Source of the DNA: Clostridia bacterium | GTDB taxonomy: Bacteria > Bacillota > Clostridia > Oscillospirales > Acutalibacteraceae | NCBI GenBank assembly: GCA_017410325.1 | Contig: JAFQRA010000001.1 | Location: 32,277-96,276, forward strand | Direction of reading: 5' to 3' | DNA length: 64,000 nucleotides | Part shown: positions 1 to 64,000 of the stretch, one piece after another | How positions within the stretch are numbered: the first letter of the stretch is position 1 | Layout of the letters: each line of letters starts with the position of its first letter | Program-made: the position numbers and the translations under genes | Notes under the pieces: generated by a model | Databases searched by the model: none | Seen by the model: the letters and a program-made list of their open reading frames with translations, nothing else | What the model was told of the DNA's origin: nothing

Positions 1-87
1 CGGCCACATTTTTTTCAGGTACAGCGGCACGAATATAAATTCAATCAGAATAAGCGCTGTGCATAAAGCGAATGAAACAGGTGACAT
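1..87 (-). CDS. membrane protein, N-terminal fragment (cut by window edge)
   Basis: The minus strand opens with ATG at 87, with a GGAG ribosome site 8 bases upstream, and stays open to the window edge, giving 29 residues. Nearly all of them form one hydrophobic segment (SFALCTALILIEFIFVPLYL) followed by KK, which looks like a first membrane helix or signal anchor. It lies 57 bases after the serine hydrolase stop on the same strand, so the two may be co-transcribed. The family cannot be identified from so short a piece. Confidence 0.55.
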   Translation of the reverse strand, partial: MSPVSFALCTALILIEFIFVPLYLKKMWP

Positions 88-144
88 AGGAATCGCTCCG
101 TTAAGTTGCGTAATATACTTTTTAAGTAAATTCAATTGCTGATG

Positions 145-1719
145 TTAAATGAACTTAGCCTTCTGGTCGGCGTCAAGCACCTTGTAAGCGTTTAAAAGCA
201 TCAGCTTAAACATTGCGTAAGCCGCCTGACCGGGTATCATTGACTGTACCGTCGGCGCAAGCTCGCCTGCAAGGTAACGCAGTGTGGGCATACAGGACGG
301 GGTTACGGTGATGTGGTCGTCCCTGAAGGTGAATTTCAGCCTGCGCTGGCCGATTGCTTCGAGCGGTCTGAGCCAGATTTCAAGGTTGTGCTCGTCAAGC
401 CACGCACCGCTGGAGCTCAAGGTGTAGTTGAGCTTGCCGAGGCGGATTCTGCTTCTTCTCGCTTCACCGTCAAGACCTATATGTACAATGTTGCTCTCGT
501 CACCCTCGGTCCAGTACATTGTACATTCGTTTTCGTAGAAATTGAATTTTACGTTGTCAATCGGGCCTGCCTTGTCCGCACACATATAAATGGCGGGGAA
601 GGTCAGGACACTCAGCGGAAAGCCCATAGCCTGTAAAACGGGGTTGGGCGTAATTTTTATCGTTTTGCCGTCAACCTGCTTTTCCGTTTCGGGCTGACGG
701 GGCATAGCTTCAATCTCTTCAAGTTCGGGCAGCTCGGGGATTTCCTTTGCCTCGGGTGCTTGGCCGTCAAAGAAAAGCCCGTCAATATGGGCTTCAAGAC
801 AGCGCCTTGTTTTGTCCTCGTTGATTTCATTGTCCGTCATAACAACAACGGCATCCTTTTCGGGGAAAACATAGGCAAACTGCGAGAACATACCGTCAAA
901 GCGGTAAACGCCCTTGCCGCAGTCACAGCCCCAGATGAAATAGCCGTAGCCGTGTTCGGGCGAGCCGGGAATACCTGCCGTGTGGTTGGCGCTTGCAAGC
1001 TTGCACCAGCCCTTGGGAATAATCTGCCTGCCGTTATACTTGCCGCCGTTGAGGTAGCACAGCGCAATTTTGGCAAGGTCCTCCGTTTTGAGGAAAAGAC
1101 CCCAGCCACCCGTTTCCGTACCGTGTGAGTCACGCTCCCACTGGGTTTTTGTTATTCCGAGCGGTTCGTAAAGCCTGGGGGTGAGGTAATCGGTTACGCT
1201 CATACCTGCAACCCTTGCAATCATTGCGGCAACACAGTAGGTGTTTTCGCTGATGTAGCTCCAGCCCTCGCCGGGCGAATAGGACTGCTTTGTTTCCGCA
1301 AAGTCCTTCACCCACGTAGTCGAGGTCTTATCGGCAAGCAGGCTTACGTTTTTACCTGCAGTCATAGTCATAAGCGAGTGGAGTGTAATTCTATCAAGGT
1401 CGTCGTCCTTGGGGTTTGCGTATTCGGGGAATACGTCAACAAGCCGTGTGTCGGGGGTCAGCAGACCTTCTGCTACGGCAAAGCCTGCCGCCGTGGCGGT
1501 TACACTTTTGCTTACGGAATACATGGTGTGCAGTATGTCCGGGCCGTAGGGCTTGCGCCAGGTTTCAAAAGCAACCTTGCCGTGACGTATTATCATCATC
1601 GAATGGCTTTCAATCTTTTTTTCTTCCATATCGCGGATAATTGCCGCAATTGCCGCCGAAGAAACGCCGACGGATTCAGCCGTTTCCGCTCTCGGAACAG
1701 AAAACTCATTTTTTAACAT
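145..1719 (-). CDS. serine hydrolase of the beta-lactamase/class C-like family
   Basis: Penicillin-binding/class C beta-lactamase-fold serine hydrolase (Pfam Beta-lactamase type), 524 aa from the chosen start. The catalytic SxxK tetrad is visible as SVSK near residue 71 (YSVSKSVTA). The second motif is SEN within YISENTY instead of the usual YxN, and a HGYGYF stretch lies where the third motif is expected. The last ~180 residues are a C-terminal extension with predicted beta structure. The start at 1719 is chosen because AAAGGAGG lies 10 bases upstream; the reading frame is open to 1749, but that start would place the ribosome site inside the gene. There is no obvious signal peptide, so it is probably cytoplasmic. 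The substrate is unknown: family members include esterases, peptidases and resistance enzymes. Confidence 0.88.
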   Translation of the reverse strand: MLKNEFSVPRAETAESVGVSSAAIAAIIRDMEEKKIESHSMMIIRHGKVAFETWRKPYGPDILHTMYSVSKSVTATAAGFAVAEGLLTPDTRLVDVFPEYANPKDDDLDRITLHSLMTMTAGKNVSLLADKTSTTWVKDFAETKQSYSPGEGWSYISENTYCVAAMIARVAGMSVTDYLTPRLYEPLGITKTQWERDSHGTETGGWGLFLKTEDLAKIALCYLNGGKYNGRQIIPKGWCKLASANHTAGIPGSPEHGYGYFIWGCDCGKGVYRFDGMFSQFAYVFPEKDAVVVMTDNEINEDKTRRCLEAHIDGLFFDGQAPEAKEIPELPELEEIEAMPRQPETEKQVDGKTIKITPNPVLQAMGFPLSVLTFPAIYMCADKAGPIDNVKFNFYENECTMYWTEGDESNIVHIGLDGEARRSRIRLGKLNYTLSSSGAWLDEHNLEIWLRPLEAIGQRRLKFTFRDDHITVTPSCMPTLRYLAGELAPTVQSMIPGQAAYAMFKLMLLNAYKVLDADQKAKFI

Positions 1720-1844
1720 AAAAGCATAACCTCCTTTTAGTTGCCTCAATAAATAAGACTGTTTTCAGTAAACTTATTAATGTACGAGGAAACGGTATTA
1801 TATCAGTTTACGATTAAAACCAATTCCTAATTCATTCCGAATTC

Positions 1845-2849
1845 TTAATTGGTTTTACCCCAATGCTTTCTGAAATAAATCTGCCAGGAAAGCACGAGGG
1901 CAATTCCGAAAAGTGCCCACAAAGCTCTCGCAGGGGTGATTTTGAAATCGCCCGTTACCTTTGAGCCGTCGTCCAGGCCTATCTTTTCTACCGCTTCATC
2001 GAGTACGGCTCTGGCATCCGCCATAGCGTAAACGGCACTGCTGCCGTCTTGAAGCAGAGCCTTTGCATCGTTAAGTGCGTTTTCATAGACCGTAATGCGG
2101 TTGGGCTTACAGCCCTCGGTGCTGATTGCAGCAGCCTTTTCAACGCTTGCGCTGAGCTTTGCTCTCTCTGCCGTGTTTTGTGCCAGATACTGTGCAAAAT
2201 CGGCAGGGTAGGCGGTTTCGATTATATCGTAGCCTCTGGCAATAAGGTCGTCCCAGCTTCTGGCAGAGTCCGTGCGCTTTGCGCTTTTTGCCGAATCGGC
2301 AAAGGAAAACATACCGCTGATGCCGTGCTTTTCAAAAAACGAAGTAACGCTGTTGTGGAGAATTACACCGTCCTGATTGTTGGTCTGCATCAGCACCGCA
2401 CGGCACACGGGCTGTGCGTAGCCCGCAATTTTTGCAATGGCAATGGGGTAGATGTTGCCTTTGTAGCAGCCTATGAGCAGTGCACCGTTATCCTCTGCCC
2501 ATTTGACGGATTTGTCTGCACCTGCTTTGATGCGGAACAAAACGCTGCCCGTTTCGTTGAGTGAGGCGGTTTCCTTTAGCTTTTCGTCCGCTTCCTCAAT
2601 GCTGTCGGCATCTACGATGAGCATTACTCCCGTGTGTTCAACCGCCTTTACGGCCGCGGAAAGCTCTACACCGTCAGCTAAAGAGACGTAGTCTGCTCCG
2701 CTGTCTATTGCGGCCGGAATATCTTCTTCACTTTTGCAGTACGCGGCAAAGCTGATATCCTGCCGTGCGCCTTCAGCCTGTGCAAAGGCGGTAAAGCCAA
2801 AGCACAGAATAAGAGCGGCACATAAAATTATATTCGTGAACTTGCGCAT
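1845..2849 (-). CDS. exported, membrane-anchored GDPD-like TIM-barrel protein (probably degenerate)
   Basis: 334 aa with a clear signal peptide (ILCAALILCFGFTAFAQA) and one C-terminal membrane helix (ALWALFGIALVLSWQIYF) followed by a basic tail. The body alternates strands and helices; GADYVSLADGVELS near the start and GYDIIETAYPADFAQYL near the end resemble the beta strands of PLC-like/glycerophosphodiester phosphodiesterase barrels, where the last strand usually reads GvDgIiTDyP. The expected catalytic HRG, ExD and second His are not seen, so it may be a binding or scaffold relative, not an enzyme. GGAG lies 7 bases before ATG 2849, and the gene begins 11 bases after the ABC permease stop, making it the last gene of that operon. 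The family call is tentative. Confidence 0.7.
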   Translation of the reverse strand: MRKFTNIILCAALILCFGFTAFAQAEGARQDISFAAYCKSEEDIPAAIDSGADYVSLADGVELSAAVKAVEHTGVMLIVDADSIEEADEKLKETASLNETGSVLFRIKAGADKSVKWAEDNGALLIGCYKGNIYPIAIAKIAGYAQPVCRAVLMQTNNQDGVILHNSVTSFFEKHGISGMFSFADSAKSAKRTDSARSWDDLIARGYDIIETAYPADFAQYLAQNTAERAKLSASVEKAAAISTEGCKPNRITVYENALNDAKALLQDGSSAVYAMADARAVLDEAVEKIGLDDGSKVTGDFKITPARALWALFGIALVLSWQIYFRKHWGKTN

Positions 2850-2860
2850 ATTTTCTCCAA

Positions 2861-3667
2861 TTACTTAAGGTTGATTTTGTGATTCATAAACCAGGTGCTG
2901 AGGTAGAAGAACAGTGTTGTCATAACAAACTCGAAAATAATGTCTGCCACGCCGTAAACCATACCGCCTGCGGACATAGCTCTGTTTGAAAGCTCAATGC
3001 CCTGAACCGAAATAACGATGGAAAGCGGCACGTAAGCGGTGAGAAGTGTGCTGACCGTGTTCATAACGCCGTAGATAACGACGAAAATAAGAATTGCGGG
3101 CAGGAAGCTCTGGCGCTGGAAGGGGCGCACGTTTGAAAGTGAAATTGCAAAATAAATCTGGGCTATAAGGCAGACTATTTTGAGGAAGATTCTGATGCAG
3201 ATGAAGGATACGACTCTTATTACGGCACCTGTGTCGGGAATTTCGGCAACGGTGGAAATAAGAATCTTAATCATTGCAATGTTCTCTTCTCCGACCATAT
3301 CGGAGGAATACAGGAAGATGCCTGTAAATATGCCGATAACGGCAATGTAGCTGAGCAGTATCCATACAAAGGAGCTGAGTGCCTTTGCGAAAAGAAGCTG
3401 ACCGCTTGTGACGGGAAGCGTAAAGCTCAGGTAGCCCTGGTCACGGAACAGCGTTTTGTTGAAATTTGAAACAACGGAAATAAGAGTGACTATAAGTATA
3501 CCGAGTGCAATTACGATAACCGCTACGAGTGAAATCGCCGTCAGCCAGGCAATTTCAAAGGCGAGTGCGAGCGCCATAAAGCCTACTGCGGCTACGGCTG
3601 CAACGTAAATCGGGGCAATGGAGTGAAGTCCTGCCTTGAATTCATTTTTTATAAGCTTACCAACCAA
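2861..3667 (-). CDS. ABC-2 type transporter permease
   Basis: 268 aa with six hydrophobic segments, the pattern of ABC-2 type exporter permeases; it would form the membrane part of the exporter powered by the upstream ATPase. A TTG start at 3667 is used because AAGGAGG lies 9 bases upstream; this start sits inside the last codons of the ATPase gene (11-base overlap), implying translational coupling. Such two-component Clostridia exporters often handle peptides, antibiotics or lipids and are usually preceded by a GntR regulator, but none is adjacent here. The cargo is unknown. Confidence 0.85.
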   Translation of the reverse strand: MVGKLIKNEFKAGLHSIAPIYVAAVAAVGFMALALAFEIAWLTAISLVAVIVIALGILIVTLISVVSNFNKTLFRDQGYLSFTLPVTSGQLLFAKALSSFVWILLSYIAVIGIFTGIFLYSSDMVGEENIAMIKILISTVAEIPDTGAVIRVVSFICIRIFLKIVCLIAQIYFAISLSNVRPFQRQSFLPAILIFVVIYGVMNTVSTLLTAYVPLSIVISVQGIELSNRAMSAGGMVYGVADIIFEFVMTTLFFYLSTWFMNHKINLK

Positions 3668-4358
3668 AGCTGAACACCTCCTTGAAAATATCTTCTACGC
3701 TTCTGCCGCTTTCGCGGATTTCGTCTATGCTTGCATCAAGCTTTACTCTGCCTTCGCCTATCATAAGCACGGAATTGAAAATTCTTTCAACGTCGTTGAT
3801 AAGGTGGGTGGAAATAAGCACGGTAGACTTGTCGGCGTAGTTGTTCATAATAACGTCGAGTATTGCGCTTCTGGTTGCGGGGTCAACACCGCCCAGAGGC
3901 TCGTCAAGGCAGTAGAGCTTTGCGGCACGGCTCATAACGATGAGCAGCTGCAGCTTTTCCTGCATACCCTTGGACATGGTCTTGATTTTCTGGTTGGGGT
4001 CAAGGCGGAAACGTGTGAGCATATCCATAGCCTTTGCCTTGTCGAAATCGGCAAAGAAATCCTGGAAATAGTCAATGGCATCCTTCGCCTTCATCCACTC
4101 GGGCAGGTAGGTGCGCTCGGGCAGATAAGCGGTAACGGATTTGGTGTAGATGCCGGGCTTATGTCCGTCAATAAGAACTTCGCCCTCGTAGTCGTGAATA
4201 AGACCGGTGAGGATTTTGATAAGTGAGGTTTTACCGCAGCCGTTAGGGCCGAGCAGGCCGATAATCTGACCCTGGTCATAGCTTAAGTCGAGTCCGCGCA
4301 GAACCTGGTTGTGGCCGTAGGATTTCTGCAGACCCTTTACTTCAATGATTTTGCTCAT
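3657..4358 (-). CDS. ABC transporter ATP-binding protein
   Basis: 233-aa ATPase of a two-component exporter. Walker A GPNGCGKT is at residues 37-44, an atypical signature MSKGM at 128-132 (instead of LSGGQ), Walker B CLDEP at 150-154 and the switch His at 185 (STHLI). The degenerate signature is usual for this YtrB/EcsA-like subclass. Its start ATG overlaps the stop of the upstream AI-2E-type gene as ATGA and its end overlaps the permease, so translation of the cluster is coupled. Confidence 0.95.
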   Translation of the reverse strand: MSKIIEVKGLQKSYGHNQVLRGLDLSYDQGQIIGLLGPNGCGKTSLIKILTGLIHDYEGEVLIDGHKPGIYTKSVTAYLPERTYLPEWMKAKDAIDYFQDFFADFDKAKAMDMLTRFRLDPNQKIKTMSKGMQEKLQLLIVMSRAAKLYCLDEPLGGVDPATRSAILDVIMNNYADKSTVLISTHLINDVERIFNSVLMIGEGRVKLDASIDEIRESGRSVEDIFKEVFSFGW

Positions 4359-5614
4359 TGTTTGTTTTTCCTTTCTTTTTGTTTTCTTTTCATAGTGGGT
4401 TTGATTTGCGAAAATTTCTTAAGTTCAACGCTGGAATGTCCGTCCTCTGCCTTTGCGGGACGTGCCGTGCGCCAGATGCGGATTACACCGTCATCGTTGA
4501 GAACTTTGAGTATCGTTATTGTAAACGGCAGGATAAACATACCGAAAACGCCGAAGAGCTTGAGGCCGATATACATACCCATAAGCGTTGCTATGGGCGG
4601 CAGGCCGAGCTGGCCCGCAACGAGCTTGGGCTCAATGTACTGCCTGAGCACGGTTATGATAACGTAAATTACAAGTATTCCTATACCCAGCCCCGTCTTA
4701 CCCATCAGCAGGGATACTATGCCCCACGGAATAAGAACCGTGCCCGAGCCGAGTATCGGAAAAATATCTACAATTGCCGTAACAAGTGAAATCGTGAAAA
4801 TGTAACCGCCGTTGTAAATTCCCAAAAGCTTGAGTGCTGATATGCCGATAAACAGCTCCGTGCAGGTTATGCAGATGATAAGGCAGTATGCCTTGAGCAT
4901 TTTGCTTATCGTTGTGATTGTAAGATTTTTCGTCTTTGTAAGCGTTTCGCGCTTCTTGACGGGAAGCTGACGCTTGATGAAGGTGACAATTCTGTCATAG
5001 TCCGAGGTTATAAATACCGTAGCGATAAATGTTATCACTATTGCGATAAGAATGCTCGGCACCTTGCTCGCTGTAGAGATAACTCCCGAAAGCGGTGTTT
5101 TAAGCGAGGAAAGGTCAAATTTAAAGCCTGATAACAGCGGCCCCGAAGGCTGTGACGGATTTTGCTGTGCGGCAGAAACGAGGCTGTCTGCAAGGTTGTT
5201 TATCCACTGCGTAAGCGGTGTTTCAAGTGCGGCAGGTAGCTTTTCGACAAGCGAAACAAGCCATTTTTCGGCTGTCATAATGAAATCGGGCAGGCTGTCA
5301 AAGGCGGACATTACCGATTCGACAAGGCCTTTTACCTCGGTAACGATTTTTGTTCCTGCCAGAGCAAGTATGCCGATAAGAAAAAGCGCACAGAACATTG
5401 TCAGCAGAAAGGCGGCAAGCCCCTTTTTTATAGGGGTGCGTTTGGTGAGCAGTTTTACGGGCTTTTGCAGCAGCATTGCCGCAAAAAACGCAAAGATAAA
5501 CGGAAAAAGCGGCCAGAACGCAAAGCGCATAAACAGGTAGAAGGCGCCGATAATCAGCGCAAAGTACGCCGTGTTTATAAGCACACTTCTTCTTCTTTCG
5601 ACCGAAGCGGTCAT
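4355..5614 (-). CDS. AI-2E family / YtvI-like membrane transporter
   Basis: 419-aa polytopic protein with paired N-terminal helices, a long periplasm-facing central helical region with a PSQP-containing loop, then a cluster of C-terminal helices containing IFPILGSGTVLIPWGI and GLPPIATLMGMYIGLKLFG, typical of the AI-2E transporter superfamily. In spore-formers the relative YtvI is a sporulation membrane protein. AAAGGAGGG stands upstream of ATG 5614 and the stop overlaps the ABC ATPase start. The C-terminal 30 residues are very basic. The superfamily is firm; the substrate (autoinducer-2, Na+/H+ or other) cannot be read from sequence. Confidence 0.9.
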   Translation of the reverse strand: MTASVERRRSVLINTAYFALIIGAFYLFMRFAFWPLFPFIFAFFAAMLLQKPVKLLTKRTPIKKGLAAFLLTMFCALFLIGILALAGTKIVTEVKGLVESVMSAFDSLPDFIMTAEKWLVSLVEKLPAALETPLTQWINNLADSLVSAAQQNPSQPSGPLLSGFKFDLSSLKTPLSGVISTASKVPSILIAIVITFIATVFITSDYDRIVTFIKRQLPVKKRETLTKTKNLTITTISKMLKAYCLIICITCTELFIGISALKLLGIYNGGYIFTISLVTAIVDIFPILGSGTVLIPWGIVSLLMGKTGLGIGILVIYVIITVLRQYIEPKLVAGQLGLPPIATLMGMYIGLKLFGVFGMFILPFTITILKVLNDDGVIRIWRTARPAKAEDGHSSVELKKFSQIKPTMKRKQKERKNKQ

Positions 5615-5747
5615 TTTTTCATTTCCCTCCTTTTATCTGCAAATATGATAATACTTACAGATATTAGTATTATAATACAATTTGCAAAAAATTACAATTG
5701 GTTTAAATCAAAGTTTATAAAAATCTTTACATTGCTGCAATATTTGC

Positions 5748-5801
5748 TTGACAATTGAATGACTGTTCAACTATAATATAAACAATTGAACAATTGTTCA
5801 A
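5748..5801 (+). promoter_or_regulatory. arsR-CDF promoter with two ArsR-type operators
   Basis: A -35 TTGACA (5748-5753) and a -10 TATAAT (5772-5777) are 18 bases apart. The spacer is almost filled by an imperfect dyad, TTGAATGACTGTTCAA (5755-5770). A second, perfect 16-bp palindrome, TTGAACAATTGTTCAA (5786-5801), lies over the expected transcript start. Both resemble ArsR/SmtB-family operators (ATGAACAnnnnTGTTCAT-like). Repressor bound to either would block the promoter of the sensor gene just downstream, predicting autoregulation relieved by metal. Confidence 0.85.
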
Positions 5802-5818
5802 CCGAAAGGGAGAAGAAT

Positions 5819-6193
5819 ATGCCGAAAAACGAATTTACCTGCGACTGCAATGCGGTCAACACACAGCTTGTTGAAAACATAGTTGAAAATATGCCCGACG
5901 AAAAAACTTTTGACAGCCTGGCGGGGTTTTATAAAATGCTGGGCGATACCACAAGGTGCAAAATTATTTTTGCTCTGCTGAGCAGTGAAATGTGTGTTTG
6001 CGACCTTGCAAACGTGCTTTCTATGAGCAAATCCGCCGTTTCGCACCAGCTCGGAAAAATGAAAAGCAACGGCGTTGTCAGGTGCAGGCGCAACGGCAAG
6101 GAAGTTTACTATTCACTCGACGATGAGCATATTTCCGAAATTTTTACCGTTACGGCAGAGCATATCAGACACAAAAAAGGAGAAAAGGAATGA
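5819..6193 (+). CDS. ArsR/SmtB-family metal-responsive repressor (CadC/CzrA-like)
   Basis: 124-aa winged-helix repressor. The N-terminus carries CDC (FTCDCNAVN) and the recognition region starts EMCVCDLA, together the cysteine set of CadC-type alpha3N sites that bind soft metals such as Cd, Pb or Zn; DEHISEI and EHIRH near the C-terminus look like the alpha5 zinc site of CzrA. SMSKSAVSHQLGKMKSNGVV is the recognition helix. Start 5819 follows GAAAGGGAG; an in-frame TTG 33 bases earlier lies in the operator and is rejected. The stop overlaps the CDF exporter start (ATGA). It likely represses its own promoter until metal binds. Confidence 0.93.
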   Translation: MPKNEFTCDCNAVNTQLVENIVENMPDEKTFDSLAGFYKMLGDTTRCKIIFALLSSEMCVCDLANVLSMSKSAVSHQLGKMKSNGVVRCRRNGKEVYYSLDDEHISEIFTVTAEHIRHKKGEKE

Positions 6194-7086
6194 AAACAGA
6201 AAAAAACATCCTGATTGCTTTTATACTCAATTTACTGTTTTCGGTTTTTGAGTTTTTCGGCGGTGCCTTTACGGGCAGCGTTGCCATCGTGTCCGATGCC
6301 GTGCACGATTTAGGCGATGCCGCAAGCATAGGCATCTCGCTTTTGCTGGAGCACAAGAGCAAAAAACAGCCCGATGAAACCCACACATACGGCTATGTGC
6401 GCTATTCCGTTCTGGGAAGCGTTATAACGACCGTAATTCTTCTGCTCGGCTCTGCGGCGGTTATTTTCAACGCAGTAAAGCGCATTTTCAACCCCGTGGA
6501 AATAAACTATAACGGTATGCTTGTTTTCGCCGTAATGGGCGTGCTTGTAAATCTGTTTGCCGCGTGGTTTACCCACAAAGGGAATTCGCTTAACCAGAAG
6601 GCGGTAAATCTCCACATGCTTGAGGACGTGCTCGGCTGGATTATAGTGCTTGCAGGCGCAGTGGTTATGAAGTTTACCGACTTTTCAGCGGTTGACCCGC
6701 TTATGTCAATTGCGGTTGCAGTGTTTATCCTTATAAATGCAGTGAAAAACCTTAAACAGGCAACGGAGCTGTTCGTTGAAAAAACACCGGATGGTATAAG
6801 CGTAAAGGAAATCGAAGCTCACCTTTGCGCAATTGACGGCGTTCAGAATGTTCATCACATTCACATCCGGAGCGCTGACGGTTACCGTAACCTTGCAACG
6901 ATGCATATTGTAACGGATTCTGACCACCGTGAAATAAAGGAAAAGGTTCGGGCCGAGCTGAAGGAGCACGGAATTGACCACTGCACGCTGGAGCTTGAAG
7001 CGGTAGGCGAGCAGTGCGAAAATATGTATTGCCGCAGCCCCCACAGCCATACGGAGCACCACCACCATCATCATCATCACCATTGA
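6190..7086 (+). CDS. cation diffusion facilitator (zinc/cadmium exporter)
   Basis: 298-aa CDF-family metal/proton antiporter of the cytoplasmic membrane. The TM2 motif HDLGD supplies H39 and D43, and TM5 HMLED supplies H142 and D146: the HxxxD pair in TM2 is the signature of zinc-selective members. About six membrane helices are followed by a cytoplasmic domain with HHIHIR and a C-terminal tail ending in a run of nine histidines, probably a metal buffer. It is translationally coupled to the ArsR-type gene, so it is expected to be induced by excess zinc or cadmium. The natural His tail should not be taken for a cloning tag. Confidence 0.95.
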   Translation: MKTEKNILIAFILNLLFSVFEFFGGAFTGSVAIVSDAVHDLGDAASIGISLLLEHKSKKQPDETHTYGYVRYSVLGSVITTVILLLGSAAVIFNAVKRIFNPVEINYNGMLVFAVMGVLVNLFAAWFTHKGNSLNQKAVNLHMLEDVLGWIIVLAGAVVMKFTDFSAVDPLMSIAVAVFILINAVKNLKQATELFVEKTPDGISVKEIEAHLCAIDGVQNVHHIHIRSADGYRNLATMHIVTDSDHREIKEKVRAELKEHGIDHCTLELEAVGEQCENMYCRSPHSHTEHHHHHHHHH

Positions 7087-7294
7087 TTTTGGGGTTTGCT
7101 ATATCTTTAAAAATGTGTTATTATAAATTATAATTCAATGCAACAATAAATTGTTGCGAATGAATAATGAATAATTGTGGGCGGGACACCCGCACCCGTA
7201 TTTCATTATTCATCAGCGAAAGAGACTTCATTATTCATTTTTCATTAACAGTTTGTCACAGACAAACTGAAGGTTATTTAGGAGTACTACCAAA
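7087..7294 (+). repeat. intergenic stem-loops (MITE-like) before mutS2
   Basis: This 208-base gap holds nested palindromes: GCAACAAT/ATTGTTGC at about 7140-7157; TGAATAATGAA (7161-7171) paired with TTCATTATTCA (7202-7212) around a GC-rich hairpin GCGGG-ACA-CCCGC; and CAGTTTGTC (7249-7257) paired with GACAAACTG (7261-7269), directly in front of the mutS2 ribosome site. The first two look like a small non-autonomous repeat; the third could affect mutS2 translation. No gene is seen. Confidence 0.5.
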
Positions 7295-9679
7295 ATGAAC
7301 AAGCACTTAATTGCTCTTGAATTTGATAAAATACTGGAACGCCTGGCGGAGTTTACCTGCTGTGAGGACAGCCGTGAGCTGGCGTTGGGTCAGCGGCCCG
7401 TGCACGAGGCTTTTGAAGCACAGGCGCTTATGAACCGGACCAGGGATGCGCATATGCTCCTTGCCCGTTTCGGCGGTCCGTCCTTCGGCGGAATGAAAAA
7501 CGTCAATAACGCTCTTCACCGTGCGGATGCAGGCTCAACGCTTTCAATGCACGAGCTGCTGCAGATTGCCGAAACCCTTCGTGTTATACGCTCACTCGTG
7601 CAGTGGCGAAGCACGAATGCGGGTGTTGAAAGCTGTCTGGATGTTTACTTCGGTGCGCTCACACCCAATAAATATCTTGAGGATTCAATCACGAATGCGA
7701 TTGTCAGCGATGAAGAAATGTCGGACAATGCTTCGCCCGAGCTTGCGTCAATCCGCCGTAAAATCCGTCAGCAGGAAAGCAAGGTGCGTGAGCAGCTTGA
7801 CAAAATGATACGCTCGCCCAAATACAAGGATATCCTGCAGGAGAGCATAGTCACAATGCGTAACGGCAGGTACGTGCTTCCCGTTAAAAATGAGCACAGA
7901 GCCTCCGTGCCCGGCCTTGTGCACGATACCTCTTCAAGTGGCGCAACCGTGTTTGTTGAGCCTATTGCAGTAGTTGAAGCGAATAACGAAATCAAGGTGC
8001 TTCTCTCAAAAGAGCGTGACGAAATCGAACGCATACTTTCCGCCCTTTCCGTTGAGGCAGGCAGCTTTGCCGCGACGATAAAGAGCAGCTTCGAATGTGC
8101 CGTTGAGCTCAACGTTATTTTTGCAAAGGCACAGCTTGCCTACAGTATGAATTCCGCCGCACCGTCAATAAACGACAGGGGCATAATCGAGCTGCGCAAC
8201 GCAAGACACCCCCTGATTGATAAGAAAAAGGTAGTGCCTGTAAATATAAGGCTCGGTAAGGATTTTGATACGCTTGTCATAACGGGCCCGAATACGGGCG
8301 GTAAAACCGTTTCAATCAAAACGGTCGGTCTGCTTACAGTTATGGCTTCCTGCGGTATGATGATACCCGTCAGCGATATGAGCGAGATTTCCGTTTTTAA
8401 AAAAATACTTGCCGATATAGGTGACGAGCAGTCAATTGAGCAGTCGCTGTCCACCTTCTCGGCACACATGACGAATATAATAGATATACTTTCCAAAACA
8501 GATGACCGAAGCCTTGTGCTCATAGACGAGCTTGGTGCCGGCACAGACCCGATTGAGGGCGCGGCACTTGCAATGGCAATTCTTGAATCCCTCAACCTTA
8601 AGGGCGCAAAAATTGCCGCAACTACTCACTATGCCGAGCTGAAGGCTTACGCACTTTCAACCGACAGGGTCGAAAACGGCTGCTGTGAGTTTGACGTTGC
8701 AACCCTTCGCCCGACCTACCGTCTGCTTATCGGTATGCCGGGCCGCTCAAACGCGTTTGCAATCAGCGAAAGGCTTGGTATGGACAAGACGATAGTCGAC
8801 CGTGCGGCTGAGCTGGTTTCTGCCGAAAACACAAGGTTTGAGGACGTTATCGAAAGCCTTGAAAAGAGCAGAAAAGACCTTGAAACCGAAAAGCAGGAGG
8901 CATACGAGCAGACGAGGCTTGCCGAAAAAATCCGCCTTGAAGCCGAGGAGAAAAAGGGGAAAATCGAACAGTTCCGCCAGAAGGAGATTGACGATGCAAA
9001 ATCCCAGGCGGCAAGAATCGTTGACCAGGCAAGGCGCGAGGCAAACGCTCTGCTCGCCGAGCTTGACAAGCTCAAAAAAGAAAAGGACAAAACCAAGGAT
9101 ATGGCAGACCTTGCAAGGCGCGCAAGGGCCGCTGTGCGCAAGGGCGTTGACGCTATGGACGAGGCGGCCAACCCCGTTGACGATTATAACGACGATGAAG
9201 ACTACGTTCTTCCCCGTCCCCTTGAGGTGGGGGATGCCGTGCTGATTACGGGTATCAACAAGCAGGCAACCGTGCTTTCAATTGAAAAGAGCGGCAACGT
9301 TCAGGTTATGGCAGGCACGGCTAAAATGCGTGTCAAGGCCGATAATCTCCGCCTTCTCAGCGGCAAACAGAAGCAGACCGTTTCTTCGGGCCCGAGGAAA
9401 ACGGGTGACAGCCTTGAGGGCAGAGGCACTCTTGCCGCTACTACGAGGCTTGACCTTCGCGGTATGATGGTTGACGATGCGCTGATTGAAATTGACCGCT
9501 TTATCGACAGCGGATTGCGCACGGGCTTGAGCGAATTTACAATAATTCACGGCAAGGGCACGGGTGCACTGCGTGCCGCAACACACGACTATCTGCGTAA
9601 ATCACGCTTTGTCAAAACCTTCCGCCTGGGAATATACGGTGAGGGTGAAACGGGCGTAACGATAGTAACACTCAAATAA
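7295..9679 (+). CDS. mutS2: MutS2 ATPase/endonuclease
   Basis: 794 aa, full length for MutS2. It has an N-terminal clamp/lever region, an ATPase domain with Walker A GPNTGGKT at residues 331-338 and Walker B VLIDELGAGTDP, a long charged coiled coil (about 520-620), a KOW-like linker and a C-terminal Smr nuclease domain with LDLRG (about 717) and HGKGTG (about 752). In Firmicutes MutS2 acts on recombination intermediates and rescues stalled or collided ribosomes; it is not a mismatch-repair protein. AGGAG lies 10 bases before ATG 7295. Confidence 0.97.
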   Translation: MNKHLIALEFDKILERLAEFTCCEDSRELALGQRPVHEAFEAQALMNRTRDAHMLLARFGGPSFGGMKNVNNALHRADAGSTLSMHELLQIAETLRVIRSLVQWRSTNAGVESCLDVYFGALTPNKYLEDSITNAIVSDEEMSDNASPELASIRRKIRQQESKVREQLDKMIRSPKYKDILQESIVTMRNGRYVLPVKNEHRASVPGLVHDTSSSGATVFVEPIAVVEANNEIKVLLSKERDEIERILSALSVEAGSFAATIKSSFECAVELNVIFAKAQLAYSMNSAAPSINDRGIIELRNARHPLIDKKKVVPVNIRLGKDFDTLVITGPNTGGKTVSIKTVGLLTVMASCGMMIPVSDMSEISVFKKILADIGDEQSIEQSLSTFSAHMTNIIDILSKTDDRSLVLIDELGAGTDPIEGAALAMAILESLNLKGAKIAATTHYAELKAYALSTDRVENGCCEFDVATLRPTYRLLIGMPGRSNAFAISERLGMDKTIVDRAAELVSAENTRFEDVIESLEKSRKDLETEKQEAYEQTRLAEKIRLEAEEKKGKIEQFRQKEIDDAKSQAARIVDQARREANALLAELDKLKKEKDKTKDMADLARRARAAVRKGVDAMDEAANPVDDYNDDEDYVLPRPLEVGDAVLITGINKQATVLSIEKSGNVQVMAGTAKMRVKADNLRLLSGKQKQTVSSGPRKTGDSLEGRGTLAATTRLDLRGMMVDDALIEIDRFIDSGLRTGLSEFTIIHGKGTGALRAATHDYLRKSRFVKTFRLGIYGEGETGVTIVTLK

Positions 9680-9694
9680 CAAAGGAGAATGATT

Positions 9695-10633
9695 ATGTTA
9701 AAAACAATACTCAAATCCGGCGTAAAGTTCCTTATTGCACTCGTAACTCTCATCAACCCTGCACTCCTTGACGTGCTCGATTTCGGCGAGTTTCCGACCG
9801 ATAATCAGATTGATATGAGCAAGTTTACCGACGAGCCCGTATGGTGTGACGAGTTTGAAGGCACGGAGGTTGACTCTTCGAAATGGGGCCCCTCGTGGTG
9901 GGTAACTATGCGTAAGGGCGGCTATTGGCACGAGGATATGATTTCCGTGCGTGACGGCAACCTCGTAATCCGTGCGGAATACCTTGAAGAGCCGCTTGAA
10001 AACAAATATTACGAGCAGTGGCACGATGAAATTGATTTTGACGAATACAAGCCGGGCTGGTACACGGGTGAGCTTACCACCGAGGGCAAGTACGAGCAGT
10101 GCTACGGCTACTTTGAAATCCGCTGTATCCTGCCTGCGGCAACGGGTATGTGGTCAGCCTTCTGGATGATGAATGAAGGTGTTTACAAGGTTGACGGCTC
10201 GGGCAAGGACGGCACTGAGGTCGATATCTTTGAGTCAATGTACTACAAGGACCATTGGTGGGGTAACGATGCCGTTATCAGCGGCATTGTTTACGACGGC
10301 TACGGCGACGACAACGGCAACGCTTCCATCGGTAAGGTATTTATGGAGGGCAACCCCTACGAGGAATACCACACCTACGGCCTTGAATGGAACGAAAACG
10401 AGTACATATTCTACGTTGACGGCTATGAAACGGGCAGACTCACCGACGGCGGTGTTTCGCAGAACCCCGAGTACCTGCTTATCTCCTGCGAGTTTGCAGG
10501 CAGCAACGGCGTGCAGCATTCCGACAGACACGGCACGGGCGAAATCAGCAAAACTCCCGAAGAAAACTGGCCTGCGGAGTTTATCATCGACTACGTAAGA
10601 TGCTACCAGTATAAGGATAAGGTTAATAACTGA
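9695..10633 (+). CDS. glycoside hydrolase family 16 (beta-glucanase type), membrane-anchored or secreted
   Basis: 312-aa GH16 enzyme. The catalytic signature ExDxxE is visible as EVDIFE (E175 nucleophile, D177, E180 acid/base), preceded by the usual GYFEIR and WSAFWMM strands. An N-terminal hydrophobic stretch (FLIALVTLINPALLDVL) is a signal peptide or anchor. GH16 enzymes cleave beta-1,3/1,4-glucans, lichenan, agarose or carrageenan; the substrate is not decided here, though laminarinase or lichenase is likely. Of two ATGs, 9695 is used because AAGGAG sits 7 bases upstream; the earlier one at 9689 touches the ribosome site. It is 15 bases downstream of mutS2 and may be partly co-transcribed. 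Confidence 0.92.
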   Translation: MLKTILKSGVKFLIALVTLINPALLDVLDFGEFPTDNQIDMSKFTDEPVWCDEFEGTEVDSSKWGPSWWVTMRKGGYWHEDMISVRDGNLVIRAEYLEEPLENKYYEQWHDEIDFDEYKPGWYTGELTTEGKYEQCYGYFEIRCILPAATGMWSAFWMMNEGVYKVDGSGKDGTEVDIFESMYYKDHWWGNDAVISGIVYDGYGDDNGNASIGKVFMEGNPYEEYHTYGLEWNENEYIFYVDGYETGRLTDGGVSQNPEYLLISCEFAGSNGVQHSDRHGTGEISKTPEENWPAEFIIDYVRCYQYKDKVNN

Positions 10634-10646
10634 ACATAAAAGAATA

Positions 10647-10686
10647 AGCAGTTGCCTCACAGCGAGGCAGCTGCTTTCTTTTTTTA
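10647..10686. terminator. bidirectional terminator between convergent genes
   Basis: Hairpin AGCAGTTGCCTC / GAGGCAGCTGCT (10647-10675) is followed on the plus strand by TTTCTTTTTTT. It separates the GH16 gene (plus) from the oxidoreductase gene (minus), whose stop is at 10684. Confidence 0.85.
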
Positions 10687-11667
10687 TTTATCCTGCGGGT
10701 AAACTATACCCGTCATTTTTCGGATTTCGTCCATTTGTTTTGTTATGTAAAGCGTTTGCTCTGCCGTATTTACCGGGCTTTCCGTGAGTCCGAGTGAAAT
10801 ACATTCGCACAGGTGCTTTATCTGCTCCTCAAAGCCGTTTCCAGCGTAGGGGACGGCAATTATTTCGGTTTCGTCGCTGCCCAAATTCAGCTCAATTTCC
10901 TGCGGAGCATAAAAGCGCGGCAGTCTGGCGTAGCCCTTGGTGCCGTATATATAGCCCTCGTTGGGCTTCCTTAAAAGAATCGCGCTTGAAAGGTCGGCAA
11001 TTGCACCGCTTTTATATTTCATAATCACGCAGGTGTGGCTGTCAACACCGCCGTAAAGGCTTGACTGTGCGTTGATTTCGGTAACGTCTTTGCCCAGATA
11101 CCAGCTTGCAAAATTCAGCGCGTAAACGCCTACGTCCAGCAGTGAGCCTCCGCCGTTCTCAACCTTGAAAACGTGGTGACCCATTTCGTCCTCGTCCATT
11201 GTATAGCAGAATTTACCCTCAACGCCGAGTATTTCACCGAGCAAGCCGCTTTGTACGATTTCAAGCATTTTAATCGTGCCGGGCACAAGCCTTGCCCACA
11301 TCGCTTCCATAAGCAGAACGCCGTTTTTCCTTGCACAGCGGAACATTTCCTCCGCTTCTGCGGTGTTTACTGCCATCGGCTTTTCGCAGATTACGTGCTT
11401 GCCTCCGTTCATCATCAGGCACGAACAACCTATGTGACCCGAGTGGGGCACGGCAATATAAGCCGCATCAATTGTATCGGACTTTGCCATTTTCCCGTAG
11501 CTGTCAAAGCGCACGGGAATGTCAAACTCATCTGCGAATTTTTCAGCGTTTTCCTTTGTTCTGGAGGCAACGGCAACAAGCTCTGCCTCGGGAACGTTTT
11601 TTATTGCGTTGGCAAAGCGGTGGGCAATTCCGCCCGTGCCGACTATGCCGAAACGGATTTTCTTCAT
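10684..11667 (-). CDS. Gfo/Idh/MocA-family NAD(P)-dependent oxidoreductase
   Basis: 327 aa. The N-terminal Rossmann fold has GTGGIAHRFA, and the cofactor/active-site signature EKPMAVN lies near residue 95, followed by the alpha/beta substrate domain (GGGSLLDVGVYALNF). Members oxidise or reduce sugars, inositols or glycosides, or act on trans-dihydrodiols; the LDVGVY form resembles dihydrodiol-dehydrogenase-like members common in gut Clostridia. It lies 9 bases downstream of the citrate synthase stop on the same strand and may be co-transcribed. The substrate is unknown. Confidence 0.93.
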   Translation of the reverse strand: MKKIRFGIVGTGGIAHRFANAIKNVPEAELVAVASRTKENAEKFADEFDIPVRFDSYGKMAKSDTIDAAYIAVPHSGHIGCSCLMMNGGKHVICEKPMAVNTAEAEEMFRCARKNGVLLMEAMWARLVPGTIKMLEIVQSGLLGEILGVEGKFCYTMDEDEMGHHVFKVENGGGSLLDVGVYALNFASWYLGKDVTEINAQSSLYGGVDSHTCVIMKYKSGAIADLSSAILLRKPNEGYIYGTKGYARLPRFYAPQEIELNLGSDETEIIAVPYAGNGFEEQIKHLCECISLGLTESPVNTAEQTLYITKQMDEIRKMTGIVYPQDK

Positions 11668-11676
11668 AGAAGCATC

Positions 11677-12999
11677 CTACTTTTCTTCCATAACGCTCAG
11701 GTATGCGGGACGTATAATTTTGTCCATACAGATAAGCTCTTCAATTCTGTGTGCGCTCCAGCCGACTATACGGGCAACGGCAAACATAGCCGTATAAAGC
11801 TCCTGCGGAATTCCGAGCATATCGTAAACGAAGCCGCTGTAGAAGTCTACGTTGGGGCTTACACCCTTGTAAATGTGTCTGTACTTTGCAATAAGCTCGG
11901 GTGCCAGCTTTTCAATGCTCTCGTAAAGCATAAGGTCTTTGTCTCTGCCTTTTTCGGCGGCAAGCTTCTCAACGTAGCCTCTGAACACGCGCTCTCTCGG
12001 GTCGGAAAGTGAATATACGGCGTGACCCATACCGTAAACAAGGCCCTTTTTGTCAAAGGCCTCCTTGTTGATGATTTTCGTCAGGTATGCCGCAACCTCG
12101 TCTTCGTCGGCGTAATCGTTTACGTGGGCGCGGATATCCTCCATCATTTCCATAACCTTTATGTTTGCGCCGCCGTGCTTGGGGCCCTTGAGTGAGGACA
12201 TTGCCGCGGCAATCGTGGAATAGGTGTCCGAGCCGGAGGAGGTGATAACTCTTGTGGTAAAGGTGGAGTTGTTACCGCCGCCGTGCTCCATGTGAAGAAT
12301 AAGTGCAGTGTCGAGCACCTTGGCTTCCGTGGCGGTGTATTTTTTGTCGGGGCGCAGCATCATCAGCAGGTTTTCCGCCGTTGAAAGGTTGGGGTCGGGG
12401 CGGTGGATAACCATGCTTTCCATATTGTCGTAGTAGTTGTACGCGTGGTAAGCGTAAACGGCAAGCATCGGAAACTGTGCAATGAGCCTGATGCACTGGC
12501 GAAGGGAGTTGCTCACACTCGTGTCAAGCATCCTGTCGTCATAAGAAGCAAGGGTGAGCAGGCTTCTCGTCATCGTGTTCATTATGTCCTTGCCGGGTGC
12601 CTTCATAATTACGTCTCTCGTGAAGTTTGTCGGCAGCGTGCGGCTTGAGCCGATAAAGCCCTTGAATTCTTTGAGCTCGGTTTCATCGGGCATTTCACCC
12701 ATAAGCAGAAGATAGGCGATTTTTTCGTAACCCAGCTCAGTTTCGCCCAGCCCGCCGAGCAATTCTTCAACGCGGTAGCCTCTGTACCAGAGCTTGCCGT
12801 GGCAGGGTCTTTTTTCACCGTTTCTCATTTCAAAAGAGGTGATTTTGGAAATGTTTGTAAGGCCTGCAATAACTCCGTTGCCGTTTTCGTCACGCAATCC
12901 TCTCTTTACGCCGAGCTCCTTGTAAAGACGGGGCTCGATTCTGTCGTTATTGCGGCAGGTTTCTTCCTTTTGTGTTGAGTACTCAAATATGTCCTTCAT
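11677..12999 (-). CDS. gltA: citrate synthase
   Basis: Citrate synthase condensing acetyl-CoA with oxaloacetate, 440 aa from the chosen start. Catalytic landmarks are present: HGGGNNSTF and GPKHGGAN (oxaloacetate/CoA histidines), GMGHAVYSLSDPRE (second catalytic His) and the Asp/Arg region NVDFYSGFVY near the C-terminus. The frame stays open to 13044; AAAGGAG stands 9 bases before ATG 12999 and only 3 before ATG 13005, so 12999 is preferred. It probably supports glutamate synthesis in an incomplete TCA pathway; no other TCA gene is adjacent. 2-Methylcitrate synthase activity cannot be excluded. Confidence 0.93.
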   Translation of the reverse strand: MKDIFEYSTQKEETCRNNDRIEPRLYKELGVKRGLRDENGNGVIAGLTNISKITSFEMRNGEKRPCHGKLWYRGYRVEELLGGLGETELGYEKIAYLLLMGEMPDETELKEFKGFIGSSRTLPTNFTRDVIMKAPGKDIMNTMTRSLLTLASYDDRMLDTSVSNSLRQCIRLIAQFPMLAVYAYHAYNYYDNMESMVIHRPDPNLSTAENLLMMLRPDKKYTATEAKVLDTALILHMEHGGGNNSTFTTRVITSSGSDTYSTIAAAMSSLKGPKHGGANIKVMEMMEDIRAHVNDYADEDEVAAYLTKIINKEAFDKKGLVYGMGHAVYSLSDPRERVFRGYVEKLAAEKGRDKDLMLYESIEKLAPELIAKYRHIYKGVSPNVDFYSGFVYDMLGIPQELYTAMFAVARIVGWSAHRIEELICMDKIIRPAYLSVMEEK

Positions 13000-13106
13000 T
13001 CGCATATACTCCTTTCTTCTTTTCCTTTTATTAAAATATATCAAATGATTATAACAATATTATCGATATCATATTAACATTTTAGAATAATGTATATATC
13101 TTTGTC

Positions 13107-13151
13107 AAGCAAAACTAAAACACCTCTGCAATTTTTGGTTTGCAGAGGTGT
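13107..13151 (-). terminator. terminator of the CofE-like gene
   Basis: Stem ACACCTCTGCA (13120-13130) / TGCAGAGGTGT (13141-13151), with a T-rich run on the minus strand (TTTTAGTTTTGC), placed 25 bases after the CofE-like stop. Confidence 0.85.
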
Positions 13152-13175
13152 AATTAATTACGCATTACGAATTGA

Positions 13176-14369
13176 TTATTCCGTTGTGTAGTTGTCGAAA
13201 TAGCCCTGAATGAATACAATCGGTGTGCCCTTGTCGCCCGAACCGGAGGTAAGGTCGCAGAGTGAACCGATAAGGTCTGTCAGGCGGCGGGGTGTTGTAC
13301 CCTCGGAAGCCATCTTACCGACAAGGTTGCCGTCCTTCTGGTGAATCTTTTCCTTGATAGCCTCTTTGAGAGCATCGCCTGAAAGATCGGAAAATTCGTT
13401 GTCTGCAAGGTACTTGAGCTTGAGCTCGTTGGGCGTGCCCTCAAGACCGGAGGTGTATGCAGGGGAAACAACGGGGTCTGCAAGCTCCCATATTTTGCCG
13501 ACGGGGTCCTTGAAAGCGCCGTCGCCGTAAACCATAACTTCAATTCTTTTGCCTGTTGCGGCAAAGAGCTTTTCCTGAATAGCGTCAACAACGGGCTGAC
13601 AGTCGCGGGGGAAGAGCTTTACCTGGTCCTCCGTTGCCTTGTTTGAGCCGAGCAGACCGTAATCGGCGTTGAAGCCGCTGCCGTTAACGGGTGCGTTGAG
13701 GATTTCGTCAAGGCCGAGCACGGTTTCGCCGCCGTTAGCCTTGAGGATTCTCTTTGTGCGTGCACGTGTGTGAATGTCACAGCAAAGAACGTTCTTTGTG
13801 TAGTCAAGAATAGCCTTGGGGTTGTTTGCAAAAATGATTTCGGCTTCTGCGCCGCATTCGGTGATAAGCTGCTCGTAATATTCTACGTAGTCAACGCCCG
13901 TAAAGGTGTGCTTCTCGTAGCCGAAAAGCTCTCTGTACTTTTCGAGTGAAAGCACGTCCTTGTAGGGGTCAACGCCCTTTTCGTCAAGTGCGTCAATGCT
14001 GATAAGGTGGTTGCCGACCTCATCAGACGGGTAGGAGAGCATGAGCACGATTTTCTTTGCGCCCTTTGCAATACCGCGAAGGCAGATAGCAAAACGGTTA
14101 CGGCTGAGAATCGGGAAAATAACGCCGACGGTTTCGCCGCCGAATTTTGCCTTTACGTCTGCTGCAATATCGTCAACCGTAGCGTAGTTGCCCTGTGCAC
14201 GTGCAACAATGGCCTCAGTCATTGCAACAATGTCTCTGTCATTGAACTGGAAGCCTGCGTCCTCGCTTGCTTCAAGTACGGAATTGGTAACGATTTCTAC
14301 AATGTCGTCGCCGTTTCTGATGATGGGGGCTCTGACACCGCGTGATACTGTACCGATAGTACGGCTCAT
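13176..14369 (-). CDS. coenzyme F420-0:L-glutamate ligase-like (CofE family) protein
   Basis: 397 aa, similar throughout to the large Clostridia proteins annotated as coenzyme F420-0:L-glutamate ligase: N-terminal TVSRGVRAPIIRNGDDIVEIV, then ARAQGNYATVDDIAADV, FPILSRNRFA and VYGDGAFKDPVGKIWELADP. True CofE adds glutamates to F420-0 in methanogens and actinobacteria. Most Clostridia lack F420, so the real substrate is probably another glutamylated compound; many such genomes carry only this member. It stands alone with its own terminator, and a good ribosome site (AAAGGAG) precedes ATG 14369. Confidence 0.85.
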   Translation of the reverse strand: MSRTIGTVSRGVRAPIIRNGDDIVEIVTNSVLEASEDAGFQFNDRDIVAMTEAIVARAQGNYATVDDIAADVKAKFGGETVGVIFPILSRNRFAICLRGIAKGAKKIVLMLSYPSDEVGNHLISIDALDEKGVDPYKDVLSLEKYRELFGYEKHTFTGVDYVEYYEQLITECGAEAEIIFANNPKAILDYTKNVLCCDIHTRARTKRILKANGGETVLGLDEILNAPVNGSGFNADYGLLGSNKATEDQVKLFPRDCQPVVDAIQEKLFAATGKRIEVMVYGDGAFKDPVGKIWELADPVVSPAYTSGLEGTPNELKLKYLADNEFSDLSGDALKEAIKEKIHQKDGNLVGKMASEGTTPRRLTDLIGSLCDLTSGSGDKGTPIVFIQGYFDNYTTE

Positions 14370-14567
14370 TTAAAACATCTCCTTTAGAAGATAAAAAATT
14401 AACAAAAATTATAATATTGCAAAAAACAACTCAATTATTATATCACCAAGTACACAGTTTTTCAATATTTTTTATTTGGAAAATTTATCAGTTTTTGAGT
14501 TTTTGCAGAAAAAATTTTTAGTGATATTAAATTATTTTTTTATTATCCGGTTGTGTCAAAAAAAGAA

Positions 14568-14638
14568 ATGTCATTCTGAGACGAAGCCGAAGAAGCCTTT
14601 ACGCTTAAAAAATTCTTCGTTTTCGCTCAGAATGACAT
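14568..14638. repeat. TGTCATTCTGAG palindromic element, copy 1
   Basis: A 71-base element bounded by ATGTCATTCTGAG and its complement CTCAGAATGACAT, with an inner GAAGAA.../TTCTTC pairing. A second copy lies at 19159-19227. Reading the minus strand, the hairpin is followed by TTTCTTTTTTTGACA, so this copy may also end transcription of the lysis cassette, whose last gene stops at 14666. The remaining sequence between 14370 and 14567 is AT-rich and holds only promoter-like sequence for the divergent side. Confidence 0.75.
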
Positions 14639-14665
14639 ATATAATTAATTGGATTTAATTACGAA

Positions 14666-14914
14666 TTACGCATTTGAAAACTGCTTTACAAGCTGGTTGC
14701 CGAAAACTGCCGTGCCTGTGAGCAGTACGCCCTGAATTGCCGAATCTACCGACACGCCCATCAGCCCGAAGGCGCAGGCAACGCCGACAGCGAGCAGTAT
14801 AACGGGGATGTAGCGGTCGTTTACCGTTTTTGTTTCTTTTATGATTTTGCCTATGATATTCAGCAGGGGAATTACCGCAAGCCCCTGCTCAAAAAGATAG
14901 TCGCTGATGTTCAA
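14666..14914 (-). CDS. putative phage holin
   Basis: 82 aa with a TTG start at 14914 chosen because AGGGAG lies 10 bases upstream; the open frame upstream of it overlaps XhlA and has no ribosome site. The protein has two to three hydrophobic helices (GLAVIPLLNIIGKII; YIPVILLAVGVACAFGLMGV; AIQGVLLTGTAVFGNQLVKQ), the pattern of small Gram-positive phage holins that form membrane holes to release endolysin. It is the last gene of the cassette, 17 bases after XhlA. The size, topology and position support the call; the exact holin family was not resolved. Confidence 0.75.
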   Translation of the reverse strand: MNISDYLFEQGLAVIPLLNIIGKIIKETKTVNDRYIPVILLAVGVACAFGLMGVSVDSAIQGVLLTGTAVFGNQLVKQFSNA

Positions 14915-14931
14915 AAATTTACTTCTCCCTT

Positions 14932-15192
14932 TTATAAATTTGATATTATTGCCGCTGCAAGTGCGGCGGCAACTGCGCCCGCAAGACTGAGCACGATTTT
15001 GTCCCACAGCCTTGCAGGCCTTGAATTTATCTTGCCGACACTTTCCTTTAATTCGCCCAGCGTTATCAGAATATTGTCAAGCTTTGTTGTCACAACTGCC
15101 ATTTCTTCGCCGAATTTGTTCGTGCGGCTGTAAAGCTTTCTGATGTCTGCCTCTGCTTTTTCAATGCGGTGCTCAATTTCCTCAAGTGTCAT
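14932..15192 (-). CDS. XhlA/BhlA-like holin-associated protein
   Basis: 86 aa: a charged coiled-coil N-terminus (MTLEEIEHRIEKAEADIRKL) and a single C-terminal membrane helix (IVLSLAGAVAAALAAAII). This is the architecture of haemolysin XhlA, which works with a holin and endolysin in the PBSX phage of Bacillus. ATG 15192 follows GGGAGGTG; the open frame extends upstream but overlaps the endolysin end. It starts 2 bases after the endolysin stop. Confidence 0.85.
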   Translation of the reverse strand: MTLEEIEHRIEKAEADIRKLYSRTNKFGEEMAVVTTKLDNILITLGELKESVGKINSRPARLWDKIVLSLAGAVAAALAAAIISNL

Positions 15193-15194
15193 TT

Positions 15195-15833
15195 TTATAC
15201 ACCTCCCGAATAGGCTGCGAAGCCGCATTTTGTTGTTCCTGCGGCAGAATAGGTCAGCAGATAACAGCCGTCAATTAATGCCGTGCATTGTGCTGTTTCT
15301 CCCGGCAAAAGTAAGCCTATGCTGTTCTTCTTTGCCTTGCAGTCTGCAACGGTCTGATAAACCTTTTCGGAGGTACTGCCGTTTTTCCATGTTTTTGCCG
15401 TAAAATCACTCTCCTGTGTGAAATCGTTCCAATTTATGAATTCGTTCGGGTCAAGCAGATTTTTTCCGTAGCCCCACGTTTCACAGTCCTGTATTTCAAC
15501 GTGCAGGTGTGCGCCGCTGCTGTTGCCCGTGCTGCCCATCGTGCCAAGCTTCTGTCCCGCTTTTATTTTTGCGCCGACCGGTAATTCCGCTTTGCTTTTC
15601 AGGTGTGCGTAAAGCACGCATTTTCCGTCGTCGGTGCGGTAAACAATATGGTTGCCGTAGCTTTTGCCGCAGCCCGAGGTGCGCGTAACAATGCCGTCTG
15701 CAATTGCAACGAGCGTACAGTCGGTGTCGCATACACGGTCAACTCCCGTGTGATAGCCCAGCTTCCAGCTTCCCTGCTTTTTGAAAGCGGTGGTCTGTCT
15801 GCTTTTATTCCTGAACGGTGAACGGTAAATCAT
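15195..15833 (-). CDS. M23 family peptidase endolysin
   Basis: 212 aa. The zinc site of M23 (LytM/lysostaphin) peptidases is complete: H28 and D32 in HTGVD, H77 in YAHLK, and H109/H111 in HLHVE. The domain ends near residue 135 (LLDPNEFINW); the last ~75 residues contain a small SH3-like or wall-binding segment. It has no signal peptide, so it needs the neighbouring holin to reach the wall, where it would cleave peptide cross-bridges. Its start overlaps the stop of a 24-codon reading frame (ATGA). Four cysteines in the catalytic domain are unusual for a secreted enzyme. Confidence 0.9.
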   Translation of the reverse strand: MIYRSPFRNKSRQTTAFKKQGSWKLGYHTGVDRVCDTDCTLVAIADGIVTRTSGCGKSYGNHIVYRTDDGKCVLYAHLKSKAELPVGAKIKAGQKLGTMGSTGNSSGAHLHVEIQDCETWGYGKNLLDPNEFINWNDFTQESDFTAKTWKNGSTSEKVYQTVADCKAKKNSIGLLLPGETAQCTALIDGCYLLTYSAAGTTKCGFAAYSGGV

Positions 15834-15904
15834 ATAAACACCGCCTCAAGCAGGTGCAGAAAATACGCCGCATAAAGCTCTATAATAAAAAGAAAATGTA
15901 TCAT
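15830..15904 (-). CDS. possible 24-aa membrane peptide (XkdX position)
   Basis: ATG 15904 is preceded by AAGGCGGTG at a 6-base distance and the frame ends in a TGA that overlaps the endolysin ATG. The peptide is almost entirely hydrophobic/aromatic (MIHFLFIIELYAAYFLHLL...). In Siphoviridae-type lysis modules a tiny XkdX-like gene often sits between fibre and endolysin, but the sequence is not recognisably XkdX. It may serve mainly as a translational coupler. Confidence 0.45.
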   Translation of the reverse strand: MIHFLFIIELYAAYFLHLLEAVFI

Positions 15905-15917
15905 TTTTTGCACCGCC

Positions 15918-16871
15918 TTATTTGTATTCAATGCCCTTGCTGTCAAGCATCTGCTTATGGGCTTCATCAATTTTTTCAAGGTTGGTGTCGCCAACCTGAA
16001 AAACCACTCCAAGCCCCGTGCAGTCGGCATAGTTTTCGATTATGGCATGCAGCGTTTCGGCTGAGAAGCGTGTTGAGTGGTGCAGGAAAAGCGAGCCGGA
16101 AAAGCCGCGGTCAACGGTTACGTCTTTTAACAAAGAGCATTTGTTGAAGGTTGAAGAGGTTATTGTGCAGGGCTGGGCAATATGGATTTTTTCCATAGCC
16201 ATGCAGTATTGATATACGCAGTTTCCGCCCGTGCCGTGAGTGCCGCCGAAAACGCCGCCGTCGGTAAGCGCCGTGCAGGTGTTGAAGGCGTAGGATATTG
16301 CAATTTCCGAATTGATTACAGGTGCACGGGTAAGGCCGGAAAAAGCGAAAATGCCGTTAATCTGTGCGGCTGCCCGAACGTTTACTTCGCAGTTGATAAG
16401 CCGCAGGTTGCCCGAAACGGGGAGTGTGTTTGTACTCGATGTAATTTTCATCGGTGTGCCGCCTATAATCTGCAGCTTCGGATAGAAGGCTTTTGCGTTG
16501 GTCGGCGCATTCGTTACTGCCGCCGCCGTGTGGCTGAAGCACCACTCTTCACTGCAGTTTGCAAAAACCTCAAGCAAGTCGGGTATTTCTCCCTCTATCA
16601 CCGTGCCTTCAATTCTTTTCCAGAACTGCTTTCTTCCGTTGGGTAAAACGGCGGTATCGCTCAAATCAATGCCGTCGTATTCTTCCGTATCCGCCTCAAC
16701 CTCAATAAGCAGAAAAATTTCGTTTAAACCGTTGCTTCTTACGGCTTCGGGGTAGGGGAGCCACCAGCTCGGCCGGGTGTAATTTGCCGCGTTGTCTTCA
16801 ATGAGAACGGGGAAGCCTTCTATTCTGTCAATAAGCTGTTCGACCTTGCCTTTAAGCGTTTCCAGGCTCAT
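15918..16871 (-). CDS. phage-cassette fibre-like protein with BspA-type leucine-rich repeats
   Basis: 317 aa. A short N-terminal helix (LETLKGKVEQLIDRIEG) is followed by a domain with WWLPYPEAV, and then, from about residue 130, repeating beta units such as NLRLINCEVNV, NSEIAISYAFNTCTAL and TITSSTFNKCSLLKDVTV that resemble BspA-like (LRR_5) repeats. No signal peptide. Its ATG overlaps the stop of the BppU-like gene. The position between a baseplate-like protein and endolysin suggests a tail-fibre or adhesin role; LRR_5 fibres occur in phages of gut Clostridia. Receptor and assembly are unknown. Confidence 0.65.
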   Translation of the reverse strand: MSLETLKGKVEQLIDRIEGFPVLIEDNAANYTRPSWWLPYPEAVRSNGLNEIFLLIEVEADTEEYDGIDLSDTAVLPNGRKQFWKRIEGTVIEGEIPDLLEVFANCSEEWCFSHTAAAVTNAPTNAKAFYPKLQIIGGTPMKITSSTNTLPVSGNLRLINCEVNVRAAAQINGIFAFSGLTRAPVINSEIAISYAFNTCTALTDGGVFGGTHGTGGNCVYQYCMAMEKIHIAQPCTITSSTFNKCSLLKDVTVDRGFSGSLFLHHSTRFSAETLHAIIENYADCTGLGVVFQVGDTNLEKIDEAHKQMLDSKGIEYK

Positions 16872-17449
16872 TCAAGCACCCCGCTTTCGTCAATCAGTGC
16901 TTCAATTTCGTCAACCGAGCCGTTGATGTCTTCCAGCTTCGTGCGTATTTCCTCAATTTCCTGCGAAAAGCCGTTTATGAAGATAAGCGCCTTGCGCATT
17001 TCTTCAATAATTCCAAAGCTGTTTTCGGGCAAAATTGTTTCCTCGCCCTCAATGGATCTGTTGAACGAAATTTCAAACACGGGCGATTTGAATGTCCTGA
17101 TTACGTTTTCATTTGCATCCGTGCAGTGGGCCTCAACCTGTATGCTCAGCGTGCTGCAGAGGGTCAGCGATTTGGGCAGGGCAAAATAAATCTTTCCGCC
17201 TTCTGCGTAGCCGTAGGGGGATTTGTCGGTTATTGTATCGCTGGAATATTTTATCCGGTATTGGTTGACGTTGTCGGAACCCATACAGAAGCTCAGCGTG
17301 TAGTACCTGATGCCTTTGTATTTCAGCTCGTCGTTGAGTGCAATTACGAGCAGGGTTGCGGTGTGTTCGCCTATGTACTGGTTTACGCTGTTTACTTCAA
17401 CGGTGCTGTCGTTGTTAATGGTAACCAGGCACTCTCTCATACTGCTCAT
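16868..17449 (-). CDS. BppU-like baseplate/fibre N-terminal protein
   Basis: 193 aa. The N-terminal ~125 residues form a beta-rich domain (TATLLVIALNDELKYKGIRY, GKIYFALPKSLT) resembling the BppU/DUF2479 domain that attaches receptor-binding parts to a siphophage baseplate; the rest is a coiled coil (FSQEIEEIRTKLEDINGSVD). ATG 17449 is chosen because GAGGTG lies 6 bases upstream and the codon overlaps the upstream stop. Without other tail genes here, what it would attach to is unclear. Confidence 0.6.
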   Translation of the reverse strand: MSSMRECLVTINNDSTVEVNSVNQYIGEHTATLLVIALNDELKYKGIRYYTLSFCMGSDNVNQYRIKYSSDTITDKSPYGYAEGGKIYFALPKSLTLCSTLSIQVEAHCTDANENVIRTFKSPVFEISFNRSIEGEETILPENSFGIIEEMRKALIFINGFSQEIEEIRTKLEDINGSVDEIEALIDESGVLE

Positions 17450-17685
17450 ACGGCACACCTCAGTTCATCGTCATAATAGCGGCTGAGATGTGCCTGAATC
17501 TGTGCCAGCTCGTTTCGCTGGTCGTAAAGCACAGACAGCTTGCGGTTGAGATTATCAAGAACAAAGTTCCTGCGGCTAAGTCTTGCGCGGCGTATTTCGG
17601 CACGGCAGGCATCAATCTGTCCGTCAATGACTTTTATGGTTTCTGAGTATTCATCGGCAAGCCGGTCAAGTGATTTTTCTGTCAT
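17446..17685 (-). CDS. small coiled-coil protein of the phage cassette
   Basis: 79 aa, almost entirely charged helix with heptad-like spacing (DRLADEYSETIKVIDGQIDA; RKLSVLYDQRNELAQIQAHL). No family recognised. It lies 35 bases after the sigma-like gene and overlaps the BppU-like start. Similar short coiled coils occur as regulators or chaperones in phage late operons. Confidence 0.7.
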   Translation of the reverse strand: MTEKSLDRLADEYSETIKVIDGQIDACRAEIRRARLSRRNFVLDNLNRKLSVLYDQRNELAQIQAHLSRYYDDELRCAV

Positions 17686-17720
17686 TTTTACTTCCTTTCG
17701 TTAATTAATAAATCGTTTGT

Positions 17721-18080
17721 TCATTCAACGGGGATTCTGTATACTTCGCAGTCGATAAGATGCTTTAAAACAAGGCGGATTTTTTCCTTTCCCCGTGAAA
17801 GTGCTCTGTACATATTGGCTGTGCTTGTTCCTTCCTTTTCTGCCGCCGCGGCAACGCTGAGCCCCTTATACCAATGGAGCACGGCTGCCCTTTGTTCAGC
17901 GGGAGAAAAATCTTTTTCGATAACGGAACGCACAACCTTGTAAAGGTCAACAATTCTTTTTTCGGGGAAGGAAACAAACTCGACAGCGTTTTCTCTGCAC
18001 CATGCTTCGTAAGAAACCTGCGACCACTCGGTGTTCACGTCATCGCCCTGTCTGATTCGCGGGTTGCTGTTGTTTTTCAT
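17721..18080 (-). CDS. sigma-70 region 4-like phage transcription regulator
   Basis: 119 aa. The C-terminal half is a helix-turn-helix of sigma region 4 type: SPAEQRAAVLHWYKGLSVAA followed by AEKEGTSTANMYRALSRGKEKIR. No region 2 is present, so it is a late-gene activator of the ArpU/phage sigma-like kind, not a full sigma factor. GGAGG stands 5 bases before ATG 18080. It is the first gene after the LexA-controlled promoter and so may amplify expression of the cassette after DNA damage. Confidence 0.75.
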   Translation of the reverse strand: MKNNSNPRIRQGDDVNTEWSQVSYEAWCRENAVEFVSFPEKRIVDLYKVVRSVIEKDFSPAEQRAAVLHWYKGLSVAAAAEKEGTSTANMYRALSRGKEKIRLVLKHLIDCEVYRIPVE

Positions 18081-18214
18081 TCATTCCTCCATCATTTATT
18101 TGCTGTTTTTTATGTTTTCCGCCGAGCGCAGATACACACCCTATGGTTGCTTGGTCAGGGGTACGGGCGTAATACGTACCCGATTTAAGGCGTGTTTTTG
18201 CGGCTCTGATATTA

Positions 18215-18243
18215 ATTCTAACGAACAAATGTTCGGTTGTCAA
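18215..18243 (-). promoter_or_regulatory. SOS promoter with perfect LexA box driving the lysis cassette
   Basis: On the minus strand TTGACA (18243-18238) and TAGAAT (18220-18215) are separated by exactly 17 bases. The spacer contains CGAACATTTGTTCG (18235-18222), which fits the Gram-positive LexA/DinR consensus CGAACRNRYGTTYG at every position when read on either strand. The leader between the promoter and ATG 18080 is about 130 bases and contains a hairpin GGGTACG / CGTACCC (about 18157-18178). LexA bound here would occlude RNA polymerase, so DNA damage should induce the cassette. Confidence 0.88.
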
Positions 18244-18318
18244 GTAACGTTTTTGCGCAATTTTTGCATTTTTACCGAAATTTTCTCCTTTCTTTTGCCG
18301 TTATTGTTGTTTTGTCGG

Positions 18319-18347
18319 TTGAAATATCTTAGACGATATGCTAATAT
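18319..18347 (+). promoter_or_regulatory. promoter of the LRR lipoprotein gene
   Basis: TTGAAA (18319-18324) and TAATAT (18342-18347) are 17 bases apart, with TG one base before the -10 (extended -10). It lies 30 bases before the TTG start at 18378 and is divergent from the LexA-controlled promoter. Confidence 0.65.
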
Positions 18348-18377
18348 ATAAAATAGTTTATTATGAGGTGAATTGCT

Positions 18378-19064
18378 TTGAAAAGAATTATTGCTCTGCT
18401 TCTTGCACTAGGCACATTGCTTTGCTTTACCGCCTGTAACGGTGATGAGCCTGCTGAAGAAACCACAACCGAAGCGGTTGTTAGCGAAGTGCCTGTTGAA
18501 GGCGAAAACGATACGTATAAGTATCTTGAGTATTCCGACCATATCGAGCTTACCGCTTATAAGGCTTACGGGTCCTATGTTACTCTTCCCTACAGCATTA
18601 ACGGCAAGCCCGTTACTTCCTTCGGCACAATATTCAAAGAAAGTCTCACTCTCGTTGCCGTGAGTATTCCCGGCAGCTACACCGAAATTGCAGACGAAGC
18701 CTTTTACAATGCCTGCAAGCTTCAGAGCCTTACCATTTCATCCGAGTCGGTCAGGCGAATAGGCGCAAACGCCTTCCTCGGCTGTCAGGCACTTAAAATT
18801 GCCAATATCCCCGACACCGTAACGGAAATTCACGAGGATGCCTTCAAATATTGCACCGAGCTTATAATTTACGGCGAAACGGGCTCCGCTGCAGACGAAT
18901 TTGCATCAAACTTCAGCAGTATCTATTTCCGCGATAAAAACGCTGGCACGGCCGAACCCTCAACCGAAGAGGCATCAACGGAGGAAAATTCTACTGTTGA
19001 AAACGCTTCAACCGAAGCCGCAACCGTTGAAAACCCAACGGAAGAAGCATCAACAAACGAATAA
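18378..19064 (+). CDS. lipoprotein with BspA-like leucine-rich repeats
   Basis: 228 aa. A lipoprotein signal peptide ends in the lipobox FTAC (Cys at about 21), then an acidic Thr/Glu linker, then LRR_5 (BspA-like) repeats such as TEIADEAFYNACKLQSLTIS and RRIGANAFLGCQALKIANIP, and a low-complexity Thr/Glu/Ala/Ser tail. Lipid-anchored on the outer face of the membrane; such proteins are cell-surface adhesins in gut bacteria. The TTG start is 7 bases after GAGGTG. The neighbouring phage cassette also carries an LRR_5 protein, but on the other strand and without a signal peptide. Confidence 0.85.
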   Translation: MKRIIALLLALGTLLCFTACNGDEPAEETTTEAVVSEVPVEGENDTYKYLEYSDHIELTAYKAYGSYVTLPYSINGKPVTSFGTIFKESLTLVAVSIPGSYTEIADEAFYNACKLQSLTISSESVRRIGANAFLGCQALKIANIPDTVTEIHEDAFKYCTELIIYGETGSAADEFASNFSSIYFRDKNAGTAEPSTEEASTEENSTVENASTEAATVENPTEEASTNE

Positions 19065-19090
19065 TTTTTAAAGAATAAATTTTTCCTGTA

Positions 19091-19118
19091 CGGGAGGCGT
19101 TTCGCCTCCCGATTTTTA
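19091..19118 (+). terminator. terminator of the lipoprotein gene
   Basis: Hairpin CGGGAGGCG-TTT-CGCCTCCCG followed by ATTTTTATTG, 27 bases after the stop. The same GGGAGGCG hairpin recurs at 19446-19464, so it may derive from the palindromic repeat family in this gap. Confidence 0.8.
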
Positions 19119-19158
19119 TTGTTATATCGCTTTTACGGCGCAAATTAAAAAAATTACG

Positions 19159-19227
19159 ATGTCATTCTGAGCGAAGCGAAGAATCTTAAACGATAAAAGA
19201 TCCTTCGGCTTATGCCTCAGGATGACA
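19159..19227. repeat. TGTCATTCTGAG palindromic element, copy 2
   Basis: ATGTCATTCTGAG GCGAAGCGAAG-type left half with a right half ending CTCAGGATGACAG; same family as 14568-14638. The inner part (GATCCTTCGG) differs from copy 1. Such elements are dispersed in many Clostridia genomes. Confidence 0.75.
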
Positions 19228-19440
19228 GCGAATTTACGTTTTTGTGTTTTAATTATCACTTCCTTTTTTCGTTTGGTAAATTACAGTTTGTAGAGGGGTT
19301 ATTAATGTAAAATTGATTATCGAGCGTAGCGAGACTGAGGATTGATTTTATTAGTTGTTACAGCGTAGTAAGGGCGGCGCTACGGGTACGATACAGGTCA
19401 GGCGGTTCGTTTGGGAAATTTCAATAAATAATGAAAATTG

Positions 19441-19866
19441 TGTAGGGGAGGCGTTTCGCCTCCCGCATAAAACGGTATATAATTTTCACGGCGGGAGGGG
19501 TGACCCCTCCCCTACTGCAATAAACGAGCGAAACTTCACAGTAGGGGCGGCTATCAGCCGCCAGCAAACTGAGCGTTATCAACACGGGCGGATAATATCC
19601 GCCCCTACAAAAAGTCAACTTTAAGATGAAACAAGGTAGTAAGGGACGGCGTCCTCAACGTCCCGAAAGGTTTACCGGTATATCAATATAAAATGATAAC
19701 GTAGGGCAGGGGGCTTGCTCCTGCCGTAAAATCATATATACCGGAGCGGAACGCTCAAGAGCGTTCCCTACAGCTCGCCGTTAAATTGATACAACCTTAT
19801 GCCTACAGGATAATCAAATTCACATCGATATGTCGGCAACACGGACGACCAAAGGTTGCCCCTGCA
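19441..19866. repeat. cluster of GTAGGG-tagged palindromes (REPIN-like)
   Basis: At least eight GC-rich palindromes lie in about 430 bases, each tagged by GTAGGG on one side or CCCTAC on the other: GTAGGGGAGGCG (19442), CCTCCCCTAC (about 19507), GTAGGGGCGG (19541), CCGCCCCTAC (about 19600), AAGGGACGG...CGTCCC (about 19651), GTAGGGCAGG (19701), GCGTTCCCTAC (about 19771) and GGCAAC...GGTTGCCCC (about 19834-19862). Tags alternate in orientation, so neighbours form paired inverted units as in REPINs. No coding frame of quality is present between 19065 and 20006, and no REP-associated transposase is in the window. Confidence 0.75.
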
Positions 19867-19928
19867 AAATATAATTTATTTCTTCTTCCTTATTTATTCT
19901 TTATTCTTTCAAAAATATAATTTTGCAG

Positions 19929-19958
19929 TTTACAAAACTATCCCTCTTATTGTATAAT
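19929..19958 (+). promoter_or_regulatory. promoter of the beta-galactosidase operon
   Basis: TTTACA (19929-19934) and TATAAT (19953-19958) 18 bases apart, about 50 bases before the ATG at 20007. No operator dyad is evident around it. Confidence 0.6.
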
Positions 19959-20006
19959 AAATTTGTGTGTCCGCTTAAAACCAAATTCAAGTTTGGAGGA
20001 AAGAAA

Positions 20007-23000
20007 ATGAAGGAACTCAAATACTGGGAAAACCCGACGATTTATAAAGAAAACAAGGAGGATGCGCATATTCTTGCTCATCCGTACGATAATTTCAGGC
20101 AGGCTGTTTACGAAGATGAAAAGCCGTACAAGAAAACACTCAACGGTCAGTGGAAATTCTATTGGCAGATGGGTGTTGACACTCTGCCGGGTGAATATGC
20201 ATCTGTTTCGCTTGACGACAGCGGCTGGGACGATATTGACGTGCCCTCCGTCTGGCAGATGAGGGGCTACGGCAAGCCCGTTTACCTTTGCTCCTTCGTG
20301 CCCAACACCGTGTCAAAGCGCAAGAGTCAGATTCCGAAAATCAGCCATTCAAAGAACGAGGTCGGTATTTACAGAAGAAAGTTCACCGTGCCCGACAATT
20401 TCGAGGGCAGAGAGGTGTTTATTCACTTCGGCGCTGTCAAATCCGCATTTTTCCTTTACATCAACGGTCAGCGTGTCGGTTACTCACAGGGCTCAATGAC
20501 ACCTGCCGAATTCAATATCACAAAGTACCTTGTGCCGGGCGAAAACCTTGTCACGGCAGAGGTTTACCGCTACTCCGACGGCACGTACCTTGAAAACCAG
20601 GATATGTGGATTTTCAGCGGTATCTACCGTGAGGTTTATATCTATGCCGAGCCGAAAATCACAATATGGGATTTTTACGCAAAAGCACAGCTTGACGAGG
20701 AATATAAAGACGGCAAGCTTGATGTTGAAATAAATCTCCGCAATTTTACCGACGGTGCGGCGGCCGCCTTTGCTGACGTGCTGTTTATGGAGGATAAGGA
20801 GGACCCGCAGGTTATCGGCAGCGAGCAGATTGTAATTCAGCCGGGCGAGAGCTATTTCAACTTCTCCCACGTTGTACCTGCTCCCAAGCATTGGTCTGCC
20901 GAAACGCCCAACCTCTACAGGGTAAGCGTGGTATTGCGCGGTCAGGATAAAATTATATGTGTAAAAACGGCACGCATCGGCTTCAAGCGTGTTGAAAAGA
21001 AGGGCAACGTGCTCTATATCAACGGTCAGCCGATTATCATCAAGGGTGTCAACCGCCACGATTATGACCCCGACAACGGCTGGGCAGTCCCGAAGCAGCG
21101 CTACGTTGCCGACCTTACGTTAATGAAGCAGGCAAACATAAACGCAATCCGTACCAGCCACTATCCCGATGACCCGATTTTCTACGATATGTGCGACGAA
21201 ATGGGCTTTTATGTGATGGACGAAACCGACCTTGAAAGCCACGGCGTGCGCCGTAAAAACTGCCCGGGTAACGACCCGAGGTGGACGGGCACCTGCGTTG
21301 ACAGAGCACAGCGTATGGTACTGCGTGACAGAAATCACGCCTGCGTCTGCTTCTGGTCCCTCGGCAACGAGGCGGGCGACGGCGAAAACTTTATGTATAT
21401 GCGCAAGGCTATACTTGCCCTTGACGATACAAGGCTTATCCACTACGAGGGCGAGTTCGATTTTGACAAGTCCGACTTTATCAGCCGTATGTACCCGGTT
21501 GAAAGCTATGTTGAAAAGCTCGGCAACAAGCAGGAGGTAAAGGTCAGCTTTATTGAGAATTTCCTCAATATGCTTGCCGCAGACAGCAAGCCAATCAAGC
21601 CCGAGCATTACGAAACCCGTCCTGTTATCTTCTGCGAATATGCTCACGCAATGGAAAACAGCCTGGGCAATTTCAAGGAATATATTGACGCTTTTGAAAA
21701 GTACGACAATCTCTGCGGCGGCTTTATCTGGGACTATGTTGACCAGGCAATCCGCGTAAATGACAACGGCACCGAAAAATGGCTCTACGGCGGCGACTTC
21801 AAAGAGGGCGCAAGCAGCTACTATTTCTGTGCAAACGGCATTATCGGTGCGGACAGAATTCCTCACCCGTCATATTACGAGGTTAAAAAGTGCTATGCCG
21901 ACGTTACGGCAAAGGCCGTTGACATCCAAAAGGGCATCTACGAAATTTTCAACAAGCACTTTTTCTGTAACCATTCTCGCTACATTCTCGACTGGTCGCT
22001 TACAGAAAACGGCGAGCTGATAGGCGAGGGCACCTTCGGCACGGTTGAAATTGCTCCCCGCGGCACGCTTCAGGTGCAGGTGCCTTACGAATTTGACCAG
22101 CTTCCCTCGGGCGAGTGTGTGCTCACCTTCTCGTGGAAGCTCGGTGAGGATACCTCCTGGGCTATGAAGGGCTATGAAATGACCTTTGAGCAGTTCGTTG
22201 TAAAGCAGGCACAGCCGCTTGAAGCACCCGAGGGCACGGATGCACTTGATATTATTCACAGCGGCAGAAACCTGACTGTAAAATCTCCTGCAATCAACGT
22301 CGAGTTTACCCGCGGTATCCTTTCCTCTCTTACCATAGGCGGCAAGGAAATGCTTGAAAGCGGCAAGGGTATGCGCCCCAACTTCTTCCGTGCGCTGACT
22401 GATAACGACGCCGCTTACCTCAACTTTGTCCCGATGATTAAATTCATCCACCCGAAATACCTGTGGAGAGTGGCAACGAAAATCTGCAGCGTATCATCCT
22501 TCAAGGTCAAGAAACTCTCCGATACGCAGTGCCTCGTCATAGTCAAGTGGTTTGCTCTGCCTGCCGTAAAGGTCAAGACGGAGTATATTATAAATTCCGC
22601 AGGTACGGTTGACGTGCGCCACAGCTCAATGAGCCTGTTCCTGTCTCTGCTCAAGGTCGGTATGCGCTTCGGTATGCCGCAGTCAATGCAGAATGTCGAA
22701 TGGTACGGCAGAGGCCCGCACGAGTGCTACTGCGACCGTAAGACAGGTGCAAGAATTGATACTCACTATGCCGATATCGAGGGCCTTGAGCACCGCTATA
22801 TGCGTCCGCAGGAAAACGGCACGCGCGTTGACGTGCGAATGCTCAAGCTCACCGACAGCGAGGGCAGGGGCTTTAAGTTCGAGACTCTCGACGGCGCGAG
22901 CTTTGAATTCAACGCCAGAAATTACAGCCAGGAAAGACTCGAAAAGGCAAAGCATCTCTACGAGCTTGAGGATGAGGACTATATCAGCGTCGGCATAGAC

Positions 23001-23117
23001 GGCTTCTCCTGCGGTGTCGGCGGCGATATGCCGGGCTACGCCTGCCTGCGTGAGCCGTATATCCTCCACGCCTTCAAGAAATTCAGCTACGGCTACAGAA
23101 TCAGCGGAGTCAGATAA
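20007..23117 (+). CDS. lacZ: glycoside hydrolase family 2 beta-galactosidase
   Basis: 1036-aa LacZ-type enzyme hydrolysing terminal beta-galactosides. Domains in order: jelly-roll sugar-binding domain (about 50-210), immunoglobulin-like domain, TIM barrel (about 320-620) with the acid/base E455 in WSLGNEAGDG and the nucleophile E544 in FCEYAHAMENSLG, and the C-terminal Bgal_small_N beta-sandwich (WYGRGPHECYCDRKTGA). No signal peptide, so cytoplasmic. ATG 20007 is used because TTGGAGGA lies just upstream; the open frame extends to 19923 over the promoter. It starts a tight operon with the amidohydrolase and rlmD (gaps of 2-3 bases). No sugar transporter is adjacent. Confidence 0.95.
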   Translation: MKELKYWENPTIYKENKEDAHILAHPYDNFRQAVYEDEKPYKKTLNGQWKFYWQMGVDTLPGEYASVSLDDSGWDDIDVPSVWQMRGYGKPVYLCSFVPNTVSKRKSQIPKISHSKNEVGIYRRKFTVPDNFEGREVFIHFGAVKSAFFLYINGQRVGYSQGSMTPAEFNITKYLVPGENLVTAEVYRYSDGTYLENQDMWIFSGIYREVYIYAEPKITIWDFYAKAQLDEEYKDGKLDVEINLRNFTDGAAAAFADVLFMEDKEDPQVIGSEQIVIQPGESYFNFSHVVPAPKHWSAETPNLYRVSVVLRGQDKIICVKTARIGFKRVEKKGNVLYINGQPIIIKGVNRHDYDPDNGWAVPKQRYVADLTLMKQANINAIRTSHYPDDPIFYDMCDEMGFYVMDETDLESHGVRRKNCPGNDPRWTGTCVDRAQRMVLRDRNHACVCFWSLGNEAGDGENFMYMRKAILALDDTRLIHYEGEFDFDKSDFISRMYPVESYVEKLGNKQEVKVSFIENFLNMLAADSKPIKPEHYETRPVIFCEYAHAMENSLGNFKEYIDAFEKYDNLCGGFIWDYVDQAIRVNDNGTEKWLYGGDFKEGASSYYFCANGIIGADRIPHPSYYEVKKCYADVTAKAVDIQKGIYEIFNKHFFCNHSRYILDWSLTENGELIGEGTFGTVEIAPRGTLQVQVPYEFDQLPSGECVLTFSWKLGEDTSWAMKGYEMTFEQFVVKQAQPLEAPEGTDALDIIHSGRNLTVKSPAINVEFTRGILSSLTIGGKEMLESGKGMRPNFFRALTDNDAAYLNFVPMIKFIHPKYLWRVATKICSVSSFKVKKLSDTQCLVIVKWFALPAVKVKTEYIINSAGTVDVRHSSMSLFLSLLKVGMRFGMPQSMQNVEWYGRGPHECYCDRKTGARIDTHYADIEGLEHRYMRPQENGTRVDVRMLKLTDSEGRGFKFETLDGASFEFNARNYSQERLEKAKHLYELEDEDYISVGIDGFSCGVGGDMPGYACLREPYILHAFKKFSYGYRISGVR

Positions 23118-23119
23118 AA

Positions 23120-23923
23120 ATGGTTATAGATTTTCATACCCATATTTTCCCCGACAGTCTCGCACCCAGAGCCAAAAAGTCTCTTGAGGACAGCACGGTT
23201 CACTTCGGCCACCCGTACAAGGCACTGACAGAGGTCACTCGCGCAAGTCTGCTTGAGCATATGGACAAATGGGGCGTTGATATAAGCGTAATTCAGCCCG
23301 TAGTCACGAAGCCGTCGCAGACTGAAACGACCAACACCTGGGCTGCCCGGACACAGGGTGACGGAATTATCGCCTTCGGCGGTATTCACCCCGATACCGA
23401 TAATTATAAGCGCGACCTTGATCTGGTTTCTTCTCTCGGCCTGAAGGGTATCAAGCTTCACGCGGAATATCAGCACTTTTATCCCGAAGAGGAAAGAATG
23501 CTGCGTATTTACGACTATGCCTTTTCAAAGGAGCTCATTGTTCTGCATCACGCAGGCTTTGACCCGGGTATGCCCGAGCCGTTTCACACAAGCCCCGAGC
23601 GCTTTGCAAAAATGCTCGACAGAATCGGCGGCGGTGTGTTCGTGCTGGCTCACCTGGGCAGTCAGCAGATGTGGGACGGCGTTGAAGAATATCTCGTTGG
23701 CAGAGACGTGTATTTTGACACTTCAATGGGCTTTGAGTGCTTTGCGACAGAGCAGTTTCTGCGAATAGTTCAAAACCACGGTGCCGACAGAATTCTATTC
23801 GGCTCGGATTCGCCGTGGAGCAACGCTTCAAGAGAGCTTGAAATACTGAATTCTTTACCGCTGTCGGCAGAGGAGAAGCGGCTTATCACAAGCGAAAACG
23901 CAAAAAGATTACTAAAAATATAG
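23120..23923 (+). CDS. amidohydrolase-family metal-dependent hydrolase (Amidohydro_2)
   Basis: 267-aa TIM-barrel hydrolase. The first metal ligands are in DFHTHIF (H6, H8), a His in LHHAGF near residue 142, another in LAHLGS, and the catalytic Asp in FGSDSPW near 230. This is the pattern of the amidohydrolase 2/decarboxylase subfamily (ACMSD-like), not TatD. Cytoplasmic. It begins 2 bases after lacZ, without a strong ribosome site, so it relies on coupling. The natural substrate is not predictable. Confidence 0.88.
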   Translation: MVIDFHTHIFPDSLAPRAKKSLEDSTVHFGHPYKALTEVTRASLLEHMDKWGVDISVIQPVVTKPSQTETTNTWAARTQGDGIIAFGGIHPDTDNYKRDLDLVSSLGLKGIKLHAEYQHFYPEEERMLRIYDYAFSKELIVLHHAGFDPGMPEPFHTSPERFAKMLDRIGGGVFVLAHLGSQQMWDGVEEYLVGRDVYFDTSMGFECFATEQFLRIVQNHGADRILFGSDSPWSNASRELEILNSLPLSAEEKRLITSENAKRLLKI

Positions 23924-23926
23924 CAG

Positions 23927-25357
23927 GTGATTGTCATAGCACAGGAAAAACGCTGTCCGCTTGCCAAAAAATGCGGCGGTTGTCAGCTACAGAATATGGA
24001 CTATTCCCGTCAGCTCAAATTTAAGCAGGCGCAGGTTGAAAAGCTGCTCGGCCGCTTTGGCAGGGTCGGCAGAATAATCGGTATGGAAAACCCGTACCAC
24101 TACCGCCATAAGGTGCAGGCCGCCTTCGGCACAACCCGCGGCGGCAAAATAGTTTCCGGTGTCTATCAGAGCAGCAGCCACCGTATAGTAAACGTTGACA
24201 GCTGTATGATAGAGGATGAAAAGGCTGACGAAATTATAGTAACAATAAGAAATCTCCTGCCCAAATTCAAATTCAGACCGTATAACGAGGATACGGGCAG
24301 CGGCTTTCTGCGCCACGTGCTCATCCGCAAGGGCTATAACAGCGGCGAAATTCTTGTGGTGCTCGTTACGGCAAGTGCCGTTTTTCCGTCAAAGAACAAT
24401 TTTGTAGGTGCGCTTTTAAAAGCTCACCCGGAAATTACAACCGTTGTGCAGAATATAAATTCGAAGCACACAAATCTTGTTTTAGGCGATACGGACAAGG
24501 TGCTCTACGGTAACGGCTATATTGAGGACAGCCTTTGCGGCAGTACCTTCCGTATTTCTCCGCAGTCGTTTTATCAGATTAATCCTGCCCAGACCGAAAA
24601 GCTCTATTCGCTTGCTGTGGAATACGCAGGGCTTACGGGCAAGGAGCGTGTAATTGATGCCTACTGCGGCACAGGTACAATCGGCATTATCGCCTCTAAA
24701 ACGGCAGGCGAGGTTATAGGAGCTGAGCTCAACGCTGCCGCCGTGCGTGACGCTAAGGCGAACGCAAAAATTAACAACGCAGAGAACATCCGTTTCATCT
24801 GTGCCGATGCAGGGCAGTTTATGCGTGATATGGCGGCAGCAGGCGAAAGGGCAGACGTTGTGTTTATGGACCCTCCCCGTGCGGGCAGTGACAAACGCTT
24901 CCTATCAAGCGTGGTTACCCTTGCTCCCGAAAGGGTGGTATATATCTCCTGCAACCCCGAAACACTTGAACGGGATTTGCGCTATCTCACCAAAAACGGC
25001 TATGCCGTTACCAAAATGCGCCCCGTGGATATGTTCCCCTTTACGCATCATTGCGAAGTAGTTGTTCAGTTGTCCCAACGCAAACCCGATGCACATATCG
25101 ACATTGATTTAGACCTCGATGAGCTTGATGTTACCGCAGCTGAAGCCAAAGCAACATACCAAGAAATCAAGGATTATGTGTTTAAAAAGTTCGGACTTAA
25201 TGTCTCTTCTTTGTATATCGCCCAGACCAAAACTAAATATGGCATCATCGAAAGAGAGAACTATTATAAGGGTAAAGAAGGACATCGTGTCCCCAACTGC
25301 CCGAAAGAAAAAGAAGATGCCATCACCGATGCGTTAAGGTATTTCAAAATGATATGA
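23927..25357 (+). CDS. rlmD: 23S rRNA (uracil-5-)-methyltransferase RlmD/RumA with element-supplied C-terminus
   Basis: 476-aa SAM-dependent enzyme that methylates a uracil of 23S rRNA. The N-terminus has an iron-sulfur Cys cluster (CPLAKKCGGC plus VDSC), the SAM site is DAYCGTGTIG, the DPPRAG loop follows, and the catalytic Cys is in YISCNPETLERDL. The host part ends at V-Q-L (residues 380-382). The last ~95 residues (with DLDLDELDVTAAEAKATYQE and NCPKEKEDAITDALRYF) are contributed by the inserted element and match the C-terminal tail commonly found in Firmicutes where elements sit in rumA. The uninterrupted gene would end VQLTRQKNE. GTG 23927 is the only plausible start, with a weak ribosome site. 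Confidence 0.93.
   Translation: MIVIAQEKRCPLAKKCGGCQLQNMDYSRQLKFKQAQVEKLLGRFGRVGRIIGMENPYHYRHKVQAAFGTTRGGKIVSGVYQSSSHRIVNVDSCMIEDEKADEIIVTIRNLLPKFKFRPYNEDTGSGFLRHVLIRKGYNSGEILVVLVTASAVFPSKNNFVGALLKAHPEITTVVQNINSKHTNLVLGDTDKVLYGNGYIEDSLCGSTFRISPQSFYQINPAQTEKLYSLAVEYAGLTGKERVIDAYCGTGTIGIIASKTAGEVIGAELNAAAVRDAKANAKINNAENIRFICADAGQFMRDMAAAGERADVVFMDPPRAGSDKRFLSSVVTLAPERVVYISCNPETLERDLRYLTKNGYAVTKMRPVDMFPFTHHCEVVVQLSQRKPDAHIDIDLDLDELDVTAAEAKATYQEIKDYVFKKFGLNVSSLYIAQTKTKYGIIERENYYKGKEGHRVPNCPKEKEDAITDALRYFKMI
25064..25069 (+). other. attL core in rlmD
   Basis: GTTCAG encodes V380-Q381 of the methyltransferase and is followed by TTGTCC (L-S). The identical core at 38919-38924 lies in the recombinase in the same codon phase. 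Upstream sequence has host codon use; downstream becomes AT-rich. The true crossover dinucleotide lies within or beside this core. Confidence 0.7.
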
Positions 25358-25384
25358 TATAACATATTAAAGGGGTGTATTATA

Positions 25385-26308
25385 ATGTTAGAAACAATTC
25401 TTTCAGGTTGTGATGCTCGTTATGAAACCGATTGTGAACAATGTGAAGATTGCTCTTATGGAGAGTATTGTCCACACGATTGTGAAAAATGTTTAGACTT
25501 TATTCATAATCCAAGTCATTCTGAACCTGGTTCTCCGAAGCGCAAATATGACTGTGCACATATGGCAGATTTTTATACGTGTAAATATTCTTGTCGATAT
25601 GCATCCGAAATAATGTATGCTATTGAACGATGTGTTGATTTGCATAACCTGCAAAAGTTAAGAGTTCTTTCTTTTGGATGCGGTCCTTGCACAGATTTGT
25701 TCGCAATTGATGCGCTTCATAAAAAGCAAGTTCTTTGTTATAAACAATTGGAATATCGTGGAGTTGATTACAGTAAACGTGTATGGCAATGGGTTCATCG
25801 AGATATTAAATGTTTTCAAAATGATGACTGTGACATTAAATTTTTTTATGAAGACGCTTGTGATTTAATCAATACAATTGCTGAAGGAACCTGGACGCCG
25901 AATCTTATTGTTTTTCAATATGTTTTTTCTGATATGCAAAAGCATACGGATTTTCAGAACATATACAACTTTATCAACACTTTCGCAAAATATTACAACA
26001 CAAAAATCGGACCCAATACATATATAGTTCTCAATGATATCAATTTAGGCAGAGATTATGGTGGAGGAAGAGAATTTTTTGATCGGCTACTTGGGAAACT
26101 TAATAATTCCATATATAAAAAAGGTCGTTTTTGTAACGACAATTCAACCAGTAATTATTATCCCAGAGGGTATCCATATGGCGATGACTCCGATGGTGAG
26201 TTCACAAATAACGCAAATCGATTCGATTTGACACCTTGGAAAACATATTCTCCCTTTAATACATGTGCAAGTGCGCAAATGATAATTAAGAAGGTGGAAA
26301 AAACATGA
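25385..26308 (+). CDS. Cys-rich protein with SAM-methyltransferase-like core
   Basis: 307 aa. The N-terminal ~75 residues hold about a dozen cysteines in CxxC-type spacing (CEQCEDCSYGEYCPHDCEKC, then CAHMADFYTCKYSCRY), suggesting a zinc or iron-sulfur module. From about residue 93 LSFGCGPCTDLFAI and GVDYS look like motifs I and II of a Rossmann methyltransferase. No catalytic nucleic-acid MTase motif (DPPY/NPPF) is seen. GGGGTG precedes ATG 25385; the stop overlaps the DUF1848 start by ATGA, so the two proteins probably work together. AT-rich cargo of the rlmD island. Function unknown; a defence or modification role is conceivable. Confidence 0.75.
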   Translation: MLETILSGCDARYETDCEQCEDCSYGEYCPHDCEKCLDFIHNPSHSEPGSPKRKYDCAHMADFYTCKYSCRYASEIMYAIERCVDLHNLQKLRVLSFGCGPCTDLFAIDALHKKQVLCYKQLEYRGVDYSKRVWQWVHRDIKCFQNDDCDIKFFYEDACDLINTIAEGTWTPNLIVFQYVFSDMQKHTDFQNIYNFINTFAKYYNTKIGPNTYIVLNDINLGRDYGGGREFFDRLLGKLNNSIYKKGRFCNDNSTSNYYPRGYPYGDDSDGEFTNNANRFDLTPWKTYSPFNTCASAQMIIKKVEKT

Positions 26309-27243
26309 TTATAAGCGCCAGTCGTAGAACGGATATTCCAACATTTTATTCAGAATGGTTTTTTAATAGAATCAACGATGGATATGTATATGTGCGTAAC
26401 CCAATGAACATCCATCAGATAAGTAAAATATCATTGTCTCCAGAGGTAGTCGATGGAATTGTTTTTTGGACGAAAAATCCAATTCCAATGATATCGAATT
26501 TGGATAAACTTAAGGACTATGCATATTATTTTCAGTTTACTGTAAACTCATACGGTAAAGATATAGAGGCGAACGTGCCAAATAAAAATGACATCATTAT
26601 TCCTGCGTTTCGGGAGTTGTCAAAAAAAATTGGTGCCGAAAAGGTTGTTTGGCGTTACGACCCAATTATGCTTACCGAAAAATATACTGTTGACTATCAT
26701 GTCAATTATTTCAATGAAATTGCCAAACGCTTATCAGGATATACCAACAAGTGTGTAATAAGTTTTGTTGATTTATATCGTAACACACAGTCTCATTTAA
26801 AAGACCTTCGTATGTTACCTCTTGGTGATAGTGAAATGTATGAATTAGCAGAGCGACTTGTTGAGATCGCACATAAAAACCATCTTATAGTTGAGTCATG
26901 TGCAGAAAAAATTAATTTGGAACAATTTGGCATACAGCATGGTCATTGCATTGACTGTACATTATTTGAAAAGATTCTTAATTGTAAAATGAATTTATCA
27001 AAAGATAAAAATCAACGTCCCGAATGTGGTTGTATGGAGAGTATAGATATCGGCTCATACAATACATGCAAAAACGGATGTAGATATTGTTATGCAAATT
27101 ACAGTCATAACACTGTTTTGCGAAACACAAACATTCACAACCCAACATCTCCTTTGCTTTTCGGAGAAATTGTGGAGAATGATGTTATAAAGGAACGTAA
27201 AGTTCAATCGTTTAAACAAAACCAAATAACTTTATTTGAATGA
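26305..27243 (+). CDS. DUF1848 family protein (radical-SAM/SPL-like Cys motif)
   Basis: 312 aa. The opening IISASRRTDIPTFYSEWFF and VFWTKNP are hallmarks of the DUF1848 family. Near the C-terminus CGC and CKNGCRYCYA give a CxxxCxxC cluster suited to a 4Fe-4S centre, as in spore photoproduct lyase-like radical SAM proteins. The family's reaction is not established to my knowledge. Translationally coupled to the preceding Cys-rich methyltransferase-like gene. Both are AT-rich compared with the rlmD they follow, consistent with transfer. Confidence 0.85.
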   Translation: MIISASRRTDIPTFYSEWFFNRINDGYVYVRNPMNIHQISKISLSPEVVDGIVFWTKNPIPMISNLDKLKDYAYYFQFTVNSYGKDIEANVPNKNDIIIPAFRELSKKIGAEKVVWRYDPIMLTEKYTVDYHVNYFNEIAKRLSGYTNKCVISFVDLYRNTQSHLKDLRMLPLGDSEMYELAERLVEIAHKNHLIVESCAEKINLEQFGIQHGHCIDCTLFEKILNCKMNLSKDKNQRPECGCMESIDIGSYNTCKNGCRYCYANYSHNTVLRNTNIHNPTSPLLFGEIVENDVIKERKVQSFKQNQITLFE

Positions 27244-27360
27244 TATCATTATTATTCTTTTATTATGTATATTTACAAATTCGACTTATCTCTTGCAATG
27301 AGGTTGAATAACTTCACTAAGTAACAGAAGGTTTTATTTACAAAGTTATTATTTAAACAG

Positions 27361-27679
27361 AACAGCAGAACCTACAGAACGGTTGGTGGTTACAAAATAC
27401 CGAACATCACATTACTTGCTGAAGCAAGAATGCCTCTTGGTGTACGGAAACAGTGATTTCTTAATTATCTTAGACAACGCAAACGAGTTCAAATTAACAC
27501 TATGCTTATGAACGGCTATTTTGGATTTGCCTTGCGGAGATTGATGAACATATGAAGGTCAGTGAGGAAATCACATAACAATGCAAAACAGACAACCAAA
27601 TGGAATAGGTACAGAAAATAATTACATTGAAGTACGTACAAGAGAAATTGTTAATAGCGAGTTGATTTTCACAGCATAA
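27361..27679 (+). pseudogene. decayed tnpV-type transposon protein
   Basis: Conceptual translation in broken frames gives YRTVGGYKIPNITLLAEARM, then LNYLRQRKRVQINTMLMNG after a stop, then a frame change to LAEIDEHMKVSEEIT, DNQMEW and finally REIVNSELIFTA before TAA. These match, in order, the body of TnpV-type proteins of Clostridia transposons (which typically end in AEEIVxxELIxA). At least two stops and two frame shifts make it non-functional. It marks an older transposon insertion inside the island. The rest of the 27244-27957 gap holds no other gene. Confidence 0.65.
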
Positions 27680-27694
27680 TAGTTTCTTAAAAAC

Positions 27695-27744
27695 AAAACC
27701 AGGTGCAACGGGATTTAATTTCTGCTGCACCTGGTTTCTTTTTG
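27695..27744 (+). terminator. terminator hairpin after the tnpV remnant
   Basis: AAACCAGGTGCA (27696-27707) pairs with TGCACCTGGTTT (27726-27737) over an 18-base loop and is followed by CTTTTTG. The 12-bp perfect stem suggests a transposon terminus or a terminator. Confidence 0.7.
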
Positions 27745-27957
27745 CTTATGCTTTTCTGCGAGATATCAGAGACGAAATCCCTTATTGAAAATTTGTATGT
27801 ACAAATCCATTGCTCGCTAAAACGGACATCAAAATCTCAAATTACGAGGTCTCAAGCCTCTTAAGCTTGACAAAATTAAAGAAAATATACATTGATACTT
27901 GACTTATTTGGGATAATGTGCTACATTATATATTGAAATTCACACTTGGAGGTTACT

Positions 27958-28668
27958 ATGGGTAACAAAATTCTCAATAACATAGACACCATAACCAAAG
28001 AACTTATTGTAGATTCTTTAAATAATTCTGCAGAATTATTTAAAGAATTCAAAATGCAAACACCGTTTAACACAACACATAACTGTTATCCGTCTGCGAG
28101 ATGGGATTCTATAAACGAAACTTTATCAGATTCGTTAAGAGATTTAAATTTTCCGTTTGCGGTTGCCAAAAAAGGCTTTTGGGCATTGCTTCTTTTTTGT
28201 GATTCAAAAAAAGAGATAATTTTTTCTGCAATGCGTAGAGACAGATTTGAATATATCTGTGATAATCCAGAAAAAAATGCTCCCCAGTATTTTGATGCTT
28301 TGGTATCTCTAAACAACGGACTTGAAGCAAAGGTTTCACAAATGAGACTCGACGATTGCTATGAAGCAACAGATAAGTATAATCAGCTTGACAGTCTTTG
28401 CAAACTGCTCCCAGCACCAAGCAACGATAAATTTACTCATGCTGTAGTTGTTTTCGATATTTCCTATGACGAAATAACCTCAATAAAACTGTACATCGTT
28501 AACAATCGTTTTGAAATTGTTGAAGAAGAAGATATTATGGATTCAGTAATTAGATCCCGTATACCTTTAGTTGTACCGGACAAATCACCCGACATACAAA
28601 ACAACGATACGGAAAAACGCAAGGGTTTGGTTTCATTGAAGAAAAATGTCCAAAAATCAGAGGCATAA
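27958..28668 (+). CDS. uncharacterised protein paired with an XRE-ImmA gene
   Basis: 236 aa from ATG 27958, which has GGAGG 5 bases upstream; an in-frame TTG at 27946 overlaps that site and is rejected. No transmembrane segment. The N-terminus is helical (IDTITKELIVDSLNNSAELF), followed by an alpha/beta region (FAVAKKGFWALLLFCDSKKE; THAVVVFDISYDEITSIKLY) and a polar C-terminal tail. It lies 26 bases before the XRE-ImmA gene in an apparent two-gene unit with promoter-like TTGACT near 27897. I do not recognise the family with confidence. Such partners of ImmA proteins can be antitoxin-like or repressor-like targets. Confidence 0.7.
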   Translation: MGNKILNNIDTITKELIVDSLNNSAELFKEFKMQTPFNTTHNCYPSARWDSINETLSDSLRDLNFPFAVAKKGFWALLLFCDSKKEIIFSAMRRDRFEYICDNPEKNAPQYFDALVSLNNGLEAKVSQMRLDDCYEATDKYNQLDSLCKLLPAPSNDKFTHAVVVFDISYDEITSIKLYIVNNRFEIVEEEDIMDSVIRSRIPLVVPDKSPDIQNNDTEKRKGLVSLKKNVQKSEA

Positions 28669-28694
28669 AAATTAGTATAGAAAGACTGTTTATT

Positions 28695-29852
28695 ATGAAA
28701 AGATTTAATGGAGCGAGAATTAAAAAGGCCAGATTGTATAATGGTTTAACAGTAGAAGAATTAGCTCGAGAAATAGGTGTGAGTAAACAGGCAGTATCAC
28801 AATATGAAAACAATCAAATTGAGTTACCGTTAGAAAAAGTATTTTTGCTATCCAGCATTCTGAATTTTCCGATTGATTATTTTTCTCAATCGGATTTTTC
28901 CGATGTTAAGGTTGGAACCACCTACTTTAGAGCACTTTTGAGAACAAACTCAAAGATTAGAACCCAACAAGAGACAAGACTGGAACATATTGGTATTATT
29001 TATTCGTTTCTTAATCAATATGTAGATTTTCCTGTTCTTGACTTACCGACATTTGAAACAGAATTGTCTCCCAAACAAGCTGCAATAGAATTGCGAAATT
29101 ATTGGGGATTAGGTAATAATCCAATAAACAATATAACTCAATTATTAGAGTCAAAAGGTATTTTAATTACAGCATTAGAGACTTCTACAGATGACATAGA
29201 TGCTTTTGGTCAATGTGAATGTATTAATGGTAAAGAAGTTTATTTTATTGCAGTATCCAAAGAAACACATTCAGCTGCCAGATTCCAATTTGATGTTGCT
29301 CATGAACTTGGGCATATTATATTGCACGAATGGAGTGAAAATATTGAACTATTAGATAGAGAACAATTTAAAGCGAGAGAAAAAGAAGCAAACGAGTTTG
29401 CCAGTGAATTTTTGCTTCCAAGTGCCTCCTATATTAATGATGTTTTAAATATTTCTAATAGAATCGAAAGTTATCTCCCGTTAAAACGCAAATGGAAAGT
29501 GTCTATCGGTGCAATGGCGTACAAAAACAGAGAACTTGGTATTATTAGCCAACGTCAATATCAATACTTATTAAGTACGATGAACAAAAAGAACATAAGA
29601 ACAAATGAACCTCTTGACGATATTTTACCGTGTCCGCTTCCCTCAATGTTTGATGATGCGGTTTCTCTGCTATTGGAAGAGAAAATATTTACTCCTGCAT
29701 CTTTTATTGATGCTTTATCAGATTATGGTTTATCTATGAATTATTCAGAAATAGAAAGTCTTCTTAACCTTCCAAAAGATAAATTAAAGCCTAACTATGC
29801 TGGTTCACAAGCAAAAGCCATTAGATTAAAAAATACAAATATAATAGATTAA
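28695..29852 (+). CDS. XRE-family HTH and ImmA/IrrE-type metallopeptidase
   Basis: 385 aa. Residues ~1-65 are a Cro/C1-type HTH (LTVEELAREIGVSKQAVSQY). A zinc peptidase domain of the ImmA/IrrE family follows, with HELGH at residues 203-207 inside FDVAHELGHIILHEW and the third ligand in EANEFASEFLLP. These fusions sense damage or host factors and cleave or bind repressors that keep mobile elements silent; ImmA of ICEBs1 is the best-known relative. Here it could control island excision or be part of a toxin-antitoxin-like pair with the upstream gene. Starts with ATG 28695. Confidence 0.92.
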   Translation: MKRFNGARIKKARLYNGLTVEELAREIGVSKQAVSQYENNQIELPLEKVFLLSSILNFPIDYFSQSDFSDVKVGTTYFRALLRTNSKIRTQQETRLEHIGIIYSFLNQYVDFPVLDLPTFETELSPKQAAIELRNYWGLGNNPINNITQLLESKGILITALETSTDDIDAFGQCECINGKEVYFIAVSKETHSAARFQFDVAHELGHIILHEWSENIELLDREQFKAREKEANEFASEFLLPSASYINDVLNISNRIESYLPLKRKWKVSIGAMAYKNRELGIISQRQYQYLLSTMNKKNIRTNEPLDDILPCPLPSMFDDAVSLLLEEKIFTPASFIDALSDYGLSMNYSEIESLLNLPKDKLKPNYAGSQAKAIRLKNTNIID

Positions 29853-29880
29853 TATTATCTCAACGAAAGGAACAACCGCT

Positions 29881-30594
29881 ATGCTCAATATTGCTGTGTG
29901 CGATGATGAACTGATTGAAATTGAATATCTGACATCGCTCACACAGGAGTGGGCAAAGGCGACCAAAACCACCGTAAACATTTCGGGTTTTACGAGTGCG
30001 GAGGCGTTTCTTTTCAAGTATGAGGAAGATAAAAATTTTGATATTCTTCTGCTTGATATTCAGATGAAAGCGATGGACGGCATTGCGCTTGCCGAGAAAA
30101 TCCGTGAGAACAACAGCAGCGTGCAGATTGTTTTCATAACCGGTTTTTCTGATTACATTTCCCGTGGGTATGATGTTTCGGCACTTCACTATCTGATTAA
30201 ACCCGTTGAGAAAGAAAAGCTTTCTGAGGTTCTTTCAAGGGCTTGCGATAATCTGAAGAAAGAAGAGAAATTCATTCTGCTTTCGATTGATAATGAAAGC
30301 TGTAAAATCAATCTGAAAGATATAATTTATGTTGAAGCCTTCGGACATTCAAGCTGTGTTGTTTGTGAAAACGGTGAGCATAATGTTAAGCTCCCGATTT
30401 CGGATATTTCTAAAATGCTTGATAAGAGTTTCATTCAATGCCACCGTTCATACATAGCAAATATTCAGCATATTTCAAGAATTACCAAAACAGATGTAGT
30501 CTTTGACAACGGCAAAAGCGTTCCTGTTTCAAGGCGAATGTATAATGATGTCAATATGGCATTCATCAATTTTTACAGAGGTATCAGTCAATGA
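29881..30594 (+). CDS. LytTR-family response regulator
   Basis: 237 aa. The receiver domain has acidic DDE near the start and phospho-acceptor D59 in LLLDIQMKAMDG, followed by the conserved K in LIKPVEKEK. The C-terminal LytTR DNA-binding domain has YVEAFGHSSCVV and FIQCHRSYIANI. The gene overlaps the GHKL kinase start by 4 bases. Such AgrA-type regulators bind tandem direct repeats about 21 bases apart; a matching site lies at the end of the kinase gene before the ABC exporters. Confidence 0.95.
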   Translation: MLNIAVCDDELIEIEYLTSLTQEWAKATKTTVNISGFTSAEAFLFKYEEDKNFDILLLDIQMKAMDGIALAEKIRENNSSVQIVFITGFSDYISRGYDVSALHYLIKPVEKEKLSEVLSRACDNLKKEEKFILLSIDNESCKINLKDIIYVEAFGHSSCVVCENGEHNVKLPISDISKMLDKSFIQCHRSYIANIQHISRITKTDVVFDNGKSVPVSRRMYNDVNMAFINFYRGISQ

Positions 30595-31334
30595 ATTATT
30601 GGATTATTGCCGCAGCAGTTGCAGTTGTTTTACTTGCAATAGTTCTGGCGGTTATTTTCACAAGGAGATATATCCGCAATTTTACAGACAAGCGTATTGC
30701 CGAATATCAGAATGACCTCATCACAAAGCATTGCGAGGAAGTTCAGAACATTTATAAAACAATGCGTGGCTGGCGTCACGACTATAAAAATCACATTCAG
30801 GTTATGCGTGCATCCCTTGAAATGGGCAACCTTACCGAACTTGGCAACTATCTCGGTGAACTCTCGGTTGACCTGAACACTGTTGATACGGTTGTCAAAA
30901 CCGGCAACGTAATGGCGGATGCCATTCTCAACAGTAAGCTTGCACTCTGCAAAGCAAGAAATATTCCTTATGAGGTTACTGCAACCATTCCCGAAGAATG
31001 CAGCGTAAATGATGTTGAACTTTGTGTTATTATCGGCAATCTGCTTGACAACGCAATGGAAGCCTGCGAAAAGATCGAGGACAAAACAAAGAGATTTATC
31101 CGTGTTTATATCGGACTTTTTAAGGCTCAGCTTTATATAAACGTTACTAACTCAATGATTGGTACTCCTATTAAAAAAGGTAAGGCATACAAATCCTCAA
31201 AGGGTGAAAACCACGGCTTCGGACTTATGAGAGTTGACAGAATTGCCGATAAATACAACGGCTTTGTCAACCGTCAGTTTGAAGATGGGGTATTTGGTAC
31301 AGAGATAATGTTACCATTCGTGCAAACCAAATGA
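30591..31334 (+). CDS. GHKL-type sensor histidine kinase (AgrC-like, minimal sensor)
   Basis: 247 aa. One N-terminal membrane helix (IIAAAVAVVLLAIVLAVIF), then an atypical H-box WRHDYKNHIQVM with the likely phospho-acceptor H63, an N-box IIGNLLDNAMEAC and a G-box NHGFGL. It lacks the multi-helix peptide sensor of AgrC, so it must take its signal from a partner or from the adjacent ABC exporters. Probably phosphorylates the LytTR regulator encoded immediately upstream. Confidence 0.93.
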   Translation: MNYWIIAAAVAVVLLAIVLAVIFTRRYIRNFTDKRIAEYQNDLITKHCEEVQNIYKTMRGWRHDYKNHIQVMRASLEMGNLTELGNYLGELSVDLNTVDTVVKTGNVMADAILNSKLALCKARNIPYEVTATIPEECSVNDVELCVIIGNLLDNAMEACEKIEDKTKRFIRVYIGLFKAQLYINVTNSMIGTPIKKGKAYKSSKGENHGFGLMRVDRIADKYNGFVNRQFEDGVFGTEIMLPFVQTK

Positions 31335-31347
31335 CCGTTCGTGCAAA
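31313..31347 (+). promoter_or_regulatory. putative LytTR-binding direct repeat
   Basis: ACCATTCGTGCAAA (31313-31326) and ACCGTTCGTGCAAA (31334-31347) are near-identical direct repeats with a 21-base period, two helical turns, as expected for an AgrA/VirR-type dimer. A TACAAT -10 follows at 31375-31380 with no good -35, the arrangement of activator-dependent promoters. The site overlaps the 3' end of the kinase gene and would drive the two ABC exporter genes. Confidence 0.7.
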
Positions 31348-31372
31348 AGCAACCTTCATTGGTTGCTTTTTT
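31345..31372 (+). terminator. terminator between kinase gene and ABC exporters
   Basis: AAAAGCAACC (31345-31354) pairs with GGTTGCTTTT (31361-31370), continuing into a run of Ts. It would separate the regulator operon from the exporter operon and overlaps the -35 region of the predicted LytTR-activated promoter. Confidence 0.8.
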
Positions 31373-31402
31373 GGTACAATTCGGATGAATTGAGGTGATA
31401 AT

Positions 31403-33223
31403 ATGAGCAATAAACCCAAGAGAAAGAAACATTCATTTTTCAGCAATATGTTTTATATTTTCAAAACCATTACCAAATGGGATAAGTCTATTGTTCCGAT
31501 AAGTTTACTGCAGTCCCCTTTCATTATTCTGATGGAACTTATAGTAGCTTATTTTGTAACAGTATTGACTTGGTGCATTGAAAATGAAAAAGGTATTAGC
31601 TCGATAGTTCTGGCAGCACTCGGACTTGCAGCATTTTCTGTGCTTACCAGTTTTATTTCAAACAGATTAAATGAGAAAATACTTGTAAAAAAGAATGAAA
31701 CAAACAGACAGTTTGATTTGCTTTTAGGCGAAAAAATCATGGATATGGATTTTGAAATCGCTGAGGGTCCTATTGGCAGAGACAAGTACCAGAAAGCGAA
31801 AAACTCACTTGGCTCAGAAGGTGTTTACGGCTTTGTGACAATGTTTTCGACATTATTCACAAATATTATCGGCATATTTACCTTCGGTGCGATTACGGCT
31901 TCGCTGAACCCATGGCTTATACTCATTCTGACAGGAGCACAGCTATTGGGATTGCTTTCAACTCTTGTTGAAAACCACCTTATAAATAAAACAAAAGATC
32001 CGATAGCAGCTGTTGACAGAAAACTGAATTATATAACCAAAACCTCCCGTGATTTCGCAATTGCAAAAGACATCCGTCTTTTTCACTTAAGAGATTACCT
32101 GCGCCAGATGAGTGAATATTTTGTCGGTGAACGCAAATTCTGGACTAATAAAATGTACTTTTACTATTTTATTTCAGATACACTCAGACTGCTTCTGAAT
32201 GTCGGCATTGAAATCGGCATTTTTGCTTACATAGCCTATGAAGCGCTCAACGGTGAAATGTCAAAAACGGCATTGGTTCTCTATGCTGTTTCCGTTACGG
32301 ATTTCACTTCTTGGGTTGAATATATCGGCGAAACAGTCTCTAACGTAATTCCGTCAAATATGCTGATTAATGATTTACGTGAATTCCTTGACATTGAGAA
32401 TTCGATGGAAAACGCAAACGGTAAGTCTATGCCTGCCGATAAGCCGTATAAAATTGAAATCAAAGATCTTTCATTTACTTATCCCGAAACGGATAAAATC
32501 ATACTCAATAATATAAACCTTACGATAAATGCCGGTGAAAGGCTTGCGCTTGTCGGTGTAAACGGAGCAGGTAAAACAACGCTTGTTAAGCTGCTGAGTG
32601 GACTTTACAAACCGACTTCTGGCTCAATCAAAATAAACGGAACCGACATTTCAGCGATTAATAGAGATGAATACTACAAATCTGTTTCTGCTGTATTCCA
32701 AGAAGCAAGAATTATGCCCTGTTCCATTCTCGAAAATGTCTCAATGCTTCCCGCAGGAGAAAGTGATGCTGAAAGATTCGATTTCTGTATCCGTCAAGCA
32801 GGTTTATATGAAAAAATACAAAACCTGCCTGAAAAAGAAAATACTCTGCTTGTCAAGAACGTTAATGAAAATGCCGTTGAATTGTCCGGCGGCGAAATTC
32901 AGAGACTGCTTCTTGCAAGGGCTATTTACAAGGATGCACCGACGCTTATTCTTGACGAACCCACAGCAGCACTTGACCCGATAGCAGAAAATGAAATCTA
33001 TCTGAAATACAGCGAAATTTCAAAGAACAAAACTTCAATCTATATTTCCCACCGACTTTCATCCACTCGTTTCTGTGACAGAATCGTGCTGCTTGACGAT
33101 GCCTCAATCGCCGAAGAAGGCACACACGAAGAACTGATGGCACGCTCAGGCAAATATGCCGAGATGTTCAGAATTCAAAGCAAATATTATGAAAAGGGGG
33201 CAGAAGAAAATGAAGAAGCATAA
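31403..33223 (+). CDS. ABC exporter half-transporter 1 (TMD-NBD fusion)
   Basis: 606 aa. Six membrane helices fill the first ~310 residues; the nucleotide-binding domain has Walker A GVNGAGKTT (G385-), signature ELSGGEIQR, Walker B LILDEPTAALDP and H-loop YISHRLS. It is a type IV (MsbA-like) half-transporter and overlaps the next gene, a second half-transporter, by 14 bases, so the functional unit is probably a heterodimer. Next to an AgrA/AgrC-like pair, peptide export or self-immunity is the likeliest role; no precursor peptide or lanthipeptide synthase gene was found. GAGGTG precedes ATG 31403. Confidence 0.94.
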   Translation: MSNKPKRKKHSFFSNMFYIFKTITKWDKSIVPISLLQSPFIILMELIVAYFVTVLTWCIENEKGISSIVLAALGLAAFSVLTSFISNRLNEKILVKKNETNRQFDLLLGEKIMDMDFEIAEGPIGRDKYQKAKNSLGSEGVYGFVTMFSTLFTNIIGIFTFGAITASLNPWLILILTGAQLLGLLSTLVENHLINKTKDPIAAVDRKLNYITKTSRDFAIAKDIRLFHLRDYLRQMSEYFVGERKFWTNKMYFYYFISDTLRLLLNVGIEIGIFAYIAYEALNGEMSKTALVLYAVSVTDFTSWVEYIGETVSNVIPSNMLINDLREFLDIENSMENANGKSMPADKPYKIEIKDLSFTYPETDKIILNNINLTINAGERLALVGVNGAGKTTLVKLLSGLYKPTSGSIKINGTDISAINRDEYYKSVSAVFQEARIMPCSILENVSMLPAGESDAERFDFCIRQAGLYEKIQNLPEKENTLLVKNVNENAVELSGGEIQRLLLARAIYKDAPTLILDEPTAALDPIAENEIYLKYSEISKNKTSIYISHRLSSTRFCDRIVLLDDASIAEEGTHEELMARSGKYAEMFRIQSKYYEKGAEENEEA

Positions 33224-35075
33224 GCGTACTCTCAAAGAAGATTTACGGATGATAAAGAGAGCTCTTAAGCTTATTGAAAGCAATACTCCGCATTTTCTTC
33301 TGCATAACTTTCTCTATTCATTTTTTGCCACGGCTATTTTTGTTATCGCAAATTACATCACAGCCTCAATTGTTGATGAGCTTACAGGTAACAGAGATCC
33401 CCAAAAGATTGTTTTTCTTCTTTCAATGTATGCCGCTGAAGTAGTTCTTTATATTTTCAGAGATTATTCGTGGCGTAAAGTACGCACATTCCATATAATT
33501 TCAGAAAAATGGGAAGAGGTTTTGCTCAACGGCAAGAGCTTTTCGATGGACTACCCGAATATGGAAGATCCGCTGATAAGAGCCAAACGCCAATTGATAA
33601 CCGACAGCCGTGGTACCGGCGGACTCGGAAAACTTATGGTGAACTTGGTTTCGCTTTTTGAAGGCATCAGCAAACTCGTTATGTGTTCAATTATTTCAAT
33701 GGAGCTGTTTTTCAAGCATTCCGATAAGGTTCTGTCGGGCTTTGAAAAATTTATTGACACATCGGGATTTACAATAGCATTCTTCGTGTTTGTTGCCATT
33801 TGTGCTGTCGGTGAATATAAAGTCACATCAAAATTCAACCGTCTTTCTGTTGAAAAAATTAAAGGCAATTCAATGATTGAAAGACTTTTACACTACTACC
33901 TCGACGATTATATTGATGACAGTAAGGCATGCAAAGACATTCACATCTTCAACCAGAAAAGGCTTATCCGTTTTTCATCTGATAAAGTTTACGATGAATG
34001 GATTAAAGGCTGCAAAGAACTCTTTTCTCTTCAAAGGAAAAGGAACAACAGATTCAATTTATTCTATGTTCTTACAACGGGTGCCACTTATCTTTTCGTT
34101 GCGCTCAAAACATATATAGGCGCATTTGGTCTTGGTGGCTTCATTAAATATCAGTTCTGCGTTGCACGTATTGTTGAAGCGGCAGAAATCTTTTCGAGTG
34201 CTGTTACAGATTTACGCACCAATAACGATTATCTCGAAATATTCTTTGACTATCTGGACACACCGACCGAAATGCACTACGGCACTATCCCCACCGAAAA
34301 GCGAATGGATAACAAGTATGACATTGAGTTTCACAATGTCAGCTTCAGATATCCGAACACAGAAAACTACGCTATCAAAAACCTTAATCTTAAATTTAAG
34401 GTCGGTGACCGAATTGCGGTTGTCGGTATGAACGGCAGCGGTAAAACAACGATGATAAAATTACTTTGCCGACTTTACGACCCGACAGAGGGATACATCA
34501 CCCTCAACGGAATTGATATTCAGAAATACGATTATGAGGACTATCTGGATTTGTTCTCGGTTGTCTTTCAGGATTTCAGACTGTTCTCGTTTTCCGTTGG
34601 CGAAAATGTTTCGGCAGAAGTTGATTATGACGAAGAAAAAGTATGGTCGTCACTCGAAAAAGCAGGTATGCTTGAACGAGTAAAAGCTATGCCGAAGGAA
34701 CTCAAAACTCCCGTTTATAAAGATTTTGAAGAAGACGGTGTTGAGATATCCGGTGGTGAAGCACAGAAGCTCGCAATTGCAAGAGCACTCTATAAAGATG
34801 CTGCATTTGTCATTCTTGATGAACCTACCGCATCGCTCGACCCCATAGCCGAACACGAAATCTATTCCCGTTTCAATGATATGGTTAAGGATAAAACTGC
34901 GGTTTATATCTCCCACCGTCTGTCATCCTGCCGTTTCTGCGACAGAATCCTCGTGTTCGATAACGGTCAACTGATTCAGGATGGCTCACACGAAAACCTC
35001 CTCGAAAACCCCGACGGCAAATACAGCGAACTCTGGAACGCACAGGCGCAGTATTACGCAGAGAATAAAGTATAA
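33210..35075 (+). CDS. ABC exporter half-transporter 2 (TMD-NBD fusion)
   Basis: 621 aa from ATG 33210, chosen because GGGGG lies 9 bases upstream; the frame is open to 33156 inside the previous gene. Membrane helices in the first ~320 residues, then Walker A GMNGSGKTT (G406-), signature EISGGEAQK, Walker B VILDEPTASLDP, H-loop YISHRLS. Both half-transporters keep canonical catalytic motifs, so both sites of the heterodimer should hydrolyse ATP. Last gene of the exporter operon, followed by a strong terminator. Confidence 0.94.
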   Translation: MKKHKRTLKEDLRMIKRALKLIESNTPHFLLHNFLYSFFATAIFVIANYITASIVDELTGNRDPQKIVFLLSMYAAEVVLYIFRDYSWRKVRTFHIISEKWEEVLLNGKSFSMDYPNMEDPLIRAKRQLITDSRGTGGLGKLMVNLVSLFEGISKLVMCSIISMELFFKHSDKVLSGFEKFIDTSGFTIAFFVFVAICAVGEYKVTSKFNRLSVEKIKGNSMIERLLHYYLDDYIDDSKACKDIHIFNQKRLIRFSSDKVYDEWIKGCKELFSLQRKRNNRFNLFYVLTTGATYLFVALKTYIGAFGLGGFIKYQFCVARIVEAAEIFSSAVTDLRTNNDYLEIFFDYLDTPTEMHYGTIPTEKRMDNKYDIEFHNVSFRYPNTENYAIKNLNLKFKVGDRIAVVGMNGSGKTTMIKLLCRLYDPTEGYITLNGIDIQKYDYEDYLDLFSVVFQDFRLFSFSVGENVSAEVDYDEEKVWSSLEKAGMLERVKAMPKELKTPVYKDFEEDGVEISGGEAQKLAIARALYKDAAFVILDEPTASLDPIAEHEIYSRFNDMVKDKTAVYISHRLSSCRFCDRILVFDNGQLIQDGSHENLLENPDGKYSELWNAQAQYYAENKV

Positions 35076-35091
35076 AACACACTACTTATTA

Positions 35092-35135
35092 AACCACCCG
35101 ACTTGAGCGGAAACTCAGGTCGGGTGGTTCTTTTT
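35092..35135 (+). terminator. strong terminator after ABC exporters
   Basis: AACCACCCGACTTGAG pairs with CTCAGGTCGGGTGGTT around CGGAAA and is followed by CTTTTTG. Confidence 0.9.
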
Positions 35136-35411
35136 GCCCCTGGAACGAAATCACACCCGTTTCGGGGGTTAATTTATGCCCAAAATCGGACGAAAACGCC
35201 ATTTTTGCCAAAAAACAGCCTGCTTTTAGCAGGAAAGTTGAAGTTGCGATTTGTAGTGCCGGTCAGTCTTATATATTTTTAATGATTAATGAGTCACGAT
35301 AGGAGTATAAATCACAGCGCAAGTGATTCTCAAAAATCCCGTTTTAGTTCAACCGTCAGGGATAGAAATTGCGAAGGTGGTTGAATGAAATAAATCAAGA
35401 AGGAAGTTAAA

Positions 35412-35585
35412 GTGGTATGCGCTTTCGGTCCGAACATATCAGACGAAACCAAACAACCTCATCCAAGACACGGTGTCATTGAGGTGTGCAGCAAAAGAGT
35501 GCTGCGTTCGTTTGCGGAAAAGTGCGTACCCCGATGTGATCCGAACAGCTTTGTGTATATGCAAGGGTGTTCGGATCAGCAGTGA
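35412..35585 (+). CDS. possible 57-aa Cys-containing ORF
   Basis: GTG 35412 has AAGGA 7 bases upstream and opens 57 codons with six cysteines (VVCAFGPN..., EVCSKRV, KCVPRCDP). It overlaps the inverted repeats described in the structured region, so either the RNA structure or the frame may be incidental. No family recognised. Confidence 0.25.
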   Translation: MVCAFGPNISDETKQPHPRHGVIEVCSKRVLRSFAEKCVPRCDPNSFVYMQGCSDQQ

Positions 35586-35756
35586 GAATGACAGTGAAAA
35601 CATTGCCTGTACCGGTGCTTTGTTTGAGCTGACACTTCTCACGGACACGGCAACTTTTCGAAAGAAAAGAGCCGGTCTTACTAACGGTTATTCAGGTTAT
35701 TAACCGGAATAACCAGTTAGTAGGGCGAATGAACGGTTTTCGTATACGGAAAATCG
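35474..35756 (+). other. structured intergenic region, possible ncRNA or recombination site
   Basis: Several helices can be drawn in order: TGTCATT (35474-35480) with AATGACA (35587-35593) closes a multiloop containing GCAGCA/TGCTGC (about 35489-35506) and a perfect 11-bp stem TGATCCGAACA (35537-35547) / TGTTCGGATCA (35568-35578); then ACTAACGGTTATTC / GAATAACCAGTTAGT (about 35678-35721), and ACGGTTTTC/GAAAATCGT (about 35733-35757). It lies between the ABC terminator and the tyrosine recombinase gene. It could be an RNA, or arm-type sites for that recombinase. Confidence 0.45.
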
Positions 35757-35766
35757 TTTTGGCGTT

Positions 35767-35907
35767 ATGGTTTGCATCGACCTTAACGGATGGCTTGTTC
35801 TCAACAAGTTATCGCTTCCGGATGAAGCCCCCGAACAGTTTAACACTATTTTTAGTGGGCGTTTTGGTAAAGTGACGTTGCTATGCAGAACACTTTCCGA
35901 ATACTAA
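35767..35907 (+). CDS. possible 46-aa ORF before the tyrosine recombinase
   Basis: ATG 35767 to TAA 35907 encodes 46 residues (MVCIDLNGWLVLNKLS..., ending CRTLSEY) and stops 3 bases before the recombinase ribosome site, a spacing typical of an operon. Its own ribosome site is weak and the frame is open upstream to 35713. No family recognised. Confidence 0.35.
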   Translation: MVCIDLNGWLVLNKLSLPDEAPEQFNTIFSGRFGKVTLLCRTLSEY

Positions 35908-35925
35908 AGAAAGGAGAAAAAGGCC

Positions 35926-36888
35926 TTGAGTAAAAAGAAAAATAAGCATTACAAGCCGAGCCATTCAAGTAAGCTCAGAAGCAATGCCAAGAAGTTTTTC
36001 GGACAGTACGAAAACAATGTAACAAGGGCTGCGTTTGTTAAGAACTACGATAAGTTTATTCTGTTCTGCCGTGAGCAGTACGACTGCAAAACAAAGGAAG
36101 AATGTGCCGAACATATTGAAGATTACATTGAGTACCTGAAAGAAAAAGACCATACCGCAAGCACAATTCATACATATATGGCTCCGGTCGGACTCTATCA
36201 CGGGATCCCGCTTAACGTGATGAATTTGCCTAAAAGGTATGCGGCAGAGAATACCCGTTCCAGAAAAGAACGCAAACATTACCGTTCGGACGGTGATGAA
36301 AACAACAGCAAGTATTCAAGAACGGTTGAGCTGCAGAAATGTGTCGGAATCCGCAGAAACGAACTTAAGAACCTTCGCGGCAGTGACCTGAAGGTGGATG
36401 AGTGCGGATATTTGTGCATCGTTGTTCGCAGAGGTAAGGGCGGCAAAGAAACCTATCAGCGTATCTTGCCTGAAGATATTGAAACAGTAAAGTCGTTTTT
36501 TGACGGTACGGAAAACAAAGTGTTTTCTGCACAGGAAATGAACAACAGTATTGATTACCACCATATGAGAGCTGAACAGGCTGTCAGAGCATACAACTAC
36601 TATTTTGACAGAATCAACAACGAGCCCGGATATCGCAAACAGCTTGAGGATGAGATTGTAAAACGTTGGAATGAAAAGTGTATCGATAAGAAAACAAAGA
36701 AACCGAAGCATCTGGATAAGAACGAAATTCGTGGCAATTATTTCGTGCGCGGAAAAAACAAGCAGCTTGCACTTGAAAAAGGGCTCCCGATTGTCTATGA
36801 CAGACTGTCGCTTATGGCAGTTTCGATCTATCATTTGTCTCATTGGAGACTCGACGTAACCGTCTCAAACTATATGATGGCGGTGTGA
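35926..36888 (+). CDS. tyrosine recombinase/integrase-like protein
   Basis: 320 aa with a TTG start, 9 bases after GGAG. An N-terminal SAM-like core-binding domain (about 25-100) is followed by a catalytic domain with the first Arg in GIRRNELKNLRGSDL (about 143), a beta-hairpin Lys in RGKGGKE, LSHWR in place of LxHxxxH-R, and a Tyr at 316 in SNYMM. An unusual insertion of about 60 charged residues lies between Lys and the C-terminal box. It cleaves DNA through a 3'-phosphotyrosine. Because the island ends fit the serine recombinase, this may be a second, nested or accessory recombinase. Confidence 0.82.
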   Translation: MSKKKNKHYKPSHSSKLRSNAKKFFGQYENNVTRAAFVKNYDKFILFCREQYDCKTKEECAEHIEDYIEYLKEKDHTASTIHTYMAPVGLYHGIPLNVMNLPKRYAAENTRSRKERKHYRSDGDENNSKYSRTVELQKCVGIRRNELKNLRGSDLKVDECGYLCIVVRRGKGGKETYQRILPEDIETVKSFFDGTENKVFSAQEMNNSIDYHHMRAEQAVRAYNYYFDRINNEPGYRKQLEDEIVKRWNEKCIDKKTKKPKHLDKNEIRGNYFVRGKNKQLALEKGLPIVYDRLSLMAVSIYHLSHWRLDVTVSNYMMAV

Positions 36889-37026
36889 CTACCGCACCAA
36901 CTGAGGATACGGGAAAGATTTGACGCTACCCGTTTTGATTTAAATTCTCAGGATGAACACGAATATAACTCACTATGAGTTCAATATAGAAAATCCTCAA
37001 AAAATAAACCCTATGAGGATAAGTAA

Positions 37027-37182
37027 ATGTCAGAAGAAAGGAAATATATTCAAAACAGTATAAGCACAAAGTTGCAGAATTTTGATCAGCAAAAAATCTA
37101 TGAAGCTGAATTTGAACGCTTTATTGATTTCTTTGCGATGATGATTGAGAAATACGGAAATGATATTGATTTACCCGAATAA
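37027..37182 (+). CDS. small acidic helical protein (51 aa)
   Basis: ATG 37027 follows GAGG by 8 bases; the product is 51 aa, highly charged and helical (FERFIDFFAMMIEKYGNDID). It precedes the serine recombinase promoter. Small proteins at this place in mobile elements are often excisionases or recombination directionality factors, but no HTH is evident. Confidence 0.6.
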   Translation: MSEERKYIQNSISTKLQNFDQQKIYEAEFERFIDFFAMMIEKYGNDIDLPE

Positions 37183-37191
37183 TTATCGGCC

Positions 37192-37220
37192 TTGACATGA
37201 AGTTTAAGGCGCGCTACAAT
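37192..37220 (+). promoter_or_regulatory. promoter of the serine recombinase gene
   Basis: TTGACA (37192-37197) and TACAAT (37215-37220) with a 17-base spacer, about 50 bases before ATG 37269. A near-consensus promoter. Confidence 0.85.
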
Positions 37221-37268
37221 TTTGTTGGGACACAAAACAACATATACTTAGTAAACAAGGAGTAATAT

Positions 37269-38948
37269 ATGAAGCAACGATGCTATATTTACACAAGAGT
37301 TTCAACATCAATGCAGGTTGAAGGTTTCAGCCTTGATGCGCAGAGAACACGCTTGCTTAAATTTGCAGAGTTCAGAGAACTTGAGGTGGTCGGTGAATAT
37401 TCCGATAAAGGCCGTTCAGGCAAGAATATTCAAGGCCGCCCCGAGTTTCAGAGAATGCTTAAGGACATCGAAAGCGGCAAGGACAAGGTTTCATTCGTGC
37501 TTGTGTTTAAGCTTTCACGTTTTGGCAGAAATGCTGCTGATGTGCTTACCTCTTTGCAGAAATTACAGGATAACGGAGTTAACCTTATCTGTGCCGAAGA
37601 CGGACTTGACAGTTCTCACGGCACAGGTAAACTGATAATTCAGATTCTTTCGGCAGTTGCTGAGCTTGAAAGAGAAAATATCCGTGTTCAGACTATGGAA
37701 GGCAGATTGCAAAAGGCACGTGAAGGCAAATGGAACGGCGGCTTTGCGCCATATGGTTACAAGCTCGTTGACGGAAAACTTGAAATTGCCGAAGATGAGG
37801 TTGAGGTTATCCGCATAATATTTGATAAGTTTGTCAACACAACCATAGGCATTAACGGGATTGCAAAATATCTCAACGATAACGGCTTTAATAAGAAAAA
37901 ACGTCAGAATAATACGCTGGATTATTATGTGCCATCGTTTATTAAAAAGGTTCTTGACAATCCCGTGTATTGCGGAAAAATAGCTTTTCAAAGAAGAAAA
38001 ACCGAAAAGATTGCCGGTAAACATGAAGAATACCACATAGTAAGCCAGACCGACTTCCCTGTTTATGATGGAGTTCACGAAGCTATAGTGTCTGAGGAAA
38101 TATGGCTTCAGGCACAAAAGAAGAGAAAGAAAACCGGACACAAGAGAGATAAAAAGCACAAGCTTGAGCACGAGCATCTTCTTTCGGGTATTATTAAATG
38201 CCCTGTTTGTGATGCTAATCTTTACGGCAATGTGAACCGCAAGAAGAAGGACGACGGAACATACTACAAAGACTACTATTTCTATGCCTGCAAACACAGA
38301 AAGCAAGTCAACGGTGTGCGCTGCAACTATGACAGACAGTGGAATCAGGAAACGGTGAATAAAGCAGTTGAAGAAACAATAAGAAAGGTTGTTAACAATC
38401 CGGATTTTGAAGCTGCATTGCGAAAGAAAATAGATTCACGTGTTGACACTTCAGCGTTGGATGCAGAAATGGAAAACCTGCAAAAGGCGCTGCGACAGCT
38501 TATATCAGCAAAAGACAGACTCGGACAGCAGATGGATACCCTTGATGTAACGGATAAGCACTATGATAAAAAATACGAAGATATGCAGGCAAGGCTTGAT
38601 GATTTCTATGATAAAATTGATGCTGCTCAGGAAGAAATTGCCGAGCTTCAGGCAAGAATAGATTTTCTTGTTGCTCAGAAGATTTCAAGCGATAATGTTT
38701 ATAAGTATCTCTTGTATTTTGATAAGCTTTATGATAAATTTACAGATAAGGAAAAGAAGACATTTCTGGGCAGTTTCGTTGAAAAGATTGAGATTTATCC
38801 AACCGAAACCCCGAATGGTCGAATACTCAAGCGTATTCAGTTCAGATTTCCGCTCTTTTATGAAGGCGAAGAAATTATAGGTTTGAGTTGGGACAATGAA
38901 ACGACGCTTGAATGTGCCGTTCAGCTGACACGGCAAAAAAACGAATAA
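37269..38948 (+). CDS. large serine recombinase (integrase of the rlmD island)
   Basis: 559 aa. Resolvase domain with nucleophile S12 in YTRVSTSMQ and SRFGRNA; recombinase domain (about 165-270); zinc ribbon CPVCDANLYG with a second Cys pair in YACKHRKQVNGVRC; then a long coiled coil (about 395-470) that in such enzymes controls directionality. The gene ends with the host rlmD 3' end: codon 551 onward (VQLTRQKNE) lies beyond the GTTCAG core. On excision it would be fused in frame to the ~95-residue tail now attached to RlmD. AAGGAG precedes ATG 37269. Confidence 0.95.
   Translation: MKQRCYIYTRVSTSMQVEGFSLDAQRTRLLKFAEFRELEVVGEYSDKGRSGKNIQGRPEFQRMLKDIESGKDKVSFVLVFKLSRFGRNAADVLTSLQKLQDNGVNLICAEDGLDSSHGTGKLIIQILSAVAELERENIRVQTMEGRLQKAREGKWNGGFAPYGYKLVDGKLEIAEDEVEVIRIIFDKFVNTTIGINGIAKYLNDNGFNKKKRQNNTLDYYVPSFIKKVLDNPVYCGKIAFQRRKTEKIAGKHEEYHIVSQTDFPVYDGVHEAIVSEEIWLQAQKKRKKTGHKRDKKHKLEHEHLLSGIIKCPVCDANLYGNVNRKKKDDGTYYKDYYFYACKHRKQVNGVRCNYDRQWNQETVNKAVEETIRKVVNNPDFEAALRKKIDSRVDTSALDAEMENLQKALRQLISAKDRLGQQMDTLDVTDKHYDKKYEDMQARLDDFYDKIDAAQEEIAELQARIDFLVAQKISSDNVYKYLLYFDKLYDKFTDKEKKTFLGSFVEKIEIYPTETPNGRILKRIQFRFPLFYEGEEIIGLSWDNETTLECAVQLTRQKNE
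38919..38924 (+). other. attR core in the serine recombinase gene
   Basis: GTTCAG encodes V551-Q552 of the recombinase in the same phase as V380-Q381 of rlmD at 25064. The following CTGACACGG...TAA is the presumed displaced natural end of rlmD. Confidence 0.7.
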
Positions 38949-38959
38949 AATATTCCTTG

Positions 38960-38988
38960 AAAGGCTTGCTTTTTTGCAGGCCTTTGTT
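38960..38988 (+). terminator. terminator hairpin after the recombinase/rlmD end
   Basis: AAAGGCTTGC pairs with GCAGGCCTTT (one G-T pair) around TTTTTT, followed by GTTTATAAT. Originally this would have ended the lacZ-amidohydrolase-rlmD operon. Confidence 0.6.
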
Positions 38989-39017
38989 TATAATAAACTA
39001 CTGTATGATTAAACTAT

Positions 39018-39025
39018 GCTATAAT
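39018..39025 (+). promoter_or_regulatory. extended -10 promoter of oadB
   Basis: GC-TATAAT at 39018-39025 preceded by T gives the extended -10 TGCTATAAT; no strong -35 is present. It lies about 38 bases before ATG 39064. Confidence 0.55.
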
Positions 39026-39063
39026 GGCGTAGAATTCGGTTTTGGAAAGGAAAGATTTTTAAA

Positions 39064-40209
39064 ATGAGCGAATTTTTTATGAATCTTGCCGCAATTTTTG
39101 AGAATCTCACCAACCTGCAGATTGAGCAGGTTATTATGTGGATTATCGGCGGCGTGCTTATTTTCCTGGCAATCAAAAAGGAAATGGAGCCCACGCTTCT
39201 GCTTCCTATGGGCTTCGGCGCAATTCTCGTAAACCTGCCTATTGCAGTGGGACCCGTGTCGGGCGTAAGAGCGGTTATCGATTTCCTGTTTGAAATAGGT
39301 ATCGACTCTCACGAGCTTTTCCCGTTGATTCTTTTCATCGGTATCGGTGCTATGATTGATTTCGAGCCCGTCTTGACAAACCCGAAGCTTATGATATTCG
39401 GTGCGGCGGCACAGTTCGGTATTTTCTTTACCCTCTGCCTTGCATCTCTCTTCGGCTTCGACCTCAAGGATGCCGCTTCAATCGCCATCATCGGTGCGGC
39501 AGACGGCCCGACCTCAATTTTCGTTGCCAATATGCTCGATTCCAACTACATTTCGGCCATTATGGTTGCGGCCTATTCCTATATGGCTCTTGTTCCGCTG
39601 GTTCAGCCGCCTATCATCAAGCTCTGCACAACAAAGAAGGAACGTCTTATCCGTATGAAAACAACGGGCAAGAAGGTTTCCAAGACCACCAAGATTCTCT
39701 TCCCGATTATCGTTACAGTTCTCGTCGGCCTTGTTGCGCCCGATGCAACAGCCCTCATCGGCTTCCTGATGTTCGGTAACCTGCTTCGTGAGTGCGGTGT
39801 TGTCAATTCTCTTTCCGAAACAGCACAGAACGTGCTTGCAAACCTCATCACGATTTTCCTTGGCCTCACAATCGCTTCCAAAATGGTTGCCGAGGATTTC
39901 CTCCGTTTCGAAACGCTCCTTATTATGGGCCTTGGTCTCGTTGCGTTCATCGTTGATACCTTTGGCGGTATTATGATTGCAAAGCTCATCAACCTGTTCA
40001 GCAAGAATAAGATTAACCCGATGATCGGTGCCGCAGGTATTTCCGCATTCCCGATGTCTGCCCGTGTTGTTCACAAGATGGGCCTTGAAGAGGATAATCA
40101 GAACTTCCTTCTTATGCACTCCGTAGGTGTAAACGTTTCGGGTCAGGTAGCTTCCGTTATTGCCGGCGGTCTCATCCTTACGCTTGTCGGCAAAGCACTC
40201 GGTAACTAA
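39064..40209 (+). CDS. oadB: sodium ion-translocating decarboxylase, beta subunit
   Basis: 381-aa membrane subunit of a Na+-pumping carboxylic-acid decarboxylase (oxaloacetate, methylmalonyl-CoA or glutaconyl-CoA type). Typical sequence blocks: LFIGIGAMIDFEPVLTNPK, AAIIGAADGPTSIF-like IIGAADGPTSIFVANML, GNLLRECGVV, and the C-terminal ISAFPMSARVVHKMGLEEDN and MHSVGVNVSGQ. The conserved Asp in GAADGPT binds Na+. The beta subunit couples decarboxylation to Na+ export. GGAAAGGAAAG precedes the ATG. The alpha carboxyltransferase and biotin-carrier subunits are not in this window, so the substrate is open. Confidence 0.95.
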   Translation: MSEFFMNLAAIFENLTNLQIEQVIMWIIGGVLIFLAIKKEMEPTLLLPMGFGAILVNLPIAVGPVSGVRAVIDFLFEIGIDSHELFPLILFIGIGAMIDFEPVLTNPKLMIFGAAAQFGIFFTLCLASLFGFDLKDAASIAIIGAADGPTSIFVANMLDSNYISAIMVAAYSYMALVPLVQPPIIKLCTTKKERLIRMKTTGKKVSKTTKILFPIIVTVLVGLVAPDATALIGFLMFGNLLRECGVVNSLSETAQNVLANLITIFLGLTIASKMVAEDFLRFETLLIMGLGLVAFIVDTFGGIMIAKLINLFSKNKINPMIGAAGISAFPMSARVVHKMGLEEDNQNFLLMHSVGVNVSGQVASVIAGGLILTLVGKALGN

Positions 40210-40227
40210 AACAGGAGGGGAAAGAAA

Positions 40228-40551
40228 ATGGATACAATTGTACTCAAAGCAACCACAGCCGAAGGGGCTTATGTTGCAGAAAGCGAAAGCACCGTTTTCG
40301 AAGAAAACACCGTTGCCGAAGAAAGCATCGTTTTCGAAGAAAACACCGTTGCCGAGGAAAGCACGGCGGCAGAGGAAATACAGTACGAGTTTAAGGTTAC
40401 TCCCGACAATTTTGTCGATGCACTTCCCATTATGGGTACGGGTATGCTTGGCATATTCCTCGTTATGGGAGTTATCATAGCCTGCGTTGCCGCGCTCAAT
40501 AAGGCAAGCTCGTCCGACAGAAAAGCAAAGAAAAAAGCAAAGAAAAACTGA
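40228..40551 (+). CDS. OadG-like small subunit with acidic N-terminal repeats
   Basis: 107 aa. One membrane helix (GTGMLGIFLVMGVIIACVAAL) followed by a Lys-rich tail is the topology of the gamma/OadG subunit that assembles the sodium-pump decarboxylase. The N-terminus is unusual: FEENTVAEES occurs twice in tandem in an acidic stretch. It lies 18 bases after oadB, with AGGAGGGG upstream, so the two are one operon. Confidence 0.75.
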   Translation: MDTIVLKATTAEGAYVAESESTVFEENTVAEESIVFEENTVAEESTAAEEIQYEFKVTPDNFVDALPIMGTGMLGIFLVMGVIIACVAALNKASSSDRKAKKKAKKN

Positions 40552-40594
40552 ATTTGTATAAGGAAACGGTCTTGACCGTTGAAAACAAGTGCAC

Positions 40595-40636
40595 AAGCGG
40601 TGATTATTCGTTAGGAATTTTCACCGCTTCTTTTTC
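40595..40636 (+). terminator. terminator after the OadG-like gene
   Basis: AAGCGGTGA pairs with TCACCGCTT over a 17-base loop and is followed by CTTTTTCTTG. Confidence 0.85.
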
Positions 40637-40701
40637 TTGACATATTCTTTGTTAAAGTATAAAATTCTTAACTGTAATATATTTTAAGGCGATGAAATTT
40701 T

Positions 40702-41916
40702 ATGAATAAAGAGCGTTTGCTGCCGCGCTTTCGGGATACCTTCCTTGAGGGCAAAAACTATAAATTCCTTTTGCTGTCAATCCTTGTAACGGGTCTTTCC
40801 TACGGCCTGTATAAGGGCTTGCTCGACAATTATCTTGCCGAAATTGTCGGTATGGGCGAAATGGACAGAGGCGTTGCGGAATTCTTCCGTGAAATTCCGG
40901 GCGTAATGCTGATTCTCATTCTTGCACTGTTTTATATGCTTTCTGCCGAAACGCTTTATAAAGCGGGTGCGTTTTTCCTGCTCTGCGGTATGGGTATGCT
41001 TGCAATTCTGCCGCCCGGCAAGGTGCTCGTCACGCTTTCAATCTGTATGTATTCGCTGGGTGAGCATATCCAGATAGGTATGAAAAACACGCTTTCACTC
41101 AAATACGCAAAGCCGGGCCACGGCGGTGCGGCACTCGGCGCGCAGAATGCATCAAGCCAGGTCGGTACTCTTATAGGTTATATGGTGGTCGTTGCCGTGT
41201 TTTCAACGGTTACCGCCAACCAACCGTATAAGCTCTTCTTTGCGGTTGCCGCCGTGCTTGCCGCAATCAGCGCCGTGCTTTCGCTTCGCATTACGGGCAA
41301 GAGCGAAACGGACAAAAACAAGCGCCGCTTCTTTTTTCACAAGAAATATACAAAATACTATATGCTCGAAATGTTTTACGGTGCGCGCAAGCAGGTTTTC
41401 TTCACCTTCGGCCCCTACGTGCTTATTCTTTTCTACGGTGCCGATGCCGCAACGATAAGCCTCCTTTTTGCCGTTTCGGCAATTGTCTGCTTCTTTGCTT
41501 CGCCCGTAGTCGGCAGAATTATCGACAGAATAGGCTATAAGGTCGTAATGATTTCCGACACGCTGATTCTCATTATCGTCTGCTTCTTCTACGGCTTTGC
41601 CCACCGCATTTTCCCGATGAACGTTGCATATATAATCTGCTGTATTACATATATTCTGGATGCGGTTATTTCCCTTGCCTCAATGGCGTCAAACGTTTAC
41701 GTGCAGGATTTGTCGGACGACCCCAACGAAATCAAGGCTACGATTTCAACGGGCGTTTCGATTAACCATCTTATTACGATTTTTATTGCCCTTTGCGGCG
41801 GCTGGATTTGGCAGACCCTCGGTATGGAGCTGTTGTTTATAATTTCCGCTGTGCTCGGCCTTTGCAACAGTGCCTACGCCGCAACGATTAAAACGAAGAA
41901 AAAAACGGTATCATAA
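40702..41916 (+). CDS. MFS transporter
   Basis: 404 aa with about 12 hydrophobic segments in two six-helix bundles and a basic cytoplasmic loop in the middle (KSETDKNKRRFFFHKKYTKY). Major facilitator superfamily; substrate not predictable. The gene is flanked by its own terminators, so it is monocistronic. AAGGCG before ATG 40702 is a weak ribosome site. Confidence 0.9.
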   Translation: MNKERLLPRFRDTFLEGKNYKFLLLSILVTGLSYGLYKGLLDNYLAEIVGMGEMDRGVAEFFREIPGVMLILILALFYMLSAETLYKAGAFFLLCGMGMLAILPPGKVLVTLSICMYSLGEHIQIGMKNTLSLKYAKPGHGGAALGAQNASSQVGTLIGYMVVVAVFSTVTANQPYKLFFAVAAVLAAISAVLSLRITGKSETDKNKRRFFFHKKYTKYYMLEMFYGARKQVFFTFGPYVLILFYGADAATISLLFAVSAIVCFFASPVVGRIIDRIGYKVVMISDTLILIIVCFFYGFAHRIFPMNVAYIICCITYILDAVISLASMASNVYVQDLSDDPNEIKATISTGVSINHLITIFIALCGGWIWQTLGMELLFIISAVLGLCNSAYAATIKTKKKTVS

Positions 41917-41930
41917 CAAAACTGCCTTAT

Positions 41931-41966
41931 CCCGTCTGAGATAAGGCAGTTGATTTTTGTTACTTT
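41931..41966. terminator. bidirectional terminator between convergent MFS genes
   Basis: ACTGCCTTATC (41931-41941) pairs with GATAAGGCAGT (41950-41960), with T-rich sequence on both sides; it lies between two convergent transporter genes and overlaps the last base of the minus-strand gene. Confidence 0.85.
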
Positions 41967-43162
41967 TCAATGCGGAAAGCCTTCCATTTTTTAATGCAGG
42001 ACAGGCAGAGCACGGCACCCAGCAGGGCGATAGCTGCCCAGAAGCACACGGTGAAATTCCAGCCCATTCTGTCCGAAATAACGGCAAAGGCGTAGGTGGA
42101 AACGGCTGAGCCGATGTAGGTTGCGCTGTTGAGTATGCCAGAGGCGGTCGAAACCTTGCCGAAGCGTGAGAAATGGTAGGGGACGTTGCCTATGAGCATA
42201 AGGTTTACGCCGTGCATACAGCTTGTGATTATTGCCATTGTGAGGATGTCGAGCACTGCCGCCTTTGAGAAAAAGACGATAAGTATCAGGTTGCAGGCGA
42301 GTGCGGTGACAAAGAAAACGAAGGCGCTTTTGAGCTCGTTTGCAATTCTGTCGCCGATTTTTGTAACAACGGTAAGACTGAGAATACTGAATACGGGCAG
42401 AATTGCCGTTGAAAGAATCGAAACCGAAGGGCCGAGGTCAAATACCTCCGAAATATATGTCGGCATCCACGTTGTAATTCCGTCACGCAGAAAGCCCTGC
42501 AGAATTATTGCAATAAGTATCGGGATTATGCCGACGCTTACAAGTACTTTTATCGGCAGCTTGCCTTTTTCTTCAGCTTGCTTTGCGGCTACAGCCGTGC
42601 CCGTGTATTCAAGCGATTTCGTTGTCGTGAGCCATAAAAACGCAAAGACGAGACCCACAGCACCGCACACGGCGAAAACAGCCTTCCAATGCGAAACGGT
42701 GATAATAAGCGGAGTTACCGTGTAAACGGCAATCGTAGCGGCGTAGGATGCCTGGCTGACCTTTGCGATAACCCTCGTGTAGTCCCTGCCCTTGAAGTAT
42801 TCGGAAACAAGGCGCACAAGCGGCGGCCACATCAGCGCCTGAAAAAAGCCGTTGAGGCACCACAGGGCGTTCATCAGATAAATATTGGGCAGGAAAACCA
42901 TTGAAAGGTTGACGGCAGACGTGCCGAAAAGGCCGAAAAGTATTACGTTGTGCGGCTTAAACCTGTCGCCGACAACACCGCTGATAATCTGTCCTATGCC
43001 GTAGGTAGCAAAGCTGCCCGTAACGGCAATACTCGCAAGCTGCTTGGTTATTCCCAAATCCGCTATAATTTCCGCAAGCGTTGCGGCGTAGTTGATTCTC
43101 GTTATGTAGCTTACGAAATATACCGCACAGCACAGCAGCGCAAGCCTCTTGGTGTTCTTCAT
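41960..43162 (-). CDS. MFS transporter, organophosphate:phosphate antiporter-like
   Basis: 400 aa, 12 predicted helices. The N-terminal FVSYITRINYAATLAEIIAD and YGIGQIISGVVGDRFKPHNV resemble the glycerol-3-phosphate/hexose-phosphate (OPA) and nitrate-like MFS branch, where RxNxs and GxxGDRF are conserved. The start at 43162 (MKNTKR) is preferred because GGGGCGATGAA is immediately upstream; a further in-frame start at 43189 has no ribosome site. Substrate inferred only loosely. Confidence 0.88.
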   Translation of the reverse strand: MKNTKRLALLCCAVYFVSYITRINYAATLAEIIADLGITKQLASIAVTGSFATYGIGQIISGVVGDRFKPHNVILFGLFGTSAVNLSMVFLPNIYLMNALWCLNGFFQALMWPPLVRLVSEYFKGRDYTRVIAKVSQASYAATIAVYTVTPLIITVSHWKAVFAVCGAVGLVFAFLWLTTTKSLEYTGTAVAAKQAEEKGKLPIKVLVSVGIIPILIAIILQGFLRDGITTWMPTYISEVFDLGPSVSILSTAILPVFSILSLTVVTKIGDRIANELKSAFVFFVTALACNLILIVFFSKAAVLDILTMAIITSCMHGVNLMLIGNVPYHFSRFGKVSTASGILNSATYIGSAVSTYAFAVISDRMGWNFTVCFWAAIALLGAVLCLSCIKKWKAFRIEK

Positions 43163-43243
43163 TTCATCGCCCCGTAAGTTTTGATACAATTTGATATTAT
43201 ATTCTTTTTATTATTATTTTTCAACAGCAAATGCATAAAAAAC

Positions 43244-43278
43244 AAAAATCCGACGGTGGTTCAAGCCGTCGGATTTTT
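43244..43278 (-). terminator. terminator of the LuxR-type gene
   Basis: AAAATCCGACGG pairs with CCGTCGGATTTTT; on the minus strand it is followed by TTTTTGTTTTTTAT. It lies 138 bases after the regulator stop. The rest of 43279-43415 is AT-rich with nothing recognisable. Confidence 0.85.
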
Positions 43279-43415
43279 GCGGTTCAGAGACAAAAGTTTA
43301 ATTTTTGTTAAGAAATTAAACAGTATCTGTTAAGTGATTATATTGCAACTGTATTATATACGATTTCTGTATAAAATGCAATAACCGTATTCACGGCAAA
43401 TTAGTAGGGTATTTA

Positions 43416-44654
43416 TTATATGAAAAGCACCAGCTCGGAGCGCTTGTCAACCCCCGTTTTGTTTTTGGCGGCTCTTATAAAGCCCTTGACAGAGGCTTCG
43501 GATATTTTGAGCTGCTCGGCAATCTGCCTGTCGGAAAGCCCGAAAACGGCGAGCCGTGCAATTTCACGCTCACGCACGGTGAGCGATACGGAAACGTTTC
43601 TTTCAAGTATGGTGTTGTGAATGGTTGTCCAGCCCGTAAGGTATTGCTTGTGCAACTCCTTAACTTCTCTTGCGGCGTCTGGGTCAACCATAGCTATTCG
43701 TTCGTCAAGCAGCTTGCCGAGCTGCCTGCGGTATTCAACGAGCGGCCCGTAAAGCCTGTCGGGCAGGCAGAGCGCAACCGCCTTGTCAATGTGGAATTTT
43801 GCCTGCTTCGTGTCGCCGGATTGGCTGTAGGCAATGGCGCACAGCAGCCTTAAATATATCTCGGGTATTACCGTTTTGTCCGTGTGTGCTTTGGTTATCA
43901 TCGGCTCGACTATATAAGGATAAAACCTTATCATACCAAGGCCTCTGATGTTGGGGTACTGTCTTTCGCCTGTTGCAACCTCCTGTGCACCGACAAGCAG
44001 ATTTTTTGCGTAATAAACTCTTGCGGCGTGGTGTGCATCGGTGGGAAGCGTGTCAAAACGCCCTTGTGTAAACCATTCGGGGTAATCGCCCTTGGAGCGG
44101 ATTGCACTGTCTGTTACCGCAAGGGAAAGTGCAACAATATCTCTGTCCGCCTGCGTGTGGCAGGGTGCTTCGCAGATGTGCTTTTTCGCCTGCTGGAACA
44201 TATTTACGTCACCTGTCCACAAGGCGCAGTGGGCGAGAAGCATACCGCCTGCAATAATGGCATAGAAGCCCGACTTTCTTTCGAGCAGATATTGTGCGTA
44301 TCTGTAAACTTTGTTTACTTTGCCCCTTCTGTAGGCTATCTCTGCGGCAAAAAGTGCCTGAGCCTCGGGGTGGGAAGCAAGGGCGAGAATGCAGTCGTCT
44401 GCCGTGCCTGGCTCGGAGTAAAGGTTCGTCATATCGAGAAAGGGGCATTTCTTCGGCATCGGCATATCTGCCTGCGCCTCTGCTTTTGCGCTTCTGCTGC
44501 GTCCGTCTGCGGGCTTTACCGCATCGGCAGGTATGCTCCAGTTAAGCCCGAAACGCTCTGCACCGGGTATTTTGCCCTGCCTGCAATAGTCCTGAACACG
44601 CCTTACGGAAATGTTCCACTTTTCCGCCGCCTGCTGTACGCTCATTTTATTCAT
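43416..44654 (-). CDS. LuxR-type transcriptional regulator with N-terminal MerR/HTH_17-like domain
   Basis: 412 aa. Residues ~1-50 form a helix-turn-helix of the excisionase/HTH_17 type (MSVQQAAEKWNISVRRVQDY and GKIPGAERFGLNWSIPA). The middle ~250 residues are helical, TPR-like. The C-terminus is a GerE/LuxR HTH (LTVREREIARLAVFGLSDRQ, then IAEQLKISEASVKGFI). Two separate DNA-binding modules at opposite ends are unusual. ATG 44654 is used because GGAGG lies 8 bases upstream; a TTG at 44669 overlaps that site. It is divergent from the Tad pilus operon and may control it, which is inference from position only. Confidence 0.85.
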   Translation of the reverse strand: MNKMSVQQAAEKWNISVRRVQDYCRQGKIPGAERFGLNWSIPADAVKPADGRSRSAKAEAQADMPMPKKCPFLDMTNLYSEPGTADDCILALASHPEAQALFAAEIAYRRGKVNKVYRYAQYLLERKSGFYAIIAGGMLLAHCALWTGDVNMFQQAKKHICEAPCHTQADRDIVALSLAVTDSAIRSKGDYPEWFTQGRFDTLPTDAHHAARVYYAKNLLVGAQEVATGERQYPNIRGLGMIRFYPYIVEPMITKAHTDKTVIPEIYLRLLCAIAYSQSGDTKQAKFHIDKAVALCLPDRLYGPLVEYRRQLGKLLDERIAMVDPDAAREVKELHKQYLTGWTTIHNTILERNVSVSLTVREREIARLAVFGLSDRQIAEQLKISEASVKGFIRAAKNKTGVDKRSELVLFI

Positions 44655-45193
44655 TCTGTTTTCCTCCAATGCCTGCTATCCGTCGTTAGTGCGCTGAATA
44701 TGGGTTTATTATACAGCGTTTGTGCGACGAATGCAAGACTTTTTGGGAATGTTTTCCTGAAAGATTTTGAATTTTTTCCGTTTTTCGGCGCATTTTGATG
44801 CATATTCGGTGTATAAATATGAAATTACGCTGTGAATATACAGAATTTTATGCATAAAACCCTTAAAGATGTGTATTTTTGTTGAATATTTAGCATTTTG
44901 CGAATAGTTACTGATTTTCGTTGTGCAAGGTGCTGAAAAAACGCACTTTTTAGGCGGCGATTTTTGGTTGCTATACTTTATAAATTTATTAAAAGGCGAA
45001 ATTGTGCAAAATTGCGGAAAAACCCTTGATATATAGCGGAACAAAGGAAAAAACTGCCGTTTGTGCAAGGTGTGCAAAAGTTGTTCACAATCGAAATTTT
45101 CAACTGTTGACTTCGCCAAAAGGCGGTGCTACGATGAAGCCACAGAGAACGACACGGTACAAACACAACGAAATCACAGGGAGGTGAAAGCCG
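44655..45193. other. AT-rich divergent intergenic region upstream of the Tad operon
   Basis: About 540 bases without a convincing gene. A minus-strand frame (44709-45119) is open but has the residue make-up of random AT-rich DNA. TGTGCAAGGTG occurs twice (about 44923 and 45061) as a direct repeat that could bind a regulator. It must contain the promoters for the LuxR-type gene and the Tad operon; no clear -35/-10 pair was fixed. Confidence 0.5.
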
Positions 45194-45880
45194 ATGATAG
45201 AAGCAATCTACGGTACGGCACTCGGAACACTCTCAGCGCTGGCGTTCAACCGCATATCGGTTTTTCAGGTGCAGAAAAGAACACAGGAAAGTGCCAAAAT
45301 CGAAACGCTGAAAAACACGGCACTGATAGTCGGATGGGTCCTGCTCTCGGGAGCACTCTTCGCAGCGGTCTTCGCAAGGTACGCAGACACGGCAGTCAGG
45401 CTTGAGTCGGTGGCTTACATATCAATAGCAATTTCAATCGGTGCGGTTGATATGGATATAAAGAAAATCCCCAACTCCTCAGTACTCGCTCTGCTGACAG
45501 TCAGAACGGTTGCTCTCATTTATCAGATAGCAACGGGCGCACCGCTGAAAGAAACTCTCATTCCCTCACTGGTTGGTCTTGCAGCAGGCTTCATTCTCTA
45601 CCAGCTTCCTATGCTGATAGGAATACCGATAGGAACGGGCGATGTCAAGTACAGTGCGGCAATCGGCTACTGCCTCGGAGCTTTCGGATACATACAGGCA
45701 GCGCTGATAATGGCAGTCGGACTTCTGGTTTACCTGGTTTACCTGGTGGCAACCAAAAAGGGCTCGCTTAAAACATCGGTTCCCATGGGCCCGTACCTTT
45801 CACTCGGCGCAGTGGTAACGGTGCTCTTCCCGGTTTTCGGAGAGCTTCAGCAAACAATATTCTCACAGTTTTTCAATTAA
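45194..45880 (+). CDS. tadV: Tad prepilin peptidase (A24 family, TadV/CpaA)
   Basis: 228-aa integral membrane aspartic peptidase that cuts Flp prepilins after Gly. Catalytic Asp motifs are VDMDIKKIPNS (first Asp) and GTGDVKYSAAIGYCLG (GxGDxK, second Asp). About seven membrane helices. GGGAGGTG lies 7 bases before ATG 45194. First gene of the Tad operon. Confidence 0.92.
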   Translation: MIEAIYGTALGTLSALAFNRISVFQVQKRTQESAKIETLKNTALIVGWVLLSGALFAAVFARYADTAVRLESVAYISIAISIGAVDMDIKKIPNSSVLALLTVRTVALIYQIATGAPLKETLIPSLVGLAAGFILYQLPMLIGIPIGTGDVKYSAAIGYCLGAFGYIQAALIMAVGLLVYLVYLVATKKGSLKTSVPMGPYLSLGAVVTVLFPVFGELQQTIFSQFFN

Positions 45881-45932
45881 GTACGTCAGTCCCGACCACA
45901 GGGACACAAAAATAAAAATGGAGGTAATAAAA

Positions 45933-46127
45933 ATGTTAAGAAAATGGTTTAAGGACGAAGAAGGTCAAGGTATGGTTGAGTACGGTCTCATCATCGGTCT
46001 TATCGCAATCGTCGTCATTGTCGCTCTCGTCGCACTCGGTCCGAAGATTCGTGATTTGTTTGAACAGGTCAACGACAAAATTGACGCAATCGGCACCGAC
46101 GGAACAACAGCACCGTCAGGCACCTGA
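45933..46127 (+). CDS. flp: Flp-type pilin 1
   Basis: 64 aa. Short basic leader MLRKWFKDEEG, with the processing site G-QGMVEY typical of type IVb Flp pilins, followed by one hydrophobic helix (LIIGLIAIVVIVALVALG) and a short C-terminus ending TAPSGT. After cleavage the mature subunit would be about 53 aa. ATG 45933 has GGAGG 8 bases upstream; an ATG at 45918 lies in that site. Confidence 0.95.
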   Translation: MLRKWFKDEEGQGMVEYGLIIGLIAIVVIVALVALGPKIRDLFEQVNDKIDAIGTDGTTAPSGT

Positions 46128-46251
46128 TAACCCGAAGCAATAATCACCTTTTCAATCGGTTCAATGAAAAGGTTAAATAACTAAAAAGGTTCAGATTACT
46201 TAAAGGTTCAGTAAACAAAAATTATTAAAGAAAGAGACGGAGGTTTTACTA

Positions 46252-46455
46252 ATGTTAAGAAAATGGTTCAAGGATGAAGAAGGTCAGGGTATGGTTGAAT
46301 ACGGTCTCATCATCGGTCTTATCGCAATCGTAGTCATTGTTGCCCTCGTCGCACTCGGTCCGAAGATTCGTGATTTGTTTGAACAGGTCAACGACAAAAT
46401 TGACGCAATCGGCACCGACGGTACAACAGCACCGACAACACCGTCAGGTACATAA
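46252..46455 (+). CDS. flp: Flp-type pilin 2
   Basis: 67 aa, identical to pilin 1 except for a longer end (TTAPTTPSGT). Own ribosome site ACGGAGG before ATG 46252. DNA differs from copy 1 mainly at silent third positions, which indicates selection or gene conversion, not a recent tandem duplication. Confidence 0.95.
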   Translation: MLRKWFKDEEGQGMVEYGLIIGLIAIVVIVALVALGPKIRDLFEQVNDKIDAIGTDGTTAPTTPSGT

Positions 46456-46604
46456 TATTCCGGCATAACACCAAAATCCTTTCATAAAGGTTCATAAGAA
46501 AGGTAAAAAAACAAAACGGTTTATTAAAAATTTAAGGTTCAGAGAAAACAATAAAACGTATAACGGTTCAGAAACTTATTTGAAAAATAACGGAGGTTTT
46601 TAAT

Positions 46605-46799
46605 ATGTTAAGAAAATGGTTTAAGGATGAAGAAGGTCAGGGTATGGTTGAGTACGGCCTTATCATCGGTCTCATCGCAATCGTAGTCATTGTTGCTCTC
46701 GTAGCACTCGGTCCGAAGATTCGTGATTTGTTTGAGCAGGTCAACGACAGAATCGACGCAATCGGCACCGACGGCACAACAGCACCGTCAGGTACATAA
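46605..46799 (+). CDS. flp: Flp-type pilin 3
   Basis: 64 aa, identical to pilin 1 except Lys to Arg in VNDRIDAIG. Own ribosome site CGGAGG. The inter-pilin gaps contain AAGGTTCAG/AACGGTTCAG-like AT-rich motifs that may help differential expression. Confidence 0.95.
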   Translation: MLRKWFKDEEGQGMVEYGLIIGLIAIVVIVALVALGPKIRDLFEQVNDRIDAIGTDGTTAPSGT

Positions 46800-46838
46800 T
46801 AAAGCATAAAAACCAAATTAATAATCCTTAAGTGAGAG

Positions 46839-46875
46839 TTGGGGTAAGTTCGCTCGCGGAGCGAGCTTACCCCAA
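46839..46875 (+). promoter_or_regulatory. stem-loop between pilins and TadE
   Basis: GGGGTAAGTTCGCTC and GAGCGAGCTTACCCC form a strong hairpin around GCG, without a following T-run. It probably stabilises the upstream pilin mRNA or attenuates transcription so that pilins outnumber assembly proteins. Confidence 0.75.
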
Positions 46876-46921
46876 TACTGATAAAAGAAAAAACTATATT
46901 AAATGCGGAGGTGACAGCAAA

Positions 46922-47344
46922 ATGAAAGAGCGTTTGAAGAAGAGCTTCAGGCGTGAGGACGGACAGTCAATGGTTGAGTTTGCGCTCATATTGCCGATAT
47001 TTCTGCTAATTCTCTGCGGAATAATCGACTTCGGCTGGCTTTTCTATAATCAGTTATCGCTCAACAATGCCTGCCGCGAGGGAGCACGCTACGCTGTCGT
47101 ACACACCGCAGAAAACGGCGACACTCAGGCAATAATAACCCACATCGAAAACCTTTCCTCAACCGTCATCAGCAACGACGGTGTGCGTATAACGGTTACC
47201 TACACTACACCCAACGACCCGACAGCCGGAGACATAAAGGTGGATATGCAGGCGGATATTTCCTTCTTCACCCCCGTGCTCAGTACGGTAATGGGTAAAG
47301 AAAAAACAATAACCTCAACGGTAATAATGAAAGTCGAATCATAA
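46922..47344 (+). CDS. tadE: TadE-like minor pseudopilin
   Basis: 140 aa. Basic leader MKERLKKSFRREDG, then the class III-like prepilin motif QSMVEFALILPIFLLILCGI (TadE-type) and a beta-rich periplasmic/extracellular part with NACREGARYAVVHT. It acts as a minor pseudopilin, cut by the TadV-type peptidase. ATG 46922 follows GGAGGTG. Confidence 0.9.
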   Translation: MKERLKKSFRREDGQSMVEFALILPIFLLILCGIIDFGWLFYNQLSLNNACREGARYAVVHTAENGDTQAIITHIENLSSTVISNDGVRITVTYTTPNDPTAGDIKVDMQADISFFTPVLSTVMGKEKTITSTVIMKVES

Positions 47345-47359
47345 GGGGTGCTTGTAAAT

Positions 47360-48121
47360 ATGAAAAAAATTTATTTAATAGCTATGGTCATTGCACTTGC
47401 CGCAGGCCTTGCTACATACTTTTTTGCAAACGAGCTTAAAACAAGCAAAATCGTAACCGGTGTAAACGAAGCAACGGTAGTGATTGCGCTTGAGGATATA
47501 GACGAAAACACAATACTCACCGCAGATATGTTCCAGACGGTAAAGCTGCCGCAGACAGCGGTTTCCTTCGGTACGGTTGCCGATGTTAACGACGTAATCG
47601 GCTATATGACTTCTGTTAAAATTCTCCGCGGCGAACAGCTTATGACAGGTAAACTTGTGCCGGTAGGAACGGATAAGGCAAAGGACAGACTTTCCTATGA
47701 GCTTGCGGACGGAAAGTACGCCTATTCAATCAGCGTTACGGTTGAAAATGCGGTTTCCTACTTTATCAAGGAAAACGACAAGGTGAACATTTACGACAGA
47801 GCAACTCCCGACAAGCCGCTGCTTGAAAATGTAAGAGTGCTGAAAATCAGCGATTATCCCTCAAATATCCAGCAGGATTCGGGAATAGAAATAACGTCGT
47901 TTGCGGTTCTGACTCTTGAGCTTGATAAAAAGCAGATATCGAAACTCATACCCGTTGAAGGTAATGACCGTTTCAAAGCCGTACTCGTTTCTTATGTAGA
48001 TGCTTACGAGCTGAATGACGATATAGCCGCCGCAGACGTGCCCGAGGATCAGCCCGAAGAGCCGCAGACAAACCTCGGTATGGGTGAAATCACAACGGCA
48101 CCGCCCGAAGCACAGCAGTAA
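47360..48121 (+). CDS. cpaB: Flp pilus assembly protein CpaB/RcpC
   Basis: 253 aa. N-terminal membrane helix (IYLIAMVIALAAGLATYFFA), SAF domain (VVIALEDIDENTILTADMFQ) and an RcpC/CpaB domain, with an acidic Pro-rich tail. It sits on the outer side of the membrane and helps in pilus assembly. ATG 47360 is chosen over a GTG at 47348 that lies inside GGGGTG. Confidence 0.9.
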   Translation: MKKIYLIAMVIALAAGLATYFFANELKTSKIVTGVNEATVVIALEDIDENTILTADMFQTVKLPQTAVSFGTVADVNDVIGYMTSVKILRGEQLMTGKLVPVGTDKAKDRLSYELADGKYAYSISVTVENAVSYFIKENDKVNIYDRATPDKPLLENVRVLKISDYPSNIQQDSGIEITSFAVLTLELDKKQISKLIPVEGNDRFKAVLVSYVDAYELNDDIAAADVPEDQPEEPQTNLGMGEITTAPPEAQQ

Positions 48122-48139
48122 AGAGGGGAGGAACGGAAA

Positions 48140-49336
48140 ATGGAAAAAATAAATCTTCTCGTTTTGTCAGATGACCTGGATTTACGCATCGAAGTCAAAA
48201 ACCTCGTTTCCGGTGAAACCTTTGCCATCAGCGGCTATTCGGATTTCACACCCGAGGGAAAAACAAAGATAGTCAACAAATTCCCCGAGGTTGTCCTGTG
48301 CGCAGTCAAGGGCGAGGTGCCCGAAAGCGTTTTTACCTTCGTACAGGATTTGCTCGTAGTCGCAAGGGAAACAACGGTAATCCTTGTCAACGATAACATC
48401 TGCGTTGACCTTGTCAACAAAGCGGCACAGTACGGAATACGCAAGGTGCTCCCGATTTACGGTATAGAGTCAGCCGAGTTTTCGGAGAATATAAGAACGG
48501 TCTACACCCTTGAACAGCAGCGGGTTTTGGACAACAATGAAAGCAAAAAGGTGCGCTGTAAGGCACTCGGCTTCTTCGGCGGTAAGGGCGGCACGGGCAA
48601 GACAACTCTTGCAATCGGCGTTGCCGCAAGCCTTGCAAAGTCGGGCAAAAGGGTAATGCTTTTAGACCTCGATTTGCAGTTTGGTGACGTTGCAATGGCG
48701 CTTGACCTCGACACTAAAAACTCAATCGTTGACCTTGTTCAGGACAGAGGCGGTATCACGATAGAAAACATAAACGCCTTTGCCGTTGAGCATTCAAGCG
48801 GTATGAGCGTGCTGTGCGCCCCGAAAAGCTCAGAGTTTGCGGACTTCGTAACACCCAACCATGTTGAAAAAATAATCGACATTATGCGCCCCTACTACGA
48901 ATACATAATAGTCGATTTTCCGTCAGCCTTTAACGATGTTACGATAACCGCCTGTGAAAACTGCGAGGAGCTTTACCTGGTTTACAACAACGAAATACTT
49001 TCACTCAACAACGCAAAAATCTGCTACACGATACTCGACCAGCTTCATCAGCGCGAAAAAATCCGCTTTGTGCTCAATAAGGTTGAAAAGAGCCTTGTAA
49101 AGCAAAAGGATTTTGAGGAGATGTTTGCTCAGGGTATTTTCGCAAGTATTCCTGCCGATTATTCCGCAGCCCTGCTGAGCATCAACAAGGGGCAGGCGGC
49201 AACGGTTGCTCAGCCGAAATCCTCACTTGCAAAGGGTATCAGCGAAATGGCGGATAAAATAATTGAAGTTCACACAGGTATAACTCCCATAAAGGAAAAG
49301 GAAGGCAAAAAAAGCCTATTCGCTAAGAAGAAATAA
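48140..49336 (+). CDS. cpaE: CpaE/TadZ-like ParA-family ATPase
   Basis: 398 aa. The first ~130 residues form an atypical receiver-like domain without a clear phospho-Asp; then a ParA/MinD ATPase with deviant Walker A GGKGGTGKTT (about 147-156), switch I LDLQFGDVAMAL and IVDFPSA. TadZ proteins place the Tad machine at a cell pole. Its P-loop is canonical (Lys present), in contrast to the KGGAGR protein encoded at 59-60 kb. A basic tail KKSLFAKKK could touch membrane or DNA. Confidence 0.93.
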   Translation: MEKINLLVLSDDLDLRIEVKNLVSGETFAISGYSDFTPEGKTKIVNKFPEVVLCAVKGEVPESVFTFVQDLLVVARETTVILVNDNICVDLVNKAAQYGIRKVLPIYGIESAEFSENIRTVYTLEQQRVLDNNESKKVRCKALGFFGGKGGTGKTTLAIGVAASLAKSGKRVMLLDLDLQFGDVAMALDLDTKNSIVDLVQDRGGITIENINAFAVEHSSGMSVLCAPKSSEFADFVTPNHVEKIIDIMRPYYEYIIVDFPSAFNDVTITACENCEELYLVYNNEILSLNNAKICYTILDQLHQREKIRFVLNKVEKSLVKQKDFEEMFAQGIFASIPADYSAALLSINKGQAATVAQPKSSLAKGISEMADKIIEVHTGITPIKEKEGKKSLFAKKK

Positions 49337-49347
49337 GAGGTGCTGTT

Positions 49348-50703
49348 ATGGGACTTTTAGACAGAATAGACGGTCAGAAAAAGCTGCAGGCGCAGGCTGA
49401 AAATCAGCCTGAGGTAAAGGAAGCGGCTGAAGTAAGGTCAGAGGAAATTGTTGAAGACCCTTATCTTGAGGTCAAACGCCGTATTCACACCGCAATCATT
49501 GACGAGATGAACAAGAGCGGTAAAACGATTACCGACCGCGACGTAATGTATAAGCTCGTTGATGATAAGGTGAACGACGACGAGTTCCTTGTGCCGCGAA
49601 TTGACCGCGAAAAGGTTGCCACCCAGCTTTTTAACGATATTATGGGCTACGGCCCGATTGAAGAGCTTGTACAGAATCCGGCGTACAGTGAAATAATGGT
49701 AAACGGCCCAGATAACGTTTACGTTGAAGAAAAGGGCAAGCTCAAGCTTACGGATATAAAATTCAGGGACGAAGAACACCTGATGAATATTATCAACCGC
49801 ATTGTTTCAAACATCGGCCGACACGTTGATGAGGCAAGCCCGATGGTTGATGCCCGACTTGCAGACGGCTCCCGTGTTAACGCAATTATTCCTCCGCTCT
49901 CGCTTGTGGGCCCCGTGCTTACAATCCGAAAGTTCGGCAAAAAGCCGATTACGGCACAGCAGCTTTTGCAGTTCGGCTCAATGACACCGAATATGCTTCA
50001 CTTCCTCGAAGCCTGCGTCAAGGGTAAGCTCAACATAGTTGTTGCGGGCGGTACGGGCTCGGGTAAAACAACGCTTCTCAACGTTCTCTCATCTTATATT
50101 CCCGAGGACGAGCGAATAGTTACAATCGAGGACGCCGCCGAAGTTCAGCTCAAGCAGAATCACGTAATAACGCTTGAAGCAAGACCGGCAAACCTTGAAG
50201 GCAAGGGCGCAGTCACAATCCGAAACCTTGTAAAGAATGCGCTTCGTATGCGACCCGACAGAATTATCGTCGGTGAGGTTCGTTCGGAAGAAACGCTCGA
50301 TATGCTTCAGGCCATGAACACGGGTCACGACGGCTCGCTTACCACAACCCACGCAAATTCACCCAGAGATACCGTTGCAAGACTTGAAACAATGGTGCTT
50401 ATGAGCGGTATGGAACTGCCCCTGAGAGCTATCCGTGACCAGATTTCCTCGGCCATAGACCTTATAGTTCAGCAGAGCCGTCTGCGTGACGGTACGAGAA
50501 AAATAACCTCCATAACCGAAATAATCGGCATGGAGGGTGACGTAGTAAGTATGCAGGATTTGTTCGTTTATGAAACAGACGGTACGGTTGATGCTTCGGG
50601 TAAATTCGTCGGCAAATTCCGTGCAACGGGAGTAAGACCGAATTGCCTTGAAAAAATCAGAGGAAACGGAGTGACGGTCAATAATGAATGGTTTACAAAT
50701 TAG
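49348..50703 (+). CDS. tadA: Tad pilus ATPase TadA/CpaF
   Basis: 451-aa type II/IV secretion-family ATPase that powers Flp pilus extension (and retraction in some bacteria). Walker A GGTGSGKTTLLN (about 230), Asp box IVTIEDAAE, Walker B RMRPDRIIVGEVR and His box TGHDGSLTTTHANSP. A charged N-terminal linker precedes the all-alpha domain. The stop overlaps tadB by 20 bases. Confidence 0.97.
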   Translation: MGLLDRIDGQKKLQAQAENQPEVKEAAEVRSEEIVEDPYLEVKRRIHTAIIDEMNKSGKTITDRDVMYKLVDDKVNDDEFLVPRIDREKVATQLFNDIMGYGPIEELVQNPAYSEIMVNGPDNVYVEEKGKLKLTDIKFRDEEHLMNIINRIVSNIGRHVDEASPMVDARLADGSRVNAIIPPLSLVGPVLTIRKFGKKPITAQQLLQFGSMTPNMLHFLEACVKGKLNIVVAGGTGSGKTTLLNVLSSYIPEDERIVTIEDAAEVQLKQNHVITLEARPANLEGKGAVTIRNLVKNALRMRPDRIIVGEVRSEETLDMLQAMNTGHDGSLTTTHANSPRDTVARLETMVLMSGMELPLRAIRDQISSAIDLIVQQSRLRDGTRKITSITEIIGMEGDVVSMQDLFVYETDGTVDASGKFVGKFRATGVRPNCLEKIRGNGVTVNNEWFTN

Positions 50704-51673
50704 TATATTAATCCTTTCCGTTGCCTTTGCGCTTTTAGGCTTTTTCCTTTGCGTGAGCATTCTCGGTACGGCAACGCAGGACAAACGCCGCGTTGAAAAG
50801 CGTGTCGATAAAATCGCAAGCAAAAAGAGCGGTCTGACCCTGCAGATTCAGCAGCGTAAGAAAAGCCGAAAAACCTCGCTTGTCAACCGTGCAATGAACG
50901 GCGGCAAGCAGTCCGTACAGCGAAAAAAGCTTATGGATACCATTTTCAACGAGCTTATCCTTGCGGATATTATGATGAAGCCCGAGGAATTTTGCCTTGT
51001 ATGGTTGAGTATAACCTTCATTCCCTCGGGGCTTGCGGCACTTTTTAAACTCGGTCTGATGCCCTCCGTAACGCTTGCGGCTGTCGGTGCCTTCCTGCCG
51101 ATAATATTTATTAAGATAAAAAAAGAAAACCGCAGAAAGGCTTTTGAAGCACAGCTTGGTGACACGCTGATTATGATGTGCAACGGCCTTAAATCGGGCT
51201 TCTCGTTTCAGCAGACAATGGAAAACGTTGCAAGCGATATGCCGGCACCCATCGGAATGGAATTCGGCAGAGTCTGCAACGAAATCCGCTACGGCGCAAC
51301 AATGGAAGAGGCGCTGAACAATATGGCGGAAAGAGTAAAAAGCCCCGACCTTATGCTGGTTGTTTCAGCCGTGCTCATTCAGCGCACAACGGGCGGCAAT
51401 CTTTCCGAAATACTTTCCACAATATCCGAAACCATAAGAGACAGAATAAAGATTAAGGGCGAAATCAGCTCAATCACCGCCCAGGGCAGAATGTCAGGCA
51501 TTATAATCGGCTCGCTGCCCGTAGGTATAGCGGTAATACTTATGGTAATCAATCCCGAGTATATGTCAACCTTCTTTACAACAACGGCGGGCAACATAAT
51601 GCTCTCGGTTTCCGTAATAATGGAAATCCTCGGCTTCTTCGCCATAAGGAAGGTAGTAACTATAGAATATTAA
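50684..51673 (+). CDS. tadB: Tad inner-membrane platform protein TadB
   Basis: 329 aa. N-terminal helix (LSVAFALLGFFLCVSILG), paired central helices, the T2SF domain with SFQQTMENVASD and ALNNMAERVKSPDLMLVV, and two C-terminal helices. It forms the membrane platform with TadC. Overlaps tadA and is 17 bases before tadC. Confidence 0.93.
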   Translation: MNGLQISILILSVAFALLGFFLCVSILGTATQDKRRVEKRVDKIASKKSGLTLQIQQRKKSRKTSLVNRAMNGGKQSVQRKKLMDTIFNELILADIMMKPEEFCLVWLSITFIPSGLAALFKLGLMPSVTLAAVGAFLPIIFIKIKKENRRKAFEAQLGDTLIMMCNGLKSGFSFQQTMENVASDMPAPIGMEFGRVCNEIRYGATMEEALNNMAERVKSPDLMLVVSAVLIQRTTGGNLSEILSTISETIRDRIKIKGEISSITAQGRMSGIIIGSLPVGIAVILMVINPEYMSTFFTTTAGNIMLSVSVIMEILGFFAIRKVVTIEY

Positions 51674-51690
51674 CACGGAGGTGAGCTTTT

Positions 51691-52614
51691 TTGGAACTGT
51701 TGGTTATTGCATATTCGTTTCTGGCGTTCATTGCCGTTGTGCTTGTTGCTTCGCCCTGGGGCAAAAGAATGGACAGCAAGCAGACCAGAATAGACCGTAT
51801 AAACAATTCGGTAGGTCAGCCGTTATACAAAGAACTTGATTCGTCCTTCTACGACAGGTTTATCGGTAAGGGTGTTAAGGCTGTTTCCGAAAAGCTCAGC
51901 CGTTTTGCACCGAAAAAGAAAAACACAAACAAAACAAAGCAGCTTGAGGCAATCAAAAAACAGCTTCGCTACGCGGGCATTTTTATGGAGCCGACAGACT
52001 TCCAGTTTATCAAATACGCCTTTCTTATCGGCACGGTGGGCCTCACGCTCGTTATCACGATTGCCGTTGATATGGAAGCGCTGATAATGCTTCTCGTTCT
52101 GATGTTCGGCGTTCTTGTCGGCGTTATGGGGCCGACAATGTACCTTCGTTCCCGTGTCACAAGTCACCAGACGGGTATAAAAAAACAGCTACCCGATGCA
52201 ATGGATCTGCTGTGTGTCTGTATTGAAGCAGGCCTCGGCTTTGACGCGGCACTGCTCAAGGTTTCGCAGAAGCTCAAGGGCCCGTTCATTGACGAACTTC
52301 TCATAGTTTACCGTGAAATTCAGATGGGCAGAACACGGCGCGAAGCGTTGCAGAACCTGTGCGATGCAACAAACCTTGACGAGCTGAAAACCTTTGCTTC
52401 GGCGCTCGTTCAGGCTGAACAGCTCGGTATCCCGATAAATAACGTAATGCGTGCCCAGTCCGAACAGCTGAGAATTGAACGCAGTCAGCAGGCAAAGGAA
52501 AAGGGTATGAAGGCATCAATTAAAATGCTCCTGCCAATGCTGCTGTTCATCTTCCCCGTCGTGTTCATAATCCTGATGGGACCGACCGTAATGAACATAA
52601 TCGAAACGTTTTAA
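51691..52614 (+). CDS. tadC: Tad inner-membrane platform protein TadC
   Basis: 307 aa with TTG start after GGAGGTGAG. Central helix pair (LIGTVGLTLVITIAVDMEAL) and T2SF domain with LPDAMDLLCVCIEAGLGFDA and FASALVQAEQLGIPINNVM, then a C-terminal helix. Partner of TadB. Confidence 0.93.
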   Translation: MELLVIAYSFLAFIAVVLVASPWGKRMDSKQTRIDRINNSVGQPLYKELDSSFYDRFIGKGVKAVSEKLSRFAPKKKNTNKTKQLEAIKKQLRYAGIFMEPTDFQFIKYAFLIGTVGLTLVITIAVDMEALIMLLVLMFGVLVGVMGPTMYLRSRVTSHQTGIKKQLPDAMDLLCVCIEAGLGFDAALLKVSQKLKGPFIDELLIVYREIQMGRTRREALQNLCDATNLDELKTFASALVQAEQLGIPINNVMRAQSEQLRIERSQQAKEKGMKASIKMLLPMLLFIFPVVFIILMGPTVMNIIETF

Positions 52615-52639
52615 ACCTATAATAATGTATATATAATAT

Positions 52640-53005
52640 ATGAAAAGAATTGTTATCAAAAAAAATTCGCAGATTATAACGGACAACGCTCACCGTGCGG
52701 ATAACTTCTTCACACGCTTCAAAGGGCTGATGTTCGTTAAAGGTATAGACGATAATTACGCTTTGCACATCACACCGTGCAACCGGATTCACATGCTCAA
52801 TATGCGCTTTGCTCTCGACGTAATCTACCTTGATAAAGATAACAGGATAGTTACGGTTGACGAAAACGTACAGCCGGGCAGAATCTGCAAAACGGTGAAG
52901 CAGTCCAAAAGCGTAATTGAAATGAAGGCAGGTGCCGCTGAAAAATTCGGCATCCGTCAGGGCGACAGCCTTGAAATAATCAGTATTGCGAGGGGTCACG
53001 AATGA
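52640..53005 (+). CDS. DUF192 family protein
   Basis: 121 aa with the DUF192 hallmarks: RADNFFTRFKGLMF, CNRIHMLNMRFALDVIYLDK and an Arg/Ile-rich end. The usual signal peptide of DUF192 proteins is missing, so it is cytoplasmic. It sits inside the Tad operon and overlaps the DivIVA-like gene by 4 bases (ATGA), suggesting a pilus-related role in this lineage. The molecular function of the family is unknown. Confidence 0.9.
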   Translation: MKRIVIKKNSQIITDNAHRADNFFTRFKGLMFVKGIDDNYALHITPCNRIHMLNMRFALDVIYLDKDNRIVTVDENVQPGRICKTVKQSKSVIEMKAGAAEKFGIRQGDSLEIISIARGHE

Positions 53006-53997
53006 AAAAAGCAAAGAACGAAAACTCCAGGAATAATAACGTAAAGCCTGCGGAAAACGCAAAGAATAACGCACCGCAAAAGGAAAAAGTGCAGGGTGAG
53101 CTTCCCTTCAAAAAAGCTCTCTACGGCTACGACCCCGACGAGGTTGCGGCATATATTGAAGAAATGAGTACCACGTACGCTTCCTCCATGCGTATCCACG
53201 AGAGTAAGCTCTCCTCCCTAAAGGAGGAGTTGCTTCTCTCAAACAGGGAGAGGGATTCCTACTCCGAAAAGTACAAGGAGTGCAAGGCTCTGCTTGATAA
53301 AGCTCTTGACGGCAGACAGCAGACGCCTCAGCCGCACGACAATTCCGCACAGTATGAGGAAACGATTGCCGCCCTGCGTAAAAAGCTGGAGCTTGCCGAA
53401 AGCGAAAACGAAAACCTCAGAAAAGCGGCAGAAAGCAAAAACGAAACCAAGGCTCTCGAATATACCGACAGAATAGCCACCCTTGAAAAGGAAAAGGCAC
53501 AGCTTGCCCAGACCCTCCAAGCCCTGCAAACCGAAAACGGCGAGCTTACAACCGTTTCGGAAAAATACAACGCCTTGTTTGACTCCTACAACTCTATTTA
53601 CTCTCAGTATGAAATAGTCAAATCAAAGCTCCTCACAAAAGAGGATGTGCTCAAAGACCTCAATTCACAGCTTGAAGGCAAGAGCGAAGAAATCAAAGTC
53701 CTCTACACGGAAAACGAGGACGTCAAAAAGCTCAACGCGGAGCTTGAAATCAGGTGCAGTGTGCTTGAACAGCGTGCAGAGGAAAACGAAACGGAAATAG
53801 CACGCCTTAAGGACGTCAACAAACAGCAGGCGTTTGAGTGTGCGGAAAAAATCAATACGCTCGAAAACGAGCACGCAAAGCAAAGGCTCGAATCGCAGAA
53901 GGAGCTGAAAGTTCACAGCTACTACATCGAGCAGGCACAGCTCACACTCACCGAGCTGCAAAAGCAGATGAACAGAATAAAAGACTCTCTCGAATAA
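53002..53997 (+). CDS. DivIVA-like coiled-coil protein
   Basis: 331 aa. A basic N-terminal stretch is followed by LPFKKALYGYDPDEVAAYIE, the membrane-curvature-sensing signature of DivIVA/GpsB proteins, then almost unbroken coiled coil to the end (rich in Glu, Lys, Leu). DivIVA proteins mark cell poles; here it may act as polar landmark for the Tad machine together with the TadZ-like ATPase. Its coding DNA contains an odd inverted repeat (CTCCTCC-CTAAA-GGAGGAG at about 53211-53229). Confidence 0.87.
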   Translation: MKKAKNENSRNNNVKPAENAKNNAPQKEKVQGELPFKKALYGYDPDEVAAYIEEMSTTYASSMRIHESKLSSLKEELLLSNRERDSYSEKYKECKALLDKALDGRQQTPQPHDNSAQYEETIAALRKKLELAESENENLRKAAESKNETKALEYTDRIATLEKEKAQLAQTLQALQTENGELTTVSEKYNALFDSYNSIYSQYEIVKSKLLTKEDVLKDLNSQLEGKSEEIKVLYTENEDVKKLNAELEIRCSVLEQRAEENETEIARLKDVNKQQAFECAEKINTLENEHAKQRLESQKELKVHSYYIEQAQLTLTELQKQMNRIKDSLE

Positions 53998-54021
53998 TAA
54001 AGCGGAAGGGGAGGTAAAGTT

Positions 54022-55767
54022 ATGAATAAGCTCAGACGTTTTGCAAAAAAAGAAGACGGAGCGGTAATGGTCATTGCCGCCTTCGGTCTTGTTGCCTTCC
54101 TTTCAATCGTTTCTTTGGTCACCGATATGGGGCTCAAATACCACCAGAAAAGTATGCTCCAGAGCGCAATGGATGCCGCGGCTTTAGCGGCGGTACGCTA
54201 TATGCCCGACGAGCAGACCGCAAAGCAGGTTGCCCTCGAATACGTTGAAAAAAACGGCTTTTCAACCGAAAGCGTCGTTGTTGAATTTCCCAGCAGCGAA
54301 ATTGTCCGTGTGTCCGACTCGCGTGAGGGCAAAACGATTTTCGCCAGCCTTTTCAAGGTCGATTCCGTTCAGATTAAAGCCAAAGCGGCGGCTAAATACG
54401 TCAACAAAAATATGGCGATAGACTTTGAATACCTGATGTTCCACGGCGACAATACGCAGTTTACTCTCGGCGGCCACTATAATCTTGGCGGCAGTATTTT
54501 CGGCAACGGCAACGTCCACGCCGACGGCGGTGCAGGCAGCGCAGTTACGGGTACTGTTTTCTCGGCAAATAATGCTACCCACAACCAGTACAGCGTAACT
54601 GTCGGCAGGCTTGAAAGCAATGTCAATTCGCAGAAAATGCCCGATTTTGACGAAACTATAATGTCCGTCGTGCCTGTGGTTGAGGAATCAATGTTCAGCA
54701 AAACCTACGAGCCGATAAGCAAATCGGCGTTTTACCTTAACCGCTATTCCGCAGGCACAACAATCAACTCGTCTCTTGCAATCAACGGCAACACCTACTG
54801 CGCAGGCACGCTTTCAACGGGCTATAACTCCGATTTGCTCATTATCTACGGCGACCTCTATGTCGAGGGCGATTTTAATCCCCAATGTCCCGTTTATGTA
54901 AAGGGTAACGCCTATATCGGCGGTAACCTCACAACCACATGGAGCCGTGCTTTTAACGTCGGCGGCAACCTTTACGTTGCCGGCAACACTACTTTCCAGG
55001 GCGATGCCGCAATCAACGGCGAGTATTTCTACACGGGCGGCAACCTCAACAGAGGCTCAAACTATAAGCTCACCTGCGAGTGTGAAACCTTTGTCGGCGG
55101 TAACGTAACTCTCAACGGTGTAACGGATTTCAACGGCTCGGTCTATTGCAGAGGCGTGTTTGATAAGCAGGGCAGTGTCGCAATGAGTACAAGAGGCAAT
55201 ATGTATATCTACGATACGCTCAAACTGCAAAGCGGCGGCACAACCGTAAACGGCAATATCTACGTCTGGGGCAAAAACGCAACCGACGAATTACCTGCAG
55301 CCGATATCGCAGGCCCGTTTACCCTCGTTGGCGATTTGTATAATAGAAAGCATACTCTCTCGCTCTCGGGCCAGGGTGAATACAACATAAAGGGCATAGT
55401 ATACAGCGGCGGCAAGCTGACAACCAATCAAGGCTCAAGCGGTATTACCTTGAGCGGCTGTATGGTGGCCGAGGATGATATTCTCATCGGCGGCAGCACC
55501 CACACCTACAACGAAGCAGGTGCAACCCTTTCTATTTATTCGCGTAAAGGCGATATAACCCTCTACTCCCAGCAGGGCGGCTTTGAGCTTTGGGGCATAG
55601 TCTACGCACCCAAGGGTAACGTAGCCCTCGCCTCAGGCGATTTCAATATCCACGGCTCAATCATCGGCAATACAATAACAAGTAACCCCGGCGGACTTAC
55701 AATGGGCTATAACGACCGCGAACTCCCGTATTCCAAATCCGTCAAAACCGCAGTACTTATCGAGTGA
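54022..55767 (+). CDS. TadG-like pilus protein with repetitive beta domain
   Basis: 581 aa. The N-terminus is TadG-like: leader with KKEDGAVMV, a hydrophobic helix (IAAFGLVAFLSIVSLVTDMG) and KSMLQSAMDAAALAAVRYM. From ~150 to the end it is a long Gly/Asn-rich beta repeat (VYVKGNAYIGGNL, NVGGNLYVAGNTTFQGDAA, CETFVGGNVTLNGVTDFNG), like bactofilin or polymer-forming domains. It is probably surface-exposed and processed like a pseudopilin. GGAGG precedes ATG 54022. Last gene of the operon. Confidence 0.88.
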   Translation: MNKLRRFAKKEDGAVMVIAAFGLVAFLSIVSLVTDMGLKYHQKSMLQSAMDAAALAAVRYMPDEQTAKQVALEYVEKNGFSTESVVVEFPSSEIVRVSDSREGKTIFASLFKVDSVQIKAKAAAKYVNKNMAIDFEYLMFHGDNTQFTLGGHYNLGGSIFGNGNVHADGGAGSAVTGTVFSANNATHNQYSVTVGRLESNVNSQKMPDFDETIMSVVPVVEESMFSKTYEPISKSAFYLNRYSAGTTINSSLAINGNTYCAGTLSTGYNSDLLIIYGDLYVEGDFNPQCPVYVKGNAYIGGNLTTTWSRAFNVGGNLYVAGNTTFQGDAAINGEYFYTGGNLNRGSNYKLTCECETFVGGNVTLNGVTDFNGSVYCRGVFDKQGSVAMSTRGNMYIYDTLKLQSGGTTVNGNIYVWGKNATDELPAADIAGPFTLVGDLYNRKHTLSLSGQGEYNIKGIVYSGGKLTTNQGSSGITLSGCMVAEDDILIGGSTHTYNEAGATLSIYSRKGDITLYSQQGGFELWGIVYAPKGNVALASGDFNIHGSIIGNTITSNPGGLTMGYNDRELPYSKSVKTAVLIE

Positions 55768-55842
55768 TAAAAGCAGAATAAAATACATAATATAATGTAT
55801 ATAATATAAAAACACATATTAAAACAGTGGATTTTTGGGAAT

Positions 55843-55890
55843 CGCAAGCAGCCTGTCGAAGTGGATGACAGGCTGCTTGCGGTTGTTATT
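55843..55890 (+). terminator. terminator of the Tad operon
   Basis: CGCAAGCAGCCTGTC pairs perfectly with GACAGGCTGCTTGCG (55843-55881) and is followed by GTTGTTATTCTTATATTTT. Confidence 0.85.
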
Positions 55891-55906
55891 CTTATATTTT
55901 ACAAAC

Positions 55907-55977
55907 AAAAAAGAAAACAACTGATTTAATATATCTGTTTGTTGAGGAATCGTTTAACTCAGTTGTATTCTTTTTTT
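55907..55977 (-). terminator. probable terminator of the TIR operon
   Basis: AACAACTGA (55916-55924) pairs with TCAGTTGT (55959-55966); on the minus strand the hairpin is followed by TTTTCTTTTTTG. It lies about 100 bases after the last gene of the operon. The remaining sequence to 56075 is AT-rich without a gene. Confidence 0.6.
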
Positions 55978-56075
55978 ATATTTAGTGGTTTAATAACCAG
56001 TAATAAGTCTTAAATTTAGGCACCTTTATATAAATGGCTATGATTTATGTTTTTTACCGATTTAAATGATTGGTT

Positions 56076-56870
56076 TTAAATGTTTTGTTTCCACTCGGCG
56101 CTCTCTTGGATTCGTACAGTTTTACGTTTATAGTTATCATCGTGTTTACTGCCTCTGGAAACAAGGAAACATTTATAATTATTTCCGAATGACTTGTTTA
56201 ATATGGATTTTATTACATTGTCATTAAGAAACTCACATGAAAAAATGTCGATTAAAGCTGTTTGGGTTTTGACATTATAATGAACAGCGATATGACTTTG
56301 AGCAACTATTAAAACGCCGGATATATATTCTGGATTTTCAATTTGGTCATAAATGACATATGGACGAATAATAGGCAACATATTAATTTTTGTTGCTATA
56401 TTGTCTAACCAACGATAGATCCATTCAAAAGACATTTCACAATCGTTAACTTCAATCATATAGTGCGGTCCAAAGTCCTTATTAACATCAATTTCAGGTT
56501 CTTTTGAATTGTAAATCATTCTTCTGTCAATAATTTTGCTGTTAAGTTTGTTAGCAAACAACCGTTCTTTAAAATAGTTTTCAGCAGTTGCCTGTGAAAA
56601 AAATTCGTCAGTAAGAACATCTACAAAATAGCAGGCTCTATATGGGAAAGTATGAATAGTGACATGTCCGCCTTTACATATAGTAAAAGCACTTATTCCG
56701 CCGTCTTCTGAATTGTTACAATAATAATAAGGAACAAGAAAAGGAGGCATAACAGGAAGAATTCCTAAATCATGTGTAACACAGTTTAATAATTCATTAA
56801 TCGACATAAGATTGTTTGAACTTTCTTCTACGGAGCCATAAGCGTCCATCATAAAATGTAAATGTGGCAT
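56076..56870 (-). CDS. tandem AdoMet decarboxylase (SpeD)-like protein, cleavage site lost
   Basis: 264 aa built from two SpeD-like halves. Each starts with a short strand and His (PHLHFMMDAYG at 2; GPHYMIEVNDC at 134) and each contains the strand normally reading ESHISIHTWPE: half 1 has KGGHVTIHTFPYRACYFVDV (66-85), half 2 has AQSHIAVHYNV (190-200). In active SpeD the chain breaks between Glu and Ser to make the pyruvoyl group; half 1 has Gly-Gly, half 2 Gln-Ser. So it is probably a non-cleaving binding protein for AdoMet or a related nucleotide, not a polyamine enzyme. Last gene of the operon, 4 bases after the previous stop. The SpeD assignment is by motif, not by search. Confidence 0.75.
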   Translation of the reverse strand: MPHLHFMMDAYGSVEESSNNLMSINELLNCVTHDLGILPVMPPFLVPYYYCNNSEDGGISAFTICKGGHVTIHTFPYRACYFVDVLTDEFFSQATAENYFKERLFANKLNSKIIDRRMIYNSKEPEIDVNKDFGPHYMIEVNDCEMSFEWIYRWLDNIATKINMLPIIRPYVIYDQIENPEYISGVLIVAQSHIAVHYNVKTQTALIDIFSCEFLNDNVIKSILNKSFGNNYKCFLVSRGSKHDDNYKRKTVRIQESAEWKQNI

Positions 56871-56874
56871 AACA

Positions 56875-59199
56875 TTATCCTTCTAAAAATATTTTATCAA
56901 AATCGCTACATTTAAATACAAACGGATCAATCCACCAAGTATTGTTTGATCTTACGATATTTGGCAGACAGTAATAACGCATATTTATGTCATAAGCAAA
57001 CTCGCTTAACATATTTATTTCCATATTACATCCGTCAATTTCTTTGGCGTCAAAAATAAGGGTGAATGTCGATGTGTCATATCCGTCTTTACTGTCACTA
57101 TGATTGTTGTAGCTTGCAACCATAGGAGAAATTGCATTAAAGGAATTTTGTCTTGAGTCATTTTCTTCAAGAATTCCAGACAATAAGAATCGAAAGATTT
57201 TTATTGTGGTATTAAACCAGTAATCGATATTTTCTTCATTTATGGCTTTTGCGGTGTTAATATCAATAATTTCATTGAACAAAGACATATCCATAATTGA
57301 TTTTTTTCCAAGAACCGCATAAAGCAATTTTGATTCAGTGCTTCTTGTTTGTGCCACAGAAAGTTGAGTTTGGCAACAACTGTTACAGAGATCAACGAAT
57401 TTTGAAATAAGCTCTGTTGCAGAAGTGATGTTTTTTAATGATTTTGCACATGCTTCTGCGGAAGCTTGAAAAGCAGCCTCTGCATTTAATTGAAACTTTT
57501 TTATTTTAGAATCGGAAAGAATGGTGGTTCGAGATTCATTATCAAATTTGATTTTTTCTTCACCGTATGCAAATATACCGCTATAAAAACAAATCAATCT
57601 TTTAAATGTATCGCTAAGAAAAGATTCAAGGTATTCTTTTATCAGTTTGGCATCTTTTGTTTTCTTGGCATTTTCAAGTATTATTATATATTGCTGAATA
57701 GTATTTGTATGAAAGCAATCGTTTGCAAGGTGAGAGTCTATGTTTTCATCTGAAGATGTTAATGCTGTAAGTACCAGATGGGTTTTGGCTTTTGCGATGA
57801 GTTCACGATTATATTTTTCTATTTCAACATTTCCATGATTTTCGATGTAATGGTTTCCCAACAGAGAAATTGCTTTTTCTGTAAACTCTTCTCCATTGGT
57901 TATCTCAAGAAACAGTTTGTTATTGCTTAACAATTTCCCGAATCGTCTTCTGAGATTTCGAACAATTTCATCATCTCCGTCATCGTCTAAGGCATAGAAA
58001 ACTTCTCTTAACACCATTGAGGGTCCGGCTTCTATAAGTAATATAACTACTATGCTGTCCCAATTTTTTGTTTCCTTCGTGTAAGATTCAAAAGCATGTG
58101 GGAATTTTTCTGAAAAAACATACCAAAGCCTTTCACCACCACGTTTAAACTGCTTTTTTCCTATTGCATCGGCGATTGCCAAAGAGAGGTTTTTCATATA
58201 TTTATAGTTAATATTAAAAATCTGATCCATTGATGTTGTCGGTGAAACAGAATTATTAACATCTGATATTGAAAAACCTAAATAAGTATACATTGTTTCA
58301 TGGTCAGTTGCAATATTATAAGGCTTTGCAATGGTTCCGGGGTCGAATTTTGAAATAGAATTTTTTCCGGAAACTCCAACCATTGAACAGGTGACATATC
58401 TGTCGAAGCGGGGGGTTTCGTATTTAAGCGAATTTGAATCAATAGATGTAAGTATACAGTAGTGGCTTCCACCCATCTTAATTTTTTTTAGAATATCAAA
58501 GGTATCTATAATTCCAATACGAGGATTATCTTTCGAATCTGTTCGGAAGATGCTACCGTTATAGTTGTTAATCACAAAAGTATACCACTGAGATAATTCG
58601 TCAAATTTTAATGATGTTGTCTTTAAAAAAGGGAAAAAATCAATAAAAATCCTCAAATATTCGGATGCAATATCGAGGGTAAAATCTGTTTCTTCTTTTT
58701 CTCCTAGAAGCCCTTTGGTCGTTATGCGTGAGCTTTCTGCATTTTCGTTTATAAATGAAAAATATTCATTTAAACCGACGTTCTTATCATCCCAATAATC
58801 GCCCATCGAAACACAGTTAGGAAAATACTTTCCTAAACAAGCGTCTCCTCCCTGCAAAAAATCGTAATAAATATCAGCAATGACAAATTGCATCAATTCA
58901 GTAGATAAGGGATACTTTTTATATATACTTTGCATAGTTCGGATAACACGCATAGCATTTGAATTTCCGTTTTTTATACAGTTACCAATTTGGGTCTCTA
59001 TCTTGTTTTTAGTATTGTTGCTAAGATGAAGATAGCATGAAAACGCATATATAAAAGCAAGTGTAATTGTGTTTTGAAATACTCGGACAAAATCCTGTGC
59101 TGAAGTTAAAAAGGTATCCTCATCACATCCACCCGAAAGATAAAATCTCATTTCAGGGTCAGGAATCATTTGTTCAAAATCTTTTGAAGTAATAATCAT
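56875..59199 (-). CDS. 774-aa uncharacterised protein of the TIR operon
   Basis: 774 aa, no signal peptide or membrane helix. The first ~200 residues are helical (DFVRVFQNTITLAFIYAFSC); a central region about 210-340 looks alpha/beta with GGSHYCILTSIDSNSL and RYVTCSMVGVSGKN; the rest is mostly helical, with an acidic loop DDDGDDE near 440 and a Trp-rich end (NNTWWIDPFVF). No nuclease, protease or NTPase motif found. Position between the KGGAGR ATPase and the SpeD-like protein suggests a sensor or scaffold role. AAGGAT stands 8 bases before ATG 59199. AT-rich. Confidence 0.85.
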   Translation of the reverse strand: MIITSKDFEQMIPDPEMRFYLSGGCDEDTFLTSAQDFVRVFQNTITLAFIYAFSCYLHLSNNTKNKIETQIGNCIKNGNSNAMRVIRTMQSIYKKYPLSTELMQFVIADIYYDFLQGGDACLGKYFPNCVSMGDYWDDKNVGLNEYFSFINENAESSRITTKGLLGEKEETDFTLDIASEYLRIFIDFFPFLKTTSLKFDELSQWYTFVINNYNGSIFRTDSKDNPRIGIIDTFDILKKIKMGGSHYCILTSIDSNSLKYETPRFDRYVTCSMVGVSGKNSISKFDPGTIAKPYNIATDHETMYTYLGFSISDVNNSVSPTTSMDQIFNINYKYMKNLSLAIADAIGKKQFKRGGERLWYVFSEKFPHAFESYTKETKNWDSIVVILLIEAGPSMVLREVFYALDDDGDDEIVRNLRRRFGKLLSNNKLFLEITNGEEFTEKAISLLGNHYIENHGNVEIEKYNRELIAKAKTHLVLTALTSSDENIDSHLANDCFHTNTIQQYIIILENAKKTKDAKLIKEYLESFLSDTFKRLICFYSGIFAYGEEKIKFDNESRTTILSDSKIKKFQLNAEAAFQASAEACAKSLKNITSATELISKFVDLCNSCCQTQLSVAQTRSTESKLLYAVLGKKSIMDMSLFNEIIDINTAKAINEENIDYWFNTTIKIFRFLLSGILEENDSRQNSFNAISPMVASYNNHSDSKDGYDTSTFTLIFDAKEIDGCNMEINMLSEFAYDINMRYYCLPNIVRSNNTWWIDPFVFKCSDFDKIFLEG

Positions 59200-59238
59200 T
59201 CTGTCAGATCCTTGTATGTATTTTATGTTTCAACAATA

Positions 59239-60177
59239 TTAGTTGCCTGCAACGATCATTCTTGCAATCTCCTTGTATATATCCAAGGCTGTTCGTTCGA
59301 TTTCGCTCAAGTTTTCAGCATTTTTGAGAACCCCTTCTTGCCACATGAAACGATCAATTTTGGGGACACCAAACTTATTGCCTTCAAGAAGATCAAGAAT
59401 ATAATTATTGTTTTTTCTGCTCAAATTATCCTTAAAATCTTCAAGAATTCGGTCTTTGGCATAAGAAGGGTAGTTGTTTATAATTCCGTTTTTACCTTTT
59501 ATAGAAAGTTCGTCTACGGGAACGATGTTGGGAATGATAATTATATTTTTGGAGTTAGCTTTAGTGTCATATATGTCGAAGAAATGTTTGGTTCCTTCTC
59601 TGAATTGCTCTGTCGGTCGAAGACAGCACATAATATGGGAGGCGCAGTTGTTAGACCAAATTGCAGTGAGTTGTGAACCAACTGCAGAGTCAAACAAAAC
59701 TCCGCATGCAGTAGATTTACACATTCTTTTAAATGCTGAAATATGACTGCTCAAAGGTGCATCATAGTTTGAATCTCCCTTGATTGTTTCGCCGGGATTA
59801 GCAGGAAGACATAAGATTTCTTTTGGCCTGAAACCAAAAAACTCGCCAACGGGGTAGAGATTTTGAAACATTTCATGATCAAGTGCGGAGTCAATTTCAT
59901 CCTCATCTTCATCAACTATTGGCATATTTGAAAATCTGGGGTGAAACCAACTTTGTACACACTCTTTCTTGATTCTATGGTCATTGTGCAGATCAAACAG
60001 AAAGGTAAGTCCGCAACTGTCTATGTCCATATCAACCAATACCAAGGGCCTTTTTTCTGTAGCGTTAAGCATTTCAGCAAGATATGGAACTACATTTATT
60101 GCCAAAGTGCTTCTGCCGGCACCGCCCTTGTAAGAAAAACATGAAATAAATTTACATGTGTTTTGAACGTTTCCCAT
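59239..60177 (-). CDS. ParA/MinD-like ATPase with KGGAGR variant P-loop
   Basis: 312 aa. The P-loop at residues 17-24 reads KGGAGRST: the deviant Lys (K17) of ParA/MinD is kept, but the usual GKT Lys is replaced by Arg (R22). This matches the KGGVGR-motif variant ATPases known from prokaryotic conflict-type operons. Walker B is LVLVDMDID (45-53). The C-terminal part has helices expected for MinD-type proteins. AAAGGAG lies about 10 bases before ATG 60177, and only 6 bases separate it from the preceding gene. Whether it hydrolyses ATP is open; the substitution could turn it into a nucleotide-gated scaffold. Confidence 0.88.
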   Translation of the reverse strand: MGNVQNTCKFISCFSYKGGAGRSTLAINVVPYLAEMLNATEKRPLVLVDMDIDSCGLTFLFDLHNDHRIKKECVQSWFHPRFSNMPIVDEDEDEIDSALDHEMFQNLYPVGEFFGFRPKEILCLPANPGETIKGDSNYDAPLSSHISAFKRMCKSTACGVLFDSAVGSQLTAIWSNNCASHIMCCLRPTEQFREGTKHFFDIYDTKANSKNIIIIPNIVPVDELSIKGKNGIINNYPSYAKDRILEDFKDNLSRKNNNYILDLLEGNKFGVPKIDRFMWQEGVLKNAENLSEIERTALDIYKEIARMIVAGN

Positions 60178-60183
60178 TAAATT

Positions 60184-62613
60184 TCATTCTCCTTTGTTTA
60201 TCTTTTCTTCGAGCAAGCCATCTAATGCTCTTTGTCTGTTGTTGGCCAGATTGGTTTCGCCTCGGTTGGTCACAAAATAACTCTTATGATTGCCTTTTTC
60301 AGCAATTCCTTTGAGATAGTATCTCAAAGCCATTTTCATATCTGTATCCGTATGTTGTGTAACGTATTTCTCGATACTGTTAAGAGCTTTTGTTCGTTCT
60401 TCTCTGTTGTCGTGAACACTGTAGAGAGTTTCTCCCATTTGTTCAGCGGTAAGAGCCAGTAAAATATCGCGCATACCTTTCTCAAACGTAACGGAATCGG
60501 ATTTAGTGGATTTCCATTCTTCAAGTTCGATATTCTCCACACCATTAGTTTTGTTTTCAATAGTTTCTTTTACCGAGGATATAATTCTTGTTGCTTCAGC
60601 ACTCATCTGCTCAGCTAAAATACCGATAATACCTTCTCTTAAAACATTCATAATAAAACCGGACAAAGCCGAACGAAGAGGATCGCTTTCATACGCATCA
60701 ATTTTCAACTGCATATTAATGATTTGTTTTTTTAGCTCTTCTCTTTCTTGTTCAAGGGTTTTAAAGTCTGCCAGATCTTTGTCAACGGCCTTGCCTTTTT
60801 CTAACAGAGATGAATGATAGTTTTTTTCGATCTCAGATTTTTTCTCTTTATTTGCGTTGGCATTGGCAAGGAACTGTTCCTCATATTCACTGTAATATGA
60901 ATAGAAACTGGAAAGTGCTGAAATGAAGTAATAGCAACTGGATGTGGAATATCCACCATTCTCCCATATCCAAAGATATTCATTGGTAGCGGAATCCCAT
61001 GAACGATATTTTAAGATCTGCTCAAGATACAACAACATATCGTACTGGGGATATCTGATAACGAAATCACTAATTGTAGTTTTGGTTCTTGCTATAAGAG
61101 GCATAAGAGAAAATACTCTGATGTGAGATTTTCTCATATCTCTGACGATACCTGCGTGATTATCATTAATCTTCTCGTCAAAGCTAAGCGTGTATTCGTT
61201 TATCTTGTAATCTTTATCATCTTCTTTTAATCGCATAAAGTACTGATAACAGTTTTCGTATGACAAACGAAGTGTTGCACGAAGGTTATCATAATTTTTA
61301 AGAGCCTCATCGTATTCTTTTGAACCATTTATTGTGAAGTAATTAATCTTGTCCTCATAATCTTCATCAATACCGGCATTGATGATGGTATTGATGACAA
61401 ATATGCTGTTAAACAGGGCATCAGAAGAAATGCTGCAATTAATCGCTTCTTCTGAAATAATAGATGAAAGATCGAAAGAAAAGAACTCGCCGATAAGGTT
61501 ATCTTTAGTGAGATCCCACATTCTGTTGGCACTGTTTTTACACTTTTCTTCAAGAATTCTGTAAGGGGAGTCATAATCATAAGTTTTCTTACCGTTATTA
61601 AGAATAAAGAACATTTCTTTTTCACGAAGAATTTTACTGCTTCCTTGATTAATTTTGTTGCAGAATTCTGAACATTCGGACTCAACATACGCATATTTAT
61701 TATAAATCTCTATGATAAGTTCTATTTCTTGCTCCGTGAAACCATTAAGATTAGAATACAGTGATTTGTTTGCATCAGAGGTATTTGTGTTTTCAAACAG
61801 AATTTTTTCAATTAAATCTTTGTTTTTTTGATATTTTGATGATTTTAAAATACCAATTGTATCTAACTGTTCTCTGATCTCGCCTTTAATTAATTCTACA
61901 TCATCATTACGAACAACATTTTCAAAAGTTATAAGCATATCGATAAGAATTTCGCTTACAGCAAAAGTAAAATAAAGAGAAGGTTCTTCGCAGTTTTTGG
62001 TGAAATGCCAACCGCAATTGAATTTTGCAGAGTCAGGGACTTCAATATAACTGTCATTTATATACTTAACACAAAATCTGTATAAATCAAAAAGCTTCTT
62101 TTCTCGATCGTCATTTATTTTTAATAAATATTTTCCTCCGATATGGAGTCTGACAATACCGAGAATAGTAGCAATTATCCAAGTTGCACTATCGATATAT
62201 GTGTTATTGTCAAAAAATGTACTATCAGGAAGATAGGGCGACATATCTATTTTGTATCTGCTCAAGTTATTATCAACGTGATTGAGCAAATTGTCAATCA
62301 TCGTATCAACCCATTCCTTGATTTCGGATTCGGGCAGATTTATATTAAAATCATTGAATAAGTTGAGCAGGCTACAGTAACCCTGAAGCATAGGTAAAAT
62401 TCCGCTTTCCTGAATGTCGTCCGAAAACACAAAGCGGTTCTTGTCTTCTTCATATTTGTTTTTAAGAGTGTTATATATTTTTAAACCGATATTTTTTTTG
62501 TTTGTATATCTATAGAAACAGTTAACTTTTTCTTCGATAACTTCCTGAAGTTCAAAACTTAAGTCTTGCAATTCGGAATGCTTTAAGCCATATGCGTTGT
62601 TTTTTTGTGCCAT
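60184..62613 (-). CDS. large uncharacterised protein with C-terminal coiled coil
   Basis: 809 aa from ATG 62613, which has AAGGAGG 8 bases upstream; a TTG at 62634 is rejected because it overlaps that site. Mostly helical, no membrane span in the N-terminal part; a strongly charged coiled coil lies at about 610-670 (EKKSEIEKNYHSSLLEKGKA; LEQEREELKKQIINMQLKID), followed by a hydrophobic helix near 680-700 (LSGFIMNVLREGIIGILAEQ) and a polar C-terminus. No known enzymatic motif. It starts 13 bases after the TIR gene stop. Possibly the sensor or oligomerising platform of the system. Confidence 0.85.
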   Translation of the reverse strand: MAQKNNAYGLKHSELQDLSFELQEVIEEKVNCFYRYTNKKNIGLKIYNTLKNKYEEDKNRFVFSDDIQESGILPMLQGYCSLLNLFNDFNINLPESEIKEWVDTMIDNLLNHVDNNLSRYKIDMSPYLPDSTFFDNNTYIDSATWIIATILGIVRLHIGGKYLLKINDDREKKLFDLYRFCVKYINDSYIEVPDSAKFNCGWHFTKNCEEPSLYFTFAVSEILIDMLITFENVVRNDDVELIKGEIREQLDTIGILKSSKYQKNKDLIEKILFENTNTSDANKSLYSNLNGFTEQEIELIIEIYNKYAYVESECSEFCNKINQGSSKILREKEMFFILNNGKKTYDYDSPYRILEEKCKNSANRMWDLTKDNLIGEFFSFDLSSIISEEAINCSISSDALFNSIFVINTIINAGIDEDYEDKINYFTINGSKEYDEALKNYDNLRATLRLSYENCYQYFMRLKEDDKDYKINEYTLSFDEKINDNHAGIVRDMRKSHIRVFSLMPLIARTKTTISDFVIRYPQYDMLLYLEQILKYRSWDSATNEYLWIWENGGYSTSSCYYFISALSSFYSYYSEYEEQFLANANANKEKKSEIEKNYHSSLLEKGKAVDKDLADFKTLEQEREELKKQIINMQLKIDAYESDPLRSALSGFIMNVLREGIIGILAEQMSAEATRIISSVKETIENKTNGVENIELEEWKSTKSDSVTFEKGMRDILLALTAEQMGETLYSVHDNREERTKALNSIEKYVTQHTDTDMKMALRYYLKGIAEKGNHKSYFVTNRGETNLANNRQRALDGLLEEKINKGE

Positions 62614-62626
62614 ATTATTGTCCTCC

Positions 62627-63724
62627 TTAATCAATGTTTGAAATAGGAATCTCTATAACCGGTCTTATTCCTTTTTTAGAAAGAATAACAAAGCCTTTTG
62701 AATAACAGTAATCGCCTATAATAGTTTGTTTCCAATTTGATGTAAGACCGTCTATATCTATCCACCAATGTTTTGCTTCTAAAGACACCGGCTTTAATGA
62801 ATCGTCTCTATGGATAGATTGGCAACGTTCAATATCGTACTGTGTCAAATATCTTGCGGTAATTGGTCCGTTTTTCTTTTCTTCTTCTAAAAAACTTATA
62901 TCAATAAATGTTTTGGTGAGGAATTTGAGTCCGCTTTCAAAAGTATCATTGCAGATGATATCAATGCAAAGCAAAACTGCAGTTGTATTATCTTTTACAT
63001 ACAAGAGTTTCCATTTAAGTTCTTTTGTGAAATATCTTTTTTGGTTCAACTGAATAAGGTTTTGAGTTATTCCGAATCTCTGGTCAGCAAAATCAGGTGC
63101 ATATTCAGGACCTATATATTCTCCGGATATATATCTTCCAAGTATTATCTCCTCCGGATTAGTTGCTGTGCTACTATTTTTTTGCATATGGTCTATGAAC
63201 GTTTCTTCATTGTCTATAAGACCATATATAACAGCAATATCTTCTATTATCCTTTTTACAGTGGTTTCCGAATCGGTTCTTTGAATACACAATATATCAT
63301 CATTAAAAAGGGCACGCTGAACATTGTGTTGAAAATCAGAATACTCTTTAGTATCTAAAATATTGTTAGCGTCATTGAACATTTTAAAGGTTTGTTTACC
63401 TTCTAAATTTACAGACCAATGTTTAAAGTTGCCTTTTTTGAGTCTATCCAGCACATATTCTTGTTCTTTTTGAACTGACGGACTAACAAAAGCATCGGTG
63501 GAATTATAAAATAGAACGCCCACACAGTTGGGATGATTAATTTTCTCTTTTACTATATCTATCCACTTTTCTCCAAGGTGTTTTTTCATATTTATATCAT
63601 ACCAAAGTCTAACACCTTTATCAAGCAGTAACTTCATATCTTCTTCAATTGCATTTGCATTAAGATGGTTATAGCTTACAAAAATAAAATTACCTTTTAA
63701 AATCTTCTTTTCATCCAAAGCCAT
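62627..63724 (-). CDS. TIR-domain protein with C-terminal DUF6273-like domain
   Basis: 365 aa. Residues ~10-140 have the TIR pattern: FIFVSYNHLN (13-22), GVRLWYD (37-43), GEKW (51-54), VGVLFYNSTD (68-77) and SPSVQKEQEYVL (81-92) with candidate catalytic Glu at 87 or 89. TIR domains in bacterial immunity cleave NAD+ or make ADP-ribose signals. The C-terminal ~160 residues resemble DUF6273: KWKLLYVKDNTTAVLLCIDI, KHWWIDIDG (318-326) and KGIRPVIEI (351-359). GAGGTGAT lies 8 bases before ATG 63724. First gene of the operon. The NADase activity is inference. Confidence 0.82.
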   Translation of the reverse strand: MALDEKKILKGNFIFVSYNHLNANAIEEDMKLLLDKGVRLWYDINMKKHLGEKWIDIVKEKINHPNCVGVLFYNSTDAFVSPSVQKEQEYVLDRLKKGNFKHWSVNLEGKQTFKMFNDANNILDTKEYSDFQHNVQRALFNDDILCIQRTDSETTVKRIIEDIAVIYGLIDNEETFIDHMQKNSSTATNPEEIILGRYISGEYIGPEYAPDFADQRFGITQNLIQLNQKRYFTKELKWKLLYVKDNTTAVLLCIDIICNDTFESGLKFLTKTFIDISFLEEEKKNGPITARYLTQYDIERCQSIHRDDSLKPVSLEAKHWWIDIDGLTSNWKQTIIGDYCYSKGFVILSKKGIRPVIEIPISNID

Positions 63725-63807
63725 ATAAAATTATCACCTCAAAATAATAATTCGAAAACACAAAATCTATGTAAATAGCATATCAAATATATTAAATATA
63801 TTAAATA

Positions 63808-63836
63808 ATCTTATCATAACAGTTAAATGTTGTCAA
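63808..63836 (-). promoter_or_regulatory. promoter of the TIR operon
   Basis: On the minus strand TTGACA (63836-63831) and TAAGAT (63813-63808) with a 17-base spacer, about 85 bases before the ATG. The leader (63725-63807) contains repeated ATATATTAAAT. The -35 directly abuts the tandem repeat array beginning at 63841. Confidence 0.75.
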
Positions 63837-63840
63837 TTAA

Positions 63841-64000
63841 TGTAAAAGAGTTTAATTATATTTTCATGTAAAAGAGTTTAATTATATTTTCTGTAAAAGA
63901 GTTTAATTATATTTTCTGTAAAAGAGTTTAATTATATTTTCTGTAAAAGAGTTTAATTATATTTTCTGTAAAAGAGTTTAATTATATTTTCTGTAAAAGA
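63841..64000. repeat. 25-bp tandem repeat array upstream of the TIR operon
   Basis: Units begin TGTAAAAGAGTTTAAT and end TATATTTTC; unit starts at 63841, 63867, 63892, 63917, 63942, 63967 and 63992, the last cut by the window edge. The first unit has one extra A; the rest are identical. There are no spacers, so it is not CRISPR. A 25-base period is not a multiple of three and no coding frame runs through. It sits just upstream of the TIR promoter, where it could bind a regulator cooperatively or vary in length. Confidence 0.92.

Follow-up and report, generated by a model that had tools for sequence, protein, structure and literature searches.

A recurrent gene set of uncultured Bacillota combining a TIR protein, a ParA-like P-loop protein and a tandem SpeD: a candidate conflict module with possible links to arginine metabolism

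The locus lies in a 64,000-nucleotide stretch of DNA from a Clostridia bacterium (contig JAFQRA010000001.1), hereafter the window. As an earlier note on this sequence had reported, it carries five co-directional open reading frames, all on the minus strand, and these are listed here with the adjoining elements.

62627..63724, minus strand: TIR-domain protein of 365 aa, assigned by a TIR_2 match, whose C-terminal part may resemble DUF6273
60184..62613, minus strand: open reading frame of the coiled-coil orphan family COIL, 809 aa from an ATG (an alternative upstream TTG start at 62634 would give 816 aa)
59239..60177, minus strand: ParA/MinD-like P-loop protein of 312 aa with an SYKGGAGR motif, assigned by AAA_KGGVGR (50.1 bits)
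56875..59199, minus strand: open reading frame of the orphan family BIG, 774 aa
56076..56870, minus strand: tandem SpeD/AdoMetDC-fold protein of 264 aa, assigned by AdoMet_dc (76.8 bits)
63725..63836, minus strand: region preceding the operon, in which a promoter-like match lies, the match count being at chance level
55840..55884, plus strand: terminator-like stem of 19 pairs between the operon and a gene ending at 55767

Read from TIR to SpeD, the coordinates give intergenic gaps of 13, 6, 39 and 4 bases, confirming the tight spacing of 4–39 bases described before, and the block is AT-rich as claimed (GC 0.337, compared with 0.452 in the remaining window); the earlier note places it next to a putative Tad operon. 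The proposal that one promoter serves all five genes was not demonstrated, as it has behind it a 10/12 match at 63836–63808 in a region where 39 promoter-like matches were observed against a mean of 39.1 in shuffled sequences. Terminator-like sites numbered four, against a mean of 3.6 in shuffles.

When 84,980 species genomes were scanned with the ATPase alone as seed, 42 loci were identified, 40 of them with the system; in the other two, L050 and L051, no further component of the set adjoined the ATPase, and they were excluded from the totals. With the window counted, COIL was present in 41/41 loci, BIG in 40/41 and an adjacent TIR gene in 39/41. Neighbouring genes overlapped or were separated by no more than 40 bases, with two kinds of exception, namely one gap of 223 bases and the site of an inserted deiminase gene in eight loci. 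The same order thus recurs in 40 loci found through a single component, which upholds the view of the set as one conserved unit and removes the possibility, raised in the earlier note, that the five genes never co-occur elsewhere; on these comparisons the set is almost certainly a conserved module. Judged by their genome titles, the carriers are uncultured bacteria, assigned to Bacillota in all 40 cases and to a herbivore gut organ in 16.

Three subtypes were distinguished, in agreement with the ATPase clades. The tandem SpeD is the last gene in subtype A, which includes the window; a GNAT acetyltransferase takes its place in subtype B, subtype C encodes SpeD together with an agmatine deiminase, and locus L032 lacks SpeD as subtype B does. 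These differences in the last slot indicate that polyamine-type enzymes have been swapped. Across 21 complete subtype-A loci the pairwise distances of the five proteins were correlated (r 0.81–0.96), each correlation lying at the 0.001 floor of the permutation test, a pattern that shared host descent could also produce. The distribution is patchy: within the genus 1 of 11 genomes has the ATPase and within the order 4 of 295, both counts including the genome of the window itself and absences being soft in draft genomes, and in four congeners the neighbouring gene is followed by genes other than the operon.

The TIR protein of the window passed the TIR_2 cut-off (PF13676; 28.9 bits, cut-off 28), and the family was matched at E≤0.1 in all 29 aligned members, an alignment covering subtypes A and B and L032 with the window included and subtype C left out. 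Within it Glu87 (DNA positions 63464–63466), part of an S-x-x-V-x-x-E stretch, is invariant (29/29), and we take it to be the TIR catalytic glutamate. The TIR profile also matched solved TIR chains, including the NAD+ hydrolase AbTIR (E 9.9e-6), over the first part of the profile, stopping before Glu87. The earlier designation as a TIR–DUF6273-like fusion stands for its TIR half; DUF6273 (PF19789) had no match in the window protein and weak matches at E≤0.1 in 7/29 members (best E 0.0011). At L042 a NUDIX gene adjoins an extra TIR gene.

The P-loop protein, named before as a ParA-type KGGAGR ATPase, retains K17, G18, G19, G21, R22, D49, D51 and D163 in all 39 aligned sequences including the window. 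Its 50.1 bits against NF047398 (AAA_KGGVGR) fell below the cut-off of 90; no significant solved-structure relative was found by sequence. For COIL, a given Pfam family was matched by at most 2 of the 35 members, and PDB sequences by none, both at E≤0.1. Four BIG members matched GNAT families; every other Pfam family was hit by at most one of the 35 members (E≤0.1), and no PDB sequence matched significantly (best E 0.66). Kinship of COIL and BIG was considered and rejected, no relation being found between the two families.

The tandem SpeD met the AdoMet_dc cut-off (PF02675; 76.8 bits, cut-off 25) and stayed below the equivalog cut-off of TIGR03330, the model for bona fide AdoMet decarboxylases (56.8 bits, cut-off 75.65). 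Alignment to PDB 1tlu placed Ser192, His197 and Cys212 of the second half at S63, H68 and C83 of the Thermotoga maritima enzyme, and this trio is kept in 31/31 SpeD sequences. The first domain is degenerate and lacks the full trio, with no serine at the cleavage place in 21/31 sequences, the window among them, and the corresponding cysteine missing throughout the alignment by eye. The protein had been called dead; for the second domain this was rejected on the conserved trio, and that domain is probably catalytically competent. The residue preceding its serine is Gln rather than Glu in 22/31 sequences and could be the Gln that, with a Thr, a Phe and a Tyr, has been published as diagnostic of the ornithine decarboxylases (ODC) of the SpeDC type. 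The second half also lacks the proline found in the HTWP of T. maritima AdoMetDC, which we infer to be the one meant in PMC10407285.

Gene neighbourhood gave further information on the likely reaction. Four tandem SpeD proteins were found outside the system, all in polyamine clusters and all with a degenerate first half: those of L052 and L053 adjoin agmatinase-like genes (189.1 bits, above the cut-off of 174.3, and 161.6 bits, below it, respectively) and share the Gln of the system copies, that of L058 lies in a class-1a speD-speE-agmatinase cluster, and that of L059 in a class-1a speD-speE cluster without an adjacent agmatinase, a context that would also fit ornithine as substrate. The subtype C deiminase of L039 exceeded the PF04371 cut-off (297.8 bits, cut-off 25) and fell below the TIGR03380 equivalog cut-off (318.7 bits, cut-off 381.8). 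PF04371 was detected in 6 of 28 carrier genomes, each time as a single copy on the operon contig within a few kb of SpeD. Spermidine synthase was matched strongly (213.5 bits) in 1/28 carrier genomes, and arginase/agmatinase-family genes were present in 3/28, so ordinary spermidine synthesis explains SpeD poorly; it is unlikely in the 21 SpeD-bearing genomes, the sole strong synthase belonging to a subtype-B genome. Six further genomes, including the window's own (23.5 bits, cut-off 22.9), had weak matches of the spermidine synthase family above the cut-off. OKR_DC_1 matches in 21/28 indicate that another decarboxylase gene is often present. From gene neighbourhood alone, arginine is the somewhat favoured substrate of SpeD, with agmatine as product, and arginine/polyamine metabolism, missed by the earlier note, is the most informative context of the operon.

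Two other assignments of SpeD were weighed. Activity towards ornithine or AdoMet, by which the system would make putrescine or drain AdoMet, gains from known SpeD-SpeDC fusions whose C-terminal domain has ODC activity (PMC10407285, section 6) and from L059, but three of the four copies outside the system have an agmatinase-like neighbour, subtype C encodes an agmatine deiminase, a separate class-1a AdoMetDC adjoins both L058 and L059, and the HTWP proline, if correctly equated with that of PMC10407285, is missing; we consider this rather unlikely. Still less probable is a catalytically dead ligand sensor, for AdoMet or arginine, serving the system. Loss of the first-half serine and cysteine and replacement of Glu by Gln would suit such a role, yet the intact second-half trio does not, and the polyamine-cluster copies outside the system share the degenerate first half and, in L052 and L053, the Gln.

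The function of the whole set was considered against its surroundings. PADLOC models gave no system match for the five proteins, with weak PDC-M28B matches for the ATPase only, and no described system of this kind appeared among the matches listed in the literature searched, in line with the earlier statement that no named system has this set. Flanks were scanned at 32/41 loci (105 proteins, being 104 of 205 chosen plus one extra TIR gene; the window's own flank was left out and no random control was included), and at E≤1e-10 five PADLOC models were matched by at most three proteins each, giving little support to a defence-island location. Of the expectation that the order would recur in defence islands of unrelated genomes, the recurrence was thus found; the loci all belong to Bacillota and the scanned flanks gave no island signal. 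A phage, plasmid or viral origin was not supported, as plasmid and phage collections contained no match for the BIG and ATPase queries, and viral contigs none for the alignment of the ATPase; the SpeD query weakly matched four phage records (best E 4e-10). A stress or metabolic regulon without immunity, in which the TIR and ATPase components would control the decarboxylation of arginine and so serve acid or polyamine homeostasis in the gut, would account for flanks that look housekeeping by eye in the loci shown and have few PADLOC matches, for SpeD relatives in polyamine clusters, and for SpeD being more conserved than the rest (mean identity 55%, compared with 29–46% for the other four proteins, 21 loci). 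Against it stand subtype B and L032 without SpeD, the patchiness within the genus, and the rarity of strong spermidine synthase and agmatinase-family genes among carriers, and we regard it as unlikely. The invariant TIR glutamate and presence of the ATPase in one of the 11 genus genomes make a conflict role plausible, and we give such a role even odds over housekeeping.

What recurs is a set of four to six genes whose order is constant, encoding COIL, BIG, a ParA-like protein with an Arg-ending P-loop, TIR and a polyamine-type enzyme in the last slot. Since this conserved TIR set is coupled to a probable arginine-to-agmatine enzyme, it has the appearance of a system against stress or phage, so far undescribed, that runs small-molecule chemistry of its own; the full reading, a patchy TIR-centred conflict module probably directed at phage or stress, stands for us at an even chance. 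In such a module COIL and BIG would sense a trigger and the KGGAGR protein would act as a nucleotide switch, after which TIR would cleave NAD+. The tandem SpeD would self-cleave at Ser192 to give a pyruvoyl enzyme, most likely decarboxylating arginine to agmatine, which in subtype C would then be deiminated; in subtype B the acetyltransferase would take SpeD's place. This arm might drain arginine or make an amine for use by the system. More speculatively, and improbably at present, TIR might join agmatine from SpeD to ADP-ribose from NAD+ as a private alarm molecule to which COIL/BIG and the KGGAGR switch would respond, by analogy with type II Thoeris, where ADP-ribose is joined to histidine (PMC12948488); the deiminase and acetyltransferase subtypes would then yield chemically different signals. 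The exchangeable enzyme slot and the NUDIX gene near the extra TIR of L042 are consistent with this idea.

If the conflict reading is true, TIR/NAD+ chemistry would be tied to arginine and polyamine metabolism, and the biology of neofunctionalised SpeD decarboxylases would extend into a regulatory or defence setting. The operon would also add a module of several genes, known in three subtypes and including two families of orphan proteins, and the uncultured status of its carriers may explain its absence from the named-system library.

Among known systems, the SpeD-SpeDC fusions (PMC10407285, in the available text) share two AdoMetDC domains, a chain of about 270 aa and the active-site Ser, His and Cys, and the C-terminal domain of the D. 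phosphitoxidans fusion has a non-AdoMetDC activity, as is proposed here; the degraded cases described there are the reverse of the present one, where degeneration affects the first domain and the second keeps its residues, and here, unlike in those fusions, the tandem SpeD lies inside a TIR operon. The NTP-dependent conflict systems of Kaur et al. (2020; PMC7159879) also contain MinD/ParA-like domains, predicted inactive there, and effectors with a formylglycine-generating-type domain, a TIR domain also being named; in the available text COIL, BIG and the polyamine enzymes have no counterpart and the words 'polyamine' and 'AdoMet' are absent. The vWA-MoxR conflict systems have MoxR AAA+ and vWA components, and a Pfam scan found neither family among the five proteins, which also sets the operon apart from the systems of Kaur et al. 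NCBIfam NF047398 describes a P-loop variant ending in Arg, like that of the operon ATPase, which scores below its cut-off. Thoeris has the TIR domain in common with the operon; by sequence, none of the five proteins has the SIR2 or macrodomain family of a ThsA-type effector, and the operon differs from Thoeris in combining, within four to six genes, a ParA-like protein and a polyamine-type enzyme.

The recurrence of the gene set was analysed with a profile search of genome contigs, whose query was an alignment of four KGGAGR ATPases alone, without any other gene of the set. Hits must contain either of two short peptide patterns, which leaves ATPase relatives lacking both undetected. It returned 84 candidate stretches, resulting in 42 loci, two of which (L050 and L051) were rejected as system loci, with a distant KGGAGR ATPase present and the other four components absent. 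The system was present at the remaining 40 loci, or 41 with the window added; L029, L040 and L044 lie on the same contigs as L007, L008 and L009, by which they are represented in the gene table, and the counts include near-duplicates (L018, L019 and L020 are alike, as are L045 and L046). The orphan coiled-coil protein (COIL, 809 aa in the window) was found at 41/41 loci and the second orphan protein (BIG, 774 aa) at 40/41, the exception being L012, which ends in the ATPase. TIR was adjacent at 39/41 loci; L015 begins within COIL, so that no TIR is seen there, and L036 has none upstream, its downstream 990-aa protein matching TIR_2 with 20.3 bits, below the cut-off of 28. The tandem AdoMetDC-fold protein, SpeD, was encoded at 31/41 loci and a GNAT acetyltransferase in its stead at 8/41, L012 and L016 ending before this slot. 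Neighbouring genes overlap or lie within 40 bases of each other, except for one gap of 223 bases and an inserted agmatine deiminase gene at 8 loci. The five-gene operon described in the earlier note is a real module that recurs as a unit around TIR, with an exchangeable polyamine-type enzyme.

In the window, the five genes fill the last 8 kb, the far side being the contig end. The following features were identified:
25000-35000, a second AT-rich block (GC about 0.33-0.42)
54022-55767, the gene adjoining the operon
56076-63836, minus strand, the operon TIR-COIL-ATPase-BIG-SpeD
63841-64000, 6.4 tandem copies of a 25-bp repeat with 99% matches, which extend to the contig end

The intergenic gaps of the operon, computed from coordinates, are 13, 6, 39 and 4 bases. 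The block is AT-rich, with a GC content of 0.337 versus 0.452 in the remaining window; over 40 loci, system GC was on average 2 points lower than that of its own flank, and lower in 28/40. Record titles of 40 loci named Clostridia, Bacilli, Christensenellaceae and other Bacillota, 16/40 referring to a roe deer, goat, sheep or yak gut organ. Counting the window's own genome each time, BIG was found in 1/150 genomes of the family and the ATPase in 4/295 genomes of the order, 1/398 of the phylum sample and 1/11 of the genus. The adjoining gene was present in 7/11 genomes of the genus; in four congener flanks of its homologue other genes come next, and no system component was found within 15 kb.

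Three subtypes were distinguished. Subtype A, TIR-COIL-ATPase-BIG-SpeD, comprises 22 loci, the window among them; all five genes were seen at 21 of these, L015 being the exception. Subtype B (L008, L009, L037, L042, L045, L046 and L048) lacks SpeD, its BIG measuring 958-966 aa. GNAT was identified in 4/4 subtype B loci of protein alignment A8 and at the C-terminus in L009, and was assigned by alignment over the last 220 residues in L008 (73.5% identity to L009) and L046 (99.5% to L045); in L032 it is a separate 210-aa gene occupying the SpeD slot. Subtype C (8 loci) has the order TIR (~600 aa), agmatine deiminase, COIL, ATPase, short BIG (230-270 aa) and SpeD. L036 is intermediate, with the deiminase and a full-length BIG, and the deiminase gene was seen at 9/9 loci of subtype C plus L036. 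In a midpoint-rooted ATPase tree (40 rows), C with L036 split off (support 100/100), and B with L032 (99/95) and A (98/96) formed clades. Pairwise identities calculated for each of the five proteins across 21 A loci are mutually correlated (r 0.81-0.96, shared host descent being uncontrolled), and mean identity was highest for SpeD (55%; others 29-46%). One MAG, RGIG4287, has two systems, L012 (A clade) and L034 (subtype C).

AdoMet_dc matched both halves of SpeD, which had earlier been read as a dead enzyme. Alignment with Thermotoga maritima AdoMetDC (PDB 1tlu) placed Ser192, His197 and Cys212 of the second half at S63, H68 and C83, residues described in passages of PMC10407285 as essential for processing and catalysis. 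This trio is conserved in 31/31 system SpeDs. Its Ser follows Gln in the 22 sequences of A loci and Glu in the 9 of C and L036. The first half has degenerated: Ser is at the cleavage place in 10/31, the window not among them, and Cys never at its place.

Family searches covered 28 carrier genomes, drafts in which absences are soft. AdoMet_dc was found in 24/28, and each of the 21 SpeD-bearing carriers had exactly two matches, both halves of one ORF. Spermidine synthase was matched strongly (213.5 bits) in G410 alone, a subtype B genome in which speD, an OKR_DC_1 gene, speE and an arginase-family gene are clustered; six other carriers were above the cut-off, G836 with 44.1 bits and the rest, including the window's own genome, with 22.0-29.9 bits. 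Arginase/agmatinase-family genes occurred in 3/28 carriers (G410, G831 and G838) and agmatine deiminase in 6/28, each a C or L036 genome. OKR_DC_1 matched in 21/28, so that a further decarboxylase gene is often present.

Four tandem SpeDs without an adjoining system were identified, two from B genomes and two from a search of 391 genomes of the class; in all four the first half is degenerate (GGH) and the second-half trio intact. Those of L052 and L053 adjoin agmatinase-like genes (189.1 bits, and 161.6 bits, which is below the cut-off of 174.3), that of L058 lies within a class-1a speD-speE-agmatinase cluster (3582-6905) and that of L059 beside class-1a speD-speE only (8231-10839). The latter two are candidate arginine or ornithine decarboxylases of Clostridia-like genomes. 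Part of PMC10407285 suggests that an anomalous SpeD together with agmatinase or agmatine deiminase points to arginine decarboxylase; given the agmatinase-type company, this reasoning makes arginine the likely substrate of the tandem SpeD. Ornithine is also compatible with the L059 context. The system SpeD is probably a functional arginine decarboxylase, its substrate being assigned by gene neighbourhood.

TIR_2 matched 29/29 aligned TIR members, from subtypes A and B and L032, and E87 was invariant among them. The closest solved chains to the TIR profile were TIR domains, including the NAD+ hydrolase AbTIR, the match covering the first part only. Solo TIR genes flank the L014 operon on either side (150-935 and 8915-9547), and in L042 (3794-6611) a NUDIX gene and an additional TIR gene (724 aa) lie immediately upstream of the subtype B operon. 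The ATPase has the KGGAGR motif and conserved Asp residues; in L016 (3886-4773) it is in two ORFs, a broken gene or an assembly error. Sequence searches with COIL and BIG gave no convincing family or structure, and comparison of the two revealed no relation. In a simple hydropathy scan (19-residue mean) the five window proteins reached at most 1.78, BIG being the borderline maximum.

A PADLOC scan of 105 flank proteins from 32/41 loci other than the window (104 of the 205 selected and one extra TIR gene) gave, at E<=1e-10, 3 matches to mad3, 2 to mad8 and 1 to each of three PDC-S34 models, counts that have no random control. In L039 (12447-16864) SpeD is followed immediately by two large proteins, the first of which matches RyR below threshold. 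A conflict role, as previously suggested, is the leading reading of the module, a proposal to which we give an even chance. MinD/ParA-like domains of the conflict systems in PMC7159879 are, in a passage of that paper, predicted to be inactive. No such system was among the matches listed from the open-access literature and the module had no match within the literature and databases searched.
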